Source: a virus
Virus record (IMG/VR): IMGVR_UViG_3300042453_003743
Coordinates: 1-64,000 of that record
Direction: 5' to 3' (one strand)
Length of the DNA: 64,000 nucleotides
Shown here: positions 1 through 64,000 of the stretch, piece by piece
Numbering within the stretch: position 1 is the stretch's first letter
Layout: each line of letters opens with the position of its first letter
Made by a program: the position numbers and the translations under genes
The notes under the pieces: generated by a model
Databases searched by the model: none
Told to the model about the DNA's origin: nothing
Seen by the model: the letters and a program-made list of their open reading frames with translations, nothing else

Positions 1-57
1 ATGTGCGGCGTAATCTCCTATATAACCATTATTTCCACGGCTTGATCTTGTTCTCAT
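1..57 (-). CDS. N-terminal fragment of a gene leaving the window
   Basis: An ATG at 57 (minus strand) overlaps the TGA of the upstream fibre gene in an ATGA junction, and the frame stays open for 19 codons to the window edge (MRTRSSRGNNGYIGDYAAH). Translational coupling to the preceding fibre gene is the main reason to call it real. It would be the next member of the late structural operon. Nothing can be said about function from 19 residues; the basic N-terminus followed by a Gly/Asn stretch occurs in many phage structural proteins. Confidence 0.5.
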   Translation of the reverse strand, partial: MRTRSSRGNNGYIGDYAAH

Positions 58-2372
58 AAGAACCAACTCCTAGCATTGTTTGTCACTTTAATTAAATTTG
101 CAGTTTCATAAAATCCAACATTTGAAAATATTTCATTAAAAGAAGCATAACCAAAATTTACAATAGAACTTCCATTACCGTTTAGTTCTCCTGCCGCTGC
201 TTCATACGAAATATACGCCCCCGTGTCTATACCAAACGGGTCTCCAATGTTTATAAGACCATATGGATTTGAAATATCAAGAATGCTAGTTACATCTCTT
301 AAAAATATGTAGGTACTATTGGCGGCTGCATCATAATCACCAATAGCAACTCTACTATTTGATGTGTTTGCAATATCTAATTGATTTTTTCCCCCTGCAC
401 TTTGAATTGTAGAAGCAATTAAAGTGTTTGCAGAATTTATCGTAACATTACTGTTGAAAGTTATTCCACCAGCCGCAGAGATTCCTGCATTGAATCTTGC
501 AAGTGAACTGAATGTTGCACCAGCAGCACTAATACCACCCGGGAAGTTTGTAAGAGTATTGAAGGTGTTTGTGCCAGTAAAAGTTTGAGTACCAGCAAGC
601 CCCGCAAGAGTTGTGGTATAATCTGGAAGTGATACCGTTATCGTGCTTGCTGTTGCAATAGTTGGTTGAAAAAATACCTCTCCACCAGACAGATCATTAT
701 AAAAGTATAACCTGTTAAATTCTCCCTGAAATGATACTTCGTTGAAGGAAGAGGAATCCACAATTGCCAGAGCAGCATTTGCTGCGCTTATTGTTTGACT
801 TGCACTAAAAACATTGTCTACATTAGTTTTAGCAACATTCGTAATTGCACCAGTACCACCGTCAATACTTAAAACACCAGTGTTGTTGAAGGTCATGGTT
901 TGACCAGAAACACTCAAACCGATTCCGCTTCCGTTGGTAATTCCAACGGCACCAGTCAATCCACGAACACTATTAACACCAACAACCGAACCAGTAGAAC
1001 CATTAAAAGATCCTACTCCTGTAACAGCACCAGTAAGTCCATTGAAACTCGTAACAACAGGAAGGCTGCTGAAACTTTTATTAACCCAGTGTGCAGTCCC
1101 AGAATCATAAACTAATGCTTGGTTGTTTGCAACACTGGTGATCGTAACATCATTCAAATCGTCAAGATTTGCAACCGCAACACCGCCGCCACCTACGTTT
1201 ACTGTGCTTCGGAAGAGACCACCCTGAATTATTGAATAATCACCAGTGGCACTAAAATTGCTAATACCACTCTTTATTATCAAGTAAGCGCAAAAAATTG
1301 CACTGTCTGAGGTATCTTGACTTTCAGAAAATTGTTCAAATACTAATGCGGCCTTTGCGGTATCTATACTGTTATATGTTGCTCTTCCATAGTATACGAG
1401 AAGAACTGTTGGCGAATTTGGAAAGTAAAAAACTCTTTGAATTGTGTATCTACCGCCAGGAACGGGTTGCAATGTTCCAGAACCATTATCATAATAATGT
1501 GGATCTACTGATGTGTTTACAACAGTATTCCAAGATCCGGATGTTGCGCCTCTGTATTGACGATAAATTACAGAAGCAGGATTTGCATTTGTGTCAGAAA
1601 CTAAATTTGGGCTATTTGGATCGTTGGGATAATTTCTTCCAATCGCATAAGCGGAACCAGATGCTCTTGAAAGTTGCAGCGTCGCACCATATCCACTTAT
1701 GTCATGACCAGAAATTTTTAATGGACCAAAGGAACGAATGAACAGATCGCTTTGCCCAGCTTGGTCATAGGCAACGTGGGGATAACTTTGAGCAAATGTA
1801 ATGTAACTTCTTGAAGGGTGAATCAGCGCCCCAAGAGGAATTTGAGTTTCATATTGCGAGCTGGTAAACGGTACTGTTGTCTGTACAAGTTGCCCGCTGC
1901 TGTTTACCGAAACGAATGAAATATCCGCGCTCGTAAGACCAGCAAGAGTTACACCTGTTTTAGCAGTCCAAGATGCATATGATACCGTTGGTGCTGGGGC
2001 AGATGAAGTTGTTGCATTGATGTTTACGAATACGCCAAGTCCAGCAGTTACATCAAAGGTTGCGGTATTTCCAGAATTTATGGATAATAAACCGCCATAT
2101 AACAATCCAGTTTCAAGATTTTCTATAAACCTTTCACCAGATACACCATCCAAAAGATCAGCATCAAGATCACTTCCATGCCCTTCAACGACATTTACGG
2201 AAAAAGTAGCACCCGAAAGAGATTCCTGGTATCCAACCGAAATTTGGTTTCCAGCAGATATTCCTGGATGATTGTCCAATTTGTCCCATGCAACACCATT
2301 GTATATCCAACGGTTAATTCCGTATGAATAAGTCTGTCCTGTTGCTGGTGATGTTGGAAAATTTATTGGCAT
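54..2372 (-). CDS. Tail-fibre/adhesin-like structural protein (772 aa)
   Basis: Probable virion protein of the fibre cluster. The N-terminus (PTSPATGQTY..W.YNGVAWDKL) is the short Pro/Gly-Gln/Trp-Asn-Gly motif often seen at the start of phage fibre proteins. Around residues 440-510 there are several copies of the motif SFNGxTGAV (NGLTGAVTGVG, NGSTGSVVGV, RGLTGAVGI), a repeat common in T4-like marine fibres and also present in the collagen-like gene at 5943-7853. The C-terminal half is rich in Ala/Ser/Thr and Gly with ISAAGG-type repeats, consistent with a beta-rich fibre shaft and tip. No catalytic motif was seen. It follows the 960-aa gene by 6 nt, is weak in Shine-Dalgarno sequence and is probably cotranscribed from upstream. 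The receptor is unknown. Confidence 0.75.
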   Translation of the reverse strand: MPINFPTSPATGQTYSYGINRWIYNGVAWDKLDNHPGISAGNQISVGYQESLSGATFSVNVVEGHGSDLDADLLDGVSGERFIENLETGLLYGGLLSINSGNTATFDVTAGLGVFVNINATTSSAPAPTVSYASWTAKTGVTLAGLTSADISFVSVNSSGQLVQTTVPFTSSQYETQIPLGALIHPSRSYITFAQSYPHVAYDQAGQSDLFIRSFGPLKISGHDISGYGATLQLSRASGSAYAIGRNYPNDPNSPNLVSDTNANPASVIYRQYRGATSGSWNTVVNTSVDPHYYDNGSGTLQPVPGGRYTIQRVFYFPNSPTVLLVYYGRATYNSIDTAKAALVFEQFSESQDTSDSAIFCAYLIIKSGISNFSATGDYSIIQGGLFRSTVNVGGGGVAVANLDDLNDVTITSVANNQALVYDSGTAHWVNKSFSSLPVVTSFNGLTGAVTGVGSFNGSTGSVVGVNSVRGLTGAVGITNGSGIGLSVSGQTMTFNNTGVLSIDGGTGAITNVAKTNVDNVFSASQTISAANAALAIVDSSSFNEVSFQGEFNRLYFYNDLSGGEVFFQPTIATASTITVSLPDYTTTLAGLAGTQTFTGTNTFNTLTNFPGGISAAGATFSSLARFNAGISAAGGITFNSNVTINSANTLIASTIQSAGGKNQLDIANTSNSRVAIGDYDAAANSTYIFLRDVTSILDISNPYGLINIGDPFGIDTGAYISYEAAAGELNGNGSSIVNFGYASFNEIFSNVGFYETANLIKVTNNARSWFL

Positions 2373-2378
2373 AAATTA

Positions 2379-5261
2379 TTACCAGAATTTGAGTGTTCTC
2401 CACATTTCGAAGCCGGAGTGACGCATGATGTAGATGTACGACAGGTCATCCGCAGTCTTTACTATTTCAAACTTGTTGCTCAAGGTTGCGGTTCCGTGTG
2501 CGTATGGGATGGAGCCTGCAATGTCAACCTTGAACTTCGCCACGTCAAGCACATAGATGCGGTTGGTGTTATCCTTTGTGAAGTAATACGAGTCCGCACC
2601 ATCGTAAACATACATGGAACCAGTTGTCAAAGTTGCTGTGATGGGCGTGATAAATGGCGTGATTTCCCATGTGGATGTTGGAATGTCAAATATGTCAAAC
2701 AGATTGGAAGCTCCACCGCGAGGTGAAATCAACCACCGTCCCTTCTTTGCAGCATCAGACAGTCCAAACAACCACTTGATGTCCGTTCCTGTGCTTCTTG
2801 CAGGGATTTCGTAAACGCAGTATATGGTGTCTGTGGCGTTTGTTCCTATGGTTGATGGGATGGTTATGGCGGTGGCAGTGTTTGATGTGATTGAACCCTC
2901 GCCACCAACTGCCGTTCCGCCAACATAACGCACTCTCTTGCCTGCCAAATAGTTTACAGGGAAGTTTTTGTTTGCGTCCGTGAGCGTTGTGGTTCCGCTA
3001 CCTGTTGTTATGATTCCATACGAGTCCATGATTTCGTATTTGGAAGTGGAATCCGGTGTTGCAACTCCCCATGTGATGCCCACGGTAAGCGTGGTGGCAC
3101 TATTGGCGGTGATTACCGCATCGTTACCTTCACCTGTTCCTGCCACCACACGAACACGGCAGTTCAGGTATTGGTTGTTTCTCCAGTTCTTGGTACTGTC
3201 AACCAAAGTAGTTGCAGTTCCTGAAGTTGCCCATCCGTTGGGTGAACGCTCTGCAACCTTGTCTACACACATAGCACCAAAAGGTCGCATTTCTTGAATA
3301 ATATACCGTGACTGTCCGTTGGTCATGGCATTGATTGCACTTGCAAGCGTTAGAGTGGTGGCAGTATTTGCAGTAATTCTCCTTGATCCAAGGCTTGTTG
3401 GCGTTGCACCCGCTGTTTGCACATGAACTACACGACCAACATGCTCGTTTGTGGTCCAGTTTTGTGATGCGTCTACAATTAGAGATGTGGTGAGCGAACT
3501 TGCAGCGGTCGGGCTGGCTGCGGCAGAAGCGTTTGCAGCAATGCTGAATGTGGTCAGAGATGCTGTGCCTATAATTTGGAAAGTGGCATTGAATGTGGTT
3601 TCGGTGGCACATCCTGCAATGGTTGCATACTCACCATGACGGAAATCGTGGTTTACTGCGGTTACCACATTTCCGACCTTTCCAACTGTCAGGGTTATGG
3701 TAAGACCAGAACCGCTGCCGCCTGTGGTGTTGGACGATCCGTTAGAGTAGCCGCTGCCTGATGCTGCAAGTTGAAGCCCTGTTACTGCACCTGTTGAACT
3801 AACAGAAGTAACATATGCTTGACCCCCCGAACCTGTGGTGGAACAGGTCACCAAATCACCAACCACATAGTTTGTGCCACCAGCATTTACTGCAACAGTC
3901 AAAATTCCGCTTGCAGAATAGGTAATGCTTGTGATTGCGTACCCTTCATGGGGAGGACCATACGAACCCGTGTTTCCCGCAGCGGGAGTGGCGGATATCT
4001 GACGAGCAACGCCCGAATCAACTACAGGTGCGGTTGCCCACAAATCTTTTTCTACGGAATACTGAAGCAGGGCAGCAGAACCGTTGCCTGCCACCCACAT
4101 CTTGTCCGTATCTCCGTATATGGCGTAACCTGATGTGTTGTCTGGGGTGATGTCCCACTTATATTCAATATAGAATGTGTCTGCCGTGTGTGCAGCAATG
4201 CGTCTGCGTTGACCTGTGCCTGTGCCCGATACTATTCGTATCTGGTGGTTGGCGTATCGGTCGTATTCGTAGGTTGCTCCACTATGCACCAATGTTTTTG
4301 CAGTAGCCGAAGAAGCGGTAACACCGCTAACAAACACACCACCCGCTTCGCCTGTACGATCAATGGCAAAATCTGTGCCGAGTGCAGCGGTAATGTGAGC
4401 AGGACCAATCGGAGTCTTGGTGAACCATGTGTCCAACAGAATATCGTAGAACTGCCAAGACGCAAAAGGCGTTGCGGATGCTGCTGAAAGCAGCCATATT
4501 CCACCTGTCATAATCTGGTAGACGGAACTTGCATCGGGTGTGACATCCCAAGAGGTGTTTACAGTAAGTTCGGTAGATTCAATCACAAAATGGGTCTGTG
4601 AACCAGAAGATGTAGAAGGAACCGCAAACGGAGCCACCGCAGAGAAGCCTGTGTTGTTGAAATGGTCAACCGCTTGATGGTTGGTGTCTGAAAGATATAG
4701 TGTAGTTGTGTCGTTGTATAGAATTCTGCGTATCTGTGACTGACCATTGTTGTAGATAAGTCGCACATTGTATCCGTCCCACTGGTTTACTCTCCACTTT
4801 TTCGTTGAGTCACCAATACTTGTTGCACCTCCTGTGGTTGCCAAGCCGTTATCGTGGATGACTCCATCTGATACAGCCGTAATGGTTCGCTCTTGTCCTG
4901 CTCCTGTGCCTGCAACTATACGAATCTTGCTGCCAATACAAATGTTACCAAGTCTGCCAAGACCACCAATCGTGATGGTTCCTGATGTTGCACTGATGGT
5001 GTGTCCTCTGCTGCCTGAGTAAGCTGCGTATTTTGCTGCGACAGCCGTGACGGGTGCGATGTTTGGAGGGGCACACTCCTGCCACGAATCGCTGTAGGTA
5101 TCGTAACGCCACATGGCTTGGGCGTTGATGTAGTACATGTATCGTGCTTTTTCGTCCGAAGACACCAAAGCAGAAGTGCTGACTGTTGCGACTGGCGCAA
5201 AACGCATCCACTCAAATACTGGAAGATCAACTTGTGGTTTTAATAAATTTTGAAGTGCCAT
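2379..5261 (-). CDS. Repeat-rich structural protein (960 aa)
   Basis: Large virion-type protein built from at least six divergent copies of a beta-rich module of about 60-75 residues. Each carries a VRIVAGTGxGQ..xI-like core followed by a TTLT/TxITW strand (for example VRIVAGTGAGQERTI, IRIVSGTGTGQRRRI, VRVVAGTGEGNDAVI, VRYVGGTAVGGEGSI). The N-terminus (MALQNLLKPQVDLPVFEWMRFAP) and aromatic C-terminus (SGFEMWRTLKFW) bracket the repeats. No enzyme signature was found. The DNA is visibly richer in G+C than the flanking genes. It has a good AGGA ribosome-binding site and lies between a 215-aa structural protein and a fibre gene. A role as a long fibre or whisker-like component is inferred from repeats and context only. 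Confidence 0.7.
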   Translation of the reverse strand: MALQNLLKPQVDLPVFEWMRFAPVATVSTSALVSSDEKARYMYYINAQAMWRYDTYSDSWQECAPPNIAPVTAVAAKYAAYSGSRGHTISATSGTITIGGLGRLGNICIGSKIRIVAGTGAGQERTITAVSDGVIHDNGLATTGGATSIGDSTKKWRVNQWDGYNVRLIYNNGQSQIRRILYNDTTTLYLSDTNHQAVDHFNNTGFSAVAPFAVPSTSSGSQTHFVIESTELTVNTSWDVTPDASSVYQIMTGGIWLLSAASATPFASWQFYDILLDTWFTKTPIGPAHITAALGTDFAIDRTGEAGGVFVSGVTASSATAKTLVHSGATYEYDRYANHQIRIVSGTGTGQRRRIAAHTADTFYIEYKWDITPDNTSGYAIYGDTDKMWVAGNGSAALLQYSVEKDLWATAPVVDSGVARQISATPAAGNTGSYGPPHEGYAITSITYSASGILTVAVNAGGTNYVVGDLVTCSTTGSGGQAYVTSVSSTGAVTGLQLAASGSGYSNGSSNTTGGSGSGLTITLTVGKVGNVVTAVNHDFRHGEYATIAGCATETTFNATFQIIGTASLTTFSIAANASAAASPTAASSLTTSLIVDASQNWTTNEHVGRVVHVQTAGATPTSLGSRRITANTATTLTLASAINAMTNGQSRYIIQEMRPFGAMCVDKVAERSPNGWATSGTATTLVDSTKNWRNNQYLNCRVRVVAGTGEGNDAVITANSATTLTVGITWGVATPDSTSKYEIMDSYGIITTGSGTTTLTDANKNFPVNYLAGKRVRYVGGTAVGGEGSITSNTATAITIPSTIGTNATDTIYCVYEIPARSTGTDIKWLFGLSDAAKKGRWLISPRGGASNLFDIFDIPTSTWEITPFITPITATLTTGSMYVYDGADSYYFTKDNTNRIYVLDVAKFKVDIAGSIPYAHGTATLSNKFEIVKTADDLSYIYIMRHSGFEMWRTLKFW

Positions 5262-5275
5262 ATATTAATTTCCTA

Positions 5276-5923
5276 TTATGTAAATATCAAATTTCTACGA
5301 ATTGCGGTTCCGTATGCGGTTCGTGCTTCTTCAATAATGCGCCAACGCTCGTCTACAAGACCACTTACTACATGAAGAAGCGTGGTATTCGATTTTGTTG
5401 CGTATGGGCTTACTTGGTTCGACTGCACATACTGAAGGTCACTGGCTCCAATAGAAAGAGTCGTTGCGCCAGAGACAGAGGCAGTAACAGTTCCAGATAC
5501 AGGAATGGTTGTGGTTACTTCGGTGGGGCTCTGACCAGCCGTGCTGTTGCCTATTGCGTCAATGGTGATTCTCTGGCGCAAACGGTTGTCAACAACTGCA
5601 TTGCTCTCAAGGAGTTTGTTCATTCTACGAAGAAGAGTTTGCAGACTTTCTTCATATGATTCTACATCAACATAAATTTGTAGAACATCGGAGGCATTCA
5701 TGGATGTTGTATTGTAATCCAAAGTCAGAACATTGTTATTAAAACTTGCAGCACCCGTCGTTGGATCTGCAAAATTGTAAATTATAGTGTTTGCCGTGGT
5801 ATTGGTTATTAACAAAATATTGGCCAATGTTAAAGATTGAGCCAAATTAGAGAATGTCACCGTTTTTGCAGTGGGGTCGAAGGTATAAGAACCTACTGTA
5901 TCTGTGCCAAGAAGCTTTTTCAT
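5276..5923 (-). CDS. Putative structural protein of the fibre operon (215 aa)
   Basis: Not recognised with certainty. Residues 1-80 are beta-rich and Thr/Asn-rich; the middle (YVDVESYEESLQTLLRRMNKLLESNAVVDNRLRQRI) looks helical. The C-terminus is a conserved-looking arginine-rich stretch (YGTAIRRNLIFT). There is no signal peptide and no catalytic motif. The gene lies 15 nt from its downstream neighbour and 20 nt after the collagen-like gene, so it is part of the same late transcript. A GATAAATA element overlaps the upstream stop and may add a local late promoter. The helical segment could be an adaptor or trimerisation region, but that is inference. Confidence 0.6.
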   Translation of the reverse strand: MKKLLGTDTVGSYTFDPTAKTVTFSNLAQSLTLANILLITNTTANTIIYNFADPTTGAASFNNNVLTLDYNTTSMNASDVLQIYVDVESYEESLQTLLRRMNKLLESNAVVDNRLRQRITIDAIGNSTAGQSPTEVTTTIPVSGTVTASVSGATTLSIGASDLQYVQSNQVSPYATKSNTTLLHVVSGLVDERWRIIEEARTAYGTAIRRNLIFT

Positions 5924-5933
5924 ATATCTATCC

Positions 5934-5941
5934 TATTTATC
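5934..5941 (-). promoter_or_regulatory. Possible late promoter (GATAAATA)
   Basis: GATAAATA on the minus strand, 10 nt before the ATG at 5923 and overlapping an AGGAT ribosome-binding site. It matches the gp55-type late core except at the first base. Weak on its own because the sequence is AT-rich. Confidence 0.35.
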
Positions 5942-5942
5942 C

Positions 5943-7853
5943 TCATAATGCAACTGCCATTGCTATGATAAAGGGTTTTAAATTTACTGCTCCAGTTGCT
6001 CCATCTACTGAAATTACGTATTCTGTGGGGATTGCTCCAGTGTCTCCCTGCGGCCCTTGGGGTCCCGTGGCTCCGGTGTTTCCTTGAGGGCCTTGAGAAC
6101 CAGTGTTTCCTTGTGGTCCCTGTGCTCCAGTAGATCCTGTACTTCCTTGTGGTCCGGTTGCACCAGTTATTCCTGCTGGTATTATAGAAGCAATTGTTGA
6201 AGTAAATGTGCTATAATCTACTCTTTTTGTAGTATTATCATCTCCGTCTGCTACAAGAATGCTAGTACTTGATTTATAATTTACCGTAGATGCTTGGTTG
6301 TTGAAATAGTTCAACATATCATCCATAGTAACCAAATACATTTCATTGGCTTTGGGGTTTGCAATCAAATTTCTATCTTGCAAAAGTACCACATCAATTT
6401 TATCAATATCAGCTGAAGTTCTTAAAGGAAATGTCGCACCGCCTCTTGAATAATCAATTCCAAATGAATGGGTGTTTCCACTTATTGTATAAGTTATTCC
6501 ACGTTGTGCTCTTAAATTTATTGCTCCCGTAGTTCCATTCAAAGAAACTACATAAGGGCCGCTAATTCCCGCCCCACCCCCTGCAGATATAGAAATGTTT
6601 ACATTTTTTCTATTTGAAGTGGCAGTGATATTATCACCAACAAAATTTATAGTACTCGGATTTCTATGAATTTTTTGACCATTCAAATAGATATCCACAC
6701 CACCCCCACCACCCGGAGTAACCATTTGGCCGATTTTATTGATAGCGTCTTGAATATTAGAATTTTTAAAATTATCCAATATTCCTGTTAATTTTTCAGT
6801 ATCAACTGAAATATTTCCATCTTCAAGTACCAATGGATAGGTCGCAGTAATGATAGGAGCCTCACCAGCAGGTCCTTGTGGTCCGGGTGGCCCGTGAGGT
6901 CCTTCTGGGCCCTGTGGCCCCTGAGAGCCAATGGGACCCATCTCACCGCGTTCTCCACGATCTCCTTTTGGTCCCTGCAAACCCACTGGACCAATTTTAC
7001 CATCCACGCCATCCTTTCCCGCCAATCCCTGTGGACCTCGTTCACCTTGTATTCCTTGGGGACCTACTTTACCTTCTGGGCCCTGTGGCCCCTGTGGACC
7101 TTGTTCTCCTTGAGGACCCTTTGGGCCAATTTTTCCAGATTTCCCGGGCAATCCTTCGGGTCCGGGTTCACCTCTTGGGCCTTGGGGACCAACTAATCCT
7201 TGTTCTCCTTGTTGACCTTGAGGACCTTCTGGACCTATTTCGCCACGATCACCTTTTGGACCAGCAGGCCCAATATCTCCCCGTTCACCCTTTTCACCGC
7301 GAAGACCTTGTGATCCAGCTTGTGGAATTATTTCTTTTACAATTGTTTTTTCAACTAGCTGAACAACAGGTTTTTCAACAACTTTTGGAGCTTGCGCGAC
7401 AGGTTTTAGTGCAACTTGTTCTTCAAGGAGATTTTTTATTTGAGTTGAGTTTCCAACAAATTTTATTACCTTATTGGTATTTTTTTCAATAAAATACCGT
7501 TCTGTAATACCGTTGCCAGCATAAATTTTTTCATCTGCTGTAAGCGCTGTTGTTTCTTTTAATGTTGAATTTTGTAATAGAGAACCAATTGGTCTTTTTA
7601 CTTTAAAAATCTGTCCATCTACATTTTCAAATAAAAGAACTGGTTGGAAATATTCTTTTATTTTGGATGAGTTTCCTTCCACCAGATAAGTTTCTCCAAA
7701 CTCATCTCTAAGATACATCTGAGAAATACCAGAACCTATTTTTACAGTTTTTGGATTATTTGCAAACTCTATAATATGATAAGTAGCACCCATCGACAGA
7801 TTTGGATGCTGTTTTATCAGTTTAAGAGAATTTTTATTCTTGCCAAAAAACAT
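5943..7853 (-). CDS. Collagen-like tail-fibre protein (636 aa)
   Basis: Residues 1-175 form a non-collagen N-terminal part with repeated short beta units built around [20 protein letters not shown]. Residues about 180-335 are a textbook Gly-X-Y collagen region rich in GPQG, GERG and GPKG, including charged Lys-Gly-Asp and Glu-Arg-Gly triplets typical of stable collagen helices. The next part is globular and carries the fibre motif SLNGTTGAI, and a second short GATGPQG/GSTG collagen stretch (about 585-620) leads to a C-terminal [13 protein letters not shown]. Phage collagen-like proteins form trimeric fibres that set host attachment. The gene lies 3 nt from the giant collagen-like gene and shares its transcript. 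Unlike its neighbour's Gly-X-Gln repeats, this collagen is Pro-rich and charged. Confidence 0.85.
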
Positions 7854-7855
7854 TT

Positions 7856-10800
7856 TTAGAATACTGGACCAACTCCAGGTCTGAAGTAAATAATCCCTGT
7901 GTTTGGGTCTCCGGGTGCTGCAATTGTGGTAACATCTATATTACCACCACTCTGTATACTGGGTCCTGTGTAACCGCTATTTCCGAATGAACTTATTGTT
8001 ATTGTTGGCTCGGGGAAAGTCCAGCCTGTTATAACTTCATCTGAAATTTTAATTGCGTACCCATTATGTACCCATCTGTCTCCACGATATTTAAACTGTC
8101 TGTAATATGAATTACCAACATTTTGTCCTAATGAAAGCCCCTGCACATATGTAGACAAACAATCTGGATCGTTATTTGGACATGGTTTTAATGGAAATCT
8201 ATCTACACCAGCCTCTGTTGGGCCGGGACTCCCTTGCGCCAGCATACCGGTCTCAAGCAAATATGTCACTTCGGAATTTTGGAGTATCGGAGGATCCTCT
8301 GTATTGTAAAGCAATTCTTCCGCGCCACCCCAATTCCATTTTTCTTGACATGTGATGCAGGGAATATCCCATGGGAAATTCATTGGGTTGATTTGTTCTG
8401 ATTGTGCAGGATTTTCAATAAATCCATATGAATTCCCGGGTGGATTAATATAATACAAAGCAGCGTTTGTGTTTCCTCCTGTAACACTAATTCCAAGAAC
8501 TGGAGCAGACGGAAATAGCACAGTTTCACCACTATGATATGTCATATGCACTATTTTTTGATTTTCTGCATAATATCTTGGTAAATATCCTGGTGTTTTT
8601 CTATTAGCGTTTAAAGTTGTATCATATGTCCACGGCCTCGGCCATACAGGAACAATACTAGTGTTAATCTCATTATTAGATGGAGACAATGGACCGTTTG
8701 TTTGATTTCCGGGTGGCAAAGTAGAAAATACACACGGGCATTGGTCTAACCATATTTTGTACTGCGTGATGGTATTAACAACTAGGAAAGTTCCTTTTCC
8801 GAGTGTCAAGTACTGTTCAGGATTTATTTTCAAAGAACCGAGCGGTCTACAATACGTCAGGCCACCTGTAAGACCAAAGGAGAATGTAAAATTTGTCCAG
8901 TTCATGGCATCACCCATGAATCTTAATGTTACTCCCTTTGTACTAACTCCGCTGCCACTCGACCAACCTGCAGTTCTTCCAAGACCATGATTGTAAAGAA
9001 TGGGACGATTCGGAATTATTCCACCTTTGAGACCTTGAATTCCCTGAATACCCTGAATACCCTGTAGACCTTGTGGGCCTTGTGGGCCTTGTGGGCCTTG
9101 AATACCCTGTAGACCTTGTGGGCCTTGTGGGCCTTGAATACCCTGTAGACCTTGTGGGCCTTGTGGGCCCTGAATACCCTGTAGACCTTGTGGGCCTTGA
9201 CGGCCTTGGATTCCTTGGGTTCCTTGGATTCCTTGTGATCCAACAGAACCTTGAATACCACCAATACCTCCGATTCCTTGAATACCTTGAACTCCTTGGA
9301 AACCTCTTCGACCATCATAACCAACAGGGCCAACCGATCCTATAAGTCCTTGAACTCCTTGACGGCCTTGAAGTCCTTGAACTCCCTGAATACCTTGAAT
9401 TCCTTGTGGTCCTTGTGGTCCTTGAATTCCTTGTATTCCAAGTGTTCCTTGTCTTCCTTGAATTCCTTGTGAACCAATAGTTCCTTGAGCACCATTAGAT
9501 CCCTGTGCACCAGCAGATCCTTGAATGCCTTGGCGACCTTGAATGCCTTGAATTCCTTGGACACCCTGACGCCCCTGAACACCCTGAATTCCCTGAGCAC
9601 CAGTTTGTCCAGATCCGCCGGAGCTTTGTTCCTCTACCCAAGTAGACCAAAATACTCCGGAACCTTCTGTATCATAACCACTTCCAGGATCAGTTCCTCT
9701 TTTTATAATACCATAACGAATGTACTTCGTATTCGGAGAAGCAGTAAAACCATTCGAAGTTATGTCTGTTACATCGTTTTCTAGGAAGAATCCAGTCTGT
9801 CTTATTACTCTATAAGGAAGTTCTTCACCAGCCACTGAAATGTCGGTTGATTTTGCGTATGTAAACCAATCATTTATTACGCAGCACGGGTCTGTCACTT
9901 CAACAGAAGAATTGGTGCTTCCCGGATAATTTATTATACGTCCAAATTGCGTCGAATCTTCTTGATACCAATAAGTTCCACCCAAGAATATTCCAAGATC
10001 CGTAGCATTTACTGTTCCATCATTATTCAAATCACCGGTTGGACCGGCAGTTCCCCAGTTTGCTAATATCAATGAACCCATCAAAGCAGCTGCGCCGTTG
10101 TTGGCAATTTGAGGTACTACAGTATAAACACCGGGGGTTGTTATATCATTAATATCATAAACAAATACGTTTGTATTGTTGTTTTCTCCATTGTTTGATG
10201 CCGCAAGTGGTGGATCCCATATTGCATTACCAAAAGATGATCCGCCTCCGGCATCCCCACCCAAAGATCTTTGTGAGAATGGGAATGGTTCTGTTATATC
10301 TGGATTACCAGCCCCACCAAAATGACAGCTAGAAGGATATTGTTGGGTTAAACATGTAGTAGTGGGAACATTATAACTACCAGTCGGTGAAGTAATACCA
10401 AAGTATTTTACACTGTTTAGATTTAAATTTCTTGTATATGTTGATCCCGGAACATAATTTACAAAATTACTAAGATTTGTAGTGCTGGAAGTAGTTTTAT
10501 CATAAACATTTACATTTGTAACAAACAGAGAGTAATATGTAATTCCACCGCGATATCGTGGAATTTGTATTTTATTGTTTATTTTTGTTACTTGACCAAT
10601 GTAATAAGTATCACCGAATCCCTGTTCACTCAATACAACTTTTGATAGATATGTTAGACCTGCAACGAAATTTGGGTTATTTGTATCTAATATTGCAGGC
10701 TCGGTCCAACCAGTAAATAATTCATAAACATCATTAGTTGGGTTTGTAATACCCGGAGTATTGATAAATCCATTTCTTTGATCTAAATTGTCTAGATAAA

Positions 10801-13800
10801 CATGATTTGAAACGTGGCCAGAGGGTGTGTCAGAATACCATTTCGTGACAACCATATCATCTGTTTTAAACAGTCTTGGATCAAATTTAGAAAGCCATGT
10901 TGCTGCAGCTTGCTTATATGCAGGAGAATCTGTTTCTAGATGTGAAATATAAGCAGTAGTTCCATAAATTGAATGTGCTCTTTTTCTGCCATCTTGATTT
11001 ATAAAATATTCAAATCCTGTAGCACCTGCGATTGCACCGTTGTTGCTGAATAGAACTTGTCTATTTGGTGCATTTGTAGTTGCTGAAGAGCTGCCAGCAG
11101 CACCTTGAACTCCCTGAACACCCTGCGTTCCAGATCCTATTGCTCCTTGGATTCCCTGACGCCCATCCGCCCCCTGAACCCCCTGCCTTCCTTGAACTCC
11201 TTGAACACCTTGAAGCCCCTGAATTCCTTGAATGCCCAGATTTCCCTGAATACCTTGAATTCCTTGTGGTCCTTGTGGTCCTTGAAGCCCTTGAATTCCT
11301 TGTGGGCCTTGAACCCCTTGAATTCCTTGGAAACCTTGGTTGCCTTGCAATCCTTGCAAGCCAATGAAACCTTGTATTCCTATAGAACCTTGTGTTCCTT
11401 GTCTACCTTGAAGACCTTGTATTCCTTGTGGACCGCGACGACCATCATATCCAACTGGACCAACTGCGCCATTATTTCCCTGAACTCCCTGTCTTCCATC
11501 ACCGCCTTGAATACCTTGTATTCCTTGTATACCCTGTGGTCCCTGGACTCCTTGAATTCCTTGTAAACCTTGAGGGCCTTGACGGCCTTGAATTCCTTGA
11601 ATTCCTTGGATTCCTTGGATTCCTTGTGATCCAACAGAACCTTGAATTCCATTAGTTCCTTGGGGGCCTTCACGACCTTGAATTCCTTGAATTCCTTGAG
11701 GGCCTTGGATGCCTTGACGACCATCTGCTCCTTGCAGTCCCTGTCTTCCTTGTATTCCCTGAGTTCCAACAGAACCTTGAATTCCTTGAACGCCTTGTGA
11801 GCCCGAGCCAGCTGCACCCTGTATTCCCTGTATACCAAAAGTTCCTTGGATTCCTTGGACTCCTTGGACTCCTTGGGATCCCGCTCCAATTGCACCTTGA
11901 AGTCCTTGAAAACCTTGTTGTCCTTGAAGTCCTTGAAGTCCTTGAATTCCTTGTGTACCTTGAAGCCCTTGAATTCCTTGTGTACCTTGAACCCCCTGTA
12001 TTCCTTGAATACCTTGCAGTCCTTGTGATCCCTGAACACCTTGTGCACCACTTCCTATGGCACCTTGTGTTCCTTGTCTACCTTGAAGACCTTGTATTCC
12101 TTGCGGGCCTCTGCGACCATCAAAACCTACTGGACCTACAGCACCATTGTTTCCTTGAATTCCTTGTCTGCCTTGAACTCCGTCCCCACCCTGAATGCCT
12201 TGTATTCCTTGTGGGCCCTGTGGGCCTTGAATACCCTGCAGACCTTGTGGGCCTTGACGGCCTTGAATACCCTGTAGACCTTGTGGGCCTTGTAGACCTT
12301 GAATACCCTGTAGACCTTGGGTTCCAGCACCAACAGAACCTTGAATACCAATTTGGCCTTGTGCTCCTTGTATTCCTTGGACACCCTGAGATCCAGCACC
12401 AGCACTTCCCTGAACGCCCTGTCTGCCTTGAAGACCTTGAACTCCCTGTGCACCATTAGAACCCTGTGCTCCAATAGCTCCCTGGGTTCCAACAGAACCC
12501 TGAATTCCTTGGACTCCTTGGAAGCCTTGAACTCCCTGCGACCCAGAACCAATCTGACCCTGTATACCTTGAAGACCTTGTGGGCCTTGTAAACCCTGTC
12601 TTCCTTGAATTCCTTGAGGACCTTGTATTCCTTGTGATCCTTCACGGCCCTGAATACCTTGTATCCCTTGGGTTGCGGCTCCAACAGATCCTTGAATGCC
12701 CTGTATTCCTTGTAAACCGCGACGACCATCAAATCCAACTGGGCCTACGGCACCATTGTTTCCTTGAATGCCTTGTATTCCCTGACGCCCTTGAATTCCT
12801 TGAATTCCTTGCGATCCTGCAGATCCTTGTATTGAAAGACCACCGGCTCCTTGTGTTCCAATGGAACCTTGTATTCCCTGCACTCCCTGAGAACCAGAAC
12901 CTATGGCTCCTTGGATGCCTTGTAGTCCAGCTTGCCCCTGAACACCAACAGAACCTTGAATTCCTTGGGAACCGACACCAGCGCCCCCTTGAATTCCTTG
13001 CAAACCTTGCGTACCTTGACGACCTTGGATTCCCAGTGCTCCCTGAGTTCCCTGTATACCGGATCCAATAGCACCCTGCGTTCCCTGTGCTCCCTGTGTG
13101 CCAACACCTACAGATCCTTGTACGCCAACAGACCCCTGTACGCCAATTTGTCCTTGTATTCCTTGGACTCCCTGTGTCCCAGAACCAATCGCTCCTTGTA
13201 TACCTTGGCGACCTTGTATACCTTGAATTCCTTGTTGTCCTTGAATTCCTTGCGACCCAGAACCAGCAGAACCCTGAATTCCCTGTGTTCCAGAACCAAC
13301 AGCACCCTGGACACCCTGTATTCCTTGCGGGCCTCTGCGACCATCAAAGCCTACTGGGCCTACAGCACCATTGTTTCCTTGAATTCCTTGCGATCCTTGG
13401 ATTCCCTGTGTGCCCTGACTTCCCGCTCCAGCAGAACCCTGAATTCCAATTTGCCCTTGGATGCCCTGACGACCCTGAACACCTTGTGAACCGATACCCA
13501 ATGATCCTTGAATGCCCTGTGCACCACCCGAACCTTGAAGTCCTTGTACGCCTTGTATTCCTTGAGAACCATTTTGGCCTGCAGAACCTTGCAACCCGGA
13601 AGAACCTTGAAGCCCTTGAACTCCCTGAGAACCAGAACCAGCTTGGCCTTGTATTCCTTGTCTTCCCTGTGCTCCTTGGATTCCTTGTAGTCCTTGTATT
13701 CCCTGCGAACCATTTTGTCCAGCGTTTCCCTGTATTCCTTGTGAACCTGCACCAGCAGAGCCCTGAATACCAATAGTTCCTTGGGCACCAACAGAACCCT

Positions 13801-15259
13801 GAACGCCTTGTGTTCCCGATCCTATTGCGCCTTGAATTCCTTGACGACCTTGTACCCCCTGTGCTCCAACTGCTCCCTGTGCGCCAAGTGTTCCTTGGGC
13901 ACCAAAAGATCCTTGCGCTCCAACAGAACCTTGAACTCCTTGCACCCCCTGCACACCAGATTGCCCCTGTATACCTTGGGCACCTCTTCGCCCATCAAAT
14001 CCTACAGGACCTACTGATCCCGGGATACCTTGAGCTCCAGTGCCGCCTTGAATTCCTTGCGGTCCTTGTCTTCCTTGAACTCCTTGTAGCCCCTGAGAAC
14101 CTTGAACTCCTGCACTACCAGCAACTCCTTGCAATCCTTGAGCCCCAACAAGTCCCTGAATGCCCTGCAGACCAGATGAACCCTGCAGCCCAGCAAAGCC
14201 TTGAATTCCCTGAGAACCAAAGCCAGCGGATCCTTGCAATCCTTGAAGACCTTGAGCGCCACCTGCGCCTTGTATTCCTTGACGACCTTGAATTCCCTGT
14301 ACACCTTGAACACCTTGAACACCTTGGGATCCATTAGATCCGGCAGAACCTTGTATGCCTGCAGATCCTTGAATGCCCTGAGAACCAACGCCAGACGATC
14401 CTTGTAAACCTTGAACACCTTGGGTTCCCTGTGTACCTTGTCTTCCTTGAATTCCCTGAGCACCATTTATACCTTGTAAACCAACAGAACCCTGTAGTCC
14501 CTGTGCTCCTTGTGAGCCATTAGTTCCTTGAATTCCTTGAATACCTTGCGGGCCTCGACGCCCATCAAATCCAACGGGTCCAACTGCTCCGGGGATTCCT
14601 TGCAATCCTAATGATCCCTGTGTTCCCTGACTTCCTTGTATTCCTTGGGACCCAACAGACCCCTGAAGTCCAGAAGATCCTTGAATTCCAGCAAACCCCT
14701 GAATACCCTGAGCACCAGTATTTCCAAGAGAACCATTTGAACCTGCACTACCTTGAAGACCGATAGACCCCTGAATACCTTGCGATCCAAAGCCTGCAAC
14801 ACCTTGAACGCCTTGAACACCCTGTGTGCCCACAGTACCCTGACTGCCCAAAACTCCTTGCACACCCTGTGTTCCTTGTGTACCACGGCGACCGTCGAAT
14901 CCTGCGGGACCAACAGATCCTATAAAACCTTGGTTGCCTTGGACACCTTGAACACCAAGAAAACCTTGTATTCCTTGAATTCCCTGAATACCTTGAACAG
15001 TCTGTACGTTTAAATATGCTACATTCCACACCCAATTTCCAGGTGTGCCGGTGAGATAATAGTATGTTGTATTTGCTACAACATATACAATCATACCCAC
15101 CTCTCTGCGCTCGTCTGGAATGCTGTCTCTATCAGCGAGAGTGGCAACAGTTCTTAGACCACCTAATCCATATATTGGTTTAGTAACAGGATAAGTATCA
15201 GTCGAATCAAACGGACTGATGAAACCTCCAATTGGTACTCCACCTGGTATTTCAGCCAT
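7856..15259 (-). CDS. Giant modular collagen-like fibre protein (2467 aa)
   Basis: Residues 1-90 are a globular N-terminal virion-attachment type domain. Residues about 90-1385 are an almost unbroken Gly-X-Gln collagen-like array (GIQG, GVQG, GSQG, GRQG) punctuated by the module marker [10 protein letters not shown]. Residues about 1385-1883 are a globular insertion that contains a dockerin/EF-hand-like loop (D-x-N-x-D-G-x-V-x-x-x-D near 1740-1760). Residues about 1883-2078 are a second collagen array with one more GYDGRRG marker, and 2078-2467 a cysteine-containing globular C-terminal domain, likely the receptor-binding tip. No prolyl-hydroxylase substrate pattern is obvious because Gln, not Pro, dominates the third position. 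It is one intact reading frame despite the extreme repetition. Neighbouring collagen-like genes suggest a multi-part fibre. Confidence 0.85.
9025..9610. repeat. Second collagen-coding repeat tract
   Basis: Short tandem degenerate 9-nt units encoding Gly-X-Gln triplets inside the giant fibre gene. Near 9060-9200 an about 50-nt unit (CCTTGTGGGCCTTG...CCTGTAGA) is repeated almost identically at least three times. One GYDGRRG marker lies near 9300-9325. The tract is coding and is expected to vary in length by slippage or recombination. Confidence 0.8.
11100..15000. repeat. Main collagen-coding repeat tract with spaced GPVG(F/Y)DGRRG modules
   Basis: About 3.9 kb of coding DNA made of degenerate 9-nt units (complements of CCTTGAATT/CCTTGTATT and variants). 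The unique marker encoding [10 protein letters not shown] or close variants recurs near 11437, 12108, 12720, 13340, 13990, 14555 and 14893. The spacing is mostly about 560-670 nt, the last interval being shorter. This suggests block duplication of roughly 200-residue modules. Confidence 0.8.
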
Positions 15260-15274
15260 ACGGTTGCTTTGTCA

Positions 15275-16255
15275 TTAGACTATAAGAGAAATGGTTATGT
15301 TTGCGGAAGTAGCGTTAGGCGTTCTGTAATATTTATAATTCAGAGTTAAACCATATTGGTTTGTAATATTCACTGTTCCGGTAGTAAAAGATGTAGTAAA
15401 ACCATTGATTGAGAATGTAGGAGTACTAAAAGTTTCTGGTAAAAAGTAATAGACGTATCTGGGTTGACCAATAGATGTAAATGTTTTTGTAAATGATGAA
15501 ATATTGGTTAATAATTGTCTTTCATAATTTGCGCCATAAATTTCAGTTCTTGCAGTTCTAAAATCGTCTGTCGTAGATGAACCCCAGAACCCCGAATATC
15601 TCCATTCATGAGTTTCTGTTAAGAAAACTGGCGATCCCTGGAATTGATTCCCCTGAACTTTAAAAACAATAGATCCTGGAACATTTACTTGATATGCTGG
15701 ATGGGTATAATTTTGTGGTGAACTATTATAGTTCAGAGCAGCCCCAACAGGAGTTCCAAGAATTTGTGTAGTATCTTTGTATAATTTTATGCTCCCCGAT
15801 GTCCAATTTGTAACGCCAGTGGTAGCCCAAGTAAATTGTCTGGTTGCAGAGGAAATGGTGTAACCTATTTCATAAATTTTTGACCCTGTTGTTATACCAG
15901 AAGTAAACGATGTGAAGGTAACTGGAATATAAGGATATAAAATTTGTTCTAATACTTCTATAGCATTTTTATTAGTTAAAACGGTTCCTGCAGTCAGACC
16001 CCCAACTGTGGTTGTTGTCGGTGATGGATTAGTCCACAATAAGTTTCCACCAGCGATGCCCTGTATTCCTTGAATACCTTGTGGTCCCTGTGGGCCTTGT
16101 TGACCCCCTCCCCCACCGGAACTAGTTACAACAGTAGACCCACCTCCAATAACAATATCTCTTTGTGGTGTTATGGTAATAGAAGGATATTGTGAAGACG
16201 TTGTCAGTGTCAGCTTCGGATAGTCGGATTCCTCATTTACCGTTATATCTGCCAT
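15275..16255 (-). CDS. Fibre-associated structural protein with short collagen segment (326 aa)
   Basis: The N-terminal 45 residues (ADITVNEESDYPKLTL..) lead to a short [16 protein letters not shown] collagen stretch. This is followed by a globular beta-rich part whose start (VGGLTAGTVLTNKNAIEVLEQILYPY) is a block frequent in T4-like marine phage fibre proteins. The rest is Thr/Ser/Tyr rich with no catalytic motif. The ATG of the next gene lies 16 nt beyond its stop, and its own start overlaps the stop of the 131-aa gene (TAATG), so the three are translationally linked. A connector between baseplate and long fibre is plausible but inferred. Confidence 0.7.
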   Translation of the reverse strand: MADITVNEESDYPKLTLTTSSQYPSITITPQRDIVIGGGSTVVTSSGGGGGQQGPQGPQGIQGIQGIAGGNLLWTNPSPTTTTVGGLTAGTVLTNKNAIEVLEQILYPYIPVTFTSFTSGITTGSKIYEIGYTISSATRQFTWATTGVTNWTSGSIKLYKDTTQILGTPVGAALNYNSSPQNYTHPAYQVNVPGSIVFKVQGNQFQGSPVFLTETHEWRYSGFWGSSTTDDFRTARTEIYGANYERQLLTNISSFTKTFTSIGQPRYVYYFLPETFSTPTFSINGFTTSFTTGTVNITNQYGLTLNYKYYRTPNATSANITISLIV

Positions 16256-16650
16256 TACAATCTTGTAACCTCATTCAATACTTCTATTGAACCACGCAAA
16301 AGCGTTGTAACGGAGTTATTATTTGGACCTATCACTTGTATGTCATATTTTGGGGTAGATCCTGCGGCTAATTGACTGGTATATGTTGCTCCTATAGAAA
16401 CATAAATTGTTCCTCCGGTTGCAGATCCAGACAATCCTCCAATTATACCCTCGGGCATGGTTGCTCCAGATGCATTTGATGATATGTATACATTATAGGA
16501 TGCAACCAATGGGGCTGGATAGTAGCCCTTTCTTAATTGCATCGATAGCGTACACCCACCTAGATTATAAGGAGAACCCTCATTGTCTAGGTACATGGAC
16601 CACCTATAACTGTCTCCCTGTATAATTGTAAAATCGTAGTTTGCGCTCAT
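16255..16650 (-). CDS. BppU-like small baseplate/fibre adaptor (131 aa)
   Basis: The pattern FTIIQGDSYRWSMYLDNEGSPYNLGGCTLSMQLR resembles the N-terminal beta-sandwich found in baseplate upper proteins and other fibre-docking domains of tailed phages (BppU-type), which bind fibres to the baseplate. Residues 70-131 continue as a beta-rich region with Gly/Ser turns. It is the first gene of the fibre operon, preceded by GGAG and by a late-type promoter upstream of the terminator hairpin. Family assignment rests on pattern memory only; the position at the head of the operon agrees with an adaptor role. Confidence 0.55.
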   Translation of the reverse strand: MSANYDFTIIQGDSYRWSMYLDNEGSPYNLGGCTLSMQLRKGYYPAPLVASYNVYISSNASGATMPEGIIGGLSGSATGGTIYVSIGATYTSQLAAGSTPKYDIQVIGPNNNSVTTLLRGSIEVLNEVTRL

Positions 16651-16662
16651 TGGTTCTCCAAA

Positions 16663-16693
16663 AATAATAGCCTATTTTTAGTAGGCTATTATT
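16663..16693 (-). terminator. Rho-independent terminator after the replication operon
   Basis: Perfect 12-bp inverted repeat (AATAATAGCCTA / TAGGCTATTATT) with a 7-nt loop, followed on the minus strand by a T-run. It follows the stop of the TPR-glycosyltransferase gene and precedes the fibre operon. Confidence 0.85.
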
Positions 16694-16696
16694 AAA

Positions 16697-16704
16697 TATT
16701 TAGG
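16697..16704 (-). promoter_or_regulatory. Candidate late promoter (CCTAAATA) for the fibre operon
   Basis: CCTAAATA on the minus strand directly upstream of the terminator hairpin. A start about 6-8 nt downstream would fall inside the first stem arm, so transcripts begun here would lack part of the terminator stem and could run into the 131-aa gene. Confidence 0.5.
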
Positions 16705-16717
16705 AGTTGTGCAAGAC

Positions 16718-17938
16718 TTATAATTTTACAGTCTGAGCCTTCTCTAGATCTACATTTAGAGTAGTTTTATTCTCTAAATTTTTAATTTTTTGTTCCTGTT
16801 CGGCTTTCATTTTTTCTTGATTTTGATTAAATTCTGCAATAGCCTTTAAGTAGACTTCTTTATTTTTTTCAATTCTTGGTCGGTGTTCTTCTGGCATGTA
16901 AGGCTCCGATAGAAGTTTTTCACATGCTGCTAGACCCATATGAATTTTTCCAACATAAAATGCTGTTGTAGAAATTTCATCCAAAATTCCCCATTGATAT
17001 ACTGCTTTGTCAACAAACAAAATATCATCTTTTGGAATGGGAATCGTCAATGCCTGAGCAGCAGCCATAAACGCGTTTCTTGGTCTTTCGTATTTTCTAT
17101 AGATGCAAGAAAGGTGATACAGCGCTTCGGCGCGATTTGGCCTTGCTTCATAAGATCTTAAGAAAGCATCGGTAACTTGTTCTTGTGGCTTGCCCATGAT
17201 CTCACGGCATATTCCAACACGAATCCAAGAATAGAACACTTCTTCTGGCCAACTTCCCATTTCAATTCTTCTAAGATATTCTTTTTCAGCTACTTCAAAA
17301 AGCTGCGCATCAAATGCAGATTGTGCTGCATAGAATTGCTTTCTCACTGAAGAAGGATCTTTTTCAAGATATTTTTTTAGTAAGAAGTAATCTCTCGCGT
17401 ATTTTTCTCTGTCACTATTAACTTCTCTTGAACGACAACCCTCAGTACGAACGTTCCACGAATAATTTCCTTCAAGTCTCTCAACCTTCATTGGCTGTTC
17501 GCAAATTGCGTATTCGTGCAAAGGCTCTTCGTACCACCAAAGTTTTTTGGCAAGATTGAAGACTTGGGCGCGATACCATACCATATTTCCACGGGAAATT
17601 TTTACAACATAACCATCTAGATCATCATTGAAAGAATCTACAGGAAGTGTTCCTTCGATAGTGTCGTCAGCATCAATCATCAGAGCCCATTTTGTTTTAC
17701 CATGACAGTGCTTTAAAACTTGTGACCGATTTGTTCCAAAGTCTTCCCATTTATGATCTAAAATTTCACCGGGAATGTTTTTCTTTTCAAAAAAATCTTT
17801 GATTAATTGTTTTGTGTTATCTACAGATCCGGTGTCTGCGATTACATAATAATCAATATATGGTGCGACTGACTCCAAGCATCTTTCGATATTTGGAGCC
17901 TCATTTTTTACGATCATTGCTAATGTTAATTTGTGCAT
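16718..17938 (-). CDS. Family 2 glycosyltransferase with TPR-like C-terminus
   Basis: The N-terminal GT-A domain starts LTLAMIVKNEAPNIERCLES, has the donor-binding ADTGSVDNT strand near residue 36 and a DxD metal site (MIDADDT) near residue 90. The C-terminal half contains helical repeats (ALYHLSCIYRKY..RNAFMAAAQAL) of TPR type and ends with a coiled Glu/Lys-rich tail. Such proteins transfer sugar to an unknown acceptor. Start choice: the in-frame ATG at 17944 sits directly against an AAGG, while the ATG at 17938 has that AAGG at normal spacing, so 17938 is preferred. It is the last gene of the replication operon, 3 nt after RegA, and is followed by a terminator. It may act with the sugar cluster at 24-32 kb. 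Confidence 0.8.
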   Translation of the reverse strand: MHKLTLAMIVKNEAPNIERCLESVAPYIDYYVIADTGSVDNTKQLIKDFFEKKNIPGEILDHKWEDFGTNRSQVLKHCHGKTKWALMIDADDTIEGTLPVDSFNDDLDGYVVKISRGNMVWYRAQVFNLAKKLWWYEEPLHEYAICEQPMKVERLEGNYSWNVRTEGCRSREVNSDREKYARDYFLLKKYLEKDPSSVRKQFYAAQSAFDAQLFEVAEKEYLRRIEMGSWPEEVFYSWIRVGICREIMGKPQEQVTDAFLRSYEARPNRAEALYHLSCIYRKYERPRNAFMAAAQALTIPIPKDDILFVDKAVYQWGILDEISTTAFYVGKIHMGLAACEKLLSEPYMPEEHRPRIEKNKEVYLKAIAEFNQNQEKMKAEQEQKIKNLENKTTLNVDLEKAQTVKL

Positions 17939-17946
17939 TTTCATCC

Positions 17947-18372
17947 TTATGAATTAAAAAATTTACGTAATGAACCTGGATTAAATTTGGGTATCAGATC
18001 CCAATCATCCTTCTCTTCATATCTAATTATCTTCAAAGCATTGACGGGTATTGTATTTTTTATTTTTTCCTTGTCAAGTACTTCTAACAATTCCCAGTCT
18101 TCTAATAATTTTACAATCATATTTCTTCTTTTTAGATCTTCCTCACTAGTATTGGATGGAAGGCCGTCCAAAGAAAATAATTCTTTAAAATGTGCAATTA
18201 TATAAACTTCATTTTTATGAATTAAATGACAAGATTGATATAATACTTTTTTTCCTTTTGGAGAAACACCTATTCTAGATAGGGTTTCCTTTACAACCAT
18301 GTAATCTTCTGGATCTAGTAGTTTTACATGAACACCAACGTTATTAAATACTTTATCTGAAATTTCTGACAT
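17947..18372 (-). CDS. regA: RegA translational repressor
   Basis: The 141-residue protein closely follows T4 RegA: VKETLSRIGV...KKVLYQSCHLIHK, YIIAHFKELFSLDG, RRNMIVKLLEDWELLEV and the C-terminal DWDLIPKFNPG. RegA binds AU-rich initiation regions of early phage mRNAs, its own included, and blocks translation. In T4 it lies just after genes 44 and 62, as here. The start has a well-spaced AAGGA. The N-terminus is about 10 residues longer than in T4. Recognition is from conserved blocks. Confidence 0.95.
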   Translation of the reverse strand: MSEISDKVFNNVGVHVKLLDPEDYMVVKETLSRIGVSPKGKKVLYQSCHLIHKNEVYIIAHFKELFSLDGLPSNTSEEDLKRRNMIVKLLEDWELLEVLDKEKIKNTIPVNALKIIRYEEKDDWDLIPKFNPGSLRKFFNS

Positions 18373-18384
18373 ATCACGTCCTTA

Positions 18385-18768
18385 TCAAGATTTTGGACCA
18401 CCTTTGTATAAAGAAGCTTCTATTTTAGCGAGTTCTTCTGGTCCAATAATATTTAGCACTTCTCTGGCCTTTGTTTCGCTGTAATTAAATGCCTCTTTAA
18501 TAGCGGTCAAATCTTTATCAACTACCTTTTTCATCCACGGAGAATATCGTTTCTTTTTTCTAACTGCGATTCTGTAAAAATCAAATTGGGATTTGGAGTC
18601 TAGCCACGGGCAACAGTTCATTTCGTTTGCGTGAAAAATAGTATCATTAAAATATGACATTATTTTGTTTACTATGAATGGTGGATATGATTTTTTTTCA
18701 TCGTCCCCAGAATCCAGCAGTGGTTTTTTGTCATGATTTATGCTATTTAAAAAATCTTTTAGTTCCAT
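18385..18768 (-). CDS. gp62: Clamp-loader small subunit gp62
   Basis: A 127-residue protein between gp44 and RegA with the short form typical of marine T4-like phages: YPPFIVNKIMSYFNDTIFHANEMN followed by the basic VRKKKRYSPWMKK and a helical tail. With gp44 it forms the ATP-driven loader that puts gp45 on DNA. It is clearly shorter than T4 gp62 (187 aa). The start overlaps the gp44 stop (TAATG), giving translational coupling that would keep subunit ratios fixed. Position and the conserved KKxRYSPWxKK block make the call firm. Confidence 0.9.
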   Translation of the reverse strand: MELKDFLNSINHDKKPLLDSGDDEKKSYPPFIVNKIMSYFNDTIFHANEMNCCPWLDSKSQFDFYRIAVRKKKRYSPWMKKVVDKDLTAIKEAFNYSETKAREVLNIIGPEELAKIEASLYKGGPKS

Positions 18769-19712
18769 TAAATAAACTCACATTCCATCATAATTTGAAC
18801 CAACAAAGCCATTGTATTGATTTCTTGGTCCGCAGCAAAAGCGGACTTATATTGGTATTCCGCAATAATAAGAATAGCTTGCGGAATTGAAGGATTTTTT
18901 AATGAAGTATACAATTCGGTGTATAATTTTTTAAAAAACTCCGATGTATTCAAATCCAAATTTTGGATCACCCATTTTCGGCATGAAGTAAAATCCTTTG
19001 CTTTCATGTATCCTATTAATTCTTTATACGATTCTGTGCTACCCTGTGCAAGAATTCCGACATCAACTTTTCCAGAAGCAGAATACTTTTGAAGTTCGTT
19101 AATGATTCTGCGCAAATCTGGAAAATGCCTTTTGATAAGATTTGCAAGAACCGATTGTTCGTATGGTATTTTTTCATTTGTAAGTATGTATTCAATCCGC
19201 GAAAGCATTGATTTTGCAATCTGCGCTTTTTCGGAATTTGGAACAGTAAAATCGATACCCGTGCAACGAGAGTGAAGTGGATCTATAATTCTGCCTTTGT
19301 AATTACAGGTTAGAATAAATCTGCAATTTTTATGAAACTCTTCGATAGCTCCACGCAAAGCAGGTTGCATAGATTGCTGGTTTGCATAATCAAACTCATC
19401 AAGAATAATAACTTTCATGTTTCCATTCAAAGAAACAGTAGAAGCGTATTGACGAATTTTTGTACGCAACGTATCAATACCACTGTCTTCCGAGCAGTTG
19501 ATAACCATACATTCCAAATCAAGATCTTTGGCAAGAGCACGGGCAACTGTTGTTTTGCCCGTGCCAGCTTTACCATAAAACATCATGTTGGGTATTGTTC
19601 CTTCTTTGATCATACCATTAAAAACAGTAGTAAGATCAATAGGAAGAATACAATCAGACAAAGACTTGGGTCGATATTTTTCAACCCATAGCACACTGTT
19701 TATATCAGACAA
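18768..19712 (-). CDS. gp44: Clamp-loader large subunit gp44 (AAA+ ATPase)
   Basis: Typical AAA+ clamp-loader ATPase: WVEKYRPKSLSDCILP at the start, Walker A GKAGTGKTT at residues 47-55, Walker B LDEFD at 104-108 and the SRC arginine-finger motif at 148-150. It loads the gp45 clamp with gp62. The start codon is TTG at 19712: a GAGG lies 7 nt upstream (19719-19722), overlapping the gp45 stop region, and no ATG is suitably placed. An in-frame GTG eight codons on is possible but has no ribosome-binding site. The rare start may lower gp44 output relative to gp45. Confidence 0.95.
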   Translation of the reverse strand: MSDINSVLWVEKYRPKSLSDCILPIDLTTVFNGMIKEGTIPNMMFYGKAGTGKTTVARALAKDLDLECMVINCSEDSGIDTLRTKIRQYASTVSLNGNMKVIILDEFDYANQQSMQPALRGAIEEFHKNCRFILTCNYKGRIIDPLHSRCTGIDFTVPNSEKAQIAKSMLSRIEYILTNEKIPYEQSVLANLIKRHFPDLRRIINELQKYSASGKVDVGILAQGSTESYKELIGYMKAKDFTSCRKWVIQNLDLNTSEFFKKLYTELYTSLKNPSIPQAILIIAEYQYKSAFAADQEINTMALLVQIMMECEFI

Positions 19713-19714
19713 AA

Positions 19715-20386
19715 TTAACCTCGCTTAGTACCGATATAGTAGGTAAGGTTTTGAGTTTTGTGAGAAAACTTTGTAATAACAGTTTCTGTCAAAGAAACGG
19801 AATAGGACCCGGGAACAAATTTAATTTCAGAAACGTTTAACATTCCATCATAATCTGGTCCGTTGTAATTTTCATCAATGATTACAGTAAAGCTGTTTGA
19901 TGTATCATTAGTTTCATCATTTACTATAATTTTTAGAACTCCATCTTCTCCCAAAATTTGTACATCGCTAACCTGAAGAATTCTTGAGGCTTTTAAAATT
20001 TCATTTAAATCATTTTCATCCAAATCAAATGATACCAAAACGGGAGGCATTTTAAAGTCCTTTGTGGGAACAGTCAAAAGCTCCGGTTCACTATAATAAT
20101 AACGAACAGATGAACGCCCGTTCGAAATGTCAACATAGTTTTCATTAAATTCTAAATCTGGATTTGCAAACATGCTAACAATTCCCAAAAATTTATTCAA
20201 ATCCCAAATAGAAATTTCAGTCTCAAACTCTTCCTGAACTTTTGCTTCCGCATAGGTATTTTTTTGTGGTGAAACTGTTTTAATAACATTTCCAGGTTTA
20301 ATTAAAATGTTTGAGTTAATTTCTGAAAAATTTTTAAGAAAAGTATATGTTTCTTTAGATAGACGCATTTTAGTCACGGTTGTCAT
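19715..20386 (-). CDS. gp45: DNA polymerase sliding clamp gp45
   Basis: At 223 residues it is close to T4 gp45 (228 aa). The start MRLSKETYTFLKNFSEINSNILIKPGN and later EFNENYVDIS and FVPGSYSVSLTE blocks match the clamp family. The clamp gives processivity to the polymerase and in T4 also acts as the mobile activator of late promoters through gp33 and gp55, both present in this window. AAGGAAAACTATG supplies a good ribosome-binding site; its start lies inside the end of the 55-aa gene (17-nt overlap), suggesting coupled translation. Confidence 0.93.
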   Translation of the reverse strand: MTTVTKMRLSKETYTFLKNFSEINSNILIKPGNVIKTVSPQKNTYAEAKVQEEFETEISIWDLNKFLGIVSMFANPDLEFNENYVDISNGRSSVRYYYSEPELLTVPTKDFKMPPVLVSFDLDENDLNEILKASRILQVSDVQILGEDGVLKIIVNDETNDTSNSFTVIIDENYNGPDYDGMLNVSEIKFVPGSYSVSLTETVITKFSHKTQNLTYYIGTKRG

Positions 20387-20537
20387 AGTTTTCCTTTGTT
20401 TTGTAAATCATATCATTGAGCTGTTGTTTTTGCTCATGACGGTTTCCACGTTTAGTTCTGTTTTCTTGCTTTCTTCCGAAATTAGAAGGCTTTTTCTTTC
20501 TGCGATTAGTAAACTTTTCAAAGCTGTCTTCATTCAT
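20370..20537 (-). CDS. Small basic protein upstream of gp45 (55 aa)
   Basis: A 55-codon frame (MNEDSFEKFTNRRKKKPSNF...) ending 17 nt inside gp45. It is strongly basic at first (NRRKKKP, GRKQENRTKRGNRHEQ) and turns mixed-charge toward the end. Similar small basic proteins stand between genes 45 and 46 in T4-like phages; in T4 this spot holds rpbA, an RNA-polymerase-binding protein of a different length. No homology to RpbA can be claimed. The composition suggests nucleic-acid or polymerase binding, as inference. The overlap with gp45 implies coupled translation. Confidence 0.6.
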   Translation of the reverse strand: MNEDSFEKFTNRRKKKPSNFGRKQENRTKRGNRHEQKQQLNDMIYKTKENYDNRD

Positions 20538-20567
20538 AATCGTATTATAACTCCAATAATTTGTAAA

Positions 20568-20852
20568 TCAAGTTTCAATCCACTGAGAACTGTCACCGTC
20601 TTTTTGCCAAACATATTTTATCCCGGCACCAGATACCCAAAGTTGTCCTACTATAGGATTTATAGGTGGATTTTCTGAATAATAAACTTCTGTATTTCCT
20701 GCATATTTCCAATACTTGCTATTTTGTAATGGGGAAAGGGTGGTTGTACGAATACATTGATAATGCTTTCCCTGAAAAGAAATTATTTCTCCAGGAAAAT
20801 AGTTTTGTGGTTTGCCACTTATTGTTTTGAATTCAAATTCTCCGCGAAACAT
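20568..20852 (-). CDS. Small carbohydrate-binding-like late protein (94 aa)
   Basis: Residues about 18-52 (FPGEIISFQGKHYQCIRTTTLSP...YWKYAG) match the pattern of type 3 chitin-binding/CBM5-12 modules: Gly-x-x-Val/Ile-x-Tyr/Phe-x-Gly-x-x-Tyr-x-Cys...Trp-x-x-x-Gly. Residues about 58-94 (NPPINPIVGQLWV...YVWQKDGDSSQWIE) match a short motif common at the ends of phage fibre proteins. A perfect TATAAATA late promoter sits 5 nt before the ATG, while all neighbours are replication genes. So it is probably a small virion or adhesion protein carried within the early operon but expressed late. No catalytic residues are seen. Confidence 0.65.
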   Translation of the reverse strand: MFRGEFEFKTISGKPQNYFPGEIISFQGKHYQCIRTTTLSPLQNSKYWKYAGNTEVYYSENPPINPIVGQLWVSGAGIKYVWQKDGDSSQWIET

Positions 20853-20857
20853 AAAAA

Positions 20858-20865
20858 TATTTATA
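20858..20865 (-). promoter_or_regulatory. Late promoter TATAAATA abutting a start codon
   Basis: Perfect TATAAATA on the minus strand, overlapping the gp46 stop and ending 5 nt before the ATG at 20852. With a start point 6-8 nt downstream, transcription would begin at or next to the ATG. Confidence 0.7.
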
Positions 20866-22582
20866 TTTGTGTTTTGATCTTTGAAAAATTATTTTTCTTT
20901 TCAAAGTGCATTTGTTGATCAAACTTATCGGCCAGCTGTTCAGACTTGTGACTGATGATGTAAATAGAACATTTGTTCTTCATCTTGTTAAGCAATTTCA
21001 AGAATGATTCTGTTCCGGTCGTATCCAAAGAAGAATCAAGAATCTCGTCAAAGATTAACAAGTTGCAGTTCAGACTGTTCTTCATCTTGGCAATCTCGCG
21101 CCAAGTCAGCAGTATGGCCAGATCGATACGCTGTTTCTCTCCCTCAGAGAAAGAGGAATATGAAAATTCATCGCGGTATCTGGATTTGATTGTCTCCTTG
21201 AACTCTTCATCGATTGTGAAGTCAACATATAGGTTGAGTTTGGCGAGGAACTTGTTGACAAGTCCATTGATGATTGGCACGTAGTGCTTGATGATTCGGC
21301 TCTTGAGCCCGCCATCTTTGAGAATATCATATACAACGTCGTGGTGAATTTGTTCATTGATAAGTGCCTGAAGTTTCTTCGAAAGTTCTTCTTTTTGAGA
21401 TTCAGATTCTTCTAGACTTTTTTGCAGAGAAGCAATGTTACTCGATGCTTCCTTTTCTTCTTTTTCTTTCTTCAAACGCTTTACGTTTTCTTCTCCGTTG
21501 CCAATTCTGTAGTCGATTCCCATGATATCGCTGTCCAGTTGATCCATGGTGGTCTTGGTTTTTTCAGCTTCGTCTTGTGCCTCTTGAAGTTTTTGACTCT
21601 TATCTTTGGCAATCTTAATTGCCTTCTGGCACTCTAGGAGTTTTGCCTGCTTATCTGCAATGTGTTTTTCTTTTTGTGCTTGGGGGAGGTTTTGGCCGCA
21701 GCAATTGCATACAGCAGAAGTCTTTAACGATTCAATTTCCTCGTTTAAAGTGTACTCCATTGCTTCTGCCTTAGCCAACATAATCGGAACCTGTTTGAGA
21801 GATTCGATGGTTTTCTTTTGTTTTGCAAGTTCGGCACCAAAGTGTCTCAATTGTTTGACATGTTCCGCCGACTCAGATTTACTGAGTTTGATATTTTCTT
21901 CAAAAGACTTAATTTTTTCATCAATTACTTTAATGTCATCTGCATTATGCGTCTTGACTTGATCGATGAAACTTTTCTGGGATTTAATCTTTTCGTGAGC
22001 GATCTTTAAAAGGGAATCCTGTTCTGCTATATCAAACTTAAGTGAACTGAGCTGGCCCTTGACATAGGTATTCATATCTGCAAGGATGTCCAGATCAAGC
22101 AGACCCTCAATGATCTTTCTACGCTCTGCAGGAGTCAACTGCATGAAAGGCACAAAGTTTGACTTGCCAAGGATAACTACTTGTTTGAAAGCAGCGTAAT
22201 TAAACCCAAGAATGTTTTCTTCAAAATTTTCTTGATAATCTTTGGATTTGGCGTTTTGATCTAAAAGTTCGCCATCTTTAAATATTTCAAAAAGTTTGGG
22301 ACTCAGACCCCGTCGAACCAAATATTTTGATCCAGATCTGTTGAACTCTATCTCAACAACGCACTGCTTGCTGTTAACACTGTTGACCAGCTGAGGTATG
22401 TTAATAGGTCTAAAAGGCTTCCCAAAGAGTCCGAAGCAAAGGGAGTCCAAAAGGGCAAAGGACTTGCCGTGGCCGTTTATACCGGTTACTAGGGTCGTCT
22501 TATTGGTGTTTAAGTTGATCTCGCTGAAGTTGTTGCCGAACGAGCCAAAATTTTTAAAGCGAACACAAACAAATTCAATCAT
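20861..22582 (-). CDS. gp46: Recombination nuclease subunit gp46 (Rad50/SbcC-like)
   Basis: ABC-type ATPase with Walker A GINGHGKS near residue 34, long central coiled coils, a zinc hook CNCCGQ near 292, the signature SFSEGEKQR near 477 and Walker B LLIFDEILD near 510. Length 573 aa is close to T4 gp46 (560). With gp47 it forms the Mre11/Rad50-type complex that resects DNA ends for recombination-dependent replication. The start overlaps the gp47 stop by 4 nt. All key motifs look intact. Confidence 0.96.
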   Translation of the reverse strand: MIEFVCVRFKNFGSFGNNFSEINLNTNKTTLVTGINGHGKSFALLDSLCFGLFGKPFRPINIPQLVNSVNSKQCVVEIEFNRSGSKYLVRRGLSPKLFEIFKDGELLDQNAKSKDYQENFEENILGFNYAAFKQVVILGKSNFVPFMQLTPAERRKIIEGLLDLDILADMNTYVKGQLSSLKFDIAEQDSLLKIAHEKIKSQKSFIDQVKTHNADDIKVIDEKIKSFEENIKLSKSESAEHVKQLRHFGAELAKQKKTIESLKQVPIMLAKAEAMEYTLNEEIESLKTSAVCNCCGQNLPQAQKEKHIADKQAKLLECQKAIKIAKDKSQKLQEAQDEAEKTKTTMDQLDSDIMGIDYRIGNGEENVKRLKKEKEEKEASSNIASLQKSLEESESQKEELSKKLQALINEQIHHDVVYDILKDGGLKSRIIKHYVPIINGLVNKFLAKLNLYVDFTIDEEFKETIKSRYRDEFSYSSFSEGEKQRIDLAILLTWREIAKMKNSLNCNLLIFDEILDSSLDTTGTESFLKLLNKMKNKCSIYIISHKSEQLADKFDQQMHFEKKNNFSKIKTQI

Positions 22583-23625
22583 TCTTCATCCTTGGACAGA
22601 GCACTATTATACGCTGAGTTTATGATCTCTGCAAGCATATTTTTGTTTACGCTTGTTTCGGTAATAGTGTCCAGTTCTTCGTGGAGCAATTGAAGCGTGT
22701 CCTTGTGAATATCCACCGCAACCAATTCAGGATTTGCCGTGACTTCCTCTGCAATCTGCAACTCTGCCACACCGGCCTCATAAAACTTATCCATAAATTT
22801 TTCAAACTGGTTCTGTTTTGTTCTTTTCTTAATAAAAATTTTAACGTACTTATCTTTAAAATCTGAATAATTCAGTTTTGGGATTTCGTCTTCGTTATAA
22901 TCAAACGTATAGAAAAGTTTTTCTGTATTTTGGATGAAATCAAGCGTCCTACTCTTAAAGTCAAATACGTGAAACCCCTTTTCCTCCCAAACGTCCGAAT
23001 AAGCCATTTGATATTGTGTGCCGAGATAATAAATGTTATCGCGGCTAGACTTAACATGATAATGCCCACTAAGAACATACTCAAACTTGTTGAAGTGCTT
23101 ATGGTCATAGCCCTGCTCCACAGATACACCACGAATACTTTGAAATCCACATAATTCTAAATGACCCAACAATATTGAACAAGATGTATTTTGTATGAAC
23201 TCGTATACATGAGATTCATTTTCTGGATTTATCCAAGGCAAAAGTGCCACGCACCCGTCTTTTAAATTTATCTCTGTTGGTTCAGAATATACAGTCCAAT
23301 TTGAATAATGAGAAACCAATTCATCTAAAGAATTTACTTTATTAGTATTTCTAAAAAATGTATCATGATTACCACAAATAATGTGGACTCTTATACCCAT
23401 CTCTCTTAAAGGTTCAAAAAACCTTTCTCTAACAAAATTTAATGTTTTAAAATTAATATATTTTCTTCTATCAAAAAGATCGCCTAAATGGAATATCGTA
23501 GTAATATTGTTGTTTTTAACATATGGAAACAACTGATTTTCAAAAAAAGAAAGTGTGTGTTCCAAGACAATAGTAGAATCAGCTTTGTAACCAAAATGTG
23601 TATCGTTTAGTATTACTGCTTTCAT
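22579..23625 (-). CDS. gp47: Recombination nuclease subunit gp47 (Mre11/SbcD-like)
   Basis: Calcineurin-type phosphoesterase with its metal-binding series in order: NDTHFG (about 7), GDLFDRR (about 48), GNHDTF (about 85), GHLE (about 152) and SGHYH (about 185). 348 residues against 339 in T4. It pairs with gp46 to process double-strand ends. It overlaps the upstream gp55 stop and the downstream gp46 start by 4 nt each, forming a tightly coupled operon. No missing catalytic residue was noticed. Confidence 0.96.
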   Translation of the reverse strand: MKAVILNDTHFGYKADSTIVLEHTLSFFENQLFPYVKNNNITTIFHLGDLFDRRKYINFKTLNFVRERFFEPLREMGIRVHIICGNHDTFFRNTNKVNSLDELVSHYSNWTVYSEPTEINLKDGCVALLPWINPENESHVYEFIQNTSCSILLGHLELCGFQSIRGVSVEQGYDHKHFNKFEYVLSGHYHVKSSRDNIYYLGTQYQMAYSDVWEEKGFHVFDFKSRTLDFIQNTEKLFYTFDYNEDEIPKLNYSDFKDKYVKIFIKKRTKQNQFEKFMDKFYEAGVAELQIAEEVTANPELVAVDIHKDTLQLLHEELDTITETSVNKNMLAEIINSAYNSALSKDEE

Positions 23626-24203
23626 ATGTCAAAAATGTCCAATTTTGATTTTCTTTTCTTTTTAATTTTTTCTTTCTTTTCTTTCTTTTGACCCAACATC
23701 TCATCAAATCGTTCCATATCAGAATCAGTAAGTCCAAAAAAATCTTTTCTACCAATATCTACCCCAGCATAAACTTCATTAAACCAATTTTGGAAGTCTT
23801 TATTATTTTGTTGTTCTGCAAACTTATATTGTGTATATTTTTCTTTCTTTTCTTTGTTTATTATACGAACAAAAGAAAACCAGCATATTTGGGTTAGGTA
23901 ACCAAATGGGCTGGTTGAAAGTTTTGGATCAAAGTTATCTATGTATGTTATACAATTTAATACACCATCTGATACCATTTCTTCTCTGTATGGATAATTT
24001 GCAAAATTAGGTCTATAAGAAAGTCTTGATGCTATCTTTAATATACATTCACCGATATAATCTGGCAACTTTGGTTTTTTGCGTCCTGCATTCTCTGCAT
24101 CTTTTAACTTTTTTTTATATTCAACCAAAGCATTGTAAAGCTGCTGATTATCGACATAATCAGCATCTGATGGTTTGGCTTTCTTTTTCTTTAGTTTTTT
24201 CAC
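23622..24203 (-). CDS. gp55: Late-promoter sigma factor gp55
   Basis: A 193-residue homologue of T4 gp55 (185 aa), a minimal sigma-family protein that directs host RNA polymerase to TATAAATA late promoters. Recognisable blocks are DYVDNQQLYNALVEYKK, ILKIASRLSYRPNFANYPYREEMVSDGVLNCI, IDNFDP, and PFGYLTQICWFSFVRIINKEKKE (sigma region 2-like). The N- and C-termini are Lys-rich. The start is a GTG at 24203; there is no in-frame ATG near it and no clear Shine-Dalgarno. A near-consensus sigma70-type promoter ends 6 nt before the GTG, so the message may be leaderless. It is the first gene of the replication operon. Confidence 0.93.
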   Translation of the reverse strand: MKKLKKKKAKPSDADYVDNQQLYNALVEYKKKLKDAENAGRKKPKLPDYIGECILKIASRLSYRPNFANYPYREEMVSDGVLNCITYIDNFDPKLSTSPFGYLTQICWFSFVRIINKEKKEKYTQYKFAEQQNNKDFQNWFNEVYAGVDIGRKDFFGLTDSDMERFDEMLGQKKEKKEKIKKKRKSKLDIFDI

Positions 24204-24209
24204 GGATTT

Positions 24210-24237
24210 ATATTACCACATAAAAATCAATTGTCAA
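24210..24237 (-). promoter_or_regulatory. Sigma70-type promoter for gp55 operon
   Basis: On the minus strand, TTGACA (24232-24237), a 16-nt spacer and TAATAT (24210-24215). The -10 box ends 6 nt before the gp55 GTG. The rest of the 152-nt gap (24204-24355) is AT-rich and shows no convincing terminator for the upstream cluster. Confidence 0.7.
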
Positions 24238-24355
24238 CTATAACTAATTTATTGACTATATTATTGATTTCCATAAAAATTTTTTATTTTAAAATTGTTT
24301 GATAGAGTTATTTTTATACCGTGCAGGGACTGTTGGAGATATTGATGTGTATAAA

Positions 24356-24979
24356 TTATTTTTTTAATAGAAAAATGGCACATCCATTCCACCACGTATT
24401 TGCATCCGGATAATCAGTAAAATATTCTATCTGTTTATATATTTTTAAATTTAAATCTTGTATAGCTCTGTTTGTGCCTTTTCGAACTTGTTCCCAATTC
24501 CAATCATCTACTATAAATATAAAACAATCATTTAAACTGTCGTAGTAATACTTCAAAGCATTGTATTGATCTATTTCATCATGTGGTCCATCAAAAAAAT
24601 AAACATCAATATTTTTAATATTGTATTTCTCTAAATCTAGAGAAAAACAGTCAGCGTCTATTATATTACACGATTTATTTAAAAATTTTTCAAAATTATT
24701 TTTAAATTCATCTTTTGGCCCATCAAATAAAGAAAAATTATCTATTAAAAAGTAATTTGACAAATTATTATTTTCATATAGAGCAGATATGCAAGTAGAA
24801 CCCTTCCAAACACCAATTTCAAGATAGTTTTTTATAGATTCTTCTTTTAATAAATTATTTAATAAATTTTTAAAAAATTTACCAGACATACCTTCAATTT
24901 GAAAAATTGATTCGGGTAAAGAAGATTTTAAATAATCAATATTATTTAATATATTTGTAAATTTATCTAGTTTATTCAT
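24356..24979 (-). CDS. Class I SAM-dependent methyltransferase (207 aa)
   Basis: Rossmann-type methyltransferase: motif I NYLEIGVWKGSTCISALYEN, a following acidic strand FLIDNFSLF, then VYFFDGPHDE (motif II-like) and IFIVDDWNWEQ. The HDE and DDW residues resemble the Methyltransf_24 group, whose members often modify sugars. It is the last gene of the ten-gene AT-rich sugar cluster, 2 nt after the C-methyltransferase. Substrate unknown; an O-methylation of a surface or DNA-linked glycan is a guess from context. Confidence 0.8.
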   Translation of the reverse strand: MNKLDKFTNILNNIDYLKSSLPESIFQIEGMSGKFFKNLLNNLLKEESIKNYLEIGVWKGSTCISALYENNNLSNYFLIDNFSLFDGPKDEFKNNFEKFLNKSCNIIDADCFSLDLEKYNIKNIDVYFFDGPHDEIDQYNALKYYYDSLNDCFIFIVDDWNWEQVRKGTNRAIQDLNLKIYKQIEYFTDYPDANTWWNGCAIFLLKK

Positions 24980-24981
24980 TT

Positions 24982-26208
24982 TTATTTTAAACTTTCTATT
25001 TTTAATTTTGGAAAAAAAGAAATAACTTTGTAATCATACATTTTACAAAAAGACAATTTGTTTACTTCTTCTTTAATATTTTTTACTATTTCATCATAAA
25101 AATTCCAAGCAAGTGGTAAAAATACTGTATTATTAGCCAACAATTTAATAGAATCTTTTGATAATATTATAGTATTGCTTCCCGGTGTTAACATATTTTG
25201 TTTTAATGGATTATCATCGATTATAAAATGTAATTTTATATCCGCTGCATTTAAAAATGTGTTACCTTTAGCTGCAGCCCCATAACCAACAACCAAATAT
25301 CCCTTTTTCTTATATTCGTCAATAGTTTTTTTTGTATCTTTAATAATTTTTAAAACTGATTTTTTATATTCTTTATATCTTTTTTTATTATATCTTTTAT
25401 TTTTCTTTTCTAATTTTAAACTTTCATCAACAGATTTATTTAAATTTTTTATTTTAGAAATTTTAAAAATATAGCTTCCACCATGAATTGGAACTCTTTT
25501 TACATCATTTAAATATAAACCAACTCTACTGCATAACTTTTGCATAGATAATGTTGAAAAAAAAGATAAATGTTCATGATAAATTGTATCAAATTGATTA
25601 TTTTCTATCATGTCTGCCTGTGATGTTTGAATATACAAATTGCTTTCGTCTTTCATTAATTTTTTACAACAAGTTAAAAAATCAACAACATCATTTGTAT
25701 GCGCAAAAACATTTTGTGCAATAATCACATCATAATTTTTATTTGGTAATTTTTTTATTGCAGTTTCATTAAAATAATCTTCCACAACATAATGGGCATT
25801 TTTTGATGAAATGTGAATTAAATTCTTTGCTGGATCAATCCCATGTGCCACCCATCCTTTATTTTTAAATTTTAAAAGCTGCGTTCCATCGTTACAAGCT
25901 ATATCTAAAACAGAACCACATTTATTTTCTTTTTCTACCATTTCTACAAACCATTCAAAATAATCATGTAAAGTTTTAGATGTGCCACTAACATATAGAT
26001 AATTTAAAAACATTTTGTCGGGATCTACTACGCATGATAGCTGGGTGTGGAAACAATCGTAACAAACATTTATAGCTAATGGATATGAATCTAATTGTGA
26101 AGTACCATCGTGGTAGCTATTTGCCAGTGGCTGAGTTTTTAAATCTAAAACTTTATTTAAATTTTTTTTACCGCAACATCTGCAAAAATTTATAATTTTA
26201 TGTGACAT
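24982..26208 (-). CDS. Zinc-containing sugar C-methyltransferase-like protein (408 aa)
   Basis: Three-part layout of nucleotide-sugar C-methyltransferases. An N-terminal zinc-binding part has paired cysteines (CRCCGKKN and later CYDCFHTQL). A SAM domain has motif I SVLDIACNDGTQLLKFK followed by GIDPAKN. The C-terminal Rossmann-like part has VVGYGAAAKGNTFLNAA and IDDNPLKQNMLTPG. This family (Methyltransf_13/11/14) makes branched deoxysugars from dTDP-keto sugars. Good AAGG ribosome-binding site. It stands next to an epimerase/dehydratase, consistent with a pathway for a modified sugar donor. All domains appear complete. Confidence 0.88.
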   Translation of the reverse strand: MSHKIINFCRCCGKKNLNKVLDLKTQPLANSYHDGTSQLDSYPLAINVCYDCFHTQLSCVVDPDKMFLNYLYVSGTSKTLHDYFEWFVEMVEKENKCGSVLDIACNDGTQLLKFKNKGWVAHGIDPAKNLIHISSKNAHYVVEDYFNETAIKKLPNKNYDVIIAQNVFAHTNDVVDFLTCCKKLMKDESNLYIQTSQADMIENNQFDTIYHEHLSFFSTLSMQKLCSRVGLYLNDVKRVPIHGGSYIFKISKIKNLNKSVDESLKLEKKNKRYNKKRYKEYKKSVLKIIKDTKKTIDEYKKKGYLVVGYGAAAKGNTFLNAADIKLHFIIDDNPLKQNMLTPGSNTIILSKDSIKLLANNTVFLPLAWNFYDEIVKNIKEEVNKLSFCKMYDYKVISFFPKLKIESLK

Positions 26209-26209
26209 A

Positions 26210-27148
26210 TTAACCTTCGTAATTAAATGGTGTATTTCGATTCGTTAAAATCATTTTATTTTTATATTTTAATAAATCTTCTAATATAGTATCGCAACTT
26301 TCCGAAAAAACAAAATTAAATTCTTTTTCAAATTTTTGACAACACAATGAAAAATTATATTTACTAGAAATAAGTTTTTCATTAATAGAATTTTTATTAT
26401 ACTCTTTTGGATCTACCAATTCTAGTTTGCAATTTAAATGTTTTGACACATTTTGCGCAATTTCTCCAGATGTTAAAGTGAATGATGCTAAATTGTATAT
26501 TCCAGATTTGGCATTTTTCGAATTTATAATAGATTTTATGGCATTCACTAAATCTTTTATCCCCAAAATTGATCTTTTTGTTGATTCGTTAAATAAAAGA
26601 ACTTTATTATTTTTCCAAAAACTAGATACCATTGCATTTATCATGACATCATCCCTTAAAACGGGAGAATAACCATTAACCGTGCCAAATCTTAAACCAA
26701 AAAATTTTGGTTTTGGGTTTATAAGTGTAATATAACTGTCTATAGTTTGTTTTGTAAAATCATACATGTTATATGGTTTTCCAAAATTATAGTCTTCCCT
26801 TACGGATTCTATTGAACAATCACCATAAACACTACCACTACTGGCATAAATTAGTGTTTGAGATTCGTTCATTTTAGATACCAATGAAATAAAATTTCTA
26901 ACATTATTGTTAAAAACTGTTTCTGGAAATGAATCACACATCCTAACACTGGAATGGCCTGCCAAAAGAATTACATCACTAAATTGTTTTAAAAAATTAG
27001 AATCTATTTTATTATAATCAATTTTATAATTTAATAAATTTGTGGTAGAAAAAAGTTCTAAATCTAGAGATGTAATCGGATAATCTAAATCTTGTGTTAA
27101 TCTAGAACCAATATAACCTTTTGCTCCTATAATAAGTATATTTTTCAT
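26210..27148 (-). CDS. NAD-dependent sugar epimerase/dehydratase (extended SDR)
   Basis: Extended short-chain dehydrogenase: nucleotide-binding GAKGYIG at residues 8-14, the active-site serine strand YASSGSVYGD near 101-110 and the catalytic YxxxK (Y129, K133 in MYDFTKQ). The C-terminal substrate part includes FGLRFGTVNGYSP. Such enzymes epimerise, reduce or dehydrate NDP-sugars. The exact substrate cannot be read from sequence. It is 2 nt from the C-methyltransferase gene; together they would build an unusual deoxysugar donor for the cluster's glycosyltransferases. Confidence 0.87.
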   Translation of the reverse strand: MKNILIIGAKGYIGSRLTQDLDYPITSLDLELFSTTNLLNYKIDYNKIDSNFLKQFSDVILLAGHSSVRMCDSFPETVFNNNVRNFISLVSKMNESQTLIYASSGSVYGDCSIESVREDYNFGKPYNMYDFTKQTIDSYITLINPKPKFFGLRFGTVNGYSPVLRDDVMINAMVSSFWKNNKVLLFNESTKRSILGIKDLVNAIKSIINSKNAKSGIYNLASFTLTSGEIAQNVSKHLNCKLELVDPKEYNKNSINEKLISSKYNFSLCCQKFEKEFNFVFSESCDTILEDLLKYKNKMILTNRNTPFNYEG

Positions 27149-27156
27149 AATAATTT

Positions 27157-27870
27157 TTATTTTATTAAATCACTGATCGTATAATATATATCTATATTAT
27201 GTTTGTAACCGGTTACAAAATAATAATGATAAATTGATTCTATTTCTTCTTTTGTAAAAATATTACTGGATACATCTTTTCTATTAGAATGTATGATAGT
27301 GGGTTTCATTGCCAAAATTGTTTTTCCTAGATAAACATCTTCTGGATATTCTGTATTGTTGGCAATAAAATCTAAATGTTGTGGTAAATTTTTTATAATT
27401 TGCTCTATTATATTTCTTGATATGAGCAATCCAGAACCTGATAAATATAATTCATTGCCTGTATATGTTCCCAAAACAGAAGATACTATATTTGTATTAT
27501 TTAATAAATTTTTAGAAAAACTGTTTAAAATTTTTAAATTTATAAAACTTCCCGTGTGCGTTCTAAAATAAAATTGATGATCCGTTTTTAAAAAATCTAT
27601 CATATTTGATAAAGTTTTGTAGAGCATTTTGGAGCCAATTCCATCTGGAACATTATAAAAAATATCAATAGAATCTATTATTGGATTTTGGTTTAAAAAA
27701 TCATCATAGTTTATAGATTTTAATTCGGTATCACCATATATAAAATGAACTTCATCACCGGGTATCAAAGTTTTTACCCAAGTTTCTTTGCATGCTTCTA
27801 TTTGTTTTTTCCACAGTTCATTTCTTTCTTCATCTGTTTTTTTACATGCTATTGCTGCTATATAAATCAT
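27157..27870 (-). CDS. GT31-like glycosyltransferase with altered DxD site (237 aa)
   Basis: Resembles the beta-1,3-galactosyltransferase (GT31) pattern: a RxxLWKKQIEACKETW-type start, the block YNVPDGIGSKMLYKTLS, and the late motif YPEDVYLGKT near residues 175-183 that corresponds to the GT31 EDVYxG. At the usual DDD metal site the protein reads YFRTHTGSFINL, so the acidic residues are absent. It may be metal-independent, inactive or a binding protein. It lies between a methyltransferase and the SDR gene in the AT-rich cluster. Family call is from motif order. Confidence 0.6.
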   Translation of the reverse strand: MIYIAAIACKKTDEERNELWKKQIEACKETWVKTLIPGDEVHFIYGDTELKSINYDDFLNQNPIIDSIDIFYNVPDGIGSKMLYKTLSNMIDFLKTDHQFYFRTHTGSFINLKILNSFSKNLLNNTNIVSSVLGTYTGNELYLSGSGLLISRNIIEQIIKNLPQHLDFIANNTEYPEDVYLGKTILAMKPTIIHSNRKDVSSNIFTKEEIESIYHYYFVTGYKHNIDIYYTISDLIK

Positions 27871-27871
27871 T

Positions 27872-28564
27872 TTAAATCTTTTTTGCTAAAACCCAAGTCT
27901 GTGCTTGGCATACTGGATCATATTTTAATAAACCATTTTCATCAAGAACTTCTTTATAAGTACACCAATCGCCATGGGTAAAAATATAATCAATATATTT
28001 TTTATTTCCCCAATAGCCACATTCTAAAACTTCAAATCCTGAAGATTCTACCAAAGCACACAATCCATTTGGAGTGTATCCATTAAAATGTATTGGAGTC
28101 ATGTGTGGAATATTTATTGTTGGAACTGTGATATAAATAAAACCATTGTCTTTTAAATGTTCTTTTATTTTTAATAAAGCTAAAATAGGAGTATGTAAAT
28201 GCTCTATTGTCTGATTAACTAAAACAAAATCATAGTTTTTATTTTCAAGATTTAATGTGTGTAAATCGTGGTTAGGATATTCTGCGTTTGTTTGGTTTTT
28301 ATAATTTAAATATCTTAACTCTGGATCGGCTGAACATGTTGATAATAAATTCTCCCCGGTTTCAATATTATATTTTTTTATCCATTCTTTAAAATCTATA
28401 ATAGAAACTACTCTGGGGGGATCCATTTTTGAATAGCGATTCAATTCTTCTGAACTTAAACAATCTTGAAGTTTTTCAAATTTTTTAAAATAAGAGTAAG
28501 GTTTTACTACAAATTTATGATATAATTCTTCCGTATAATTATTTGTTAAAAAATTAATTTTCAT
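27872..28564 (-). CDS. Methyltransferase-fold protein with degenerate SAM loop (230 aa)
   Basis: The middle and end follow class I methyltransferases: NYDFVLVNQTIEHLHTPILALLKIKEHLKDNGFIYITVP is the classic post-motif strand and helix, followed by HFNGYTPNGLCALVESSGFEVLE. Where motif I (Asp-x-Gly-x-Gly) is expected the sequence is LLSTCSADPELRYL, with no glycine-rich loop. It could still bind SAM in a variant way or be a non-catalytic relative. It overlaps the end of the upstream glycosyltransferase gene by 11 nt. Confidence 0.65.
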   Translation of the reverse strand: MKINFLTNNYTEELYHKFVVKPYSYFKKFEKLQDCLSSEELNRYSKMDPPRVVSIIDFKEWIKKYNIETGENLLSTCSADPELRYLNYKNQTNAEYPNHDLHTLNLENKNYDFVLVNQTIEHLHTPILALLKIKEHLKDNGFIYITVPTINIPHMTPIHFNGYTPNGLCALVESSGFEVLECGYWGNKKYIDYIFTHGDWCTYKEVLDENGLLKYDPVCQAQTWVLAKKI

Positions 28565-29372
28565 TTTTTTTCTTTATTTTGTTTATCCACCATGAAGCAT
28601 TTAACATTTCACAATTCCATTTTATGGAATTATATTTTTCATAAGTTTTATTCAGCAAGTCTTCATTTAATTCATCATAAGAATTTAAAAAAAGTATTGG
28701 AAGATTATTTTCTAAATTATCGTGAGTTTTATGTCTAATAACTACCGGTATGACATTTGAATATAATGCCTCCCACATTCTATGTGTATCTATTCCATTT
28801 CCACGGGGGCACAAAATAAATTTATGATCAATCAATTCGTTTTGATATTCTTCAATTGTTTTGATTGATTCTGGATTTCTTGTGGTAGCCCAAGTTTTAT
28901 TTAAAAATTTATTGTAAAGTGGTTCTCTTATTTGTGGATAAGTAGATATTCTATGATTTATATAAAGTAATTTTTTTGGTGCAATAGATTTTTTAAATTT
29001 TTTTAATGTTATATTACAATAAGAGTTTGCAATACCTATTGGAATCGAATTTGCATTCTGTGATTCACAATTTATACCCCACCAAGAAAGATTTTTATTA
29101 TTAAATGACGAAATTATGTCGTCGGTCAAAGAATAATCGCTGTCATGCGTTATAATATTTAATTTTAAATTATTTAAAGAAAAATTTTCTAAACAATTTT
29201 TTAACAAATAAATATAATCCGTTTTACAAAAAATGATATTTCCATCACTTAATTTTGGAAGTGTTTCTGCAATATAAAAATTTGGCATTCCATTTTTTGA
29301 TTTTGTTTGTGCAAAAATAAAATCACATTTTTGTGCTAAATTTTCACCACATATAAATTCGTCATTAATCAT
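28554..29372 (-). CDS. Exostosin/GT-B-like glycosyltransferase (272 aa)
   Basis: The C-terminal half has the pattern of exostosin-like or GT47-type enzymes: LLYINHRISTYPQIREPLY, then KFILCPRGNGIDTHRMWEALYSNVIPVVI, where the Cys-Pro-Arg-Gly-Asn-Gly and Arg-x-x-Glu-Ala residues form the nucleotide-sugar site. The N-terminal half is less conserved. Likely transfers a sugar to a glycan built by the cluster. It overlaps neighbours at both ends, showing operon structure. Donor and acceptor unknown. Confidence 0.75.
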   Translation of the reverse strand: MINDEFICGENLAQKCDFIFAQTKSKNGMPNFYIAETLPKLSDGNIIFCKTDYIYLLKNCLENFSLNNLKLNIITHDSDYSLTDDIISSFNNKNLSWWGINCESQNANSIPIGIANSYCNITLKKFKKSIAPKKLLYINHRISTYPQIREPLYNKFLNKTWATTRNPESIKTIEEYQNELIDHKFILCPRGNGIDTHRMWEALYSNVIPVVIRHKTHDNLENNLPILFLNSYDELNEDLLNKTYEKYNSIKWNCEMLNASWWINKIKKKNEN

Positions 29373-30094
29373 TTTAAATTTAAAATATTGAGTAAAGTAT
29401 TTATATCATTTTTATATAATTCAATTGGTCTTAGTGAATGGCAATCAATATATTGTTCTTTTTCAAGTCGCCTTACATCATAATTCCAAAAAACTCTATC
29501 AATTCTATTTGAAGCAATTCCATAATTCCATCCACGATTTAATTTTATAATTTTACTCTGATCGTGGTATGTATCAATTTTATTTCCAAAGTATAATTCA
29601 TCAGTATCCCAACCAAAACCAAACGATAATAATCTTTCACAGTATTCATTAAAAGAACAATTTAAATCCAAAAGATTATAAAAAAAACTTCCTTTTGCAG
29701 CATTATAGCATATTGGATATCTTGATTGGTTTTTATAAGCATCTGAAGAAAAAATTACAATAGAATCGTCGGAATATGGTTTTGTTGTTTCTAAAAAATA
29801 TTTTTTAGAAATTGGAAACATATCTATGTCAGAAGTTAAACATATTTGTTCGGAATAATATTTTGTAACATACATCCGAGCTATTTGAGCTTGAAACCCA
29901 GAATCTATATTTGGTATTTTTTTTATATAATGAATTATACAATCATCTGAGTTTTCTATTTTTTCTTGATCATCTATGAGACATAATATAGGTTTTATTC
30001 CTATATGTTTATTCCAAAATAATTTAGTAAGTTCCCAAAAATTTTTATATAATGGGGTTTCGTTTGATGAAACTATGCTATAATCAATTTTCAT
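29369..30094 (-). CDS. Putative GT-A glycosyltransferase (241 aa)
   Basis: Carries a strand and DxD-like metal site QICLTSDIDMFPISKKYF near residue 88, preceded by QAQIARMYVTKYY, an arrangement common in GT-A sugar transferases. The later FGFGWDTDELYFGNK holds a second acidic pair. No closer family was recognised. Start and stop overlap neighbours by 4 nt. Role in glycan building is inferred from the DxD and the cluster. Confidence 0.6.
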   Translation of the reverse strand: MKIDYSIVSSNETPLYKNFWELTKLFWNKHIGIKPILCLIDDQEKIENSDDCIIHYIKKIPNIDSGFQAQIARMYVTKYYSEQICLTSDIDMFPISKKYFLETTKPYSDDSIVIFSSDAYKNQSRYPICYNAAKGSFFYNLLDLNCSFNEYCERLLSFGFGWDTDELYFGNKIDTYHDQSKIIKLNRGWNYGIASNRIDRVFWNYDVRRLEKEQYIDCHSLRPIELYKNDINTLLNILNLK

Positions 30095-30861
30095 TTTTTT
30101 AATTCATCTAAAATATATCTTGCATCTGAATAATTTTTACAACCATGAAATAAAAAATATTCGACTGGACAGTTATATTTAATATAACCTTCTCTTATCA
30201 TTTCCCCCGGATTTAAACCTTTAATATAATCTTTATAACATTCCCACCACGGAAAGTAATTGTAACCTATATCTTCAGTAAATCCATGTTTTGTTGCAAG
30301 TGCATTCACTAAACCTTCATCTTCTGCATAAAACCAAATATTGTGTTTTATAGCATATTCTAAATTCCATATCATATCATCTATAAACCACATATGTTTT
30401 TTTGTATTAAAAACACAATTAGCAAAAATATAATTTATTTGTGGTTTATTTTCAGTAAAAATTTTAATAAATTCTTTTAATTGTTCTTTATTTTCTGGAT
30501 TTTCAAATGGATTGTGGGGATGTTTTGCAAATAAAGGATAATTTATAGTGTTTAATTTTTCATAATTTTTATAAAAAATATTATCTACTTCTTTTGTTGC
30601 AATCATATCACAATCTAATATTAAACAATAGTCAAATGGATTATTTTTTAATCCAATCCATTTTTGTGCATGTATATTCATCCTATTTACATTTTCTAAA
30701 TTTATTTTTTCAGTAATAACTTTACTAGAATTAAAATTATAATCAAAATTTATTGTATTAACTTTAATTTTAAAAGTACTAAATTCTTTTATTGAATCTA
30801 CTAAAACTTCCAATAAAGGTAACCAATTTTCGGTCGCAAAAGTAACAAATCCACAATTCAT
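30091..30861 (-). CDS. Putative GT8-like glycosyltransferase (256 aa)
   Basis: Starts GFVTFATENWLPLLEVLVDSI, like GT-A enzymes that recognise a nucleotide in the first strand. It has the metal motif YCLILDCDMIATKEVD near residue 85, and later WFYAEDEGLVNAL. This order fits GT8 or related families. It sits between two other putative sugar transferases with ATGA overlaps. Metal-binding Asp residues are intact. Substrate unknown. Confidence 0.65.
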   Translation of the reverse strand: MNCGFVTFATENWLPLLEVLVDSIKEFSTFKIKVNTINFDYNFNSSKVITEKINLENVNRMNIHAQKWIGLKNNPFDYCLILDCDMIATKEVDNIFYKNYEKLNTINYPLFAKHPHNPFENPENKEQLKEFIKIFTENKPQINYIFANCVFNTKKHMWFIDDMIWNLEYAIKHNIWFYAEDEGLVNALATKHGFTEDIGYNYFPWWECYKDYIKGLNPGEMIREGYIKYNCPVEYFLFHGCKNYSDARYILDELKK

Positions 30862-31508
30862 ATTTTTCCTTTAAAAAATTTATAATAATCTGGGTGTCTA
30901 AAATCATTCTCATCATAAACTTCACCAACAAATTCTGTTGTTACTCTTTTAGTTGGAAAAGGTTTATTTTCAAAAAATTCATCATGAACTAAACAATTAT
31001 TTTTAATATTAGGATACACAATAAATTCTAAAAAATCTTGATCAACTTGATAATAATTTTTTTTATCAAAGTTATTTATAAGATTTTGTATACCTTTTAA
31101 AATACCATTTCTGCATCCCCACATACCAGCCAATATAGGTCTACCATGCCATTTGTGGTCTCGCATTATATGAAAATCTTTATCACTTTCAAGCCACACA
31201 TCAACCGCTTTTTTTTCTCTATAAGAAATTCGCGAATCTGTATCTCTACTAATAAAAACATCATCACCATCTGCGTATTGGAATCTCCAAAATGTATTTG
31301 ACCATGATGTTTCATCAGGCATTAGAACTACTTCTACATTTGAAAATGATTTTAACGTGTCTACAATATTTTGTGGAACCGATGAATTGATACAAAATTT
31401 ACATTCCCATCCAGAATAATACACAGAAGCCAATTCTGCATTTTTTATTGCACCCACTGTATATTTGGGGTTATCCCCCCATAGACTGAATGCTATAATT
31501 TTTTTCAT
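30858..31508 (-). CDS. Putative glycosyltransferase with DTD motif (216 aa)
   Basis: Begins IIAFSLWGDNPKYTVGAIKNAEL, a phrase seen in small sugar transferases of phages and capsule loci. The acidic site is DDVFISRDTDSRISYREKKAV near residue 82, followed by FHIMRDHKWHGRPILAGMWG. No full family assignment is possible. Genes on both sides overlap by 4 nt. Likely part of the glycan assembly line. Confidence 0.6.
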   Translation of the reverse strand: MKKIIAFSLWGDNPKYTVGAIKNAELASVYYSGWECKFCINSSVPQNIVDTLKSFSNVEVVLMPDETSWSNTFWRFQYADGDDVFISRDTDSRISYREKKAVDVWLESDKDFHIMRDHKWHGRPILAGMWGCRNGILKGIQNLINNFDKKNYYQVDQDFLEFIVYPNIKNNCLVHDEFFENKPFPTKRVTTEFVGEVYDENDFRHPDYYKFFKGKI

Positions 31509-32167
31509 GTAAACAATTCTTTCATGTGTCTTTCAAACACTTTTTTATCTACTTCATACATACCAGCATTTTCATTTCGTGCATGAAGTTCATCCCATGG
31601 TAAATGTGTCCATTCGTGGCGAATAATGCATTTATCACAGATAGCAAACTTATTCATTTTTTTAAATACGATTGTCTGCTCTGTATCGGAATACACGGAA
31701 GTATACTCTGGGTGATAAATGTACCCAAACTGTCTGTAAAGTGGTTCTCCCATTACACACAGTGTCATAAGTTCATCGTTTCTTAGACCATCGTTAAATT
31801 TTATTGCTCCATCGAAATTTGGAAAATGTTTTGCATATTCTTCAAAAATGATAGAATCGTAATTTTTAACTTGGGGGATCATGTCATCTGATGCCACCAA
31901 AAGAACATCAAATGTTTCATTTTCCATATCAGCATTTACTGCTTGAATTTTATTTTTTGAATAACCGTAATTATACTTTAATGGGACAGATAAAGAATTT
32001 AACCATGAACGAATATCTTCATTGTTCATGGTTAAGTCATCTTCATCCATAGTTATTACAAATTTTACATCATTAAGTCCCGAAAGATTATCAATGTAAA
32101 GTTGTAAAACTTTTTTAAATTTGTCTGGTCTGTTTCTTGTTGGAAATTTAATTAAAAGTTTTGGCAT
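31505..32167 (-). CDS. GT2-like glycosyltransferase, first gene of the sugar cluster (220 aa)
   Basis: The N-terminus (LLIKFPTRNRPDKFKKVLQLYI) is the start of family 2 GT-A transferases. Acidic sites follow at VITMDEDDLTM and VLLVASDDMIPQV, the latter a likely metal-binding position. A C-terminal His-rich IIRHEWTHLPWDELHARN is notable. It is the first gene behind a near-consensus promoter, with only about 11-12 nt of predicted leader. Its DNA is less AT-rich than the next genes. Acceptor unknown. Confidence 0.7.
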   Translation of the reverse strand: MPKLLIKFPTRNRPDKFKKVLQLYIDNLSGLNDVKFVITMDEDDLTMNNEDIRSWLNSLSVPLKYNYGYSKNKIQAVNADMENETFDVLLVASDDMIPQVKNYDSIIFEEYAKHFPNFDGAIKFNDGLRNDELMTLCVMGEPLYRQFGYIYHPEYTSVYSDTEQTIVFKKMNKFAICDKCIIRHEWTHLPWDELHARNENAGMYEVDKKVFERHMKELFT

Positions 32168-32184
32168 CTAAAATTCTCACAGTC

Positions 32185-32213
32185 AATATATATCTATTTT
32201 AAATAAATGTCAA
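32185..32213 (-). promoter_or_regulatory. Sigma70-type promoter for the sugar cluster
   Basis: Minus strand TTGACA (32208-32213), 17-nt spacer, TATATT (32185-32190); the cluster's first ATG is at 32167. One mismatch from consensus in the -10 box. Confidence 0.75.
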
Positions 32214-32223
32214 ATATATTTAT

Positions 32224-32251
32224 TTGACTTTACTCTAGAGTACTTTAATAT
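32224..32251 (+). promoter_or_regulatory. Sigma70-type promoter for uvsY with palindromic spacer
   Basis: TTGACT (32224-32229), 16-nt spacer, TAATAT (32246-32251), then 12 nt to the uvsY ATG. The spacer contains the 12-bp perfect palindrome TACTCTAGAGTA (32231-32242), a possible operator. Confidence 0.65.
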
Positions 32252-32263
32252 ACATCTTAAAAG

Positions 32264-32701
32264 ATGAATCTAGAGAACCTTAAAGAACTTATTATTAAAG
32301 ACTCTCAAATAGACTCTACAGAGTTAGGTATAGAGTCTCTTAAGATACCTCAAATACATTCTAAGTATCTTACAATTTTATCAGATGTCAAATTACTTTT
32401 GACAAAGCAACAAAGCGATCTTGCCATATTAAAACTTCGCAAATGGAAAATTTATACAGGAAAAGCCTCACAGGAGGAGCTTGAATCTTGGGGCGAAGAG
32501 GCTTGTGACTTTACATTGTTAAAAAGTGATGTTGAACAGTTTGTAGAAGCTGATCCGAAAGTAATAGAACTAAAATCAAAAATTGCTGTCAGCGAAGTTA
32601 AACTTCGTATGGTAGAAGAGTTTATAAAATCCGTAAATAACAGAAATTTTATGATAAAATCTGCTATTGAGTGGCAAAAAATGATGAACGGCATAGTATA
32701 A
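32264..32701 (+). CDS. uvsY: Recombination mediator UvsY
   Basis: A 145-residue homologue of T4 UvsY (137 aa): MNLENLKELIIKDSQIDSTEL matches the T4 start block, then HSKYLTILSDVKLLL, WKIYTGKASQEELESWG and a helical C-terminus ending FMIKSAIEWQKMMNG. UvsY helps load UvsX recombinase on gp32-coated single strands. Very short predicted leader and no clear ribosome-binding site. Codons 16-25 contain an 8-bp inverted repeat (32311-32318 with 32331-32338). Its stop overlaps a late promoter for uvsW. Confidence 0.92.
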   Translation: MNLENLKELIIKDSQIDSTELGIESLKIPQIHSKYLTILSDVKLLLTKQQSDLAILKLRKWKIYTGKASQEELESWGEEACDFTLLKSDVEQFVEADPKVIELKSKIAVSEVKLRMVEEFIKSVNNRNFMIKSAIEWQKMMNGIV

Positions 32702-32704
32702 ATA
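32697..32704 (+). promoter_or_regulatory. Late promoter TATAAATA at the uvsW start
   Basis: Perfect TATAAATA across the uvsY stop codon, ending 4 nt before the uvsW GTG. T4 uvsW is known to be a late gene, which supports function. Confidence 0.7.
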
Positions 32705-32708
32705 TTGA

Positions 32709-34205
32709 GTGGATATAGATGTTGAATCTACAGATGAAGTTAGATATTATGTAAAAGCCGAAAAAGGACTAAAACAAGAACTGAGAGATTACTTCTCATT
32801 CATGGTCCCCGGAGCCCAATATATGCCTTTATATAAAAAAAGGATTTGGGATGGAAAAATTCGTCTTTATGATATTTTATCGTCTACATTGCCCAGAGGG
32901 CTAAAAACATATTTAAATAAATTTTGCCAAGAACGTGGATATAGCTTAAATATAAAGGAGAGCAAAAATCCTTTATGCGTAACAGAGGAGGAACTTCAGG
33001 CTTTCTACGAATCACTGAAAGTTTGCGTCCGCAAACAACCAGTAAAGATGCACACACATCAGGTGCAAGCTATTATGCATGGATTGAACAATCATCGTTC
33101 AGTTCTGATATCTCCGACTGGCTCTGGAAAAAGTCTTATTATATACGTATTGGTTCGATATCTACAAAAGGTATTAAATACCGACCGCAAAATATTGATT
33201 TTAGTTCCAACCGTTGGCCTCGTCAATCAGATGGAGGCCGATTTTTTTGATTACTCAAGTCAAGATAAATCCTGGTCCTGCAAAAAGTATATTCACAAGA
33301 TATCTGCTGGTGCAGACAAAGAAACAAAGAAACAGATAGTAGTCTCGACATGGCAATCAATCTACAAATTGCCTAGAGAATGGTTCGATCAGTTTGATGC
33401 CATATTCTTTGATGAGTGTCATCAAGCAAAAGCAGAATCAATCAATTTCATCGGACAGAAACTGACCAAGGCTTGGTTCCGTTGTGGTACAACAGGAACA
33501 CTACAACAAACACAGGCACACAGATTAAGCATCGAAGGAATTCTTGGTCCAGCTGTTCAGTTCATCCAAACAAAAAACTTAATGAACAAAGGGTTACTTG
33601 CAACACTCGGTATTGATTGTATTCTATTGAAATACACAGACGAAGAAAAACAGCTGTTAAAAAAACAAAAATATGCAGATGAGATAAAATGGATCATAAG
33701 TAATGATAAGAGAAATGAGTTCATCTGGCAACTGGTCTCCAGAACAAAGGGCAATGCGCTTGTACTCTTCAATTATGTTGAAGCGCAAGGCAAGCCTCTC
33801 TACGAACTTTTCAAAGAAAAAGCGGGAACACGCAAGGTCTATTTTATCTCAGGTAAAACAGAAGCAGAGGCGAGAGAGTACATTCGAAGAATTATTGACT
33901 CTGAAAAAGATGCCATTCTGGTGGCGAGTTACGGTACAACTAGTGCTGGCATTAATATCGTTAATCTTGATAATATTGTTTTCGCCTCTCCTACAAAATC
34001 CGTAATTCGTTTACTACAAAGCATTGGTCGTGGATTAAGAGTTTCAGAAAAGAAAAAAACATTGAAGGTGTTTGATATTGTTGATGATCTATCTTGGAAG
34101 TCACACAAGAATCATGTATACAGACACTTTGAAGAGCGTATAAAAATTTACAAAAAAGAAAAATTTGATTACAAAATATATTCGATGCCTTTTACAGAAA
34201 CTTAA
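32709..34205 (+). CDS. uvsW: UvsW RNA-DNA/branch-migration helicase
   Basis: 498 residues like T4 UvsW. The N-terminal double-strand-binding part (DYFSFMVPGAQYMPLYKKRIWDGKIRLY) precedes a superfamily 2 helicase core with Walker A SPTGSGKS at 135-142, DECH at 235-238, TGTLQQTQAHR, and the C-terminal QSIGRGLR near 440. UvsW unwinds R-loops and migrates branched DNA, shifting replication from origin- to recombination-dependent mode late in infection. The start is GTG: the frame is closed by TGA just upstream, and MDI matches the T4 N-terminus. It has no Shine-Dalgarno, only the promoter 4 nt before it. Confidence 0.95.
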   Translation: MDIDVESTDEVRYYVKAEKGLKQELRDYFSFMVPGAQYMPLYKKRIWDGKIRLYDILSSTLPRGLKTYLNKFCQERGYSLNIKESKNPLCVTEEELQAFYESLKVCVRKQPVKMHTHQVQAIMHGLNNHRSVLISPTGSGKSLIIYVLVRYLQKVLNTDRKILILVPTVGLVNQMEADFFDYSSQDKSWSCKKYIHKISAGADKETKKQIVVSTWQSIYKLPREWFDQFDAIFFDECHQAKAESINFIGQKLTKAWFRCGTTGTLQQTQAHRLSIEGILGPAVQFIQTKNLMNKGLLATLGIDCILLKYTDEEKQLLKKQKYADEIKWIISNDKRNEFIWQLVSRTKGNALVLFNYVEAQGKPLYELFKEKAGTRKVYFISGKTEAEAREYIRRIIDSEKDAILVASYGTTSAGINIVNLDNIVFASPTKSVIRLLQSIGRGLRVSEKKKTLKVFDIVDDLSWKSHKNHVYRHFEERIKIYKKEKFDYKIYSMPFTET

Positions 34206-34208
34206 GAA

Positions 34209-34216
34209 GATAAATA
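34209..34216 (+). promoter_or_regulatory. Candidate late promoter (GATAAATA)
   Basis: GATAAATA just after the uvsW stop, 22 nt before the ATG at 34239, with GGGAGG between. Spacing is like the capsid late promoters here. Confidence 0.5.
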
Positions 34217-34238
34217 TTATGGAAGGGAGGACATGCAT

Positions 34239-34889
34239 ATGTCCGAATCGCTTCCTGAGAATTCTTTCTCAGGCGTACTAAAAGTTGTTAAACTGCTCAC
34301 CGGAGAAGAAGTGGTTGGTTTGGTGAGTGAACCTACGCCAGATAAAATTTTAATAAAATTGCCAGCAAGGCTGGATAATTATTACACAAAAACTGAAAAA
34401 GAGGGCATTGTTGAATACGTTAAATTAACAAACTATTTTGTAAATTTAAACTCTCAAGAAGCATCTTTTTTCAAGACAGCGGTGGTCTATATCGGAGATC
34501 CATCTCTTGAACTTCAAAAAATGTATGAAGTATATTTTCTGGCAATGCAAACTGATCCAAAATCTTTATTAGAAAATATGCCTGCAAGCGAAAATAATAC
34601 AGACAACGGATTACAGCTTTTAAACGATTTGTTTAATAATGAAGATTTTGTAAATTTTGTAAATGATTTGATTGAAACTTATGAAGATTCAGAATTGTTT
34701 GAAGATGATGGAGAAGAGGAAGTCGTAGAACTGGATATGGAAGAGGCTGAACAAGAACAGCCCAAAGCCCAACCAAAGCCAAAGAAACGCACCAGAGTCA
34801 AACCAGAAACGAATAAGCTACCATACAATCCAGAGCAGCCACCAGAAAACCCCGAAAGCTGGTCAGATAATCCATCTGACTATATTTAA
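34239..34889 (+). CDS. Acidic conserved-type phage protein with SH3/Sm-like N-terminus (216 aa)
   Basis: Not recognised as a T4 protein. Residues about 10-60 (GVLKVVKLLTGEEVVGLVSEPTPDKILIKLPARL) look like a small Sm/SH3-type beta barrel. The centre is helical and acidic (LNDLFNNEDFVNFVNDLIETYEDSE, EEEVVELDMEEAEQEQ), followed by a Lys/Pro-rich KAQPKPKKRTRVK segment and a Pro/Asn tail. Start choice: an ATG at 34233 is only 2 nt from GGGAGG, whereas 34239 has 8-nt spacing. It converges on the minus-strand tail gene with 4-nt stop overlap. Its position after uvsW suggests a replication or assembly helper; function unknown. Confidence 0.65.
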   Translation: MSESLPENSFSGVLKVVKLLTGEEVVGLVSEPTPDKILIKLPARLDNYYTKTEKEGIVEYVKLTNYFVNLNSQEASFFKTAVVYIGDPSLELQKMYEVYFLAMQTDPKSLLENMPASENNTDNGLQLLNDLFNNEDFVNFVNDLIETYEDSELFEDDGEEEVVELDMEEAEQEQPKAQPKPKKRTRVKPETNKLPYNPEQPPENPESWSDNPSDYI

Positions 34890-35413
34890 GCAGTATTTTT
34901 TAGATTTGAAGGTGCGTCTGGGGTAATAATATAATGTGAATATTTAAATCTACAAACGGCCTTTTGTATTATTACGTCTGAGCTATCAGACTGAAAAGAA
35001 AACCCCCCAAGTTCTACTGGAATTATATGATAAAATTTAAATGTTGTGGGTGTTGTTTCATTAAAACCATCATATATCAATAAATTTGCCTGATGATGCC
35101 AATCTTGATACTCAAGATTATGGTCTGTATCTGTATCGATGTTTGTTAAATTTCTTATCCAAGAATACAAATTTTTCCAATTTTGTAAATTTGAATCTAC
35201 AATAAATTCAACAGTCAGTGGAGCAAATTGTATTGCATGGGTTGGGATTGGAATAGTTGTTCCAAGTGTTGTGGGCTGCGGTTGTTCTCCAATTGATATT
35301 CCCGGAACATTTACTTTTTGGCAAAGCAATTCCATTTGTTTCAAACCTCTACCAAAAATTAATCTGAAATAACTGTTATATAATGGGTTTAAGTTTGGAG
35401 AACAAGTTGTCAT
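34886..35413 (-). CDS. Tail-tube-fold protein next to the capsid gene (175 aa)
   Basis: Reads like the gp19/tail-tube superfamily: NSYFRLIFGRGLKQMELLCQKVNVPGISIG, HAIQFAPLTVEFIVDSNLQNWKNLYSWIRNL, FKFYHIIPVELGGFSF. The VNVPGISI and FxVDSxLxNW blocks are typical of tube, tube-initiator and tail-terminator proteins. Its length (175) and place beside gp23 also fit a gp3-type tail terminator, so gp3, gp54 or a gp19 paralogue remain open. A CATAAATA late promoter ends 5 nt before the ATG. It lies downstream of the gp23 terminator and so forms its own transcription unit. Confidence 0.65.
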   Translation of the reverse strand: MTTCSPNLNPLYNSYFRLIFGRGLKQMELLCQKVNVPGISIGEQPQPTTLGTTIPIPTHAIQFAPLTVEFIVDSNLQNWKNLYSWIRNLTNIDTDTDHNLEYQDWHHQANLLIYDGFNETTPTTFKFYHIIPVELGGFSFQSDSSDVIIQKAVCRFKYSHYIITPDAPSNLKNTA

Positions 35414-35418
35414 AAAAA

Positions 35419-35426
35419 TATTTATG
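35419..35426 (-). promoter_or_regulatory. Late promoter CATAAATA abutting a start codon
   Basis: CATAAATA on the minus strand, 5 nt before the ATG at 35413. There is no room for a ribosome-binding site; a leaderless message is predicted. Confidence 0.65.
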
Positions 35427-35434
35427 GTAAAACA

Positions 35435-35462
35435 AAAACCTCCCGATTACTCGGGAGGTTTT
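35435..35462 (-). terminator. Rho-independent terminator after gp23
   Basis: 12-bp perfect inverted repeat with a TTAC/GTAA loop, CTCCCGA/TCGGGAG core and flanking A/T runs, 22 nt after the gp23 stop. The flanks would also allow termination in the other direction. Confidence 0.85.
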
Positions 35463-35484
35463 CGAAAGAGTTAATTTATACTAT

Positions 35485-36888
35485 TCAGATTGTATTACCG
35501 TGGAGGTTTTGAACAGCAGTCAAACGGTAGTATTGGTTCAGTCCAGTGGTGAGGGTTTCACCGTCTGGAATACCCGAGCTATTGAGTACGTAGGGGTTGG
35601 CTACAACACCATAGCGGGTCTTGAATGCAATACGTGGTTGGAAAGTGTTAGGATCGACTGCACGTACCATTTGTAGCGGGACGTATGGGCAGTAGAACAA
35701 TCCAGCATCGTATGGTGATTCACCCTTATAGCCGACGCAGAAGAAGTTATATCCTGCTGGGCTATATGGATCAATGTACACACGAATCTTACCATTGATT
35801 ACACCAGCGAAGGTGCTTTGTGTATCATCAACGTTAAGTTGTGGTGCGATTGCTGGGCTGAGGCTCATGAAACCGGACATTGCAAGAGCAGCAGCAGTGT
35901 CGCTGTCGCAGATGATGAAGTTTCCACGGCCACGGCGTGTTTCCTTAGCAAGGTAGTTGCATTCACGTTCAATTTGGAAGCTGAGGCCACGGAAGCGTTC
36001 AGCAGACCAACGACCGTCCGAGTCAACATCAAGATCGTATGTACCGGGAGCTGTCAAATCTCCTTGTACAGAACCTTGACGAGCAACGTAATAAATGGTC
36101 TTGACGATTTCGCGGTTGATTTCGGCAAGAATTTCGGTGCTGAGAAGGTTAGCAAGTTCAGCTTCAGCGTCGAGACCGTGAACAGCCTTAAGGTCTTGTG
36201 CCAATTCAACTGTGTAGTTGCTGCTTAGAGCGCGAGTCTTGGCCACGACTGAAACGCGGTCGATTGAGAACGCCATTTGGTTCCAGTTGGCAAACGGTGA
36301 GCTCTTACCGATTGCTTCGCCTTGCGAGGTCAAAATACCTCTGAGCAAGTTTAGAGCAGCATCGTTTGCTGGTTTGACTGCAGTTCCGATAGAAGCAGAC
36401 AGACCTTTGGTAGATGCAAATGTTGATCCTAATGTCCAACCTGAACCACCGAATCCAGCTTGTGGTTCTTGGAACATAGCTTCAACATATCCAGCGTTTC
36501 CGTAGGATGAACCAACGGTTCCGCCGTAGGCATAGTTAGCGCGCATTGCAAAGATGAGGCCAGTTGGGGCAGTCATTGGTTGAACGCCGCAAATGTCATA
36601 AGCCATCAAATTTGGCATTGCACGGCGAACTAGGCTGATGAGCACTGGGTCATAACCAGAGACAGCAGCTGTGTTGTAGCCGGTTGAGGTTGCTGGACCA
36701 CCAAGGTTTCCAGAACCCATGTCTTCAACAAGGTGTTGTTGGCGAATGGATTGCTCTTGGTTTTCCAAAAGAACTGCGGTGACTTTCTTACGATAGTCAT
36801 CTTGAATTGAAGGGAGAGCTTCGTGACTGAGCACTGGATCCCACTTCTCTGTTAATACGTCATATGGTGTGTTTTCTGCGAATTGCAT
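35485..36888 (-). CDS. gp23: Major capsid protein gp23
   Basis: 467 residues of the T4 gp23 family: KWDPVLSHEALPSIQDDYRKKVTAVLLENQEQ at the N-terminus, then YDPVLISLVRRAMPNLMAYDICGVQPMTAPTGLIFAMRANY, AFSIDRVSVVAKTRALSSNYTVELAQDLKAVHGLDAEAELANLL and a C-terminal NPYVLNSSG. It builds the head shell. T4 gp23 is cut after an N-terminal propeptide by gp21; a similar site is expected near residues 50-70 but was not fixed. GC content is above average, as is usual for a highly expressed gene. Late promoter and AGGAGA ribosome-binding site upstream, terminator downstream. Confidence 0.97.
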   Translation of the reverse strand: MQFAENTPYDVLTEKWDPVLSHEALPSIQDDYRKKVTAVLLENQEQSIRQQHLVEDMGSGNLGGPATSTGYNTAAVSGYDPVLISLVRRAMPNLMAYDICGVQPMTAPTGLIFAMRANYAYGGTVGSSYGNAGYVEAMFQEPQAGFGGSGWTLGSTFASTKGLSASIGTAVKPANDAALNLLRGILTSQGEAIGKSSPFANWNQMAFSIDRVSVVAKTRALSSNYTVELAQDLKAVHGLDAEAELANLLSTEILAEINREIVKTIYYVARQGSVQGDLTAPGTYDLDVDSDGRWSAERFRGLSFQIERECNYLAKETRRGRGNFIICDSDTAAALAMSGFMSLSPAIAPQLNVDDTQSTFAGVINGKIRVYIDPYSPAGYNFFCVGYKGESPYDAGLFYCPYVPLQMVRAVDPNTFQPRIAFKTRYGVVANPYVLNSSGIPDGETLTTGLNQYYRLTAVQNLHGNTI

Positions 36889-36915
36889 TTTTTAGTTATC
36901 TCCTGTGAGTAAAAT

Positions 36916-36923
36916 TATTTAGA
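36916..36923 (-). promoter_or_regulatory. Late promoter (TCTAAATA) for gp23
   Basis: TCTAAATA on the minus strand, 27 nt before the gp23 ATG, with a good AGGAGA at 36899-36904 between. Part of the class with a normal leader. Confidence 0.65.
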
Positions 36924-36934
36924 AAATTTGTTAT

Positions 36935-37933
36935 TTAGACCTTCTTGTTAAGTCTTCCAATCGCTCCAACATAATTTTCTACTAAAGTTGTTGGAGTTTG
37001 TTTTACGGTAGCAAATGTTTGTTCTGGTTGAACTGTTTTTGCTGGGTTTGATACTTTTCCTGAATTGATATAATTTTCACGAATTGCAACTAATTTTTCT
37101 TTGTATTCTTCTGGGGTTTCGAAAGAAACGCTTTCCATCAAAGATTGTAGTTTTGCAATTTGTGTGTCAGCAAGATCTCTTGTTTCTGCGACAAAAATCC
37201 CAGCACACTCAGTCAACGAAACTTCTTTTTTCAATTCAATGTTGGTATTGACAGCTTCATTCAACTTGTCTTGTAGTTCTCTATTTTGTCCGTAGAGTTC
37301 ATCAAGGACATTATATTTTTCTGCTGGTACATCAATGTAGTGATTTTCAAAAAGATTTTTTAGACCATTAATAAAGTTTTCTGCAATTTGTGTTTTAATG
37401 CCTTGTTCAACGGCAACAACATTGTCTTGCATCCATTCTTCTACAACGTAGTCTAGATAATCGTCAACCTTTTCAACCAAAGCTTCAGTTAGATTATCAA
37501 GATATTCTTTAACATTTTGATCAACGCCTTCAGCAATTACATTCATGTTCTTTTGAACACGATCTGAAACAGCGGCTTCAAAAATTCCTTCAAGCTTGAT
37601 GACAAGCTCTTCGCTTGCATTTTCTTCACCGAGAAGACCTACGAGAGCATCTCTAAATTCTGCGCGAGCTTGCTCTTGCATTTCTTCTTCCCCCTCCTCT
37701 GTTTCTTCTGTTTCTTCTGTTTCTTCTGAGTTTTGTGCAGTTTTTCCTGCAACAGAGTTTGGGACAACAGGTGCGGGGACTGGTGTTGTGGCTGGTGCTG
37801 CAGAAACAACTGGTGTTGCTGTCATAGAACCCTTGCCGGTTGCGTCGAAGTCTGGTTTTCCATCTGAAACAGCTCCCAAGCCCATGGCTTGTGCTACGGC
37901 TTCAGAAATTGTTTTTTTGTTTGTGTTTTTCAT
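36935..37933 (-). CDS. gp22: Prohead core scaffold protein gp22
   Basis: A 332-residue scaffold between gp21 and gp23. The N-terminus (ISEAVAQAMGLG) is followed by a Pro/Ala/Val linker, a strongly acidic EETEETEETEEGEEEM stretch near residue 75, and a long helical region of acidic and Lys-rich coils (EELVIKLEGIFEAAVSDRVQ, EALVEKVDDYLDYVVEEWMQDN). The C-terminus (LVENYVGAIGRLNKK) is the conserved end of the family. It shapes the prohead and is then degraded by gp21. Perfect late promoter upstream, with AAAGGA at 37944-37949. Confidence 0.9.
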   Translation of the reverse strand: MKNTNKKTISEAVAQAMGLGAVSDGKPDFDATGKGSMTATPVVSAAPATTPVPAPVVPNSVAGKTAQNSEETEETEETEEGEEEMQEQARAEFRDALVGLLGEENASEELVIKLEGIFEAAVSDRVQKNMNVIAEGVDQNVKEYLDNLTEALVEKVDDYLDYVVEEWMQDNVVAVEQGIKTQIAENFINGLKNLFENHYIDVPAEKYNVLDELYGQNRELQDKLNEAVNTNIELKKEVSLTECAGIFVAETRDLADTQIAKLQSLMESVSFETPEEYKEKLVAIRENYINSGKVSNPAKTVQPEQTFATVKQTPTTLVENYVGAIGRLNKKV

Positions 37934-37959
37934 AAAAAAAGAATCCTTTTAGTGTAAAA

Positions 37960-37967
37960 TATTTATA
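37960..37967 (-). promoter_or_regulatory. Late promoter TATAAATA for gp22
   Basis: Perfect TATAAATA, 26 nt before the gp22 ATG with a Shine-Dalgarno between. A good internal standard for normal late promoter spacing in this genome. Confidence 0.75.
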
Positions 37968-37978
37968 ATAAATTAAAT

Positions 37979-38647
37979 TTATGGTGTTCTGCTTCTAGCC
38001 GACCCAGTTCCAGAAGATGTAGCATCTTCTGGATTCAGTGGCATAATTTTTGGTGATTTGGGAATGGAAAATGATTTTTTTCCTGAACCTTGCATTATAT
38101 CTGAAATATTTCTAGCACCAATTTGACTCAACTCTTGATTTACAAAATCATAACCAGAAATAGTTTTAAGCTGACCCATCAACGTACCCATGAATGCACC
38201 ACCTAAACTTTCACCAAATTTTCCAGCAAGATTTTTTCCAAACTGGCTAACAGCACCACCAAGACCAGGACCAAACATACTCAACAAACCACCTGCAGCA
38301 TACATGCCCAGAGCTTTCTTTAAATCGTCAGCTTCAGTAGCCCCAAACATTATACTTGAATCTTTTTTAGATTTTGAAGGCGCACCCATTCCACCACCAC
38401 CCTTCACACCACCAAAACCAGTTTTTGTCGATTTTGATGGATCTGCTGGTTTTGCCGAACCTGTTGAAGAGGGGGGGGCCGAAGCCGTGGCTCCCGGTGC
38501 AGTAGCTTCACCCAAATAATGATTTTCTGGAAAAAGAATACAATAACGACTCATATTGTTTCTGGGGCCATTATCTTTTTTAATTGCCTCGGAAAGAGTA
38601 TGTTGTAAATATTGTTTTTCTTCGTTTCCTAAAAAATTATTTTTCAT
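37979..38647 (-). CDS. Unknown head-operon protein with Gly-rich hydrophobic segment (222 aa)
   Basis: Not recognised. The helical start (NNFLGNEEKQYLQHTLSEAIKKDNG) is followed by a low-complexity Ala/Pro/Ser/Lys/Gly linker (residues about 45-100). Next comes a Gly/Ala/Phe-rich amphipathic stretch (YAAGGLLSMFGPGLGGAVSQF, then AGKFGESLGGAFMGTLMGQL) that looks able to meet a membrane, then a basic tail. Its position between the protease gp21 and the scaffold gp22 suggests a prohead core, internal or injected protein. The start overlaps the gp21 stop (ATGA). Function is open. Confidence 0.6.
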   Translation of the reverse strand: MKNNFLGNEEKQYLQHTLSEAIKKDNGPRNNMSRYCILFPENHYLGEATAPGATASAPPSSTGSAKPADPSKSTKTGFGGVKGGGGMGAPSKSKKDSSIMFGATEADDLKKALGMYAAGGLLSMFGPGLGGAVSQFGKNLAGKFGESLGGAFMGTLMGQLKTISGYDFVNQELSQIGARNISDIMQGSGKKSFSIPKSPKIMPLNPEDATSSGTGSARSRTP

Positions 38648-39288
38648 AGATTTTTAAAATAATTTTCAAATATTTTTGTAATATTTTTGTTTAAATTGCG
38701 AGAAGATGAATTTTTAATTAATTTTTTAGATTCTTCATGCATTCTTTCTGACCAAATTCCATTATTAAAAATCCACTCCCTGCCTTCCATGATTCCATTT
38801 ACAAATGCGTTTGGTGCAGAAGGATCAGCGACAATATCGATTGCTGCCAACATAAAATCTTCTTGTACTTCTTGATAGCCATTTTTTGATTTGAGAGAAC
38901 CCATACCCCGCGTAGAAACTCCAAGTTGAGCGCCCTCATCAATGAGATTTTTTACAATTTTTCCCATTGGTGTATCTAAAACTTTTGCTCTACCGATTAT
39001 GTTATTTCCGTCCTCATGTAATTCTTTTACAATGTGTGAAACTCTATCAAGATTAACTGTTGGACCAGATGGGTGGTTCAACTCTCCCAGTGCACGGCCT
39101 TTGTCTACATACTCCGAAATATATCTTTTACATTCTTTTATTAAAGTATTTTGCGGATAGATGCGACCGTTTCTATTTTTTACACCACTTTGCATAAAAA
39201 TACCGTCGATATAATAATTTTTATCGCCGTTTCCCACATTTTCTTTAATATATTTTACGTCTTCAGTTAGTTCTGTTATCAGTTTCAT
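38644..39288 (-). CDS. gp21: Prohead protease gp21
   Basis: A 214-residue herpesvirus-type maturation protease. It has YIDGIFMQSGVKNRNGRIYP near the start, the catalytic His in GELNHPSG (H72) and the catalytic Ser in LGVSTRGMG (S125), followed by IDIVADPSAPNAFVNG. It sits inside the prohead, activates itself and cuts gp22, gp23 and other core proteins. Overlaps the small core gene upstream by 26 nt. Catalytic residues intact. Confidence 0.95.
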   Translation of the reverse strand: MKLITELTEDVKYIKENVGNGDKNYYIDGIFMQSGVKNRNGRIYPQNTLIKECKRYISEYVDKGRALGELNHPSGPTVNLDRVSHIVKELHEDGNNIIGRAKVLDTPMGKIVKNLIDEGAQLGVSTRGMGSLKSKNGYQEVQEDFMLAAIDIVADPSAPNAFVNGIMEGREWIFNNGIWSERMHEESKKLIKNSSSRNLNKNITKIFENYFKNL

Positions 39289-39445
39289 TTGATTTGCTTT
39301 GGAAAATGGTTTTTGAAATTTCTTTATATTTTGTCTCTAACTTGTGACCAATTTTTTCATATAAAACTTTTGATGTTTTATCTTTGAATTCAATGGCATT
39401 TTCTTCGATTGCTGTTTTTAGCATGTTTCTAATTTCGTTTTTCAT
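39263..39445 (-). CDS. Small prohead-core-type protein (60 aa)
   Basis: A 60-residue, charged, helical protein (NEIRNMLKTAIEENAIEFKDKTSKVLYEKIGHKLETKYKEI). In T4 the order 20-67-68-21 places small core proteins here, and T4-like marine phages have similar short helical proteins in the same spot. No residue-level identity to gp67 or gp68 is claimed. It overlaps both neighbours, which supports translation. Confidence 0.65.
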   Translation of the reverse strand: MKNEIRNMLKTAIEENAIEFKDKTSKVLYEKIGHKLETKYKEISKTIFQSKSNETDNRTN

Positions 39446-39855
39446 ATAATTCCTTTTGCTTGTTCAGAAAATTTTAAATGCTCTTTAAAAATTTCTGGAG
39501 TATCAAATATTTTTTCTGCCATTTTTTTTCTGTTTTCTGGATTCAAAGATTCAAACAAGTTAATTAAATTTTTGATATCTTTGTTGCTAATATTTATATT
39601 CATTCCATTTTTAAACGTATATTTTCCATTTTCAAAATTTTTAACAAAATTTACAAACTCTTGAATGTTTGAATTTGTTTCTGTAACTGATTTGGATAGC
39701 AACAATTTTTGTTGAACTTCTTGTTTTGCTTCCTTTAATGATTCATTCAATTTGAATGTGATTGTATCAATCACATTGTGTTTAAAGTATTCTTCATCTT
39801 CATGCAGAAGGCCATTTATGCCTCGCTTTAACAGAACTTGACTTATTTCTTTCAT
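39442..39855 (-). CDS. Prohead-core-type protein (137 aa)
   Basis: Helical, charged 137-residue protein starting KEISQVLLKRGINGLLHEDEEYFKHNVIDTITFKLNESLKEAKQEVQQKL. It follows the portal gene with a 4-nt overlap and precedes the 60-aa gene, the position of T4 core genes 67/68. A likely component of the scaffold core or initiator, inferred from context. No catalytic motif. Confidence 0.65.
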   Translation of the reverse strand: MKEISQVLLKRGINGLLHEDEEYFKHNVIDTITFKLNESLKEAKQEVQQKLLLSKSVTETNSNIQEFVNFVKNFENGKYTFKNGMNINISNKDIKNLINLFESLNPENRKKMAEKIFDTPEIFKEHLKFSEQAKGII

Positions 39856-41402
39856 TGTTGTTCCTGTTGTTGGTTTGCCTGCATCATTGCTGCCATTTGT
39901 TCTTGTCGTATTCTTTCTCTGTCAACTTCCATTTCTTTGTCCATTTTTTTCATTTCTTCTTCGCTTTGTCTCAATACATTTTTTCTGATGTATTCAGTTG
40001 AAAAATATTTGCCAATGTAAGGATCAACAAATGAAAGCATCTTCAATCTCTCAGCCAATATTTCAGCTTCTTTTAAATCCCAGAAGTAATTGTCAGTATT
40101 AAAAATTACTATAATTTTTGACTTTAAATCGTGCCAGTCATCATCAGTCATAACTCCCTTCAGGAGCAGCTGAACTCTTAGTGTATCTAAAAATAGCTTT
40201 GTGAATTGGTGACGAAGTCGTTCAATAAATTTATAAAATTTAATTTCTTCTCGACTTATTTCAGTGCTTCTGCCTAAATTAAATCCAGTAGAATCGGAAG
40301 TAAGTCGGCTTATTGGAACGTTGAGAGCGTTTAATAATTTTTTCTTAAAAAATTCTACGTCTTCAATTTGAGACATTGCTTGCCCACCCGGCAAGGTGCT
40401 AATTTCAGTTCCTCTTGAACCCTCTCTGCGCGGCAACCAATAGTCTTCCAAAATTGAAAGATGGTTTCTTTCATCGCGAACTTCTCCAGTTGCTTGATTG
40501 TAAACCAATTTATTGCGGAATCGGCTCATCATATCCCGCATGTATTGTTCGGCTTTTTGTTTGGGTAATTGACCCACGTCAACGTAAAATACTCTTCTTT
40601 CGGGAGCTCTAGCGACCCTATAAACAAGAAGAGCATCTTCCAACTGACGTAACATGTTTAATGGACGAATTGCTTTATGTAAATAACCCAAAACACGTTT
40701 GGTATTCAAATCAAGCAAACCGGAAGGAACATAAACAACGCTATCCAAAGATAACTGCAATCCATTTGGACCAGTCATCATGTAAGTCTCTTTATCTGTA
40801 TTTGTATACTGATAATATTCTTCTATTTCCTTGATAAGAGAAACAGACTGCCCTTCGACTCGTTCCATTTCTTTTTTGATCTTTCTAACTTTTTTAATTT
40901 TTAGAGGATCGATGGGAATTATTTCTTTAATACCGTCTGTTGGAAGATCTTTATCAATTACAATATTATAATAAATTTTTGAATCAATATACCATCTTCT
41001 AAAAATTTCATATGACTTTGAATTAAAATCCATCAAATGTAAAATATTTTCAAATTCTTTGTATATTTTTACTTTTATATTTTCAGATATTGGTAAATTT
41101 GTTAAATCTATTTTAACAGGTTTTCTGTCAATTCCAGAAACAATTGCAGCATTAACTATTTCATCGACAGCATTATCAACTTCTGGATAAACAGACATAT
41201 TTCTATATTGTATTACCGAAGAATTTTCATCTCTTAAATTTGAAGCATAGTCAAGAGCAGTTCCAAAAAACCCTCCAGCTTCTACAGTAACAGTTCCATC
41301 AAATAATTCTGGTGCGGCAAATGCTTGTAATGCTTTTTTTTGTGCATTTTCTTTTTTCTTAGATTCTGCACCAAACTGAAATCCAAAAGCTTCAATTTCC
41401 AT
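39852..41402 (-). CDS. gp20: Portal vertex protein gp20
   Basis: 516 residues (T4: 524). Characteristic blocks are RDENSSVIQYRNMSVYPEVDNAVDEIVNAAIV, LDLNTKRVLGYLHKAIRPLNMLRQLEDALLVYRVARAPERRVFYVDVGQLPKQKAEQYM and SRLTSDSTGFNLGRSTEISREEIKFYKFI. It forms the 12-mer ring through which DNA enters and leaves. The Gln-rich C-terminus is typical. It has an AAAGGA site 10 nt upstream. No late promoter close by, so it is likely read from gp18-gp19. Confidence 0.97.
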   Translation of the reverse strand: MEIEAFGFQFGAESKKKENAQKKALQAFAAPELFDGTVTVEAGGFFGTALDYASNLRDENSSVIQYRNMSVYPEVDNAVDEIVNAAIVSGIDRKPVKIDLTNLPISENIKVKIYKEFENILHLMDFNSKSYEIFRRWYIDSKIYYNIVIDKDLPTDGIKEIIPIDPLKIKKVRKIKKEMERVEGQSVSLIKEIEEYYQYTNTDKETYMMTGPNGLQLSLDSVVYVPSGLLDLNTKRVLGYLHKAIRPLNMLRQLEDALLVYRVARAPERRVFYVDVGQLPKQKAEQYMRDMMSRFRNKLVYNQATGEVRDERNHLSILEDYWLPRREGSRGTEISTLPGGQAMSQIEDVEFFKKKLLNALNVPISRLTSDSTGFNLGRSTEISREEIKFYKFIERLRHQFTKLFLDTLRVQLLLKGVMTDDDWHDLKSKIIVIFNTDNYFWDLKEAEILAERLKMLSFVDPYIGKYFSTEYIRKNVLRQSEEEMKKMDKEMEVDRERIRQEQMAAMMQANQQQEQQ

Positions 41403-41416
41403 AATAAAAATATCCT

Positions 41417-41968
41417 TTAAGTTAATGGCGTCAATCGATCATCATCACCACCAGCAAACAATTCAATATAATCATACACAATGATGACGTTAAAAGTATT
41501 TAACAAATTGTTTGAAGACATGTTTAATGCCAAGGGATCAATAGATGTTGGCCAGCAGCCATGCATTCTAAATTGTTTTAGCGGCTCTCCCTGATCATTT
41601 ATGTTGAGGTGTTTTACAGTCCAGTTGTCGGCTTTGTAAGACTGGGTTGTATTTAAAATAGAAGATTTGTTGGTATTGTGTTCGTTGATTATATTTTGCC
41701 ATGTGTGAAACATTGACCACAAATTTTTTCCCTGCCCCGTATCATCCAAAATACTAAATGACCACGTAGAATATTGTTTTTCTCCGGGATAATAATATTT
41801 TCTTCCAAAATGTGAGTATTCAATCGTAGTTGAAGAGAGCTGTGGTATTTGTGTTGATCTTACGTGAAATTTAGTAAAAGCCCCCCCACCGGGTATTGTT
41901 CCTGTGATTTCAAACCTATTGGCCCTTGTTCCACCACTAAAGTTTGTTTTAAATTCATTTAAACTCAT
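41417..41968 (-). CDS. gp19: Tail tube protein gp19, copy 1 (183 aa)
   Basis: Tail-tube family: EFKTNFSGGTRANRFEITGTIPGG, FHVRSTQIPQLSSTTIEYSHFGRKYYYPGEKQYSTWSFSILDD, WTVKHLNINDQGEPLKQFRMHGCWPT. Rings of this protein form the inner tube of the contractile tail. Length is near T4 gp19 (163). It is the second of two adjacent homologous tube genes, starting 4 nt inside the end of the other. Which copy is the main tube subunit is not decided. Confidence 0.88.
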   Translation of the reverse strand: MSLNEFKTNFSGGTRANRFEITGTIPGGGAFTKFHVRSTQIPQLSSTTIEYSHFGRKYYYPGEKQYSTWSFSILDDTGQGKNLWSMFHTWQNIINEHNTNKSSILNTTQSYKADNWTVKHLNINDQGEPLKQFRMHGCWPTSIDPLALNMSSNNLLNTFNVIIVYDYIELFAGGDDDRLTPLT

Positions 41969-42513
41969 AATGAAGCTCCATTATTGATCCCTGAAGTTAT
42001 TTCCATATGGTCATAAGTCAAAGACACGTTAAAAGCTACAAAATTAGTTTCGCCCATGTTTAAATTTATGTCACCCACAACGTTTGGCCAACATTTAAAC
42101 AAATTAATTTGTCTTATAGGTGTTCCATTCAAATCAAGTTGTTTAATTGTCCAAGTTGTTTGAAGAGACGCATAAGCATAATCGTTGTTTAACACTTTGT
42201 GTGAATAGTGTCCATCCAAAGATTCTTTCCACTTGTTAAAGCACCTCCAAAGACTAGTTGTATCGCCGTCATCATAGACACCAACAATCCATGGTTCGTA
42301 TGTTCTATCTCCAGCATAAGTTATAGTTCTTCCTCTGTAAGGAATTCCTATAGTATTAATTTTTGCTCTTGGCAAAGAAGCGGATACAATTTTAAATTTT
42401 AAATGGTTTGCTGGTGGTGAGATGCCTGTTGGCCAAACAGCTGAAACTTCAAATCTGTTAGGACGACTACCACCATTAAATTGATTTTTAAAATTTACTA
42501 GAGAATTGCTCAT
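41965..42513 (-). CDS. gp19: Tail tube protein gp19, copy 2 (182 aa)
   Basis: Parallel block order to the neighbouring tube gene: NFKNQFNGGSRPNRFEVSAVWPTG, IPYRGRTITYAGDRTYEPWIVGVYDDGD, WTIKQLDLNGTPIRQINLFKCWPNVVGDI. The two are clear paralogues that have diverged strongly. It follows the sheath gene directly, the usual position of gene 19. It could be the main tube subunit or a specialised ring. One-base overlap with the gp18 stop. Confidence 0.88.
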   Translation of the reverse strand: MSNSLVNFKNQFNGGSRPNRFEVSAVWPTGISPPANHLKFKIVSASLPRAKINTIGIPYRGRTITYAGDRTYEPWIVGVYDDGDTTSLWRCFNKWKESLDGHYSHKVLNNDYAYASLQTTWTIKQLDLNGTPIRQINLFKCWPNVVGDINLNMGETNFVAFNVSLTYDHMEITSGINNGASL

Positions 42514-43802
42514 TATTGTGTAAGATTAACGTCGATGGTAAAGGATTCTACGCCCAGAATTGGTTTAATGATTACTTTAATGTTTAATGTAGCAGAATAA
42601 TCAGTATTGTTTGAAGAATCGCATATAATTTGCGTAGCATCGGTTTGCAAATACGAATTATATGCTTCAAGAGTGGTTGTTATTTCTGATGTTACTGCTT
42701 GGCGAGTTGTGGCAGTGTTGACATCAAAAGAATACTTCAATCCAATATCAGTTATTTTCTTAGTCAAATCAATTTTCATTTTTGCTGGACCAATTCTATC
42801 TGAAACTGTTACTGTGGTTCCAGAAGTAGCGCCAACAAGGTCTGAACCCAAAAATCTTGGTGTGTGAACAACAAAGAAGTTTACTCTTGCATTTCTTAGA
42901 GTATTTTTAGTGGAGCTAGACCACTCAACAGCCTCATTTATAGTTCCATTGATGGCGATTGCTCTGTCCAAGCCACCAATGGTCAAAAACTGCTCACCAC
43001 GATCTTTAGCTCTTGCACAGAACCCTGCTATATCAGCAGTGGTGTTTATTCTGTATGTAAATGTACCATTTTCGTAAAGAGAACTAATATTGTAGTTTGA
43101 ATCAATTGTTGACTGGGTTTTTGTACCGTATATATTAAATATTCTCTTCCCATAATCACCAGCAAGACTTGCACCCGGAGCCAAACTTCCAAAATTTTGC
43201 ATGGTTTGTGACGCACCTGTTACTCCAGATGTTGCCTGTGTTGGGAAGATTCCTAAAGTATTTGTTTGCGTATCTAGCCATGCAGCCAAAGAAGATTCTG
43301 CATTTTTTGCAATAACAACATCAAGATATTTTCCAGTTTGATTCTGATATTCAGAAAGACCAGCAGTTTCTCCGGCCAAGATCAGCGTACCACCGTAAGC
43401 CAAATAGTTTATGCAGTGAATAAAATCTAAACCAACTACTGTTGCGCTTACTTCACTACCAATATTTGTAAAAATTGCAGAAGTTGCGCCAGTCAAAGAT
43501 GAAATCAAACAATTTGTAATTCCAGAAAGCTTATTAAGATCGTTTACCAACTCACCAGGATTTGTGTAAACAATGTATTTGTCGGTAGTAAAACCCTTTG
43601 CAGGATTAAAAAAGTTAGTATTTCCTCTTGAATAAATGAGCCAACCAAAAAGACCACCGGGATCCAAAATTACTCCACCGGTGCTACTACCAAAAGAAAC
43701 TCCCTTGAACGTGGAGCCAGCTAGAATACCAGCTAAAAACTCTGTTCCAATTGTTTGTTTTGTATAATGACTTGGATTTATAAAGGAACTTAGTGATGCC
43801 AT
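42513..43802 (-). CDS. gp18: Short tail sheath protein gp18 (429 aa)
   Basis: Located between terminase gp17 and tube gp19, the fixed place of the sheath. The C-terminal part (IGPAKMKIDLTKKITDIGLKYSFDVNTATTRQAVTSEITTTLEAYNSYLQ) has the conserved sheath domain that links neighbouring subunits. At 429 residues it is much shorter than T4 gp18 (659) and lacks room for the exposed protease-resistant domains. The late promoter TCTAAATA at 43825-43832 with AAAGG ribosome-binding site starts this unit. Confidence 0.85.
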   Translation of the reverse strand: MASLSSFINPSHYTKQTIGTEFLAGILAGSTFKGVSFGSSTGGVILDPGGLFGWLIYSRGNTNFFNPAKGFTTDKYIVYTNPGELVNDLNKLSGITNCLISSLTGATSAIFTNIGSEVSATVVGLDFIHCINYLAYGGTLILAGETAGLSEYQNQTGKYLDVVIAKNAESSLAAWLDTQTNTLGIFPTQATSGVTGASQTMQNFGSLAPGASLAGDYGKRIFNIYGTKTQSTIDSNYNISSLYENGTFTYRINTTADIAGFCARAKDRGEQFLTIGGLDRAIAINGTINEAVEWSSSTKNTLRNARVNFFVVHTPRFLGSDLVGATSGTTVTVSDRIGPAKMKIDLTKKITDIGLKYSFDVNTATTRQAVTSEITTTLEAYNSYLQTDATQIICDSSNNTDYSATLNIKVIIKPILGVESFTIDVNLTQ

Positions 43803-43824
43803 CGATTATGCCTTTTCTATGTAA

Positions 43825-43832
43825 TATTTAGA
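43825..43832 (-). promoter_or_regulatory. Late promoter (TCTAAATA) for gp18
   Basis: TCTAAATA on the minus strand, 22 nt before the gp18 ATG, just after the gp17 stop, with AAAAGG between. Normal-leader class. Confidence 0.6.
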
Positions 43833-43835
43833 AAA

Positions 43836-45491
43836 TTAAGTAGGACGCCACACAACACCATCGCTAACAAAATCTTGATCATCATCAAAATTTTCATTAT
43901 TTAACATAAACAATGTGTTATCATCTTCTGGTTTTTTTGCTTCTTCGTAATTAAATTTAGCATTTTCAATTAAATCTGCATAATACTCTTGCCTGCAGAG
44001 CCAAGCAAAAAAGACAAGAGTCATAACCAAATCATCATTGTGGCCTTCGTCGGCCTTATACGTATTTGATTTTGAAACAAATGTCATCAATTCCTGAATA
44101 ATTCTTTCATCGTTTACTAAAATTTTATCTTCTTCGATGAGTCTTTTTAAAATGGCACATCCCAATTTTTTGGTTTGAGCTGTAGTTCTTATACCCATTT
44201 CACTTTTGCCGCTAGCAAAACCCTGAGATAAAATTTGTCCTTTTCTGCCCATAATTTTTGTCATCAACACGTTTTCATATTCCAAATCATTATAAAGTAT
44301 AGAAGAAACTTGACCGCCTATGTCATTTGTTTCAACCAATATGTAAGCATTATTATATTTTTCTCCAACTTTTTTTAGTACTGTTGGAAAGTTGAATGGA
44401 CTTATAGTATTATTTTTATATGTGCATACTACTTTATATGGAGCAGCAGTCCCATCGATAACAGTGAAGGCAGAATAATCAGACCCCTGACCTCTCGACA
44501 CATCTGCCATTATAAAATAAATTTTATTTTTATCTGGCTGTTCAAAAACTCTTAATCCTTCTTTGTCCTCTTCTAAAAATTCTTCCGATGCAAGAACACT
44601 GAGTTTGCTTGAAGATATTAAAGTATTTGATGATCCCAAAAAATTGCAACCATACTCTTGTTCAAATTGGTCTGGGCTGGTGTTTGCAATCTGTTCTTCT
44701 GCCCAAATGTCATCTCTTAATTTTGGTGCTCCTGGACTTATTGGCGTTTCTCTCCAGCTGACTTCAACTGGTATAAATTTATTTTTTAACTTGTGGCCAT
44801 CCGGTCTTTTTGCATCAACCCAAAGTTTATGAAAATGATTCATACCATTTGGAGTTGATACGATGATCAATTTTGTAGTAGTACCAGCAGATATTGTTGG
44901 ATAGGTTGATGTATAAAATTCTTCGGCCAAGTGGCTTGCCAAGAAGGCATACTCGTCAAGGAGCAGTAAGTTGTAAGAACCTCCACGAATGGCTGTTGAG
45001 GACGTTGCATCACACATGACTCTAGAGCCGTTTTCTAGCTTAAAGCTCGTCTTATTCCATTCTACAACTCCCTGTTGTAAAAAATGGGGTAGGTTCTCAT
45101 ATGCTAATTGTAATTTTGAAAAAAGCTCTTCTTTTGCAGTTTTTAATCTGTTTGCTAAAATTGCAACATTTACACTTTGATTAAATGTTATGTAATGGCA
45201 TATGTAACTGGTTACGCATGTTGATTTTCCACATTGACGTGGCCATTTAGAAATTACAAATCTGTTTTGATCTATTGCGTTTATAAATTTTTTTTGATAT
45301 GGATATAAATCAAACGGAACTATTCCTCGATCCAATGTTTTTACTTTTACATACTTTTCACAAAAATAAACAGGGTCTTTTGCACATTTTATATATTCTT
45401 CTAGTTGCTCTTTTGTATATTGTAATTCGACTCCTGGTAATTTTAAATTTGGGTTATTTCGATAACCCTGTATTTCATTCCCTTTTTTCAT
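43836..45491 (-). CDS. gp17: Terminase large subunit gp17
   Basis: 551 residues: packaging ATPase with Walker A SKWPRQCGKST (81-91), Walker B NLLLLDE (174-180), coupling motif VSTPNG (211-216), then an RNase H-like nuclease with its first Asp in FIMADVSRGQGSDYSAF (D330, D338) and a later acidic VETNDIGG. It cuts concatemers and pumps DNA through gp20. Slightly shorter than T4 (610). Overlaps gp16 by 17 nt. Confidence 0.97.
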   Translation of the reverse strand: MKKGNEIQGYRNNPNLKLPGVELQYTKEQLEEYIKCAKDPVYFCEKYVKVKTLDRGIVPFDLYPYQKKFINAIDQNRFVISKWPRQCGKSTCVTSYICHYITFNQSVNVAILANRLKTAKEELFSKLQLAYENLPHFLQQGVVEWNKTSFKLENGSRVMCDATSSTAIRGGSYNLLLLDEYAFLASHLAEEFYTSTYPTISAGTTTKLIIVSTPNGMNHFHKLWVDAKRPDGHKLKNKFIPVEVSWRETPISPGAPKLRDDIWAEEQIANTSPDQFEQEYGCNFLGSSNTLISSSKLSVLASEEFLEEDKEGLRVFEQPDKNKIYFIMADVSRGQGSDYSAFTVIDGTAAPYKVVCTYKNNTISPFNFPTVLKKVGEKYNNAYILVETNDIGGQVSSILYNDLEYENVLMTKIMGRKGQILSQGFASGKSEMGIRTTAQTKKLGCAILKRLIEEDKILVNDERIIQELMTFVSKSNTYKADEGHNDDLVMTLVFFAWLCRQEYYADLIENAKFNYEEAKKPEDDNTLFMLNNENFDDDQDFVSDGVVWRPT

Positions 45492-45924
45492 CTTGGATCA
45501 CCTCAGCATCAACAACATCTTTATTGGTGCTTCTTTCTTTGTTCAACAAGTTTTGAAGATCTTTTGTCGAACCAACAAAAACTGAATTGTTTGTTTGTTT
45601 TATTTCTACTTTTGAACTAGTAGTATCTTTTGCTTTTTTATGTACATCTAAAACATTATTATTTAAATCTGCCATCGTTTTGAGTAATATGGCAACCACC
45701 TCAAATGCCCTTGGGCTATCGGATTCGGTTGCAACTTTTAGTGCACTTTCAAGAGCAACACTACCCGTTCCAATTAAATTTTTTAAATTTTCTTGAACCA
45801 ATTTATAATCTTTATCAAAATTTCCAGAATCAAATGTGCCACCCTGTATGGGTTTTTCTGAGGCTGGTAGTTTTGTTTCTGGTATAGAAAAAAATTGTGC
45901 TAAATTTTTATTAATATGCATCAC
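45475..45924 (-). CDS. gp16: Terminase small subunit gp16
   Basis: 149 residues, helical: LVQENLKNLIGTGSVALESALKVATESDSPRAFEVVAILLKTMADLNNNVLDVHKKAKD is the central helical region of the gp16 family, which forms rings and regulates gp17 at DNA ends. T4 gp16 is 164 aa. Starts with tandem ATG codons inside the end of gp15 and ends inside gp17. No problem residues seen. Confidence 0.9.
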   Translation of the reverse strand: MMHINKNLAQFFSIPETKLPASEKPIQGGTFDSGNFDKDYKLVQENLKNLIGTGSVALESALKVATESDSPRAFEVVAILLKTMADLNNNVLDVHKKAKDTTSSKVEIKQTNNSVFVGSTKDLQNLLNKERSTNKDVVDAEVIQDEKRE

Positions 45925-46606
45925 TTATTCCAAAAGAATTACCATCTCCGCCAAGCCCTTCTATATTTGCTGCCATGCTTCCCAAAGTTGTTGTCGGAAC
46001 TGTTTTTCCAAAAATATATGCTTTTGCAACAAAACTAAAAGAGGAGATATTTATTCTTCTTGTAGAAAAATCACCATCAAATCTTTCACTTAAATTATTT
46101 GGACCCATGACAATAGGAACAATAACATCTTTATTTACATCGCTATAATCTAGTTTTATAATATGATCAGGTACAAAGTATGGCATTATTTGTTCTACAA
46201 TTTGCATTGTATCGTCAGTGTGCCGAGTATATATGTATAAATTAAAATTTAAGTTTACGGGTATTTCGTTTGCTATTGAATAACCGCTTGGCTGGCAATT
46301 TCCAGCTGGACCTGTAGTTGGACTATACTGCGTAAGTCTTCCTTTTTTTCTTGAGGGGTCTGGAACGATTCCACTCATTATATAACTCATTCTGGGCAGC
46401 TGATTCTCTATTCTTGTTCCTTCGCTTATAGAAGACGGGTTTAAATATCTTTGTATAAATTTTTCTTGAGATGCATAAGCAAGTGGAACCTTTATTTCTT
46501 TAAAAGATCCATCACTTTCTGAGTGTCTTACACTAATATTATTAAATAGAGTTCCAAAAGCAACTACTATTTTTTTTAAATTTTGGTTATATATGTAACT
46601 AAACAT
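45911..46606 (-). CDS. gp15: Proximal tail sheath stabiliser gp15
   Basis: 231 residues (T4: 272) with the T4 gp15 pattern: FSYIYNQNLKKIVVAFGTLFNNISV at the start, KVPLAYASQEKFIQRY, then LNLYIYTRHTDDTMQIVEQIMPYFVPD and RRINISSFSFVAKAYIFG. It caps the tail and joins it to the neck. It is separated from gp14 by the large RCC1/protease gene, an unusual insertion. C-terminal tail shorter than in T4. Confidence 0.93.
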   Translation of the reverse strand: MFSYIYNQNLKKIVVAFGTLFNNISVRHSESDGSFKEIKVPLAYASQEKFIQRYLNPSSISEGTRIENQLPRMSYIMSGIVPDPSRKKGRLTQYSPTTGPAGNCQPSGYSIANEIPVNLNFNLYIYTRHTDDTMQIVEQIMPYFVPDHIIKLDYSDVNKDVIVPIVMGPNNLSERFDGDFSTRRINISSFSFVAKAYIFGKTVPTTTLGSMAANIEGLGGDGNSFGISDAY

Positions 46607-46618
46607 TTATTTTTCCGT

Positions 46619-49600
46619 TTAATCGAAAGGATTATTGATATCAAAGTTTATTTCTTCTGCTTTTTGATCTAGCACATCATTTATACCAGCAGTAGTTCCT
46701 AAAATATTATTTTTAGGGATAATATAATTTTTAATACCATAATATTGTATATCAGAATCATTTGTGCTGGATATAATATACGCCGAAGCTCCTGTATAAC
46801 TAAAACTTCCAGTTATTCCTGTAATTTTGATAACATTATTGTTTACTTGCTCTATAATACCTTCAGCCAATGTGATTTGATTATCGACTATAAGTGATCT
46901 TTGTGTTATTCCTTGAGCGTAAAAAGGAGTATTATTTGGTAGCTGTGAAGTAATACCTGGGAAAGGATTTAAAGTTACACCATCAAAATAAATTGTTGGT
47001 ATTCTTATTGGTGGTTCGTTCGGTATTTTTTGTGGGGTTAAAGACGGCAGAGCTTCACTTATTGGTGTTGATCTTACATCTATATCAATTTTTACAATAA
47101 GCTCTTCTTTTGGAACACCCTTGGATTCCATAAAATTATTTAAAAATGCCACTGCCTCATCTGGCATTTCTATGAACGAATGATATCCGTTAGAGAATAT
47201 ATGATTGGTGAATGTAGTCCACGGTGGAGCAAGCATAATTGTTGGCTGGTGTGTTACACCAGATATCACATTATAGTAAGCGGTATGCCCCAAACCCTGA
47301 ATAAAAAATGGACTTCCGCTATCTCCGACAAAAGCCTCATATCCGCATTGATGTGGTTCTATGTCGCTTCTTGCTGGCATTACTGTCTCTAACAGGTAGT
47401 ATGTTATTCCAGAAGTAATGCCCGTTATAGGTTCAGCATTACCGGCAAAGAAATATTCATCATTTGTTTCTTTAACTTTTAATGATCTGGTAGATACAAG
47501 CCTTTCCTGTCCGTCTATTCCCCACACTCTTCTTCCTATATGTTTTTGATAATTTACAGTACCATAATTTTCTGAAACTAATGGATAAAAATTTTTGTAA
47601 ACAGCTACGGGAAAATCAATTGTTTTTCTTCCAGTAAAATTTTTAAATTTTGCCCATTTATTATAAATTGCTATTTTTGATAATTCGTCATTTTTTAAGG
47701 GCTGATCTAATTCATATAGGTACAAATCATACGGGTGATAAGGCAAACCAAAAATATCTGGAGGAAGTGGAATCAACCCAGCTTCGCTGTTTACTTGTGT
47801 CAAATCTCTGCTTATAATAGAATTATCATGCAGCATCCATTTTACATTATTAACTTGTAAGTTAGGTCCTGCATAATGAGCACAGGCCAGAGCAAATTTT
47901 CTATTAATTAATATAAAACACCAATACCCAGAGTTGTGTGTATTGACATCTACTCTGTAGGGATCTATTATATTCGCCCCATACGAAAGTGGGAATGCGT
48001 CATAAAAAGGCAAGTAATCCGCACCCAATCGCCGTGGCCGCATAGAACAACCACTAAAATCAATTTTATTATAACTGTCGTGAACTAAAAGATTATTTAG
48101 GGGATCTCTGTATTCTAACCAAGTGGTATCATTTTTTGCAATTGGCCATATTTCTGTATAATATGGCCTGGGTTCTAATGCAGAAGATTTATATTTAAAT
48201 CTATCATGTAGTTTTTCTGTATATCCACTTTCAAAAGTAAGTCTTGCAGGGGAAGGAACTGATTTTGGTTGTGATTCGTATTTATCAAATGTGTTTAAAT
48301 GTTTTTTTGCTATTGCTACCGCTTCCCGGGTTTTGGGGATGCTAAAGCCTGGACCGGCAACATCATCCCATCCAAGATTATTAAAATTGTACAAAGCTAT
48401 TGTAGAATTTTTACCACAAATAATTTTTTTTACATTTTCTCCGTATGTTACTGGATATGCATACCAGTGTGAATGCCAAGTTCCTTGCTCTCTGGTTAAT
48501 GAATACTGATTATCTGAAATAGTTCTCCATAAGGTTCCGCCTTTTTCTGGTGGAGATACAGGAGTATCTAATTGATTATATGTGTTTCCACCCCAACAAA
48601 TTACATTCTTGTTTTTAGTCAACAATACAGTGTGGTCCATACCACCAGATATTTGAAACCCCCCCGTACCAACTGTCTCGGGCACAGTGCACTGACCAGA
48701 TGCAGTCAAGCCCCAGCAGACAACAGTTCCATCCGTTTTTACTGCCATGCTATGGTAATACCCGCTACCTATACTAGCTACACCACTAAGTCCAGCCGGA
48801 ACAGAACATTGTGAATGTGTGTTTCCACCCCAACAAACAACGGTTCCATTTTCCTTGAGAGCAACAGTGTGGTCTAAACCACATGCCAGTTGTATAACTT
48901 TACTTTCCAAAGCCATTCCGTTTTCTTCAGCACTGTCTAAATCCAATCCCGCTGGAATGTTAATTCTTCCATTTGCAGTGGAACCCCACGCAATTATTCT
49001 TCCATTTTCAAATAAGGCGATTGAGTGACTTGCTCCAGCAACAATTTGTTTTAAATTTCCAGTGTAAAGTGCACCAACTGGTACATTGCATTGTCCCGAT
49101 TCATTGGCACCCCAAGCGTACAGTGTATACCCGTAACCCATTAAAAAATGGTTTTTTCCTGCGGCTATTAAATTATATTTTTCTTCGCTTGTTATTAATG
49201 GCAAACCACCAGTTCCGCCACTTGTTTCTAAACATATATTTGGATCCATTGCCCACGTATATTGTCTGAACACACCCTGTGATATTGGTGTATACAATTG
49301 CTCGACTGAAAAACTGGATCCAAAACTATTATAAAGCGTGTAATATTTTGAAACAAATTCGGGGATAGGTGCCCCGCCAGTCATTCCTTCTTTGTTTACA
49401 AATACAATCGCCGCACATCTACCAGTTTTTATACAGGAACTTTGGTTCAATTCAGTAGTACACAATGGTTCGTTATACTGATCGACAAAGCCAGTAACAT
49501 AAGCCCATTCAAAAATTTGAGGCGAACCGCCTCCTCCCGTCGAATCAAAAGAATCTATATTTCTTATACCTATCCCAAAACCACTATTTTCGCCCATTAC

Positions 49601-49849
49601 AAAAGATTTTATGTCAAGTTGTTCATAGCGTGGAAAAATTGCTGGCTCTAAAGAGGTATTTGTAAAATTGACACCCAACACGTTTACAGAACCTTGGGGA
49701 TTATTAATTTCTTCTAGCACATAGTGATTTCCAAAAGAAAAATCTTTTGTTGCATTATTTTTTCCAAAATCACCCCAAGCCATGAATGTTGTAAATTCAT
49801 TACCCGGGTATCCACCAGTTATACCATAATTTCTATAAAATACTGCCAT
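46619..49849 (-). CDS. RCC1-repeat protein fused to a trypsin-like serine protease (1076 aa)
   Basis: N-terminal half: at least five RCC1-type blades with the pattern AxGxxHxxAL..NGxVxxWGxNxxGQxxVP (about residues 225-430: YAWGANESGQCNVP, IAWGSTANGRINIP, VCWGGNTHSQCSVP, VCWGLTASGQCTVP, ICWGGNTYNQLDTP), plus outlying WG motifs near residues 25 and 480, suggesting a full beta-propeller. C-terminal half: a chymotrypsin-fold protease with His in FALACAHYAG (about 658), Asp in HPYDLYLYEL (about 707) and Ser in FVGDSGSPFF (about 842). The order and spacing fit an active triad. No signal peptide or membrane helix. It lies between neck genes gp14 and gp15 with a good GGAG site, so it is probably a late virion protein. 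Substrate unknown. Confidence 0.85.
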   Translation of the reverse strand: MAVFYRNYGITGGYPGNEFTTFMAWGDFGKNNATKDFSFGNHYVLEEINNPQGSVNVLGVNFTNTSLEPAIFPRYEQLDIKSFVMGENSGFGIGIRNIDSFDSTGGGGSPQIFEWAYVTGFVDQYNEPLCTTELNQSSCIKTGRCAAIVFVNKEGMTGGAPIPEFVSKYYTLYNSFGSSFSVEQLYTPISQGVFRQYTWAMDPNICLETSGGTGGLPLITSEEKYNLIAAGKNHFLMGYGYTLYAWGANESGQCNVPVGALYTGNLKQIVAGASHSIALFENGRIIAWGSTANGRINIPAGLDLDSAEENGMALESKVIQLACGLDHTVALKENGTVVCWGGNTHSQCSVPAGLSGVASIGSGYYHSMAVKTDGTVVCWGLTASGQCTVPETVGTGGFQISGGMDHTVLLTKNKNVICWGGNTYNQLDTPVSPPEKGGTLWRTISDNQYSLTREQGTWHSHWYAYPVTYGENVKKIICGKNSTIALYNFNNLGWDDVAGPGFSIPKTREAVAIAKKHLNTFDKYESQPKSVPSPARLTFESGYTEKLHDRFKYKSSALEPRPYYTEIWPIAKNDTTWLEYRDPLNNLLVHDSYNKIDFSGCSMRPRRLGADYLPFYDAFPLSYGANIIDPYRVDVNTHNSGYWCFILINRKFALACAHYAGPNLQVNNVKWMLHDNSIISRDLTQVNSEAGLIPLPPDIFGLPYHPYDLYLYELDQPLKNDELSKIAIYNKWAKFKNFTGRKTIDFPVAVYKNFYPLVSENYGTVNYQKHIGRRVWGIDGQERLVSTRSLKVKETNDEYFFAGNAEPITGITSGITYYLLETVMPARSDIEPHQCGYEAFVGDSGSPFFIQGLGHTAYYNVISGVTHQPTIMLAPPWTTFTNHIFSNGYHSFIEMPDEAVAFLNNFMESKGVPKEELIVKIDIDVRSTPISEALPSLTPQKIPNEPPIRIPTIYFDGVTLNPFPGITSQLPNNTPFYAQGITQRSLIVDNQITLAEGIIEQVNNNVIKITGITGSFSYTGASAYIISSTNDSDIQYYGIKNYIIPKNNILGTTAGINDVLDQKAEEINFDINNPFD

Positions 49850-49852
49850 TCG

Positions 49853-50500
49853 TTAATCTCCGAAAGTAAAGGTTGAGTAAGGGAATACACCATCAGGGAG
49901 AGTTTGCATGGTTATACTATAACCAACCTCAAATTGACCACTACCATTACTTAGCACAAATTGCGAATCGTCTTGTGACTGCTTATAAACGATATCAATA
50001 TTATTATTTTTAGTATTGATTTTTTCGTAGCTGTATGTAAATAGTTCTGCAGTTATGACGTATGAATACAATTTTCCAAGGGGATATAGTGGATTTTCAT
50101 GTTCGACAAAATTTATTTCAAATAAAGATTTGGAAAGAGGAAAGTATATCAAATCCCCTTCTCTTGGCCTAGTTAATGTAACGTCATAATTTGATATTTG
50201 CTGCTTAAATCTTCGTCGTGCTAAAAGTAAATTTATTTTGTCTTTAATTTCAACACCAAATTGTGTTATTATATCCGTTCCCTCAAAACCTTTATAAGAT
50301 AAAATATACATTTCAACTGTATAAGTTTTTTCAAAAGAAGAAGCGGGATCTTCTCCAAAAATTTTATCAATGTTGAAATATTTTCTAGGAATATAAAGGC
50401 AATCCTGACCAGTTGCTTTTATCAATTCAACAGTGATATCCTCTACCAAATCTTGTTCGGAGTGTCTTTTTGTTAGATTTAGGTATGGATTTGTCGCCAT
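49853..50500 (-). CDS. gp14: Neck protein gp14
   Basis: 215 residues of the T4 gp14 family: LVEDITVELIKATGQDCLYIPRKYFNIDKIFGEDP, YILSYKGFEGTDIITQFGVEIKDKINLLLARRRF, DLIYFPLSKSLFEINFVEHENPLYPLGKLYSYVITAELF. With gp13 it closes the filled head and forms the tail-docking site. It is directly coupled to gp13 (3-nt gap, AGGA site). Close to the 256-aa T4 protein but shorter. Confidence 0.94.
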   Translation of the reverse strand: MATNPYLNLTKRHSEQDLVEDITVELIKATGQDCLYIPRKYFNIDKIFGEDPASSFEKTYTVEMYILSYKGFEGTDIITQFGVEIKDKINLLLARRRFKQQISNYDVTLTRPREGDLIYFPLSKSLFEINFVEHENPLYPLGKLYSYVITAELFTYSYEKINTKNNNIDIVYKQSQDDSQFVLSNGSGQFEVGYSITMQTLPDGVFPYSTFTFGD

Positions 50501-50503
50501 TTA

Positions 50504-51331
50504 TTATCCTATTAAGGGATCAACCGGTAGCTCTTGTGTTTTCAAGAGTGTTGCTTCTATTTCAGCAAGTTCTCTTACTGCATCCGACATCATTGCACCG
50601 GCATTTAACTGGGCTCCACCCGGCAAAGGAATTCCAGAAAACTTCATCAAATTTTGAGCCCACTGTTTTTTAAGAATAGCAGAAAAATATAATTTAAAGA
50701 CACGATCATTCCATATGTTTGGGTATTTTTCTGGATCTATTTTAACATATGTTTCTAAAAGAATATATTTTGTGCTAGAAAGTTTTGTATAGTCTGTTTC
50801 TAAGAAAAGCCTATTTGTTGTTTTGGTGTAAGTATAAGACATTGGATAATTAAAAATATTATCAACGTTGTTTATATAAGACATGGCTTCTATGTAAGAA
50901 GCCAGCGGTGCCATTGGATAACCAGTTTGATTAAAGTATATTCCAAAAAAATCAAATAAAGTCATCTGATATCTTAAATCAAACATGTAGTCCCCAATAG
51001 GATGGCTGGGTGCATATACTTTGCTAACAGTTCTTATGTCTTGCGCTCTTGGCCAATAGCCAGTAGATCCGTCTGCAAACGTTCTTAACTGAGCACCAAT
51101 TGCATCACCAAACGTAGAGACATCGAAAAATTTTTGAGCAATTTCTTGATTTGATACTTGGTGTGCAAACAAGGCTCTTTGATTAAAATCAAAATGCCTG
51201 TCGTACATATATTCTAGGGCTTCGTCCAAACGATCTTCAATTTGTTGGCTATCTACGTTTACCTGTATAACGGGATGCCCCAAATGTCTTAAGGTATAGT
51301 CAATAAATTCTTGTCGGTTTGCAATGGCCAT
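50504..51331 (-). CDS. gp13: Neck protein gp13
   Basis: 275 residues (T4: 309): FIDYTLRHLGHPVIQVNVDSQQIEDRLDEALEYMYDRHFD is the conserved N-terminal block, and the C-terminus PEKYPNIWNDRVFKLYFSAILKKQWAQNLMKFSGIPLPGGAQLN is also diagnostic. Forms the connector ring under the portal. A CATAAATA late promoter ends 5 nt before the ATG, with no Shine-Dalgarno, so the neck operon is predicted to begin as a leaderless message. Confidence 0.95.
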   Translation of the reverse strand: MAIANRQEFIDYTLRHLGHPVIQVNVDSQQIEDRLDEALEYMYDRHFDFNQRALFAHQVSNQEIAQKFFDVSTFGDAIGAQLRTFADGSTGYWPRAQDIRTVSKVYAPSHPIGDYMFDLRYQMTLFDFFGIYFNQTGYPMAPLASYIEAMSYINNVDNIFNYPMSYTYTKTTNRLFLETDYTKLSSTKYILLETYVKIDPEKYPNIWNDRVFKLYFSAILKKQWAQNLMKFSGIPLPGGAQLNAGAMMSDAVRELAEIEATLLKTQELPVDPLIG

Positions 51332-51336
51332 AGAAA

Positions 51337-51344
51337 TATTTATG
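51337..51344 (-). promoter_or_regulatory. Late promoter CATAAATA abutting gp13
   Basis: CATAAATA on the minus strand, 5 nt before the gp13 ATG. No ribosome-binding site fits between. Confidence 0.65.
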
Positions 51345-51368
51345 AAATTTGTATGACCTGTTTACCTA

Positions 51369-51764
51369 TTAAGTTTGGTTAGCTGCACCGTTGATTGTGA
51401 CTTCTACAAAATTTAACTCTTCTTCTGGCATTTTTTCTATCAGCGTTTTTCTTTCAGAAACTACATTTGGATCGTAGTTTGTAAATCCAGGCATTTGAAG
51501 AGGACAATTTAATTTGGGATAATCCAATTTAGAATAATTTTGATTATTTTTTAGTAACCATGTATGAGGGAAATCACCGCACCCACACTTACCACAATAA
51601 TGCATTTCACCATATTGGCTTTTTTTTAAAAATTCACAGGCCGAAATTTCTTTGTGCCCAAAACAAGAAACGGCCCTTAATTTTTTTGTTAATAAATCTG
51701 CTTTTGTATTATTTAATCCCCTAGAAGCTACAGACATAGCCAAAGACACAATTTTATCTAACAT
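51369..51764 (-). CDS. Cysteine-rich conserved-type protein (131 aa)
   Basis: Contains the striking block SCFGHKEISACEFLKKSQYGEMHYCGKCGCGDFPHTWLL near residues 33-72, then KLDYPKLNCPLQMPGFTNYDP. The Cys/His set (C-x-H..C..H-x-C-x-x-C-x-C) suggests one or two bound metals. Proteins of this pattern occur in the structural region of T4-like marine phages, but I know of no function. Good GGAG site; it precedes gp13 in the baseplate-to-neck transcript. Possible Zn-binding assembly factor. Confidence 0.7.
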   Translation of the reverse strand: MLDKIVSLAMSVASRGLNNTKADLLTKKLRAVSCFGHKEISACEFLKKSQYGEMHYCGKCGCGDFPHTWLLKNNQNYSKLDYPKLNCPLQMPGFTNYDPNVVSERKTLIEKMPEEELNFVEVTINGAANQT

Positions 51765-51766
51765 TA

Positions 51767-52402
51767 TTATACGCTCCTATAAACTATTACACTTCCTGCT
51801 GAAAATACGTATTCTCTTAAAAATGAATCGAAAGACAATAAATTATAATATTCAGAAGAATCTACTTCTATTGTTATAAATCCAGGAGAACTTGTGTGAA
51901 CAAAGACATCAGTTACCGATATGCCAAGCAACGTTACCAACAAATACTTTATAGAATCTTCTGTTCCTTTTTTGTTTGTAAACTCTTCTTTTGCTTTTAA
52001 AGCAAATTTTCTTATATTTTTACGTATGGATGCTAGAGGCTCTTGTGAAAAATCTGCATTAGGAAAATAATATTCAGCAACAGCCTCTAAAAAAATAGAA
52101 TTACAGTAAATTGGTACTCTTAAGTTTTCCCACTCCAATTGTGCGCCGTATCCTTGATCGATACTTAAAAGCCATCTTAAATAATTTTTTATAATAGGAA
52201 CTACCAAAACGTCACTGGGATTTGTTTCATATTTTTTTATTATCCAATTTGGAAAAAGAGATTCGATTGTAAGATCATCTCCTAAAAATTTAAATCCTTC
52301 CACGTTATAAAATTCCGAAGCATACAAAGTTTTGGCCTTTTCGACCATTTTTTCAATTTTATAACTTTCAGTTACTGGAATGTTATTGAATAATAATATC
52401 AT
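51767..52402 (-). CDS. Baseplate wedge-type structural protein (211 aa)
   Basis: The pattern LFPNWIIKKYETNPSDVLVVPIIKNYLRWL...LEAVAEYYFPNADF...KGTEDSIKYLLVTLLG matches the start of large baseplate-wedge proteins of T4-like marine phages (FPxF...YPxF..FLxxYYxWL; KGTxxSIxxLF). Here only that domain exists, about 210 residues. It overlaps the end of gp6 by 4 nt. Probable wedge component; equivalence to T4 gp7 or gp8 is not proven. Confidence 0.6.
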   Translation of the reverse strand: MILLFNNIPVTESYKIEKMVEKAKTLYASEFYNVEGFKFLGDDLTIESLFPNWIIKKYETNPSDVLVVPIIKNYLRWLLSIDQGYGAQLEWENLRVPIYCNSIFLEAVAEYYFPNADFSQEPLASIRKNIRKFALKAKEEFTNKKGTEDSIKYLLVTLLGISVTDVFVHTSSPGFITIEVDSSEYYNLLSFDSFLREYVFSAGSVIVYRSV

Positions 52403-53469
52403 AAGCTATAAGTTATTTTTATGCCAGCTGGGGCTTTATCAGCTAAATATGCCATAAGGGATGTTTGACCACTGACGCTTAATCCAGTAACATATATCTT
52501 TACTTCTCCGGGCAAACCGCTTGTCACTGTTATTTTTGTAAGGTCATCCGTGCCAGATATATTTGATGCTAAAATTGCATTTTTATAATCATTTATCGTA
52601 ACACATCTTTCATAACCAGTTACTTTAAAATTTAATCTATTTTTTGCTTGTTTGAGGTCTAAAAGATCGTAACCTCCAGCTGGAGAGTCGGTAGTCCCAA
52701 AACTAATGTCTGATCTCGCATTTATAACAGCGCTATTGCCAATACTCCCATTTGACTGTATTCCGGTCACCGTTACTCTATATCTTGTAGTGATGTCCAT
52801 TGCTGTGGGCAAATTGGTTGTAACTACATACCCAAGATTGCTGTTTTTGATTACATAATGTTTATTATTTGTTGTTGTTACTTTTGAAATGTTTGTAACT
52901 TCTGTCCACAATTCAGTTGTATTTGTATACGTATCAGTAACAGTAAAAGTTACTGTTTCTGGATCTATAGTATAAGGTATTTCAATTGATTTGGTGTTAT
53001 AGTCATACTCATTATATGAATACACTAAACCAGAATAAAGGGATTCGGTGACACTCGTATTTGGCAAAATTTTATTTTTATTGAAAAAATAAATTTCAGA
53101 ACCTTTAGTCGTAGTGGCTGTAAAAGTTGAATAAGCTTCTAACGTAATACCACCAGTAGTGATTGTTCTTGTTGTTTTTGCTGTTTTTGTTGGTTCAAGC
53201 AATACCTGAGAATTTGATGCAATACCCAGCAAGCCATTCAAATTTGTGCACGTTGAAGCAAATGTGTTCAGATAGCCATATTGTGCATAAACTCCATTGT
53301 AAGCGGTCGCAGTGGCAAGTATGTTTATCAACATGCTTATAGCACTAGCAGGATTATCATAATCTAGATCAGAAATATCATCTTGTTTTTTAAAAAAAGA
53401 TATTAATGAAGATTTTATATTATTAAAATCAAGAGAAGCTACATTTAATTTTTTAAGATCATAAGCCAT
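52399..53469 (-). CDS. gp6: Baseplate wedge protein gp6 (356 aa)
   Basis: N-terminus NVASLDFNNIKSSLISFFKKQDDISDLDYDNPASAISMLINILATATAYNGVYAQYGYLNTFASTC is the gp6/baseplate J-like block that binds wedge partners. The C-terminus NFKVTGYERCVTINDYKNAIL..VTSGLPGEVKIYVTGLS is the conserved gp6 dimer part. Start choice: ATG at 53469 overlaps the gp25 stop (TAATG) and has GAGG upstream; an 8-residue longer reading was rejected. Much shorter than T4 gp6 (660), as expected for a reduced middle. Confidence 0.88.
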   Translation of the reverse strand: MAYDLKKLNVASLDFNNIKSSLISFFKKQDDISDLDYDNPASAISMLINILATATAYNGVYAQYGYLNTFASTCTNLNGLLGIASNSQVLLEPTKTAKTTRTITTGGITLEAYSTFTATTTKGSEIYFFNKNKILPNTSVTESLYSGLVYSYNEYDYNTKSIEIPYTIDPETVTFTVTDTYTNTTELWTEVTNISKVTTTNNKHYVIKNSNLGYVVTTNLPTAMDITTRYRVTVTGIQSNGSIGNSAVINARSDISFGTTDSPAGGYDLLDLKQAKNRLNFKVTGYERCVTINDYKNAILASNISGTDDLTKITVTSGLPGEVKIYVTGLSVSGQTSLMAYLADKAPAGIKITYSL

Positions 53470-53849
53470 TATATTTCTACCTCGACAAAACAAGACGATT
53501 TGTTTTGATTGTGAATTTTAGTCATTGTAGTATAGTCAACTTTAAATTCAATGTTTGAATCAGTAAAAGATAAAATATTTACACTAACATTTGTCAAATA
53601 GTATATTTGTGAATGTATATCTGCAGCCAACTTTATTTGAACAACTCCAGCATCTATTTTACCACCAAATATATAATTAAAATAATCTGATCCTAAATTT
53701 TTATCACCAGGCAATTCTCCTTTTTGAGTCTTTGCAACTTGCTCTACATATTGGCTAATTGCATTAAAACCAGTAACAAACCCCACATCTTTTTTTGATG
53801 ATGGTGTATTCAATTTTTTAAGTGTAATTTCAAAATCTTTAATAGCCAT
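53469..53849 (-). CDS. gp25: Baseplate wedge protein gp25 (126 aa)
   Basis: A gp25/lysozyme-like wedge protein of 126 residues (T4: 132): DFEITLKKLNTPSSKKDVGFVTGFNAISQYVEQVAKTQKGELPGDKNLGSDYFNYIFG includes the EPR-like start and the GE(L/R)xxxxxLGxxxxxxLF block. It joins wedge to sheath start. Start choice: ATG at 53849, because a TATAAATA promoter ends 5 nt before it and the longer reading runs through the promoter. No Shine-Dalgarno. Confidence 0.88.
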   Translation of the reverse strand: MAIKDFEITLKKLNTPSSKKDVGFVTGFNAISQYVEQVAKTQKGELPGDKNLGSDYFNYIFGGKIDAGVVQIKLAADIHSQIYYLTNVSVNILSFTDSNIEFKVDYTTMTKIHNQNKSSCFVEVEI

Positions 53850-53854
53850 CAAAA

Positions 53855-53862
53855 TATTTATA
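53855..53862 (-). promoter_or_regulatory. Late promoter TATAAATA abutting gp25
   Basis: Perfect TATAAATA, 5 nt before the gp25 ATG, immediately after the stop of the upstream hub-like gene. A leaderless message is predicted. Confidence 0.7.
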
Positions 53863-54669
53863 TCAAATATATGTTGCGCCCAAATCACCTATTTGGGATA
53901 GAGAAAGCGAAGCTTCGTGGCTTGTTGGTGTTGCTACGTGTTTTATTCCTACAATATAATAATATCCATTCGTATAAGAATCGGTTTCTGCATAAGGATA
54001 ACCGCTGGCCGCATTTACATTTAAGTAAACAAGTTGTCCCAATTTTAAACTAAAATCACCAGCAACAGTAACATCAATTTTCTTTGCATATTTTAAAGCA
54101 TCTAAAAATTCTGCTCTATCAACTGGAGTTTGCTTTGGTGTGTTCCAAAATGTTGCATTATTGAGTCTTAATTTTGCGTATGCTTCAAACATAGGACGTA
54201 TTTCTGGGCAAGCGCAGCTATAGTCAGCACCGGGGGACCCCCATATACAACCTTGCCAATCGCCTCCGAGTTTATCCGTTATTTGCACACATTCTACGGA
54301 GTTATCATCAAAGTATGAGTCAACTCCATCTTCATAACTTATTAAATCTGGTGTTTCTGGAACAGTGGTTGCCCCTTTCCATAGTGTATAACTTTCTGTT
54401 GTTGCTCCAGTCGGGCCAGCAGAGCCACTCGGTCCACTTGCACCAGTTGGTCCAGTTGTTTTTAAAAAACCCAAATCTTTTGCTATATTTTTTATTGTTG
54501 GAAATTTTTCAAAACATTTATCTAAACTTTCAGGTATAGAAGTTGCACCACGATTTAAAAATGCATTGGCACACTCATAAGTTCCCTTGGAAGTTACTGG
54601 ATAGAAAGCTTCTTGAGAATAATTTGTACCATACGTTTTAATTTGTTTTGGTTCAGCTTTTTTTGCCAT
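53863..54669 (-). CDS. Baseplate hub-like protein with short collagen segment (268 aa)
   Basis: The C-terminal domain (FSLKLGQLVYLNVNAASGYPYAETDSYTNGYYYIVGIKHVATPTSHEASLSLSQIGD) resembles the last beta domain of tail hub proteins. The middle contains GPTGASGPSGSAGPTGA, a short collagen tract, and a Cys-rich CIWGSPGADYSCACPE. Start choice: ATG at 54669 with AGAGAG upstream; the 44 extra codons before it read Trp/Arg-rich nonsense that is the out-of-frame image of the neighbour's Gly-rich tail. It follows the 671-aa hub gene and may be its split-off C-terminal half. Confidence 0.65.
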   Translation of the reverse strand: MAKKAEPKQIKTYGTNYSQEAFYPVTSKGTYECANAFLNRGATSIPESLDKCFEKFPTIKNIAKDLGFLKTTGPTGASGPSGSAGPTGATTESYTLWKGATTVPETPDLISYEDGVDSYFDDNSVECVQITDKLGGDWQGCIWGSPGADYSCACPEIRPMFEAYAKLRLNNATFWNTPKQTPVDRAEFLDALKYAKKIDVTVAGDFSLKLGQLVYLNVNAASGYPYAETDSYTNGYYYIVGIKHVATPTSHEASLSLSQIGDLGATYI

Positions 54670-54680
54670 TTTATTCTCTC

Positions 54681-56696
54681 TTATAATACAGGCCCACCAC
54701 CGCCGGGCTCCTCTCCGCCACCTTCGGGACCAGTGCTTCCAGTCCCCCCAGTCCCCCCAGTACCACCCGTACTTCCTGTTGTTCCAGTCGTTTCGCAGCA
54801 ACCATCTACAACATTTTCGACTGTGAAGTAGTATACATAATTTTCTCCATCAGAGTGTTTACAGAGCCTCACAATGTGAAATATATTTTCTGCTGGGAGC
54901 AGATTTGCAGTTTTTGCTCCCACTGGTCTAAAATAAAAATTATCTGGTAAACAAGAGTCTACCCAACCCGGAGGAAGATAAGTTCCGGTGATCCCACGTT
55001 CATTTAAATTAATTGCCCAACTTTCATCTTGGGTTGCAGATGATTGAAGACCACTATCCAGTGCCCATTTTTCTATTTGATGGTAATAAGTCCCCCCGGT
55101 ACTTCCAGTTGGTCCAGCTGGTGCTCCAACTATAGGAGGACCCTGACCAGTAGATCCTGTGGTGCCCGTTACACCCGGATCATAAACCAATTTTGACCAT
55201 TTATATCTGTATTTTTTTGCGTTAGCCTTTGTTCCGCTTACTGGTGTCACATTATCAATTTCATATCTTTGCAATAGGGCAAAGAAACAATCTTCCCGAT
55301 TTCCCATACAACACAATGAATACATTATAAAATTTTGAAGCTCTATATCTCTAATTTTTTGCAATCTATCTTTTGAACCTTTTATTTTAGATTTAAAAGC
55401 CTCATATCGTATATCCAATACTTTTGATAAGTTTGTTGCTGCTGTGCTGGATGAACCATCTGGATAATTTGGATGGACTTCAGTCATATCAAACATATTT
55501 TTCCACATATCTGCCGTATCCACATAAGGCATTATTCCAGTAAGTCCCATCAAAGGAAGCCCTGCGTAAGGTGCGTCTAGACCGAATTGATTACTTATGT
55601 GATTTAAATAATTTTCAGAGTTTACAGCATCTAAGTCTGTATAAAATCCCCAGTGGGAATCATAAACCAATTGATCTGCTCCAGGTATGCCTTGTGTAGC
55701 TCCACCACTTGCAACCAATTCAATATTATATTTTTCTCCTTCATCTTGGAACTGAAAGGCCAAGGCTTTTATTGCATAAGATTCGTCAGCTCCCGTACCC
55801 GTTGGTTTTAAATCTAAAAACTTAGGAGTTTTTTTGATGTAATAATAATTTTTAGAAATGTATTGAAACCCAGGATTACTTAATACGGCATATGCTTTTC
55901 TATAAAATTTATCATCAGATAAACGACGAACTACATCATCGCCATCATATACGCCTATTCTTCCGTAATTTGAATCAATTGTGGAAAATGAAGGATCGTC
56001 CGCAGGAATTCTGTGAAAATATTTAAAATTAATTTTTGACTGCAAATCGGTCCAAAATAAAAAATTAGGTTTTTTATTTACTAAATCTACAGCATACGTA
56101 GAAAGATAGTTTAAATACTGTATTGGGTTATCTGAAGGAAGGTTTTCTCTAGTCCCAATAGCATTTAAGGGTTTGTATAACACAAAATTTGATGTTTTAT
56201 CTACAGTTCCTAACCCACCAACAGATCCAAAACTTTTTTGACTTATTTCTTCTACAAATTTATCAATAATTTCAATTACAGGTTTTTTATAACCCAAATC
56301 TTCAATTAAAGATGTATTTTGAGCTGTTTTATATATTTCAGTAGAAAAATATATTCCAACAAAATTTTCTTCCGTATCCGATGATGCATTATTCAAATAA
56401 CTGGCTGAAGTTATTACAAACTTATAATCTGGTTGCGGAGTATCAAACAAAGATACAACTATTTTTGTTATTTCAAATTGCAATATTCTACTAAGAATGT
56501 CTTTTCTATCTTGAACAATAAGAACACCATTTGGAAAAACATCATTAATGTTTTCCACCATTTCTATTCTTTCAAATAAACATTCTGTATTGGATTTTGT
56601 TATATCGACAGATTCACTCCCATCATCATTTGTTAAAAATATTCCGCTAATATTGGAATATGCTGGATTAAAATTTGGTCTGGAAGTATTAGGCAT
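54681..56696 (-). CDS. Large baseplate hub-type protein (671 aa)
   Basis: N-terminus ISGIFLTNDDGSESVDITKSNTECLFERIEMVENINDVFPNGVLIVQDRKDILSRILQFEITKIVV fits tail-hub proteins of the gp27/gpD class, which start with a beta barrel facing the tail tube. Later parts include VIEIIDKFVEEISQKSFG and YLNYLSTYAVDLVNKKPNFLFW. The C-terminus is Gly/Thr/Ser-rich (TGSTGGTGGTGG). Lies among gp53, gp25 and gp6, so the hub role is likely; identity with T4 gp27 is inferred. Confidence 0.65.
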   Translation of the reverse strand: MPNTSRPNFNPAYSNISGIFLTNDDGSESVDITKSNTECLFERIEMVENINDVFPNGVLIVQDRKDILSRILQFEITKIVVSLFDTPQPDYKFVITSASYLNNASSDTEENFVGIYFSTEIYKTAQNTSLIEDLGYKKPVIEIIDKFVEEISQKSFGSVGGLGTVDKTSNFVLYKPLNAIGTRENLPSDNPIQYLNYLSTYAVDLVNKKPNFLFWTDLQSKINFKYFHRIPADDPSFSTIDSNYGRIGVYDGDDVVRRLSDDKFYRKAYAVLSNPGFQYISKNYYYIKKTPKFLDLKPTGTGADESYAIKALAFQFQDEGEKYNIELVASGGATQGIPGADQLVYDSHWGFYTDLDAVNSENYLNHISNQFGLDAPYAGLPLMGLTGIMPYVDTADMWKNMFDMTEVHPNYPDGSSSTAATNLSKVLDIRYEAFKSKIKGSKDRLQKIRDIELQNFIMYSLCCMGNREDCFFALLQRYEIDNVTPVSGTKANAKKYRYKWSKLVYDPGVTGTTGSTGQGPPIVGAPAGPTGSTGGTYYHQIEKWALDSGLQSSATQDESWAINLNERGITGTYLPPGWVDSCLPDNFYFRPVGAKTANLLPAENIFHIVRLCKHSDGENYVYYFTVENVVDGCCETTGTTGSTGGTGGTGGTGSTGPEGGGEEPGGGGPVL

Positions 56697-56697
56697 A

Positions 56698-57549
56698 TTA
56701 AATATATTTTGCTGTTACAAATAGGCTTTTAATTCTTCCCGTTACTGACTTATCAAATGCTTTTATTTCTTTTGAAGAACTGTTAAGATAATCTTCTAAA
56801 GTTGCAATATCTGATGATGATGTATTGCCAGATCCAATAAGAACTGGTTCTAGGGATGCAGCATCAAATCCTTTTGGTGGTGCATTGCCAGTCAATTTTG
56901 TTTGATTTACATATTTTCCGGTAGTTGAATTAAAAAGAGTTAATGTTCTAGATGTAGACGGTACGATAGAACTTGAATATAGTAATTTTTGAATACCATA
57001 AGATCCCCCATCATTTGGATATATTACCACATAAGAACCGCCCGTGGTCCCTTCTGTTAATATAGTACCATTTTTTTGTTTTTTGGTTATCATGGAGTCG
57101 CTTGAATAAAATTCATCTTCAATTAGTGTAAATGCTCCCTCTATGTTAAAATTTCCAACTGAGGAAAACGATGCTGAATTTCCGCTGTTTGCTGTATACT
57201 GTAAAATTATACTACCTTTGGGAAATACATAACTAGTTGTTCCCGATAAATCACCCGCAAATCCTACACTAAATTTACCAGCTTCATTTTTTTTAAAAAC
57301 CGTTGCATTTGGTGGTGATATTTTAAACGGATTTATTTTATTATTTGCTAAAACAAAAAGCCAAAATGAATCTGGATTATCATATATTCTGTTAGATGCC
57401 TCTACTAAGGTAGTTCTGTCATCCAGTTCCACATTAGTTTTTTCAAAAGTAATATTATACGGATCAATATAAGTAAAAAAATCAGAAATAGAAAATGATC
57501 CTATGGTAGATTCAAAAGAAATTTTTGGTAAATTATCATAGTATTTCAT
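56698..57549 (-). CDS. gp53: Baseplate wedge protein gp53
   Basis: 283 residues (T4: 196). Block VELDDRTTLVEASNRIYDNPDSFWLFVLANNKINPF corresponds to the gp53 LANAIYGNPQLYWVLLMCND region, a LysM-like wedge-binding motif. The insert following it is beta-rich and not recognised. C-terminus DYLNSSSKEIKAFDKSVTGRIKSLF resembles the end helix of the family. It lies in the baseplate operon between the hub gene and gp48. Confidence 0.82.
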   Translation of the reverse strand: MKYYDNLPKISFESTIGSFSISDFFTYIDPYNITFEKTNVELDDRTTLVEASNRIYDNPDSFWLFVLANNKINPFKISPPNATVFKKNEAGKFSVGFAGDLSGTTSYVFPKGSIILQYTANSGNSASFSSVGNFNIEGAFTLIEDEFYSSDSMITKKQKNGTILTEGTTGGSYVVIYPNDGGSYGIQKLLYSSSIVPSTSRTLTLFNSTTGKYVNQTKLTGNAPPKGFDAASLEPVLIGSGNTSSSDIATLEDYLNSSSKEIKAFDKSVTGRIKSLFVTAKYI

Positions 57550-57565
57550 TTTTTACACTCTAAAA

Positions 57566-58384
57566 TTATTGATTCATCGCAGAAATTTCAGACTTAGAAT
57601 ATACGCCACCGGAACCATAACTGTCTGCGCCTCCTGGAACGTAGGTGCCAGTTTCAAATTCGGTAAACTGCAAACCCAGTAACGTCACAGATGACGTGCC
57701 GTTAGGTAAATATCTGACAACCGGATCTGCATTATCATTTCTTTTTACCATGACAGTATTTAGAACACATACTAGGGGTTCACCCAACCAGTCTGCGGTA
57801 AGATCATCTTCATTACCAAATCCAACTGCGCCATTTCCTTTTGTAATTTTTAAAGACCATAAACTTTGTGGATATGATCTTTCTGGTAAATTTGAAGCAA
57901 GAACCGGATATGAAGACTTTCTAAAAGAACCAACAATCTGTTCCACAGCCTCTGCCTCATCAGAGTTTTTTGGAACAAAGATGTATTGGAAAAAATACTG
58001 TTTTCTTGCTTCCGAAATCATAGACATTTCAGCTATATTGCTGAATCTTCTATAGGTTGATGTGGCAAAAACTCTTTCATAGTAAGACATAGCCGGAGCA
58101 GCCATTCTTTCAAGCTGTCTGAGAATACCACCACTCCCAGCATTTGCTATACCAGCCTTTGTTAGGATCGGACCTACGGGGTTGCTGTTGCTTTCGCCAA
58201 ATTCGTGTTGGGCAACATAACCCGGTTCTTTTGCCAACGGCAATTTTATGTGGTTAAATGCTCTAGAAATTATGTTCCAGCGAGTTCTCTGAGTATTAAT
58301 CAATGAATAGTCGGCAGCAAAAAAGTTTAACCACAGTGGTTGTTCTGAAGCATAATTGCCTAAAGGGTATTGAAAGAAAGCCAT
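57566..58384 (-). CDS. gp48: Baseplate tail-tube cap gp48
   Basis: 272 residues (T4: 364). The middle (YYERVFATSTYRRFSNIAEMSMISEARKQYFFQYIFVPKNSDEAEAVEQIVGSFRKSSYP) is the tube-like domain typical of gp48/gp54, with a helical insertion before it. The C-terminus GLQFTEFETGTYVPGG carries an LQFTE strand of the same family. Together with gp54 it starts tail tube growth. A TCTAAATA late element ends 6 nt before the ATG, facing the divergent gp4 promoter. Confidence 0.78.
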   Translation of the reverse strand: MAFFQYPLGNYASEQPLWLNFFAADYSLINTQRTRWNIISRAFNHIKLPLAKEPGYVAQHEFGESNSNPVGPILTKAGIANAGSGGILRQLERMAAPAMSYYERVFATSTYRRFSNIAEMSMISEARKQYFFQYIFVPKNSDEAEAVEQIVGSFRKSSYPVLASNLPERSYPQSLWSLKITKGNGAVGFGNEDDLTADWLGEPLVCVLNTVMVKRNDNADPVVRYLPNGTSSVTLLGLQFTEFETGTYVPGGADSYGSGGVYSKSEISAMNQ

Positions 58385-58390
58385 TTTAAA

Positions 58391-58398
58391 TATTTAGA
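58391..58398 (-). promoter_or_regulatory. Late promoter TCTAAATA abutting gp48
   Basis: Minus-strand TCTAAATA, 6 nt before the gp48 ATG. One half of a compact divergent late promoter pair. Confidence 0.55.
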
Positions 58399-58405
58399 TA
58401 AATAA

Positions 58406-58413
58406 CCTAAATA
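58406..58413 (+). promoter_or_regulatory. Late promoter CCTAAATA abutting gp4
   Basis: CCTAAATA, 5 nt before the gp4 ATG at 58419. A second plus-strand match, GATAAATA at 58397-58404, overlaps the opposite promoter. Confidence 0.55.
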
Positions 58414-58418
58414 TTTTG

Positions 58419-58838
58419 ATGGCATATAAAACAAAATATAAACCCATAAATAGGGAAAAATATGTGGGTGATATAGAAACCATTACATGCCGTTCACTTT
58501 GGGAACGCTCTGTATGCAAGTTTCTGGATGAAAATGAAAACATATTAAAATGGTCTTCTGAAGAATTGGCAATTCCATATGTCAACCCATTTGATAAAAA
58601 AATTCATAACTACTATCCAGATTTTTTAATACAATTCAAAGAAAAAAATAATTTAAAAAATTGGATAGTGGAAATAAAACCCAAAAAACAAACGCTTCTA
58701 AAAGAAAATGCATCTAAAAAAGAAAAAATTACTTGGCTAATAAATCAAGCAAAATGGAAGGCAGCTGAAGCTTATTGTTTGAAACATAATTTTGAATTCA
58801 AACTCCTAACCGAAAAAGAGATATTTTCTAATGGCTAA
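58419..58838 (+). CDS. gp4: Head completion protein gp4
   Basis: 139 residues (T4 gp4: 150). MAYKTKYKPINREKYVGDIETITCRSLWERSVCKFLDEN, then IPYVNPFDKKIHNYYPDFLIQFK and WIVEIKPKKQT reproduce the T4 block order (WxPxNxxKYxGDxxxIxYRSxWE; IEIKPKKET). The fold is endonuclease-like, with a PD-x-n-E-x-K type triad (YPDF, EIKPK). It finishes the head for tail joining. Start set to the ATG at 58419 rather than the preceding TTG. Confidence 0.94.
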   Translation: MAYKTKYKPINREKYVGDIETITCRSLWERSVCKFLDENENILKWSSEELAIPYVNPFDKKIHNYYPDFLIQFKEKNNLKNWIVEIKPKKQTLLKENASKKEKITWLINQAKWKAAEAYCLKHNFEFKLLTEKEIFSNG

Positions 58839-59400
58839 TCCACAAAATTCAATATTTGAAATAAAAAACTTTTTTCAACGGCACAGCGGTTTACAGAGAG
58901 ATAATAGGTATACTGTAAGCTTTAGCGGATTGCCAACGGGCGTTCCTGCTTGGGGTGAAGAAGATTTGTATTCAATATCCACTGCTGCAGGTGCAAGAGG
59001 AATTGATGCAATTGCAGACAATCTGGCAGGCTATGGGCCAGGAAGAATTGTGCCGAGATCACAAAAATTTGTTGGTGGTATATTATTGACTTTTCCTGTA
59101 ACAAATGATAATTTTATAACTGATTTTTTTCACATATGGTTTAACAAAATTTATTCTGGTGGCAATACAAATTCTTCCTTCAATGCACCATATGTTGTGC
59201 AATACTATGACGATATAGTAAGAAATGTTAAAATGCGATTAAAAATTTTAAATCCAAATGGGGAAGTAAATAGAATAATAACATTCAATGAAGTTTTTCC
59301 AATAGAATGTATGCCGTTTGAATTTAATATGATGCAAGCAAATGAATATTTAAAATATCAAGTTTTAATGAATTATCGCGATTTTACAGTTGGAAATTAA
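58831..59400 (+). CDS. Tail-tube-like baseplate protein, gp54 candidate (189 aa)
   Basis: Tail-tube superfamily pattern: FEIKNFFQRHSGLQRDNRYTVSFSGLP, GRIVPRSQKFVGGILLTFPVTNDNFITDFFHIWFNKIY, VVQYYDDIVRNVKMRLKILNPNGEVNRIITFNEVFPIECMPFEF. The I-x-P/F-x-x-x-N block and ending fit gp54 (tube initiator) and gp19 equally. Position next to gp4, gp48 and gp26 favours gp54. T4 gp54 is longer (320). Overlaps gp4 by 8 nt. Confidence 0.62.
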   Translation: MANPQNSIFEIKNFFQRHSGLQRDNRYTVSFSGLPTGVPAWGEEDLYSISTAAGARGIDAIADNLAGYGPGRIVPRSQKFVGGILLTFPVTNDNFITDFFHIWFNKIYSGGNTNSSFNAPYVVQYYDDIVRNVKMRLKILNPNGEVNRIITFNEVFPIECMPFEFNMMQANEYLKYQVLMNYRDFTVGN

Positions 59401-59401
59401 T

Positions 59402-60064
59402 ATGGAAATTTTAAAACAAATAAACTCATTTTTACCAAAATATAAAACTACCTTGCCTTTTTGTAAAAAAGAAGTAATTTTTGTGCCTTTTAGAGTAAAA
59501 GATGCAAAAAATATAGCTACAATTTTACAAGAACAAAACAGACATCTTGCTTTTATAGCAATGATTGATATTGTTAAAAGGAACTGCGAAAATATAAATC
59601 CAAATGATTTGTGTCTAGCGGACGCAGAATATCTTTTTTTACAAATAAGATCAAAGAGTGTTGATGAAACTTTAAATCTTATTTACAATAAAGAAAAAAT
59701 TCAAGTTAACATATCCGAGATAAAACCAATAAATGAAATACAAGAACAACAAATAAACATAGGAAACGACATTTCTATTGTTGTAAAAACACCAACTATA
59801 AAAAATTTGTTAAAATTAAAAAATACAGAAAAAGAAGATTTTATAAAAGCATCAATTAAGAATGTAATATTAAAAAATGAAATATACGATTGTTCAAAGT
59901 TTGTGCCAGAAGAATTAAAAGAAATACTAGCAAATCTCCCCCTATCGATTATAACAAAATTGGATGATTTTTTGAAAAAAGAACCACAGTTAAAATTGGA
60001 AGTTAATACATCGGAGGGAAAAAAGGAGGCATCTGGATTACTAAATTTTTTTACTTATCGGTAA
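59402..60064 (+). CDS. gp26: Baseplate hub protein gp26-like (220 aa), 0-frame product
   Basis: Pattern LPFCKKEVIFVPFRVKDAKNIATILQEQ, DIVKRNCENINPNDLCLADAEYLFLQIRSKSVDETLNLIYN matches the T4 gp26 baseplate family (PF12322 type), in which the D-x-E-Y-L-F-L-x-I-R-x-K-S block is diagnostic. Start set to ATG 59402, overlapping no stop; an in-frame TTG four codons earlier was rejected. Near its end lies an AGGAGG (60024-60029), a slippery A AAT TTT (60043-60049) and a stem-loop (60060-60105). A -1 shift there would fuse 216 residues of gp26 to 70 residues of the next frame (286 aa) in place of the 220-aa product. Confidence 0.82.
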   Translation: MEILKQINSFLPKYKTTLPFCKKEVIFVPFRVKDAKNIATILQEQNRHLAFIAMIDIVKRNCENINPNDLCLADAEYLFLQIRSKSVDETLNLIYNKEKIQVNISEIKPINEIQEQQINIGNDISIVVKTPTIKNLLKLKNTEKEDFIKASIKNVILKNEIYDCSKFVPEELKEILANLPLSIITKLDDFLKKEPQLKLEVNTSEGKKEASGLLNFFTYR

Positions 60065-60105
60065 AGTTTTTTGATCTAGCTGATTATTTTTCTACAAACT
60101 TTACC
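60024..60105 (+). promoter_or_regulatory. Candidate -1 programmed frameshift signal in gp26
   Basis: Three elements in order: internal Shine-Dalgarno AGGAGG (60024-60029), 13 nt, slippery heptamer A AAT TTT in the gp26 frame (60043-60049), 10 nt, then GGTAAAGTTT (60060-60069) that pairs perfectly with AAACTTTACC (60096-60105). The 0-frame stop (60062-60064) lies in the stem. The -1 frame is open from the slip site into the gp51-like frame. Confidence 0.75.
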
Positions 60106-60261
60106 ATGATGTACAAATATAATTGGTCGTTGAATGAAATAGAATCTATGTGCCCATGGGAAAGAGAAATTTACTTAAACTTAATAGTAACAAACGAAGA
60201 AAAAAAGAAACAGTATGAAATGGAACAAGCAATGTTAAGAGGAGGTATGCCCAATGGATGA
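60106..60261 (+). CDS. gp51-like baseplate hub assembly reading frame (51 aa if separate)
   Basis: The frame MMYKYNWSLNEIESMCPWEREIYLNLIVTNEEKKKQYEMEQAM resembles the short protein that follows gp26 in T4-like marine phages, where W-x-L-x-E-x-x-x-M-x-P-W-E-R-x-I-Y is the core. In T4 gene 51 follows 26. No ribosome-binding site precedes the tandem ATGs, and the first ATG lies directly against the end of a stem-loop. The frame stays open 57 nt upstream to the slippery site, so it may be made mainly as the C-terminal part of a gp26 frameshift fusion. It overlaps the next start (ATGGATGA). Confidence 0.7.
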   Translation: MMYKYNWSLNEIESMCPWEREIYLNLIVTNEEKKKQYEMEQAMLRGGMPNG

Positions 60262-60820
60262 AGAAAATATATCAATGGATTTTGAGGCAGAAAAACAACT
60301 GATGTCTCCTATAATCCAATTCAATGAATCCGATGAGGTTGAAGCTCTTCAAAATCCAATGTTTGAAACTCCATTACCAGAACCAATCTTGATAAAAAGT
60401 AATGATATTGAGTTAAATTCAGAGCCTATTATAAATTCTTTTTCAGATCAAAATCAAACAGCACAAAATAGTCTATTACCAGAACCAGAATTTATTGCAG
60501 AAACAATGCAGATACAGCTGCCTGAAGCAGAGTACATAGTTCCAACCAAAACAACAGATTCATTTTCAACGCAACAGGTTCAGTCACAGTTTTCTAAAAC
60601 TATGCAGTCTTCGACAGTAAATAACGATCTGGATATTGTTTACCAAAAAACCAAAACGCTAGAAGCGGAGATAATTGATATCCAAAATGCAAATATCAAA
60701 GATGGTTGGTTGCAAACAAATGAAAAGGATAGGTTCGAAGAAAGGCCAACAGTAGAACCCAATAATCTTGTTTTTGAACAAAGAAAAATGAGGATGTCAA
60801 CTTTGCCCGAATGGGCATAA
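60254..60820 (+). CDS. Acidic, probably disordered protein after gp26/51 (188 aa)
   Basis: Not recognised. Glu/Asp/Gln/Pro-rich with repeated PEPILI/PEPEFIAE/PEAEYIVP short units between residues 30 and 100 and a C-terminal coil (VYQKTKTLEAEIIDIQNANIKDGWLQ). Ends FEQRKMRMSTLPEWA. It has a strong AGGAGG with 8-nt spacing and is the last gene of this plus-strand unit, ended by a hairpin terminator. Its place after hub assembly genes hints at a tail chaperone or small structural protein. No large tape measure gene is seen here. Confidence 0.65.
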   Translation: MDEENISMDFEAEKQLMSPIIQFNESDEVEALQNPMFETPLPEPILIKSNDIELNSEPIINSFSDQNQTAQNSLLPEPEFIAETMQIQLPEAEYIVPTKTTDSFSTQQVQSQFSKTMQSSTVNNDLDIVYQKTKTLEAEIIDIQNANIKDGWLQTNEKDRFEERPTVEPNNLVFEQRKMRMSTLPEWA

Positions 60821-60844
60821 AAAAAGCCCCTTTCGGGGCTTTTT
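60821..60844. terminator. Bidirectional terminator between converging units
   Basis: AAAAAGCCCC-TTTC-GGGGCTTTTT: perfect 10-bp stem with 4-nt loop and A/T tails on both sides, directly between the stop of the 188-aa gene and the gp32 stop. Serves both strands. Confidence 0.92.
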
Positions 60845-61701
60845 CAATCTTTATCCATTTCTGAGAAATACTGCAGTGGATCTTTATCCTCTACATCCTC
60901 AACAACAGAAGTTTCCTCAACATCATCTTCAATGCTCTTGCTTTCGGTAAATTGTGCACGAATGTCGTCCCCAACAGACTTCTTGAAACGAGCATTGAGT
61001 TCGTCAAAACTCTTAAACTGACTCTTATCAACAAAGGGCTTGAGGGGATATTGCTTCTTCCAAATTTCCTCAAGTTTTTTATCATCCCCACCAAATAGAG
61101 GTGCTGGAGAAGAAAATTCGCTGCGGTCGTAATTTACATAACCACCAACATTTCGAATTTTAATTTTAAAATCTGCCCCAGACCAAAAATTAAATGGATC
61201 CACGGCGACTTCGTCCTGAAACTCTGGATGCGCTAGGCTTTGAATTTTTTGAAAGATTTTTGTTCCGTATTGATAAAGAAAAACTTTTCCCTTGTTTTCC
61301 GGATTTGCTGGGTCTTCGATGACCAAGATATTTGAAATATAGGTTAGCTTGCGCTTACGTTGACGTGCAACGTTTTTATCATCTTCAATTCCACTATTCC
61401 AAAGTTCAGTATTTGCCGAACAGACCGGACATTTTTCACCAATAGTGGTAGGACAATTTTCATAAAACCATCCACCCTTACCTTTAAATGTGTGGCTATA
61501 GACGGCGACAAACGGACTATCTTCTCCGGCAATTTCAGGAAGAAAACGGATAACAGCATATCCATTTCCAGCCTTATCAATACCTGGCTTCCACAGCCTC
61601 TCGTCTTTATACCCCTCTTTAGAGGTCATCTTATCAAGACGCTCGGTGAGTGCTGCGACTGAATTCTTACTCTTCTTTTTAAAATCTGAAAAATTTCCCA
61701 T
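60844..61701 (-). CDS. gp32: Single-stranded DNA-binding protein gp32
   Basis: 285 residues from ATG 61701 (T4: 301). N-terminal basic block NFSDFKKKSKNSVAALTERLDKM (LAST-like cooperativity region), OB-fold core with zinc ligands in FYENCPTTIGEKCPVCSANTELW, then RQRKRKLTYISNILVIEDPANPENKGKVFLYQYGTKIFQKI and an acidic C-terminal tail for partner binding. Covers single strands in replication and recombination. A 21-residue longer reading was rejected because GGGGAAAG precedes 61701 at good distance and the family starts there. Confidence 0.95.
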   Translation of the reverse strand: MGNFSDFKKKSKNSVAALTERLDKMTSKEGYKDERLWKPGIDKAGNGYAVIRFLPEIAGEDSPFVAVYSHTFKGKGGWFYENCPTTIGEKCPVCSANTELWNSGIEDDKNVARQRKRKLTYISNILVIEDPANPENKGKVFLYQYGTKIFQKIQSLAHPEFQDEVAVDPFNFWSGADFKIKIRNVGGYVNYDRSEFSSPAPLFGGDDKKLEEIWKKQYPLKPFVDKSQFKSFDELNARFKKSVGDDIRAQFTESKSIEDDVEETSVVEDVEDKDPLQYFSEMDKD

Positions 61702-61756
61702 GTGTTTCTTTCCCCAAGGAACTACCTTGGCCTTTGTTAAAGTATTATAGTAGCAA

Positions 61757-61990
61757 TCATTCAAAAGGCAAACGTTTTATTTTTCTTTTTTTGATAAAGT
61801 GCAAAGTTATTGCTTCTGCTTCAATTTTTTCTATTAACGGCTTGGTTAGCAATTTTCCAGCAGCATTCGGTTCAATATTCATCTCTTCTGCAAGTTCTAA
61901 AACACAATCCATAAAAGGTAGTTTTGTAGATTTTACTCTCTCTATTACCTTAGTAGAAAATTTTTCTTTTGCAGAATCATCTATGTACAT
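61757..61990 (-). CDS. gp33: Late-transcription co-activator gp33
   Basis: 77 residues from ATG 61990 (T4: 112). The end (LTKPLIEKIEAEAITLHFIKKRKIKRLPFE) fits the gp33 C-terminal pattern (IIEKIQSEAIDENLL..), including the last hydrophobic residues that bind the gp45 clamp. FMDCVLELAEEMNIEPNAAGK resembles the middle. It bridges RNA polymerase to the clamp and, with gp55, starts late genes. The neighbouring gp32 is its usual partner. The extra 28 N-terminal residues of the long reading were rejected. Promoter-like -10 lies 5 nt before the ATG, with no ribosome-binding site. Confidence 0.82.
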   Translation of the reverse strand: MYIDDSAKEKFSTKVIERVKSTKLPFMDCVLELAEEMNIEPNAAGKLLTKPLIEKIEAEAITLHFIKKRKIKRLPFE

Positions 61991-61995
61991 GCTAT

Positions 61996-62023
61996 ATTGT
62001 ATCCCATAATCCCCAAAAAGCAA
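61996..62023 (-). promoter_or_regulatory. Weak sigma70-type promoter for gp33
   Basis: Minus strand TTGCTT (62018-62023), 16-nt spacer, TACAAT (61996-62001). The -10 box is one base from consensus, the -35 three. Ends 5 nt before the gp33 ATG. Confidence 0.45.
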
Positions 62024-62035
62024 TAATAAAAAGTA

Positions 62036-62043
62036 TCTAAATA
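62036..62043 (+). promoter_or_regulatory. Late promoter (TCTAAATA) for the right-end structural unit
   Basis: TCTAAATA, 24 nt before the ATG at 62068 with AGAGGAT between. Normal-leader class, divergent from the gp33 promoter. Confidence 0.6.
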
Positions 62044-62067
62044 TTCTAGAACTATTTAGAGGATAAA

Positions 62068-63051
62068 ATGCCATCAGACAATGACCCCAATCTTGTTATA
62101 GAAACATCAGGTTTTACAGCCGCAGTTGCTACAGATTCTGTAATTTTTTCAGGAACTACTGCTCATTTTCAATTAATTAAACTTGCATATGGTGTAACTG
62201 GCTCTGCAACTGTTGTTTCATCCTCCAACCCACTTCCCGTAAGCGTTGCTGCTGGTATGACAGCCACCATATCCGGCTTCACTGGAACGCTGGCTGTAGA
62301 AGGTGTGATCGGTGGTGAACCCCTTCCAGTAACTGGAACTGTAATAGCAACTGGCGTTACAGCTTCTCCACTTTATGTGTCTCATGTCTCTGGTTCTCCA
62401 GTTGAAGTTACTGGTGGCAGACAATTATCAAAAACAACAGACGCTATCTCTGTATTTGGTCCAGCTGGAAACACATGGATTTACACCAATTTGGTAAATT
62501 CATCAGGTACACAACTCGGAAATACAGCAAATCCGTTGATTGTCCAATTGAGTGGCGCAACAATAAGTGCAACTTTAAGCTCTACCGTTGGAGTCACAAA
62601 TGATAGCGCAACCAGCGGCTTAAGAGTTCAAGGTCTTTCGGGTGGAACCTCTTTAGCGGTTACTGTTGGCAACACAGTTGGAATAAATGATACGGCAATT
62701 TTAAGCTCTTTGAGTGGAATTTCTGCACAACTCAATACATTAAATACCAATCTTTCAACTTTGGGAATTTCAGTCCCATCTACATTTAAAACCGGAAGAG
62801 TGAGTGTAACTTCATCTGCTGTTATTCAAATGGATTCTGTAGGATTTACTTGCGAAAATGGGGTAACTGTGAAGTCTATAAATGCAAATACTAATTTAGT
62901 GTATATGGGAAATACATCTGGATTGGTTGGAAGCTCTTTTGGTTACTCTCTATATGAAGGTGATGAAATTTTCTTAAAATTAAATAATACAAATAAAGTT
63001 TATTTAATATCTTCATCCGGAACACAAATTGTAACATACGCAGCATCATAA
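62068..63051 (+). CDS. Beta-rich virion structural protein (327 aa)
   Basis: Not recognised as a T4 protein. Thr/Ser/Val/Gly-rich beta repeats such as NPLPVSVAAGMTATISG, EPLPVTGTVIATGVT, NPLIVQLSGATISATLS with a recurrent N-P-L-x-V unit about every 60-80 residues; then ILSSLSGISAQLNTLNTNLSTLG (short coiled coil) and a compact C-terminal domain (TFKTGRVSVTSSAVIQMDS...YSLYEGDEIFLKLNN). Repeats plus coil suggest a trimeric fibre or head decoration. Late promoter and AGAGGAT upstream. Confidence 0.65.
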   Translation: MPSDNDPNLVIETSGFTAAVATDSVIFSGTTAHFQLIKLAYGVTGSATVVSSSNPLPVSVAAGMTATISGFTGTLAVEGVIGGEPLPVTGTVIATGVTASPLYVSHVSGSPVEVTGGRQLSKTTDAISVFGPAGNTWIYTNLVNSSGTQLGNTANPLIVQLSGATISATLSSTVGVTNDSATSGLRVQGLSGGTSLAVTVGNTVGINDTAILSSLSGISAQLNTLNTNLSTLGISVPSTFKTGRVSVTSSAVIQMDSVGFTCENGVTVKSINANTNLVYMGNTSGLVGSSFGYSLYEGDEIFLKLNNTNKVYLISSSGTQIVTYAAS

Positions 63052-63052
63052 A

Positions 63053-64000
63053 ATGGGATCGTCTTCTTTAAATCAAGTAAGAACCTTATCAAATTATGGT
63101 TTTTATGTATCTGGAAATACTGTAGACCCAATTTTTTCTTTAGGAAAAATTGACACTAAACCAAATGTATCTATCCAAGGATCGTGTTTGTATATTGATT
63201 ATACACACACAACAAACATGTCAGATCTTGTTTACCTTGTTAAAACTTTTAAATCATTTACAGCTGGAGTCACATTTTATGTGCCCCCAGTTCAATATTA
63301 TGATGGATATAACAATATTCAAACTACAATTGGTGGTACTGCCTATTTTACAAAACTTATAGGCGGAAATAAAATTATACTTGGAAACATTATTAGTGGA
63401 TTTACTTCACCTACAAATTACACATTTTTTGATAAACAAAATTTTATTAAAAATATAGAATATAATTTTTCATCGACACAATCTTTGACTGGATACTTTT
63501 TAGTAAATTCCATACCGGGAACCAGCTCAACAAAATTTAAAAATTTAGGTATAATAGGTAGCAGATTTGGATTCGAAGAATACTTGTCCTTTGAGAGTGG
63601 TGGTACTGCTGAAAATTTAGAAAGAATACCAATTGATTGTTATGCTGAATTTAAAGATGGAAGAGAGGCAATATATTTTGAAACAGGGGGCACTGCTCAA
63701 AATTTAATTGAAACATTTTCTCAAATTGGGTTATATATTAGAGGGGACCCAGATTTAATTACAGCACCAAAATCTTCCACCATTCCTGTTGTATTAATAG
63801 TAAAAACAACGTCTACTGCTTCTTTAGTTGCCTGCTATGAAAATCAAAATTTAAATCAAGCATTATTAAGAAAAAATTATTTTGATACTTCAAATACAAC
63901 ACCTTTTTATGCAATAATAGACAATTGCAGTACATGTATCGACGCAAATTATTTCGATCCAGCGCAGGGTACAAAAAGTGATATTGGGGAATTTTTTAAT
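63053..64000 (+). CDS. Large structural protein, N-terminal part, cut by window edge
   Basis: Open from ATG 63053 to the window end (316 codons) with no stop. Beta-rich: MGSSSLNQVRTLSNYGFYVSGNTVDPIF, then SGGTAENLERIPIDCYAEFKDGREAIYFETGGTAQNLIE, where SGGTAENL/GGTAQNL are repeated. It starts 1 nt after the previous stop and belongs to the same late unit. Likely another fibre or tail protein. The frame was read by eye codon by codon to the end. Confidence 0.65.
   Translation, partial: MGSSSLNQVRTLSNYGFYVSGNTVDPIFSLGKIDTKPNVSIQGSCLYIDYTHTTNMSDLVYLVKTFKSFTAGVTFYVPPVQYYDGYNNIQTTIGGTAYFTKLIGGNKIILGNIISGFTSPTNYTFFDKQNFIKNIEYNFSSTQSLTGYFLVNSIPGTSSTKFKNLGIIGSRFGFEEYLSFESGGTAENLERIPIDCYAEFKDGREAIYFETGGTAQNLIETFSQIGLYIRGDPDLITAPKSSTIPVVLIVKTTSTASLVACYENQNLNQALLRKNYFDTSNTTPFYAIIDNCSTCIDANYFDPAQGTKSDIGEFFN

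Follow-up and report, generated by a model that had tools for sequence, protein, structure and literature searches.

Genetic arrangement of the neck locus

What is the function of a gene encoding a propeller and a putative protease, and why is it placed between two phage neck genes? This question is raised by a locus within a stretch of 64,000 nucleotides from a virus (positions 1 to 64,000 of the IMG/VR record IMGVR_UViG_3300042453_003743), here referred to as the window. An ORF on the minus strand (46619–49849, ATG at 49849) encodes a protein of 1076 amino acids, here named X, which is composed of an RCC1 propeller, a predicted chymotrypsin-fold protease and the C-terminus of gp14. A GGAG ribosome-binding site (49858–49861, minus strand) is located 8 nt before the ATG.

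The neighbouring genes are on the minus strand as well. A gp13-type neck protein (head-tail adaptor; 50504–51331, minus strand; phrog_211, 2.6e-30) is followed by a gp14 stub of 215 amino acids (49853–50500, minus strand; PF11649, 2e-40; phrog_679, head closure Hc2, 1.6e-61), by X and by gp15 (45911–46606, minus strand; PF16724, 1e-50; homology to T4, PMC12270204). According to Pfam and PHROG matches gp16 comes after gp15, and gp17 to gp20 appear to follow, judged from sequence and gene order only. Two tandem genes for ~180-aa proteins occupy the gp19 (tail tube) position (41417–41968 and 41965–42513, minus strand); the two proteins look like paralogues by eye only.

In T4-like phages the conserved head-closure protein gp14 sits where head and tail meet. 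Its gene is adjacent to that of gp15 in T4, P-RSM6, DLP6 and S-H38, and the gap between both was below 200 nt in 135 of 148 related loci holding both genes, a count in which some contigs occur more than once. An earlier sequence-only reading had placed the gene between gp14 and gp15, had described these two as usually adjacent in T4-like phages and had noted a strong ribosome-binding site. All three statements held; the strand, which it did not give, is minus.

Gene X carries the severed C-terminus of gp14

Alignment to intact gp14 of phages without X identified the last ~83 residues of X as the severed C-terminus of gp14. This part (residues 994–1076; 46622–46870, minus strand) comprises the last strands of a small beta-domain and a C-terminal arm, and is 61% identical to the end of the intact gp14 of contig L003. 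Based on gp14 alignments the arm, IPKNNILGTTAGINDVLDQKAEEINFDINNPFD, corresponds to residues 1044–1076 (46622–46720, minus strand). The first part of the same beta-domain was aligned to the end of the gp14 stub (49856–49975, minus strand), which terminates within ~40 residues of the beta-domain start and lacks the arm. The label beta-domain is a reading of the sequence with no structural model behind it.

The relatives L003 to L011 do not carry X. Their gp14 is 85–89% identical to the stub of the window but forms one chain (287 amino acids in L003 and L005), the last 83 residues of which are 57–61% identical to the last 83 of X. Further intact long forms were found in L092 (297 amino acids) and L134 (293 amino acids). 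Altogether, gp14 measures 287–297 amino acids in close relatives without X and 204–225 amino acids as a stub in X carriers.

Three states of gp14 can be distinguished. In most phages (~213–228 amino acids) a short linker connects the core and the C-terminal arm. The long forms carry a beta-domain of ~100 residues between core and arm, and a similar domain is present in gp14 of the cyanophages P-RSM6 and S-H38. In the third state this domain is interrupted within a loop: the stub closes with the first strands of the domain, X with the last strands and the arm, and propeller and protease stand between the two parts. All three states differ at one place, and every break was aligned to the same beta-domain region. 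The intact long forms of L003, L092, L134, P-RSM6 and S-H38 resemble stub plus X end in core, beta-domain and C-terminal motif, but are single polypeptides without propeller or protease. In S-H38 (Synechococcus phage; L189, 1441–2601) gp14 carries a smaller glycine-rich insert in this beta-domain region while the gene is unsplit. The loop therefore tolerates insertion and looks like an insertion hot spot.

The end of X matched intact gp14 with an E value of 4.5e-30 and was kept in every family member with a complete X. A search with intact gp14 in the 137-kb record of the window and in the 126-kb record of L093 returned only the stub and the X end, without a second copy. The split of gp14 and the gp14-derived C-terminus of X are shown at the sequence level. 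This C-terminus, which the sequence-only reading missed, argues more strongly than anything else for placing X at the neck.

T4 gp14 (PDB 9LU4–9LU7, 9MKB) has a core homologous to the stub of the window (E 1.7e-32). It is one chain, whereas the window encodes core and arm in separate genes, with propeller and protease in between. T4 gp14 forms a hexamer; its C-terminal region 178–256 is disordered in the free neck and makes extensive interactions with gp15 once the tail joins (PMC12270204, preprint). This gp15-binding region corresponds in position to the end of X (PMC12270204), and an FDxNNPF-like end is common to X and to gp14 of other T4-like phages. Based on position and this common end we infer that X carries the docking region in trans, with gp15 as presumed partner of the arm. 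The alignment of the T4 tail region to arms of the X type relies chiefly on position and on the short C-terminal motif.

The RCC1 propeller

The N-terminal half of X contains an RCC1 propeller (residues ~22–488; 48386–49786, minus strand), of which Pfam covers residues 228–487 while the degenerate N-terminal blades were assigned by eye. PF13540 matched with 4e-36 in four stretches (122 bits, cut-off 22) and WD40_RLD with 1.3e-35 over residues 228–487. The best relatives in the PDB were BLIP-II (1.5e-35) and UVR8. WG blade motifs at residues 246, 288, 340, 379 and 419 mark five clear blades. Seven blades can be inferred by eye if an N-terminal WG strand (25–26), a degenerate blade (84–117) and a closing strand (476–486) are added. 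Pfam detected the propeller in all 10 aligned X family members, so its presence is shown at the sequence level. Structure prediction of full-length X from a six-row alignment was uninformative (pLDDT 27).

The repeat sequence resembles that of BLIP-II, UVR8 and the phage RCC1 proteins of GAP32 (GAP_001) and phAPEC6. In contrast to X, no fusion to a protease or a neck protein has been described for any of these. The RCC1-domain protein GAP_001 was detected in GAP32 virions (PMC5259590), and virions of phAPEC6 contain two 'DNA condensation proteins' (PMC7247149).

The protease domain

A putative protease domain (residues 538–932; 47054–48238, minus strand) was delimited by domain alignment, a predicted model and fold matches. 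It is followed by a poorly conserved linker in the family alignment (residues 933–993; 46871–47053, minus strand). The putative catalytic residues are His658 (codon 47876–47878, in CAHY starting at 656), Asp708 (codon 47726–47728, in YDLYLYEL starting at 707) and Ser844 (codon 47318–47320, in GDSGSPFF starting at 842), all on the minus strand and in chymotrypsin order. H658, D708 and G842-D843-S844-G845 are invariant in the 10 aligned X members, in which only 118 of 1076 positions are invariant overall. The triad is also invariant in 18 relatives of the protease domain down to ~20% identity (18 invariant positions of 395). Conservation of the triad is shown at the sequence level.

An AlphaFold2 model of the domain, based on the wider domain alignment, reached modest confidence only (pTM 0.69, mean pLDDT 59). 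Its best Foldseek matches in the PDB were trypsinogen (7.7e-5), kallikrein and complement factor B, and 50 re-aligned matches were all trypsin-like domains (Z 10.3–11.6, rmsd 4.1–4.8, 198–217 residues). In the model the short helix that holds His658 follows a strand; Asp708 and Ser844 each precede one, Asp708 immediately. Trypsin places its His, Asp and Ser likewise on the secondary structure. A double beta-barrel chymotrypsin fold of the domain is likely, as predicted by this modest model.

Sequence profiles alone gave little support. The X sequence had no trypsin match in Pfam; weak matches were limited to the relative L168 with Trypsin_2 (0.042) and a thrombin-like enzyme (0.01) found with one alignment. 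When the widened alignment was used for a profile search of the PDB, the thrombin-like enzyme was not recovered and only two unrelated weak hits appeared. The assignment to the S1 family therefore rests on triad and fold. X shares triad order, GDSG and predicted fold with S1/PA-clan proteases, but identity is 10–15%, a Pfam trypsin match is lacking and long extra loops are present.

Activity of the protease is likely by inference, without activity data. No zymogen-type activation site was recognised in X, and the residue at the S1 pocket (Glu838 by count) differs among family members, so that the specificity cannot be predicted.

The sequence-only reading had proposed a propeller-protease fusion in the neck cluster with at least five RCC1 blades in the N-terminal half and the CAHY, YDLYLYEL and GDSGSPFF residues in chymotrypsin order in the C-terminal half; these claims held. 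It had named two observations that would refute it. Loss of the triad in homologues was not seen in the 10 full-length members or the 18 domain relatives. That the three residues might lie far apart was countered only indirectly, by the fold match and the secondary-structure placement and without distances.

Distribution and evolution of gene X

Viral contigs were scanned with gp14, X and the protease domain as queries. X was present in 12 records, namely the window and 11 contigs (L001, L012, L051, L054, L078, L079, L091, L093, L094, L110 and L163). Of these, L001 is nearly identical to the window, possibly the same virus. Ten sequences were aligned, the others being 31–38% identical to the window. 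The order gp14 stub, X, gp15 was found on every X contig that includes gp15. Since the same join occurs in 12 records, an assembly artefact was rejected.

In a tree of the gp14 core the X carriers were dispersed. L001 grouped with the long forms L003 and L005, L012 with short forms, L094 with the short form L102 (100/98) and L110 with the long form L134 (99/96). Given the well-supported branches, the state must have changed at least three times between X and long forms. X has thus been acquired, lost or exchanged on several occasions, presumably through recombination in the surroundings of gp14. The dN/dS over X was 0.30–0.47 in four pairs. As a separate observation, the closely related pair L054/L079 had a dN/dS of 1.47 in the protease region versus 0.53 over the propeller; substitutions were few and diversifying selection is possible.

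Neither X nor the protease domain had a relative in the bacterial and archaeal genomes scanned. In isolated phages only RCC1 matches were obtained, with no match above chance to the C-terminal half of X, its N-terminal part or the L168 protease.

Wider relatives of the protease were found in L168 and L170 (the same contigs as L201 and L202) at the start of a ~1030-aa protein. A large RCC1 protein immediately precedes this protein in L168, L201 and L202, and in L168 a baseplate wedge gene comes next. The unfused pair in L168 (40–8949) belongs to another phage group. The pair of propeller and protease thus occurs twice, once fused in X and once as neighbours (L168, L201, L202). Furthermore, L171 to L184 carry stand-alone proteins of the X protease family (~357 amino acids) with a dockerin-like C-terminus and no gp14 part. 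No signal peptide was evident in these, and some of the contigs carry a pilin-like gene and may stem from cells or plasmids instead of viruses.

A putative neck protein with a docking arm in trans

We propose that X is a neck structural protein which arose by insertion of propeller and protease into a loop of the gp14 beta-domain and which provides the docking arm in trans. We consider this reading likely, with a probability of roughly 0.72. An RCC1 propeller and a chymotrypsin-fold protease would have been inserted in the loop, a stop would have arisen in gp14, and a ribosome-binding site and an ATG for X, leaving gp14 as two genes. The C-terminus of X is inferred to complete the beta-domain together with the gp14 stub as a first anchor, although no complex model is at hand, and the arm may dock on gp15 like the T4 gp14 arm as a second. 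Given the gp14 hexamer, up to six copies of X per virion are predicted; these would ring the neck and be required for head-tail joining, with the binding propeller and the protease pointing outward. That X is a virion neck protein needed for head-tail joining is likely, a strong inference made without proteomics, structure or gp15-binding data.

With less certainty and by analogy, the protease may be active and cut host surface proteins during adsorption. Action on the host surface is favoured because two related arrangements exist outside the gp14 context, the propeller/protease pair next to a baseplate gene and the protease joined to a dockerin-like domain. The presence of an RCC1-domain protein in GAP32 virions (PMC5259590) supports surface action as well. 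Host-surface proteolysis is our preferred choice of substrate by analogy, and processing of the virion, including the X linker, its main rival. The three roles suggested previously, namely processing of virion proteins, cutting of host surface proteins and neck whiskers, remain undecided, with a neck appendage best supported.

Other phages with neck appendages are known, among them T4 with whiskers, XM1 with spikes and Milano with a collar (PMC10491603). T4 fibritin whiskers, XM1 collar spikes and the Milano collar share with X the expected place and a possible host-sensing role, but differ in fold. T4 fibritin is bound to gp13 rather than to gp14, and its gene precedes gene 13 (PMC12270204). 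Identity of X with T4 fibritin was rejected since no fibritin (wac) match was found in Pfam or PHROG profiles. A defence function of X was rejected as well, PADLOC giving no defence-system hits.

Alternative explanations

The best surviving alternative assumes the same anatomy, but the target of the protease is the virion itself, either while it is assembled or when DNA is released; substrates could be the X linker, gp14, gp15 or a further neck or tail protein. We regard this as possible. It is supported by the long unconserved linker 933–993 between protease and arm and by the position of X at the head-tail joint; phage morphogenetic proteases such as T4 gp21 exist. However, sister phages with intact gp14 and without X have the same neck gene order and need no X processing, and the protease also exists apart from gp14, both with dockerin-like ends and next to baseplate genes. 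A bolder reading, in which proteolysis by X (e.g. upon binding of the propeller to the host) cuts its own tether and helps to unlock the neck for DNA release, seems improbable.

Secondly, the protease domain could be catalytically silent and X only a binding or spacer appendage. In favour are the lack of a visible activation site, the varying S1-pocket position and the loss of activity in HGF and haptoglobin, two proteins of S1 fold among the fold matches of X. Against it, neither the triad nor the GDSG oxyanion loop varies at 31–38% identity or down to ~20%, and silent S1 domains usually lose the triad. We consider a silent domain unlikely.

Thirdly, X might be an ordinary inserted cargo gene outside the virion, with an incidental gp14-like end and a self-sufficient stub. 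The insert is gene-sized, has its own ribosome-binding site and varies in presence among close relatives. However, its end matches intact gp14 (E 4.5e-30) with no other copy, this end is kept in every complete X, and the break is confined to the same beta-domain region throughout, which makes this explanation very doubtful.

Finally, production of gp14 and X as one chain by stop-codon readthrough, frameshift or a split intein, for which the gp14 TAA followed in frame by CGA and the X ATG in the window might speak, is highly unlikely, as two in-frame stops separate the genes in L012, L051 and L078, the genes are out of frame in L054 and L079, each X in these contigs has its own start and Pfam found no intein family in the gp14 stub or in X.

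Implications of a proposed protease-bearing neck

In the open-licence literature searched on phage RCC1 proteins and virion chymotrypsin-like proteases nothing like X was described. A decorated T4-like neck is already known as a kind, while the split of gp14 by protease and propeller is unreported in that literature. To our knowledge, no chymotrypsin-type protease is known on a phage neck, and the earlier remark that a neck serine protease could not be matched to a known system stands within the literature searched.

If the proposed neck location of X is true, an essential symmetric joint accepts an insert of ~900 residues and serves as a display platform, a chymotrypsin-type protease is placed on the phage neck, and head-tail joining in X carriers depends in trans on a protease-bearing protein. 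Such a natural split protein would be usable for enzyme display on phage necks.

Further features of the window

Two collagen-like proteins are encoded in the window, one of 2467 amino acids (7856–15259, minus strand) with ~20 Pfam collagen stretches (2.9e-186) and one of 636 amino acids (5943–7853, minus strand) with four (1.7e-32). Both are unusually large for a phage and are probably fibres. Additionally, the regions 16718–17944 and 24356–30861 (minus strand) contain glycosyltransferase, methyltransferase, epimerase, exostosin-like and mannosyltransferase-like genes, which point to a possible sugar modification of the virion or its fibres.

Follow-up and report, generated by a model that had tools for sequence, protein, structure and literature searches.

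The late genes of this virus very probably form two conserved sets that are served by one kind of T4-type late promoter but differ in how their mRNAs begin, one set being leaderless or nearly so and the other being led by a Shine-Dalgarno (SD) sequence. The actual 5' ends and the route of translation are predicted here from promoter position. Late transcription of T4 is a textbook system, in which the presence of a leader and an SD sequence is simply assumed. Promoter and start codon appear to be joined, always in the same subset of genes, in a large uncultivated clade and in isolated pelagiphages. The virus record comprises 137,341 bases, of which bases 1-64000 constitute the window, i.e. the whole stretch of 64,000 nucleotides; its relevant features are collected in Table 1.

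Table 1. Late elements, genes behind them and factors of late transcription in the window
Feature	Position	Strand	Remarks
Late element TATAAATA	53855..53862	-	5 nt before gp25 ATG at 53849; predicted +1 = 53849
gp25 baseplate wedge, predicted leaderless	53469..53849	-	family profile: T4 gp25 E=1.6e-8, HTVC008M gp25 5e-6
Late element CATAAATA	51337..51344	-	5 nt before gp13 ATG at 51331
gp13 neck protein, predicted leaderless	50504..51331	-	tblastn to gp13/neck proteins
Late element CATAAATA	35419..35426	-	5 nt before gp3 ATG at 35413; directly downstream of hairpin
gp3 orthologue, predicted leaderless	34886..35413	-	family profile (hmmsearch): T4 gp3 E=3e-14, HTVC008M gp3 3e-16
Terminator-like 14-bp hairpin and U tract	35433..35464	-	between gp23 and gp3 promoter; MFE -23.1 kcal/mol, z -6.0
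Late element TATAAATA	20858..20865	-	5 nt before ATG at 20852; overlaps end of upstream ORF
94-aa ORF (CBM-like in the earlier note), predicted leaderless	20568..20852	-	
Late element TCTAAATA	58391..58398	-	6 nt before ATG at 58384; half of divergent promoter pair
272-aa ORF 58384 ('gp48' in the earlier note), predicted 1-nt leader	57566..58384	-	
Late element CCTAAATA	58406..58413	+	5 nt before gp4 ATG at 58419; other half of the pair
gp4 head closure protein, predicted leaderless	58419..58838	+	phrog_218 head closure E=1.7e-48
Late element TATAAATA	32697..32704	+	4 nt before uvsW GTG at 32709; overlaps uvsY stop codon
uvsW helicase, predicted leaderless from GTG	32709..34205	+	phrog_9690/phrog_16 helicase E about 1e-90
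Late element TCTAAATA	36916..36923	-	27 nt before gp23 ATG at 36888; SD CAGGAG
Late element TATAAATA	37960..37967	-	26 nt before gp22 ATG at 37933; SD AAGGA
Late element TCTAAATA	43825..43832	-	22 nt before gp18 ATG at 43802
Late element TCTAAATA	62036..62043	+	24 nt before ATG at 62068; SD GAGG
gp55-type late sigma factor	23622..24203	-	tblastn: HTVC008M gp55 2e-38, S-PM2 gp55 5e-41
gp45 sliding clamp	19715..20386	-	tblastn 3e-51; Pfam gp45-slide_C

Throughout the record, 47 NATAAATA and 26 NCTAAATA elements were found, many of them before structural genes. No conserved -35 box is apparent, since the 14-base stretch ahead of the element shows only a general A/T richness (224 sites), and tblastn identified homologues of both the gp55 sigma factor and the gp45 clamp. 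An earlier note on this DNA had placed such elements immediately ahead of seven start codons, and all seven are present with these positions and distances. The shuffle control that it had proposed was run on the whole record (200 dinucleotide shuffles in 500-base blocks): in 15 of 73 cases, an element and the ATG behind it are separated by exactly 5 nt, whereas the shuffles averaged 2.05 such cases and never exceeded 7. Distances of 0-4 nt, on the other hand, are depleted (3 observed vs approximately 10 expected). Starts called by a self-trained ORF model include 12 with an element at 5 nt. The record itself contains 11 cases at 10-19 nt, which renders the gap between the two classes less clean than among its relatives. 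Outside the window, about eight further candidate members of the short class were detected (80484, 80522, 100407, 101269, 104653, 106309, 107814 and 109818). At 100,407, 107,814 and 106,309, the spacing points to a different start than that chosen by the coding model, namely the ATG 5 nt past the element.

The relatives comprise 80 loci obtained from an IMG/VR scan with gp13, and removal of near-duplicates yielded a spacing set of 32 loci (437 kb). In these, the distances between element and ATG are bimodal: 90 cases fall at 5-9 nt and approximately 38 at 20-32 nt, but only three at 10-19 nt and one at less than 5 nt; because the relatives share common ancestry, all such counts represent non-independent events. 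Distances of 5, 6, 7, 8 and 9 nt account for 35, 20, 9, 21 and 5 cases, respectively, so that the distribution breaks off sharply below 5 nt. None of 14 permuted motifs yielded more than 7 cases at 5 nt, as opposed to the 35 of the real motif. Moreover, each gene has its own class. Wherever the start could be read in a relative, gp3, gp4, gp13, gp25, 58384 and 20852 belong to the short class, and gp18, gp22 and gp23 are long throughout. Counted over distinct upstream sequences of the relatives, the element stands at 5-9 nt before gp25 (29/29), gp13 (33/33), 58384 (18/18) and gp4 (15/15) and at 5 nt before gp3 (4/4), and it was found at 7 nt before 20852 in 5/5 relatives; the 20-32 nt class holds for gp18 (24/24), gp22 (8/8) and gp23 (4/4) as well as for 6/8 cases of 62068, the remaining two being devoid of an element within 40 nt. 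At gp13, CATAAATA is located 5, 8 or 9 nt upstream in 79 of 79 loci inspected, in three of which the true ATG was taken upstream of the tblastn match. The genes gp14 and 51764, both internal to an operon, have no element within 40 nt. A coincidence in A+T-rich DNA, or mere genome compaction devoid of translational meaning, would be in line with the tiny intergenic gaps and with those elements that overlap neighbouring genes, yet this explanation is extremely improbable: the peak is reproduced neither by shuffles nor by permuted motifs, on which grounds chance and A+T richness were rejected, every gene keeps its class across deeply diverged relatives, and T4, despite a similar G+C content, is without a short class.

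Two of the gene identities initially proposed were revised or left unsupported. The 'tube-like' gene at 35413 is actually an orthologue of gp3, as judged by family profiles (Table 1), and the assignment of 58384 as gp48 could not be confirmed, since no match was obtained in PHROG, Pfam, T4 or HTVC008M. Likewise, the 94-aa ORF at 20852 has no PHROG match.

The position of the predicted transcription start follows from T4, in which the first T of the late box is numbered -13 (Geiduschek and Kassavetis, PMC2988020). The element consequently extends from -13 to -6, and +1 corresponds to the sixth base past it; hence, with a 5-nt spacer +1 coincides with the A of the AUG, and spacers of 6-9 nt leave leaders of 1-4 nt. 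The former claim of a start at or within the start codon thus holds for the 5-nt genes, which are predicted to be exactly leaderless, but has to be modified for the 6-9-nt genes with their predicted leaders of 1-4 nt. At spacings of 6-9 nt the predicted +1 lies outside the ATG, and here purines make up 88%, 91% and 96% of the sixth bases where the ATG is at 6, 7 and 8-9 nt, respectively. A purine occupies the same position in 73% of the T4 elements (A in 62%) and in 86% of those of Syn9 plus S-PM2.

A corresponding layout was encountered among genes of an early type outside the window. Positions 81,000-96,000 of the record exhibit about 45-60% G+C, vs approximately 36% for the genome, and carry some 18 single genes, each of which is preceded by TTGACA-N17-TANNNT-N6-ATG. 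In this region and 15 relatives found via its peptidase gene, sigma70 promoters (at least 5/6 matches to TTGACA, a spacer of 16-18 nt and TANNNT) end exactly 6 nt ahead of the ATG 158 times and 7 nt ahead of it 20 times, any other distance being represented by 0-23 cases, and the 6-nt peak is gone when the -35 boxes are scrambled. With a -10 box ending at -7, +1 therefore again falls on the A of the AUG. In 92% of cases, the early ATG is preceded by a C, which fits a pyrimidine-purine start site. No sigma70 peak at 6 nt was observed in T4 and Syn9. In addition, the first codons of the early genes are rich in CA/AC (0.34 vs 0.14 further in), in agreement with a report that CA repeats stimulate leaderless translation (PMC9031893), although codons or protein sequence may be responsible instead. 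A chimeric assembly of the G+C-rich region was considered and rejected: one relative contig (G006) bears both the region's peptidase gene and gp13, and the region is hence regarded as the phage's own. Its CobS-like and peptidase genes also occur in S-PM2 and HTVC008M. The notion of two translation modes among late genes is supported but proves too narrow, as the sigma70-driven early genes display the same layout.

It might be argued that transcription starts elsewhere, i.e. upstream of or within the late element, and that the latter acts partly as an A/U-rich ribosome site on a short leader; some bacteria such as Flavobacterium use A/U-rich upstream regions without SD sequences, according to one report (PMC6847099). 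This alternative is highly unlikely, given that start codons are almost absent below 5 nt and pile up at exactly this distance, that T4 and cyanophages share the purine peak at position 6, and that the independent sigma70 promoters show a matching edge at 6 nt together with the C at -1.

The regions upstream of the start codons differ accordingly between the classes. As had been claimed before, the near-start genes are devoid of SD sequences (called at a match of at least 4), with 0/20 cases in the record and 0/89 in the relatives, but this follows in part from the element itself occupying -13 to -6 and does not constitute independent evidence. Among 38 long-class starts of the relatives, 92% feature an SD sequence, and purine-rich SDs were found for gp22, gp23, gp18 and 62068, in agreement with the good RBS claimed before, as were the spacings given for them (Table 1). 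The 5' ends of the ORFs are weakly structured, with a mean of -2.1 kcal/mol for the first 40 nt vs -4.2 kcal/mol inside the same ORFs (p=4e-13). The start codon of the short class is ATG almost throughout, the exception being the conserved GTG of uvsW. In 5/5 relatives the element is situated exactly 4 nt before this GTG, so that coincidence or an outlier was rejected as an explanation of the spacing; in one of them (L159), the element lies outside uvsY and the 4-nt layout is nevertheless retained. A purine start on the G of the GTG would render uvsW leaderless, too.

Further support for the promoter-start fusion is provided by sites at which a leader could hardly be accommodated. In front of gp3, promoter and ATG directly follow the terminator-like hairpin, which was not flagged by a consensus terminator scan but is visible in the fold, and relatives of gp3 carry a similar sequence with a G-rich arm and T-tract at this position. 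Analogously, gp2 of the isolated phage Mosig exhibits a hairpin-like repeat (read by eye), the element, 5 nt and the ATG in succession. The divergent gp4 and 58384 have 34 nt between their start codons, a gap filled by two back-to-back elements, and the pair is kept in relatives with 32-38 nt. Joins of terminator, promoter and ATG, as well as divergent pairs at 22-38 nt, therefore leave no space for a leader, and a fusion of promoter and start would account for divergent genes with about 22-38 bp in common.

The closest spacing was observed in two relatives (L153, 4478-4501; L146, 4890-4913), in which divergent start codons are 22 nt apart and the late elements overlap in a near-palindrome; in L153 they read CATGAAATTATTTATAAATATTTTCATG, a minimal two-way promoter. 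Outside the window, the predicted leaderless genes at 80,484 and 80,522 diverge with 37 nt between their start codons, and their proteins begin alike (MAYLTEYYKNK and MDYLTNYYKNL), which suggests an inverted duplication of the promoter plus an N-terminal segment.

The same sites bear on the question of whether the proteins are mainly made from longer read-through mRNAs by coupling or re-initiation, with little contribution of the near-start promoter. The ATG of gp25 is less than 20 nt past the stop codon of the upstream gene on the same strand, and the elements of 20852 and uvsW overlap the end of the upstream ORF; gp25 and 20852 hence follow a same-strand gene so closely that coupling could produce them as well. 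On the whole, however, this origin is unlikely, because read-through from a same-strand upstream gene is impossible at the divergent pairs 58384/gp4, 80484/80522 and gp2/gp4 of HTVC008M, gp3 lies behind a strong hairpin, and coupling leaves both the sharp 5-nt peak and the purine at position 6 unexplained.

According to the preferred reading, a sigma factor of the gp55 family would recognize the elements as T4-type late promoters with the aid of gp45. In the short set (gp3, gp4, gp13, gp25, uvsW, 58384, 20852 and others), the promoter would be fused to the start codon, and transcription would begin at the A of the AUG (5 nt), 1-4 nt ahead of it (6-9 nt) or, in the case of uvsW (4 nt), at the G of the GUG. 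The resulting leaderless or near-leaderless mRNAs would enter the leaderless route, presumably by 70S ribosomes engaging the 5'-terminal start codon. In the long set (gp18, gp22, gp23 and 62068), the same promoter 20-32 nt upstream would direct a gp55-dependent start 15-27 nt before the start codon and thus a leader with an SD sequence, so that both initiation routes may operate side by side. This interpretation is favoured by the shuffles, the bimodal spacing, the gene-by-gene class and the purine at the predicted +1.

In T4, the capsid, scaffold and sheath proteins are abundant and assembly proteins are low-copy. By analogy, the leadered set would correspond to abundant, high-copy virion proteins and the leaderless set to low-copy assembly proteins. 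A two-mode programme, in which most early (sigma70) genes and low-copy late assembly proteins use the leaderless route and capsid, scaffold and sheath use SD leaders, is a tentative extension that is somewhat less likely than not; the route might then set protein stoichiometry and respond to changes in ribosomes or initiation factors during infection. Phage ribosomal protein S21 was considered as a leaderless switch and discarded, as it was not found in this genome, although HTVC008M has one. At a practical level, the fusion of promoter and start should improve the calling of start codons and promoters in such phages.

Two scans for phage genes inside bacterial genome contigs, performed to find a host, retrieved no relative. 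The record contains ten tRNA genes outside the window and none within it. A permuted two-piece tmRNA is encoded at 101,335-101,613 (-) of the record (17335-17613 of locus L010; RF04321, 81.8 bits), a form already known from marine phages (PMC9004378). Within the structural region of the window, a single ORF of 2,467 aa spans 7856-15259 (-).

Late promoters of phiKZ possess a TATG motif, at the G of which transcription begins, and phage transcripts have been described as often leaderless, in contrast to AR9, where leaders measure 26-491 nt (PMC5312081). The jumbo phages of the phiKZ group thus resemble the present virus in starting close to a start-codon-like sequence, but they encode a multisubunit RNA polymerase of their own and rely on an unrelated promoter. 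Among bacteria, Caulobacter crescentus harbours 375 leaderless mRNAs, which are translated about as well as leadered ones (PMC4117421). These also share a 5'-end AUG, the lack of an SD sequence and an unstructured 5' region with the genes described here; on the contrary, they are cellular genes behind host promoters rather than targets of a phage late sigma factor. In view of the efficient translation in this alphaproteobacterium, a host that handles leaderless mRNAs well is plausible.

Among T4-like phages, HTVC008M included, no report of leaderless late genes was found in the literature covered, which comprised few subscription papers, nor was a paper on start-site mapping in Syn9. For pelagimyophages, late-promoter prediction was reported to be unsuccessful (PMC7029224), and in the paper on Melnitz 15 late promoters are listed, whereas leaderless genes go unmentioned (PMC9004378). 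T4 itself, whose late promoters are served by gp55, gp33 and gp45, shares with the present virus the same 8-bp TATAAATA-type element without a conserved -35 box, an A/T-rich stretch past the element, gp55 and gp45, and a purine at the position that is predicted as +1 here. Unlike here, where NCTAAATA variants are common and many elements adjoin the start codon, none of its 65 NATAAATA elements is located 5-9 nt from an ATG and 23 are at 20-32 nt. At 5-9 nt, Syn9 has no NATAAATA element, the examined part of S-PM2 has one, and the segments of P-TIM40 and S-SRM01 have no element. A weaker peak at this spacing is present in Mosig (7) and Melnitz (4). The short class is hence prominent in pelagimyophages and the present uncultivated clade and not in T4 or the cyanophages examined, and these phages appear to be built around a mode of translation that is rare in their model relatives.

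The closest parallel is HTVC008M (Kyanoviridae), an isolated Pelagibacter phage in which 12 of 64 elements are situated exactly 5 nt before an ATG, including those of gp25, gp4, gp2, gp3 and the tape measure, with gp13 at 8 nt. It likewise features a divergent promoter pair at gp4, although the partner of gp4 is annotated as gp2. Further differences concern the low protein identity (e.g. 46% for gp55, 40% for gp45 and 35% for gp47), the spacer, which reads GTANT instead of the TTTNT found here, and the lack of a clear early leaderless class. HTVC008M on Pelagibacter therefore constitutes an isolated test system for one virus that is predicted to employ two routes of translation initiation at once.

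Follow-up and report, generated by a model that had tools for sequence, protein, structure and literature searches.

The 3′ end of the gp26-like gene in an uncultured T4-like virus raises the question of whether the short gp51-like reading frame behind it represents a gene of its own, or is translated as an extension of gp26. The window, i.e., the whole stretch of 64,000 nucleotides analyzed here, originates from a 137-kb virus record of the IMG/VR database, and its relevant features are compiled in Table 1. The gp26 frame ends with the codons CTA AAT TTT TTT ACT TAT CGG TAA, its stop codon (60062–60064) being located within the 5′ arm of a stem-loop formed by a perfect 10-bp inverted repeat. 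No stop codon occurs in the −1 frame from the slip site through position 60258, and the predicted products have lengths of 220 aa (0-frame) and 286 aa (−1 fusion). The original prediction had named an AGGAGG motif (60024–60029) and the inverted repeat, both of which were located where it had placed them, and its description of the stop codon within the stem, the open −1 frame, and the two products was likewise confirmed from the sequence. Furthermore, the −1 programmed frameshift that it had proposed between gp26 and the gp51-like domain, analogous to that of lambda G/GT, is strongly supported by the comparative evidence presented below. The locus very probably represents the tail-assembly-chaperone pair of a T4-like phage, in which a −1 shift on a run of seven U residues (U7), aided by a Shine-Dalgarno-like (SD) element and a stem, would yield the short and the long form.

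Table 1. Features of the gp26–gp51 junction and of the adjacent genes, with positions referring to the window.
Feature	Position	Strand	Evidence or remark
gp26/TAC-N, 0-frame ORF, 220 aa	59402–60064	+	PF12322 (T4_baseplate) E 7.6e-26; phrog_150 E 7.5e-25
Internal Shine-Dalgarno-like AAGGAGG(T/C), likely upstream stimulator	60023–60030	+	AAGGAGGT in 31/37 distinct junctions
Slippery heptamer U_UUU_UUU, predicted −1 shift site	60046–60052	+	In register in 51/51 distinct gp26-only junctions; U UUU UUU/C in 15/15 cultured T4-like phages
−1 extension, gp51-like C-terminal domain (TAC-C), stop codon included	60046–60261	+	phrog_634 E 2.5e-16; phrog_150 columns 232–278; T4 gp51 C-terminus
Stem-loop 5′ arm, holding the 0-frame stop TAA (60062–60064)	60060–60069	+	9 core pairs in 37/37 sequences
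Stem-loop 3′ arm	60096–60105	+	Folding, covariation
188-aa ORF	60254–60820	+	Overlapping with the 3′ end of the gp51 frame (stop 60259–60261); closely preceded by its own GGAGG
gp32-like single-strand DNA binding protein	60844–61764	opposite	phrog_224 E 3e-107

Two candidate heptamers are contained in the sequence AAATTTTTTTAC (60043–60054), and the original prediction had favored the canonical A_AAT_TTT (60043–60049). A first set of relatives was found by means of peptide patterns in the −1 frame or covering the junction, and may overstate the conservation of the latter; it was replaced by the results of a search with a gp26-only alignment trimmed at its C-terminus, which provided 51 distinct junctions. 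All 51 featured the seven Ts in the same register and, 9 nt farther on, the 0-frame stop, past which the −1 frame remained open for 182–197 nt. Conservation was not observed for A_AAT_TTT, since the third base of codon 214 varied (TTA, CTA, CTT, CTC, CTG, and TTG) and the next codon was AAT, ACT, AGT, or CGT, with the final T alone being fixed. Moreover, a −1-frame stop directly abuts U7 in 7 of the 51 junctions, indicating that the frame can be entered only on or after U7. Synonymous loss of the heptamer, regarded beforehand as an observation that would speak against the shift, was indeed detected as a CTA-to-CTT change in the closest relatives. It refutes A_AAT_TTT and nothing beyond that heptamer, U7 being retained. 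The predicted shift site is U_UUU_UUU, and the spacings, previously given as 13 nt (SD) and 10 nt (stem), amount to 16 nt and 7 nt when measured from U7.

Concerning the protein encoded in the −1 frame, phrog_634 represents the baseplate hub assembly catalyst, gp51, and phrog_150 the gp26 family; the match to the latter (Table 1) indicates that some gp26-family members carry both parts in one protein. T4 gp51 (249 aa) matches PF12322 with its residues 1–201, and phrog_150 (columns 13–280) as well as phrog_634 through the C-domain. In the alignment, the end of T4 gp26 lies no more than a few residues from the slip point, and T4 gp51 continues with the −1-frame-encoded sequence, including the residues before the supposed gp51 ATG (C-domain vs. 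T4 gp51: P = 0.0022 over 35 columns with 40% identity). The relation between gp26 and T4 gp51 rests on the Pfam and PHROG matches, a direct profile comparison with the gp26 alignment being uninformative. Judged from these similarities, T4 gp26 corresponds to the short form, and T4 gp51, composed of a gp26-like domain and the same C-domain, represents the fusion in a naturally in-frame form. A sub-threshold match of the gp51-like domain (60046–60258) to PF20546 (DUF6760, E = 0.0045) was also recorded, possibly reflecting a distant relation to this family of unknown function.

A separate gp51 gene translated without frameshifting, for which the ATG at position 60106 would be used by reinitiation or coupling once gp26 has been terminated, is very improbable. 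Two consecutive ATG codons (60106–60111) are available for this purpose, and public annotations present gp51 as its own short ORF with a downstream start, or omit it. However, 41 of the 51 junctions lack a −1-frame ATG nearby, and the one found here is not preceded by a Shine-Dalgarno sequence and abuts the stem, as had been noted originally. In addition, the peptide stretch preceding the putative start codon shows little variation (FFYLSVKF.DL....NF) and has its homologous counterpart in T4 gp51, and the conservation of U7 would be left unexplained by a separate gene.

Cultured phages provide further evidence for the fusion by a −1 shift. The site U_UUU_UU(U/C), with the −1 frame continuing uninterrupted into the gp51 domain, was present in all 15 cultured T4-like phages examined, representing several families (S-CAM1, HTVC008M, Melnitz-3, S-PM2, Atu_ph04, S-BM3, DLP6, Cr30, phiM12, ValKK3, D484, pf16, Mosig, DSL-LC03, and S-SSM7). 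In 14 of them, it was located close to the 0-frame stop, Mosig being the exception with a stop about 25–30 nt past the site. T4 differs in that genes 26 and 51 are separate and divergently oriented, making a frameshift impossible; the same divergent orientation was found in Aeromonas phage 60AhydR15PP, and both phages use two genes. The Vibrio phages ValKK3 (Schizotequatrovirus, belonging with T4 to the Straboviridae) and D484 (L158 938–1953, L159 932–1953) keep the U UUU UUC arrangement, indicating that not all members of the family share the two-gene layout of T4. The frameshift reading would correct many T4-like genomes whose annotation gives gp51 as a small gene of its own or lacks it. In 2010, cyanophage gp51 was noted to be devoid of the first ~200 residues of T4 gp51 (PMC3037559), which would be explained by the frameshift arrangement.

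Selection at the codon level was evaluated for 28 representatives sharing <90% identity. Synonymous variability of gp26 corresponded to 0.96 of the expectation over codons 1–195, and decreased to 0.45 for the final eight codons. Lys208 was encoded by AAG in 25 of 26 sequences (family-wide 14%), Glu209 by GAG in 23 of 27 (11%), and Arg220 by CGG in 27 of 27 (5%). The codons fixed against the bias coincide with the SD (AAG and GAG) and the base of the stem (CGG), pointing to clear nucleotide-level selection on both elements.

The stem region showed fold z-scores of −2.6 to −3.1. Among 37 sequences, compensatory changes were detected at two stem pairs (A-U/G-C and G-C/A-U), and the covariation value of 0.076 vs. 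0.050 in shuffles (none of 500 being as high) exceeded those of all slid registers, in a set drawn largely from junction-biased relatives and comprising few independent events. Significant downstream folds were also found in the cultured relatives S-PM2, pf16, S-SSM7, and Melnitz-3, with others lacking them, and an Rfam search of the junction element gave no match. As expected for −1 programmed ribosomal frameshifting, a 0-frame X_XXY_YYZ heptamer, namely U7, is thus accompanied by stimulators under selection, as deduced from the SD codon bias and the stem covariation. This evidence also bears on transcriptional slippage on the T7 run, instead of ribosomal slippage, as the origin of the fusion. 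A homopolymer of 7 bases, present in a genome rich in A and T, would suit such a process, but TTTTTTC, a short run, is all that some relatives keep, and selected SD codons together with a covarying stem are expected of a ribosomal mechanism, making the transcriptional route very improbable. Chance, or degeneration of a gene junction, as the origin of the layout can practically be dismissed: AT-rich DNA frequently contains poly-T runs, but a heptamer with an upstream SD and a stem of at least 9 bp is expected 0.017 times per 128 kb (Markov-1 shuffles), the window contains one such locus, and the arrangement is conserved in 51 of 51 junctions and across cultured phages.

Under the ribosomal −1 shift, the majority of ribosomes would read gp26 up to the UAA at 60062 and release the short form (TAC-N). 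On some ribosomes, both tRNAs would slip back by one base on U_UUU_UUU, helped by pairing of the internal AAGGAGG with the 16S rRNA and by the stem-loop downstream, and the long form (TAC-NC) would be completed with its C-domain homologous to the T4 gp51 C-terminus. Like lambda gpG/gpGT, both forms would most likely cover the tape-measure protein and bring in subunits of the tail tube.

This kind of switch is already known in T4-like phages, as the corresponding TAC genes were identified by Vladimirov, Gautam, and Davidson (2022, Virology 566:9–15; referred to in PMC10885494 and PMC12846349), their TAC-N genes are known to contain polyT signals (PMC12846349), and some T4-like phages possess two genes instead of the shift (PMC10885494). 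In view of the 2022 publication, the original remark that no such shift was known for T4 genes 26/51 no longer holds. The case presented here is a further member of this group, sharing with it the gene families, the predicted short and long forms, and the predicted −1 shift on a poly-T signal, but representing an uncultured lineage in which the stem covaries and comprises 9–10 bp, and a nearly perfect SD is located 16 nt from U7. Compared to the 2022 paper, as represented by its title and the papers citing it, the present analysis adds a new lineage, a precisely located shift site, and the evidence for the SD and the covarying stem. The abstract of the 2022 paper reportedly names T4 genes 26 and 51 and mentions frameshifting in several T4-like groups. 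In lambda G/GT, a −1 shift close to the terminus of the short form likewise yields a chaperone with a C-terminal extension, but the protein family and the slippery site are different. The three-part layout of upstream SD, slippery heptamer, and downstream stem-loop is the same as in Escherichia coli dnaX, where the slippery site is A_AAA_AAG and the SD is located ~10 nt from it, so the spacing between AAGGAGG and U7 is longer here. It is a tentative and rather doubtful suggestion that this element is unusually elaborate and confers a TAC-NC:TAC-N ratio exceeding that of other T4-like phages, or a regulated one. Given the clear covariation and SD selection, the lineage should be a good experimental model for frameshifting in T4-like tail chaperones.

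By analogy with lambda G/GT, a function as tail-assembly chaperone is likely. Lambda-type tail assembly chaperones are characterized by short and long forms produced from one start (PMC5009743). As in TAC-N/TAC-NC pairs, the short ORF ends in a slippery site followed by an open, conserved frame into the C-domain, and both parts are homologous to T4-like gp26 and gp51 (PF12322, phrog_150, and phrog_634). The AF2 model of gp26 reached a pLDDT of 90, and the HK97 TAC (2ob9) was among its highest-probability Foldseek matches in the PDB (0.38–0.44), representing a weak similarity (E = 0.78–1.2); when the gp26 profile was compared with PDB sequences, nothing relevant was retrieved.

In Cr30, HTVC008M, and phiM12, the pair is located upstream of an annotated tape-measure-like gene, with one small ORF in between. 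Within the window, no tape-measure gene directly follows the pair, and none was identified among the window proteins scanned. The 188-aa ORF behind the gp51 frame had no Pfam or PHROG match. The position of the tape-measure gene in other T4-like phages is occupied here by the gp32-like gene.
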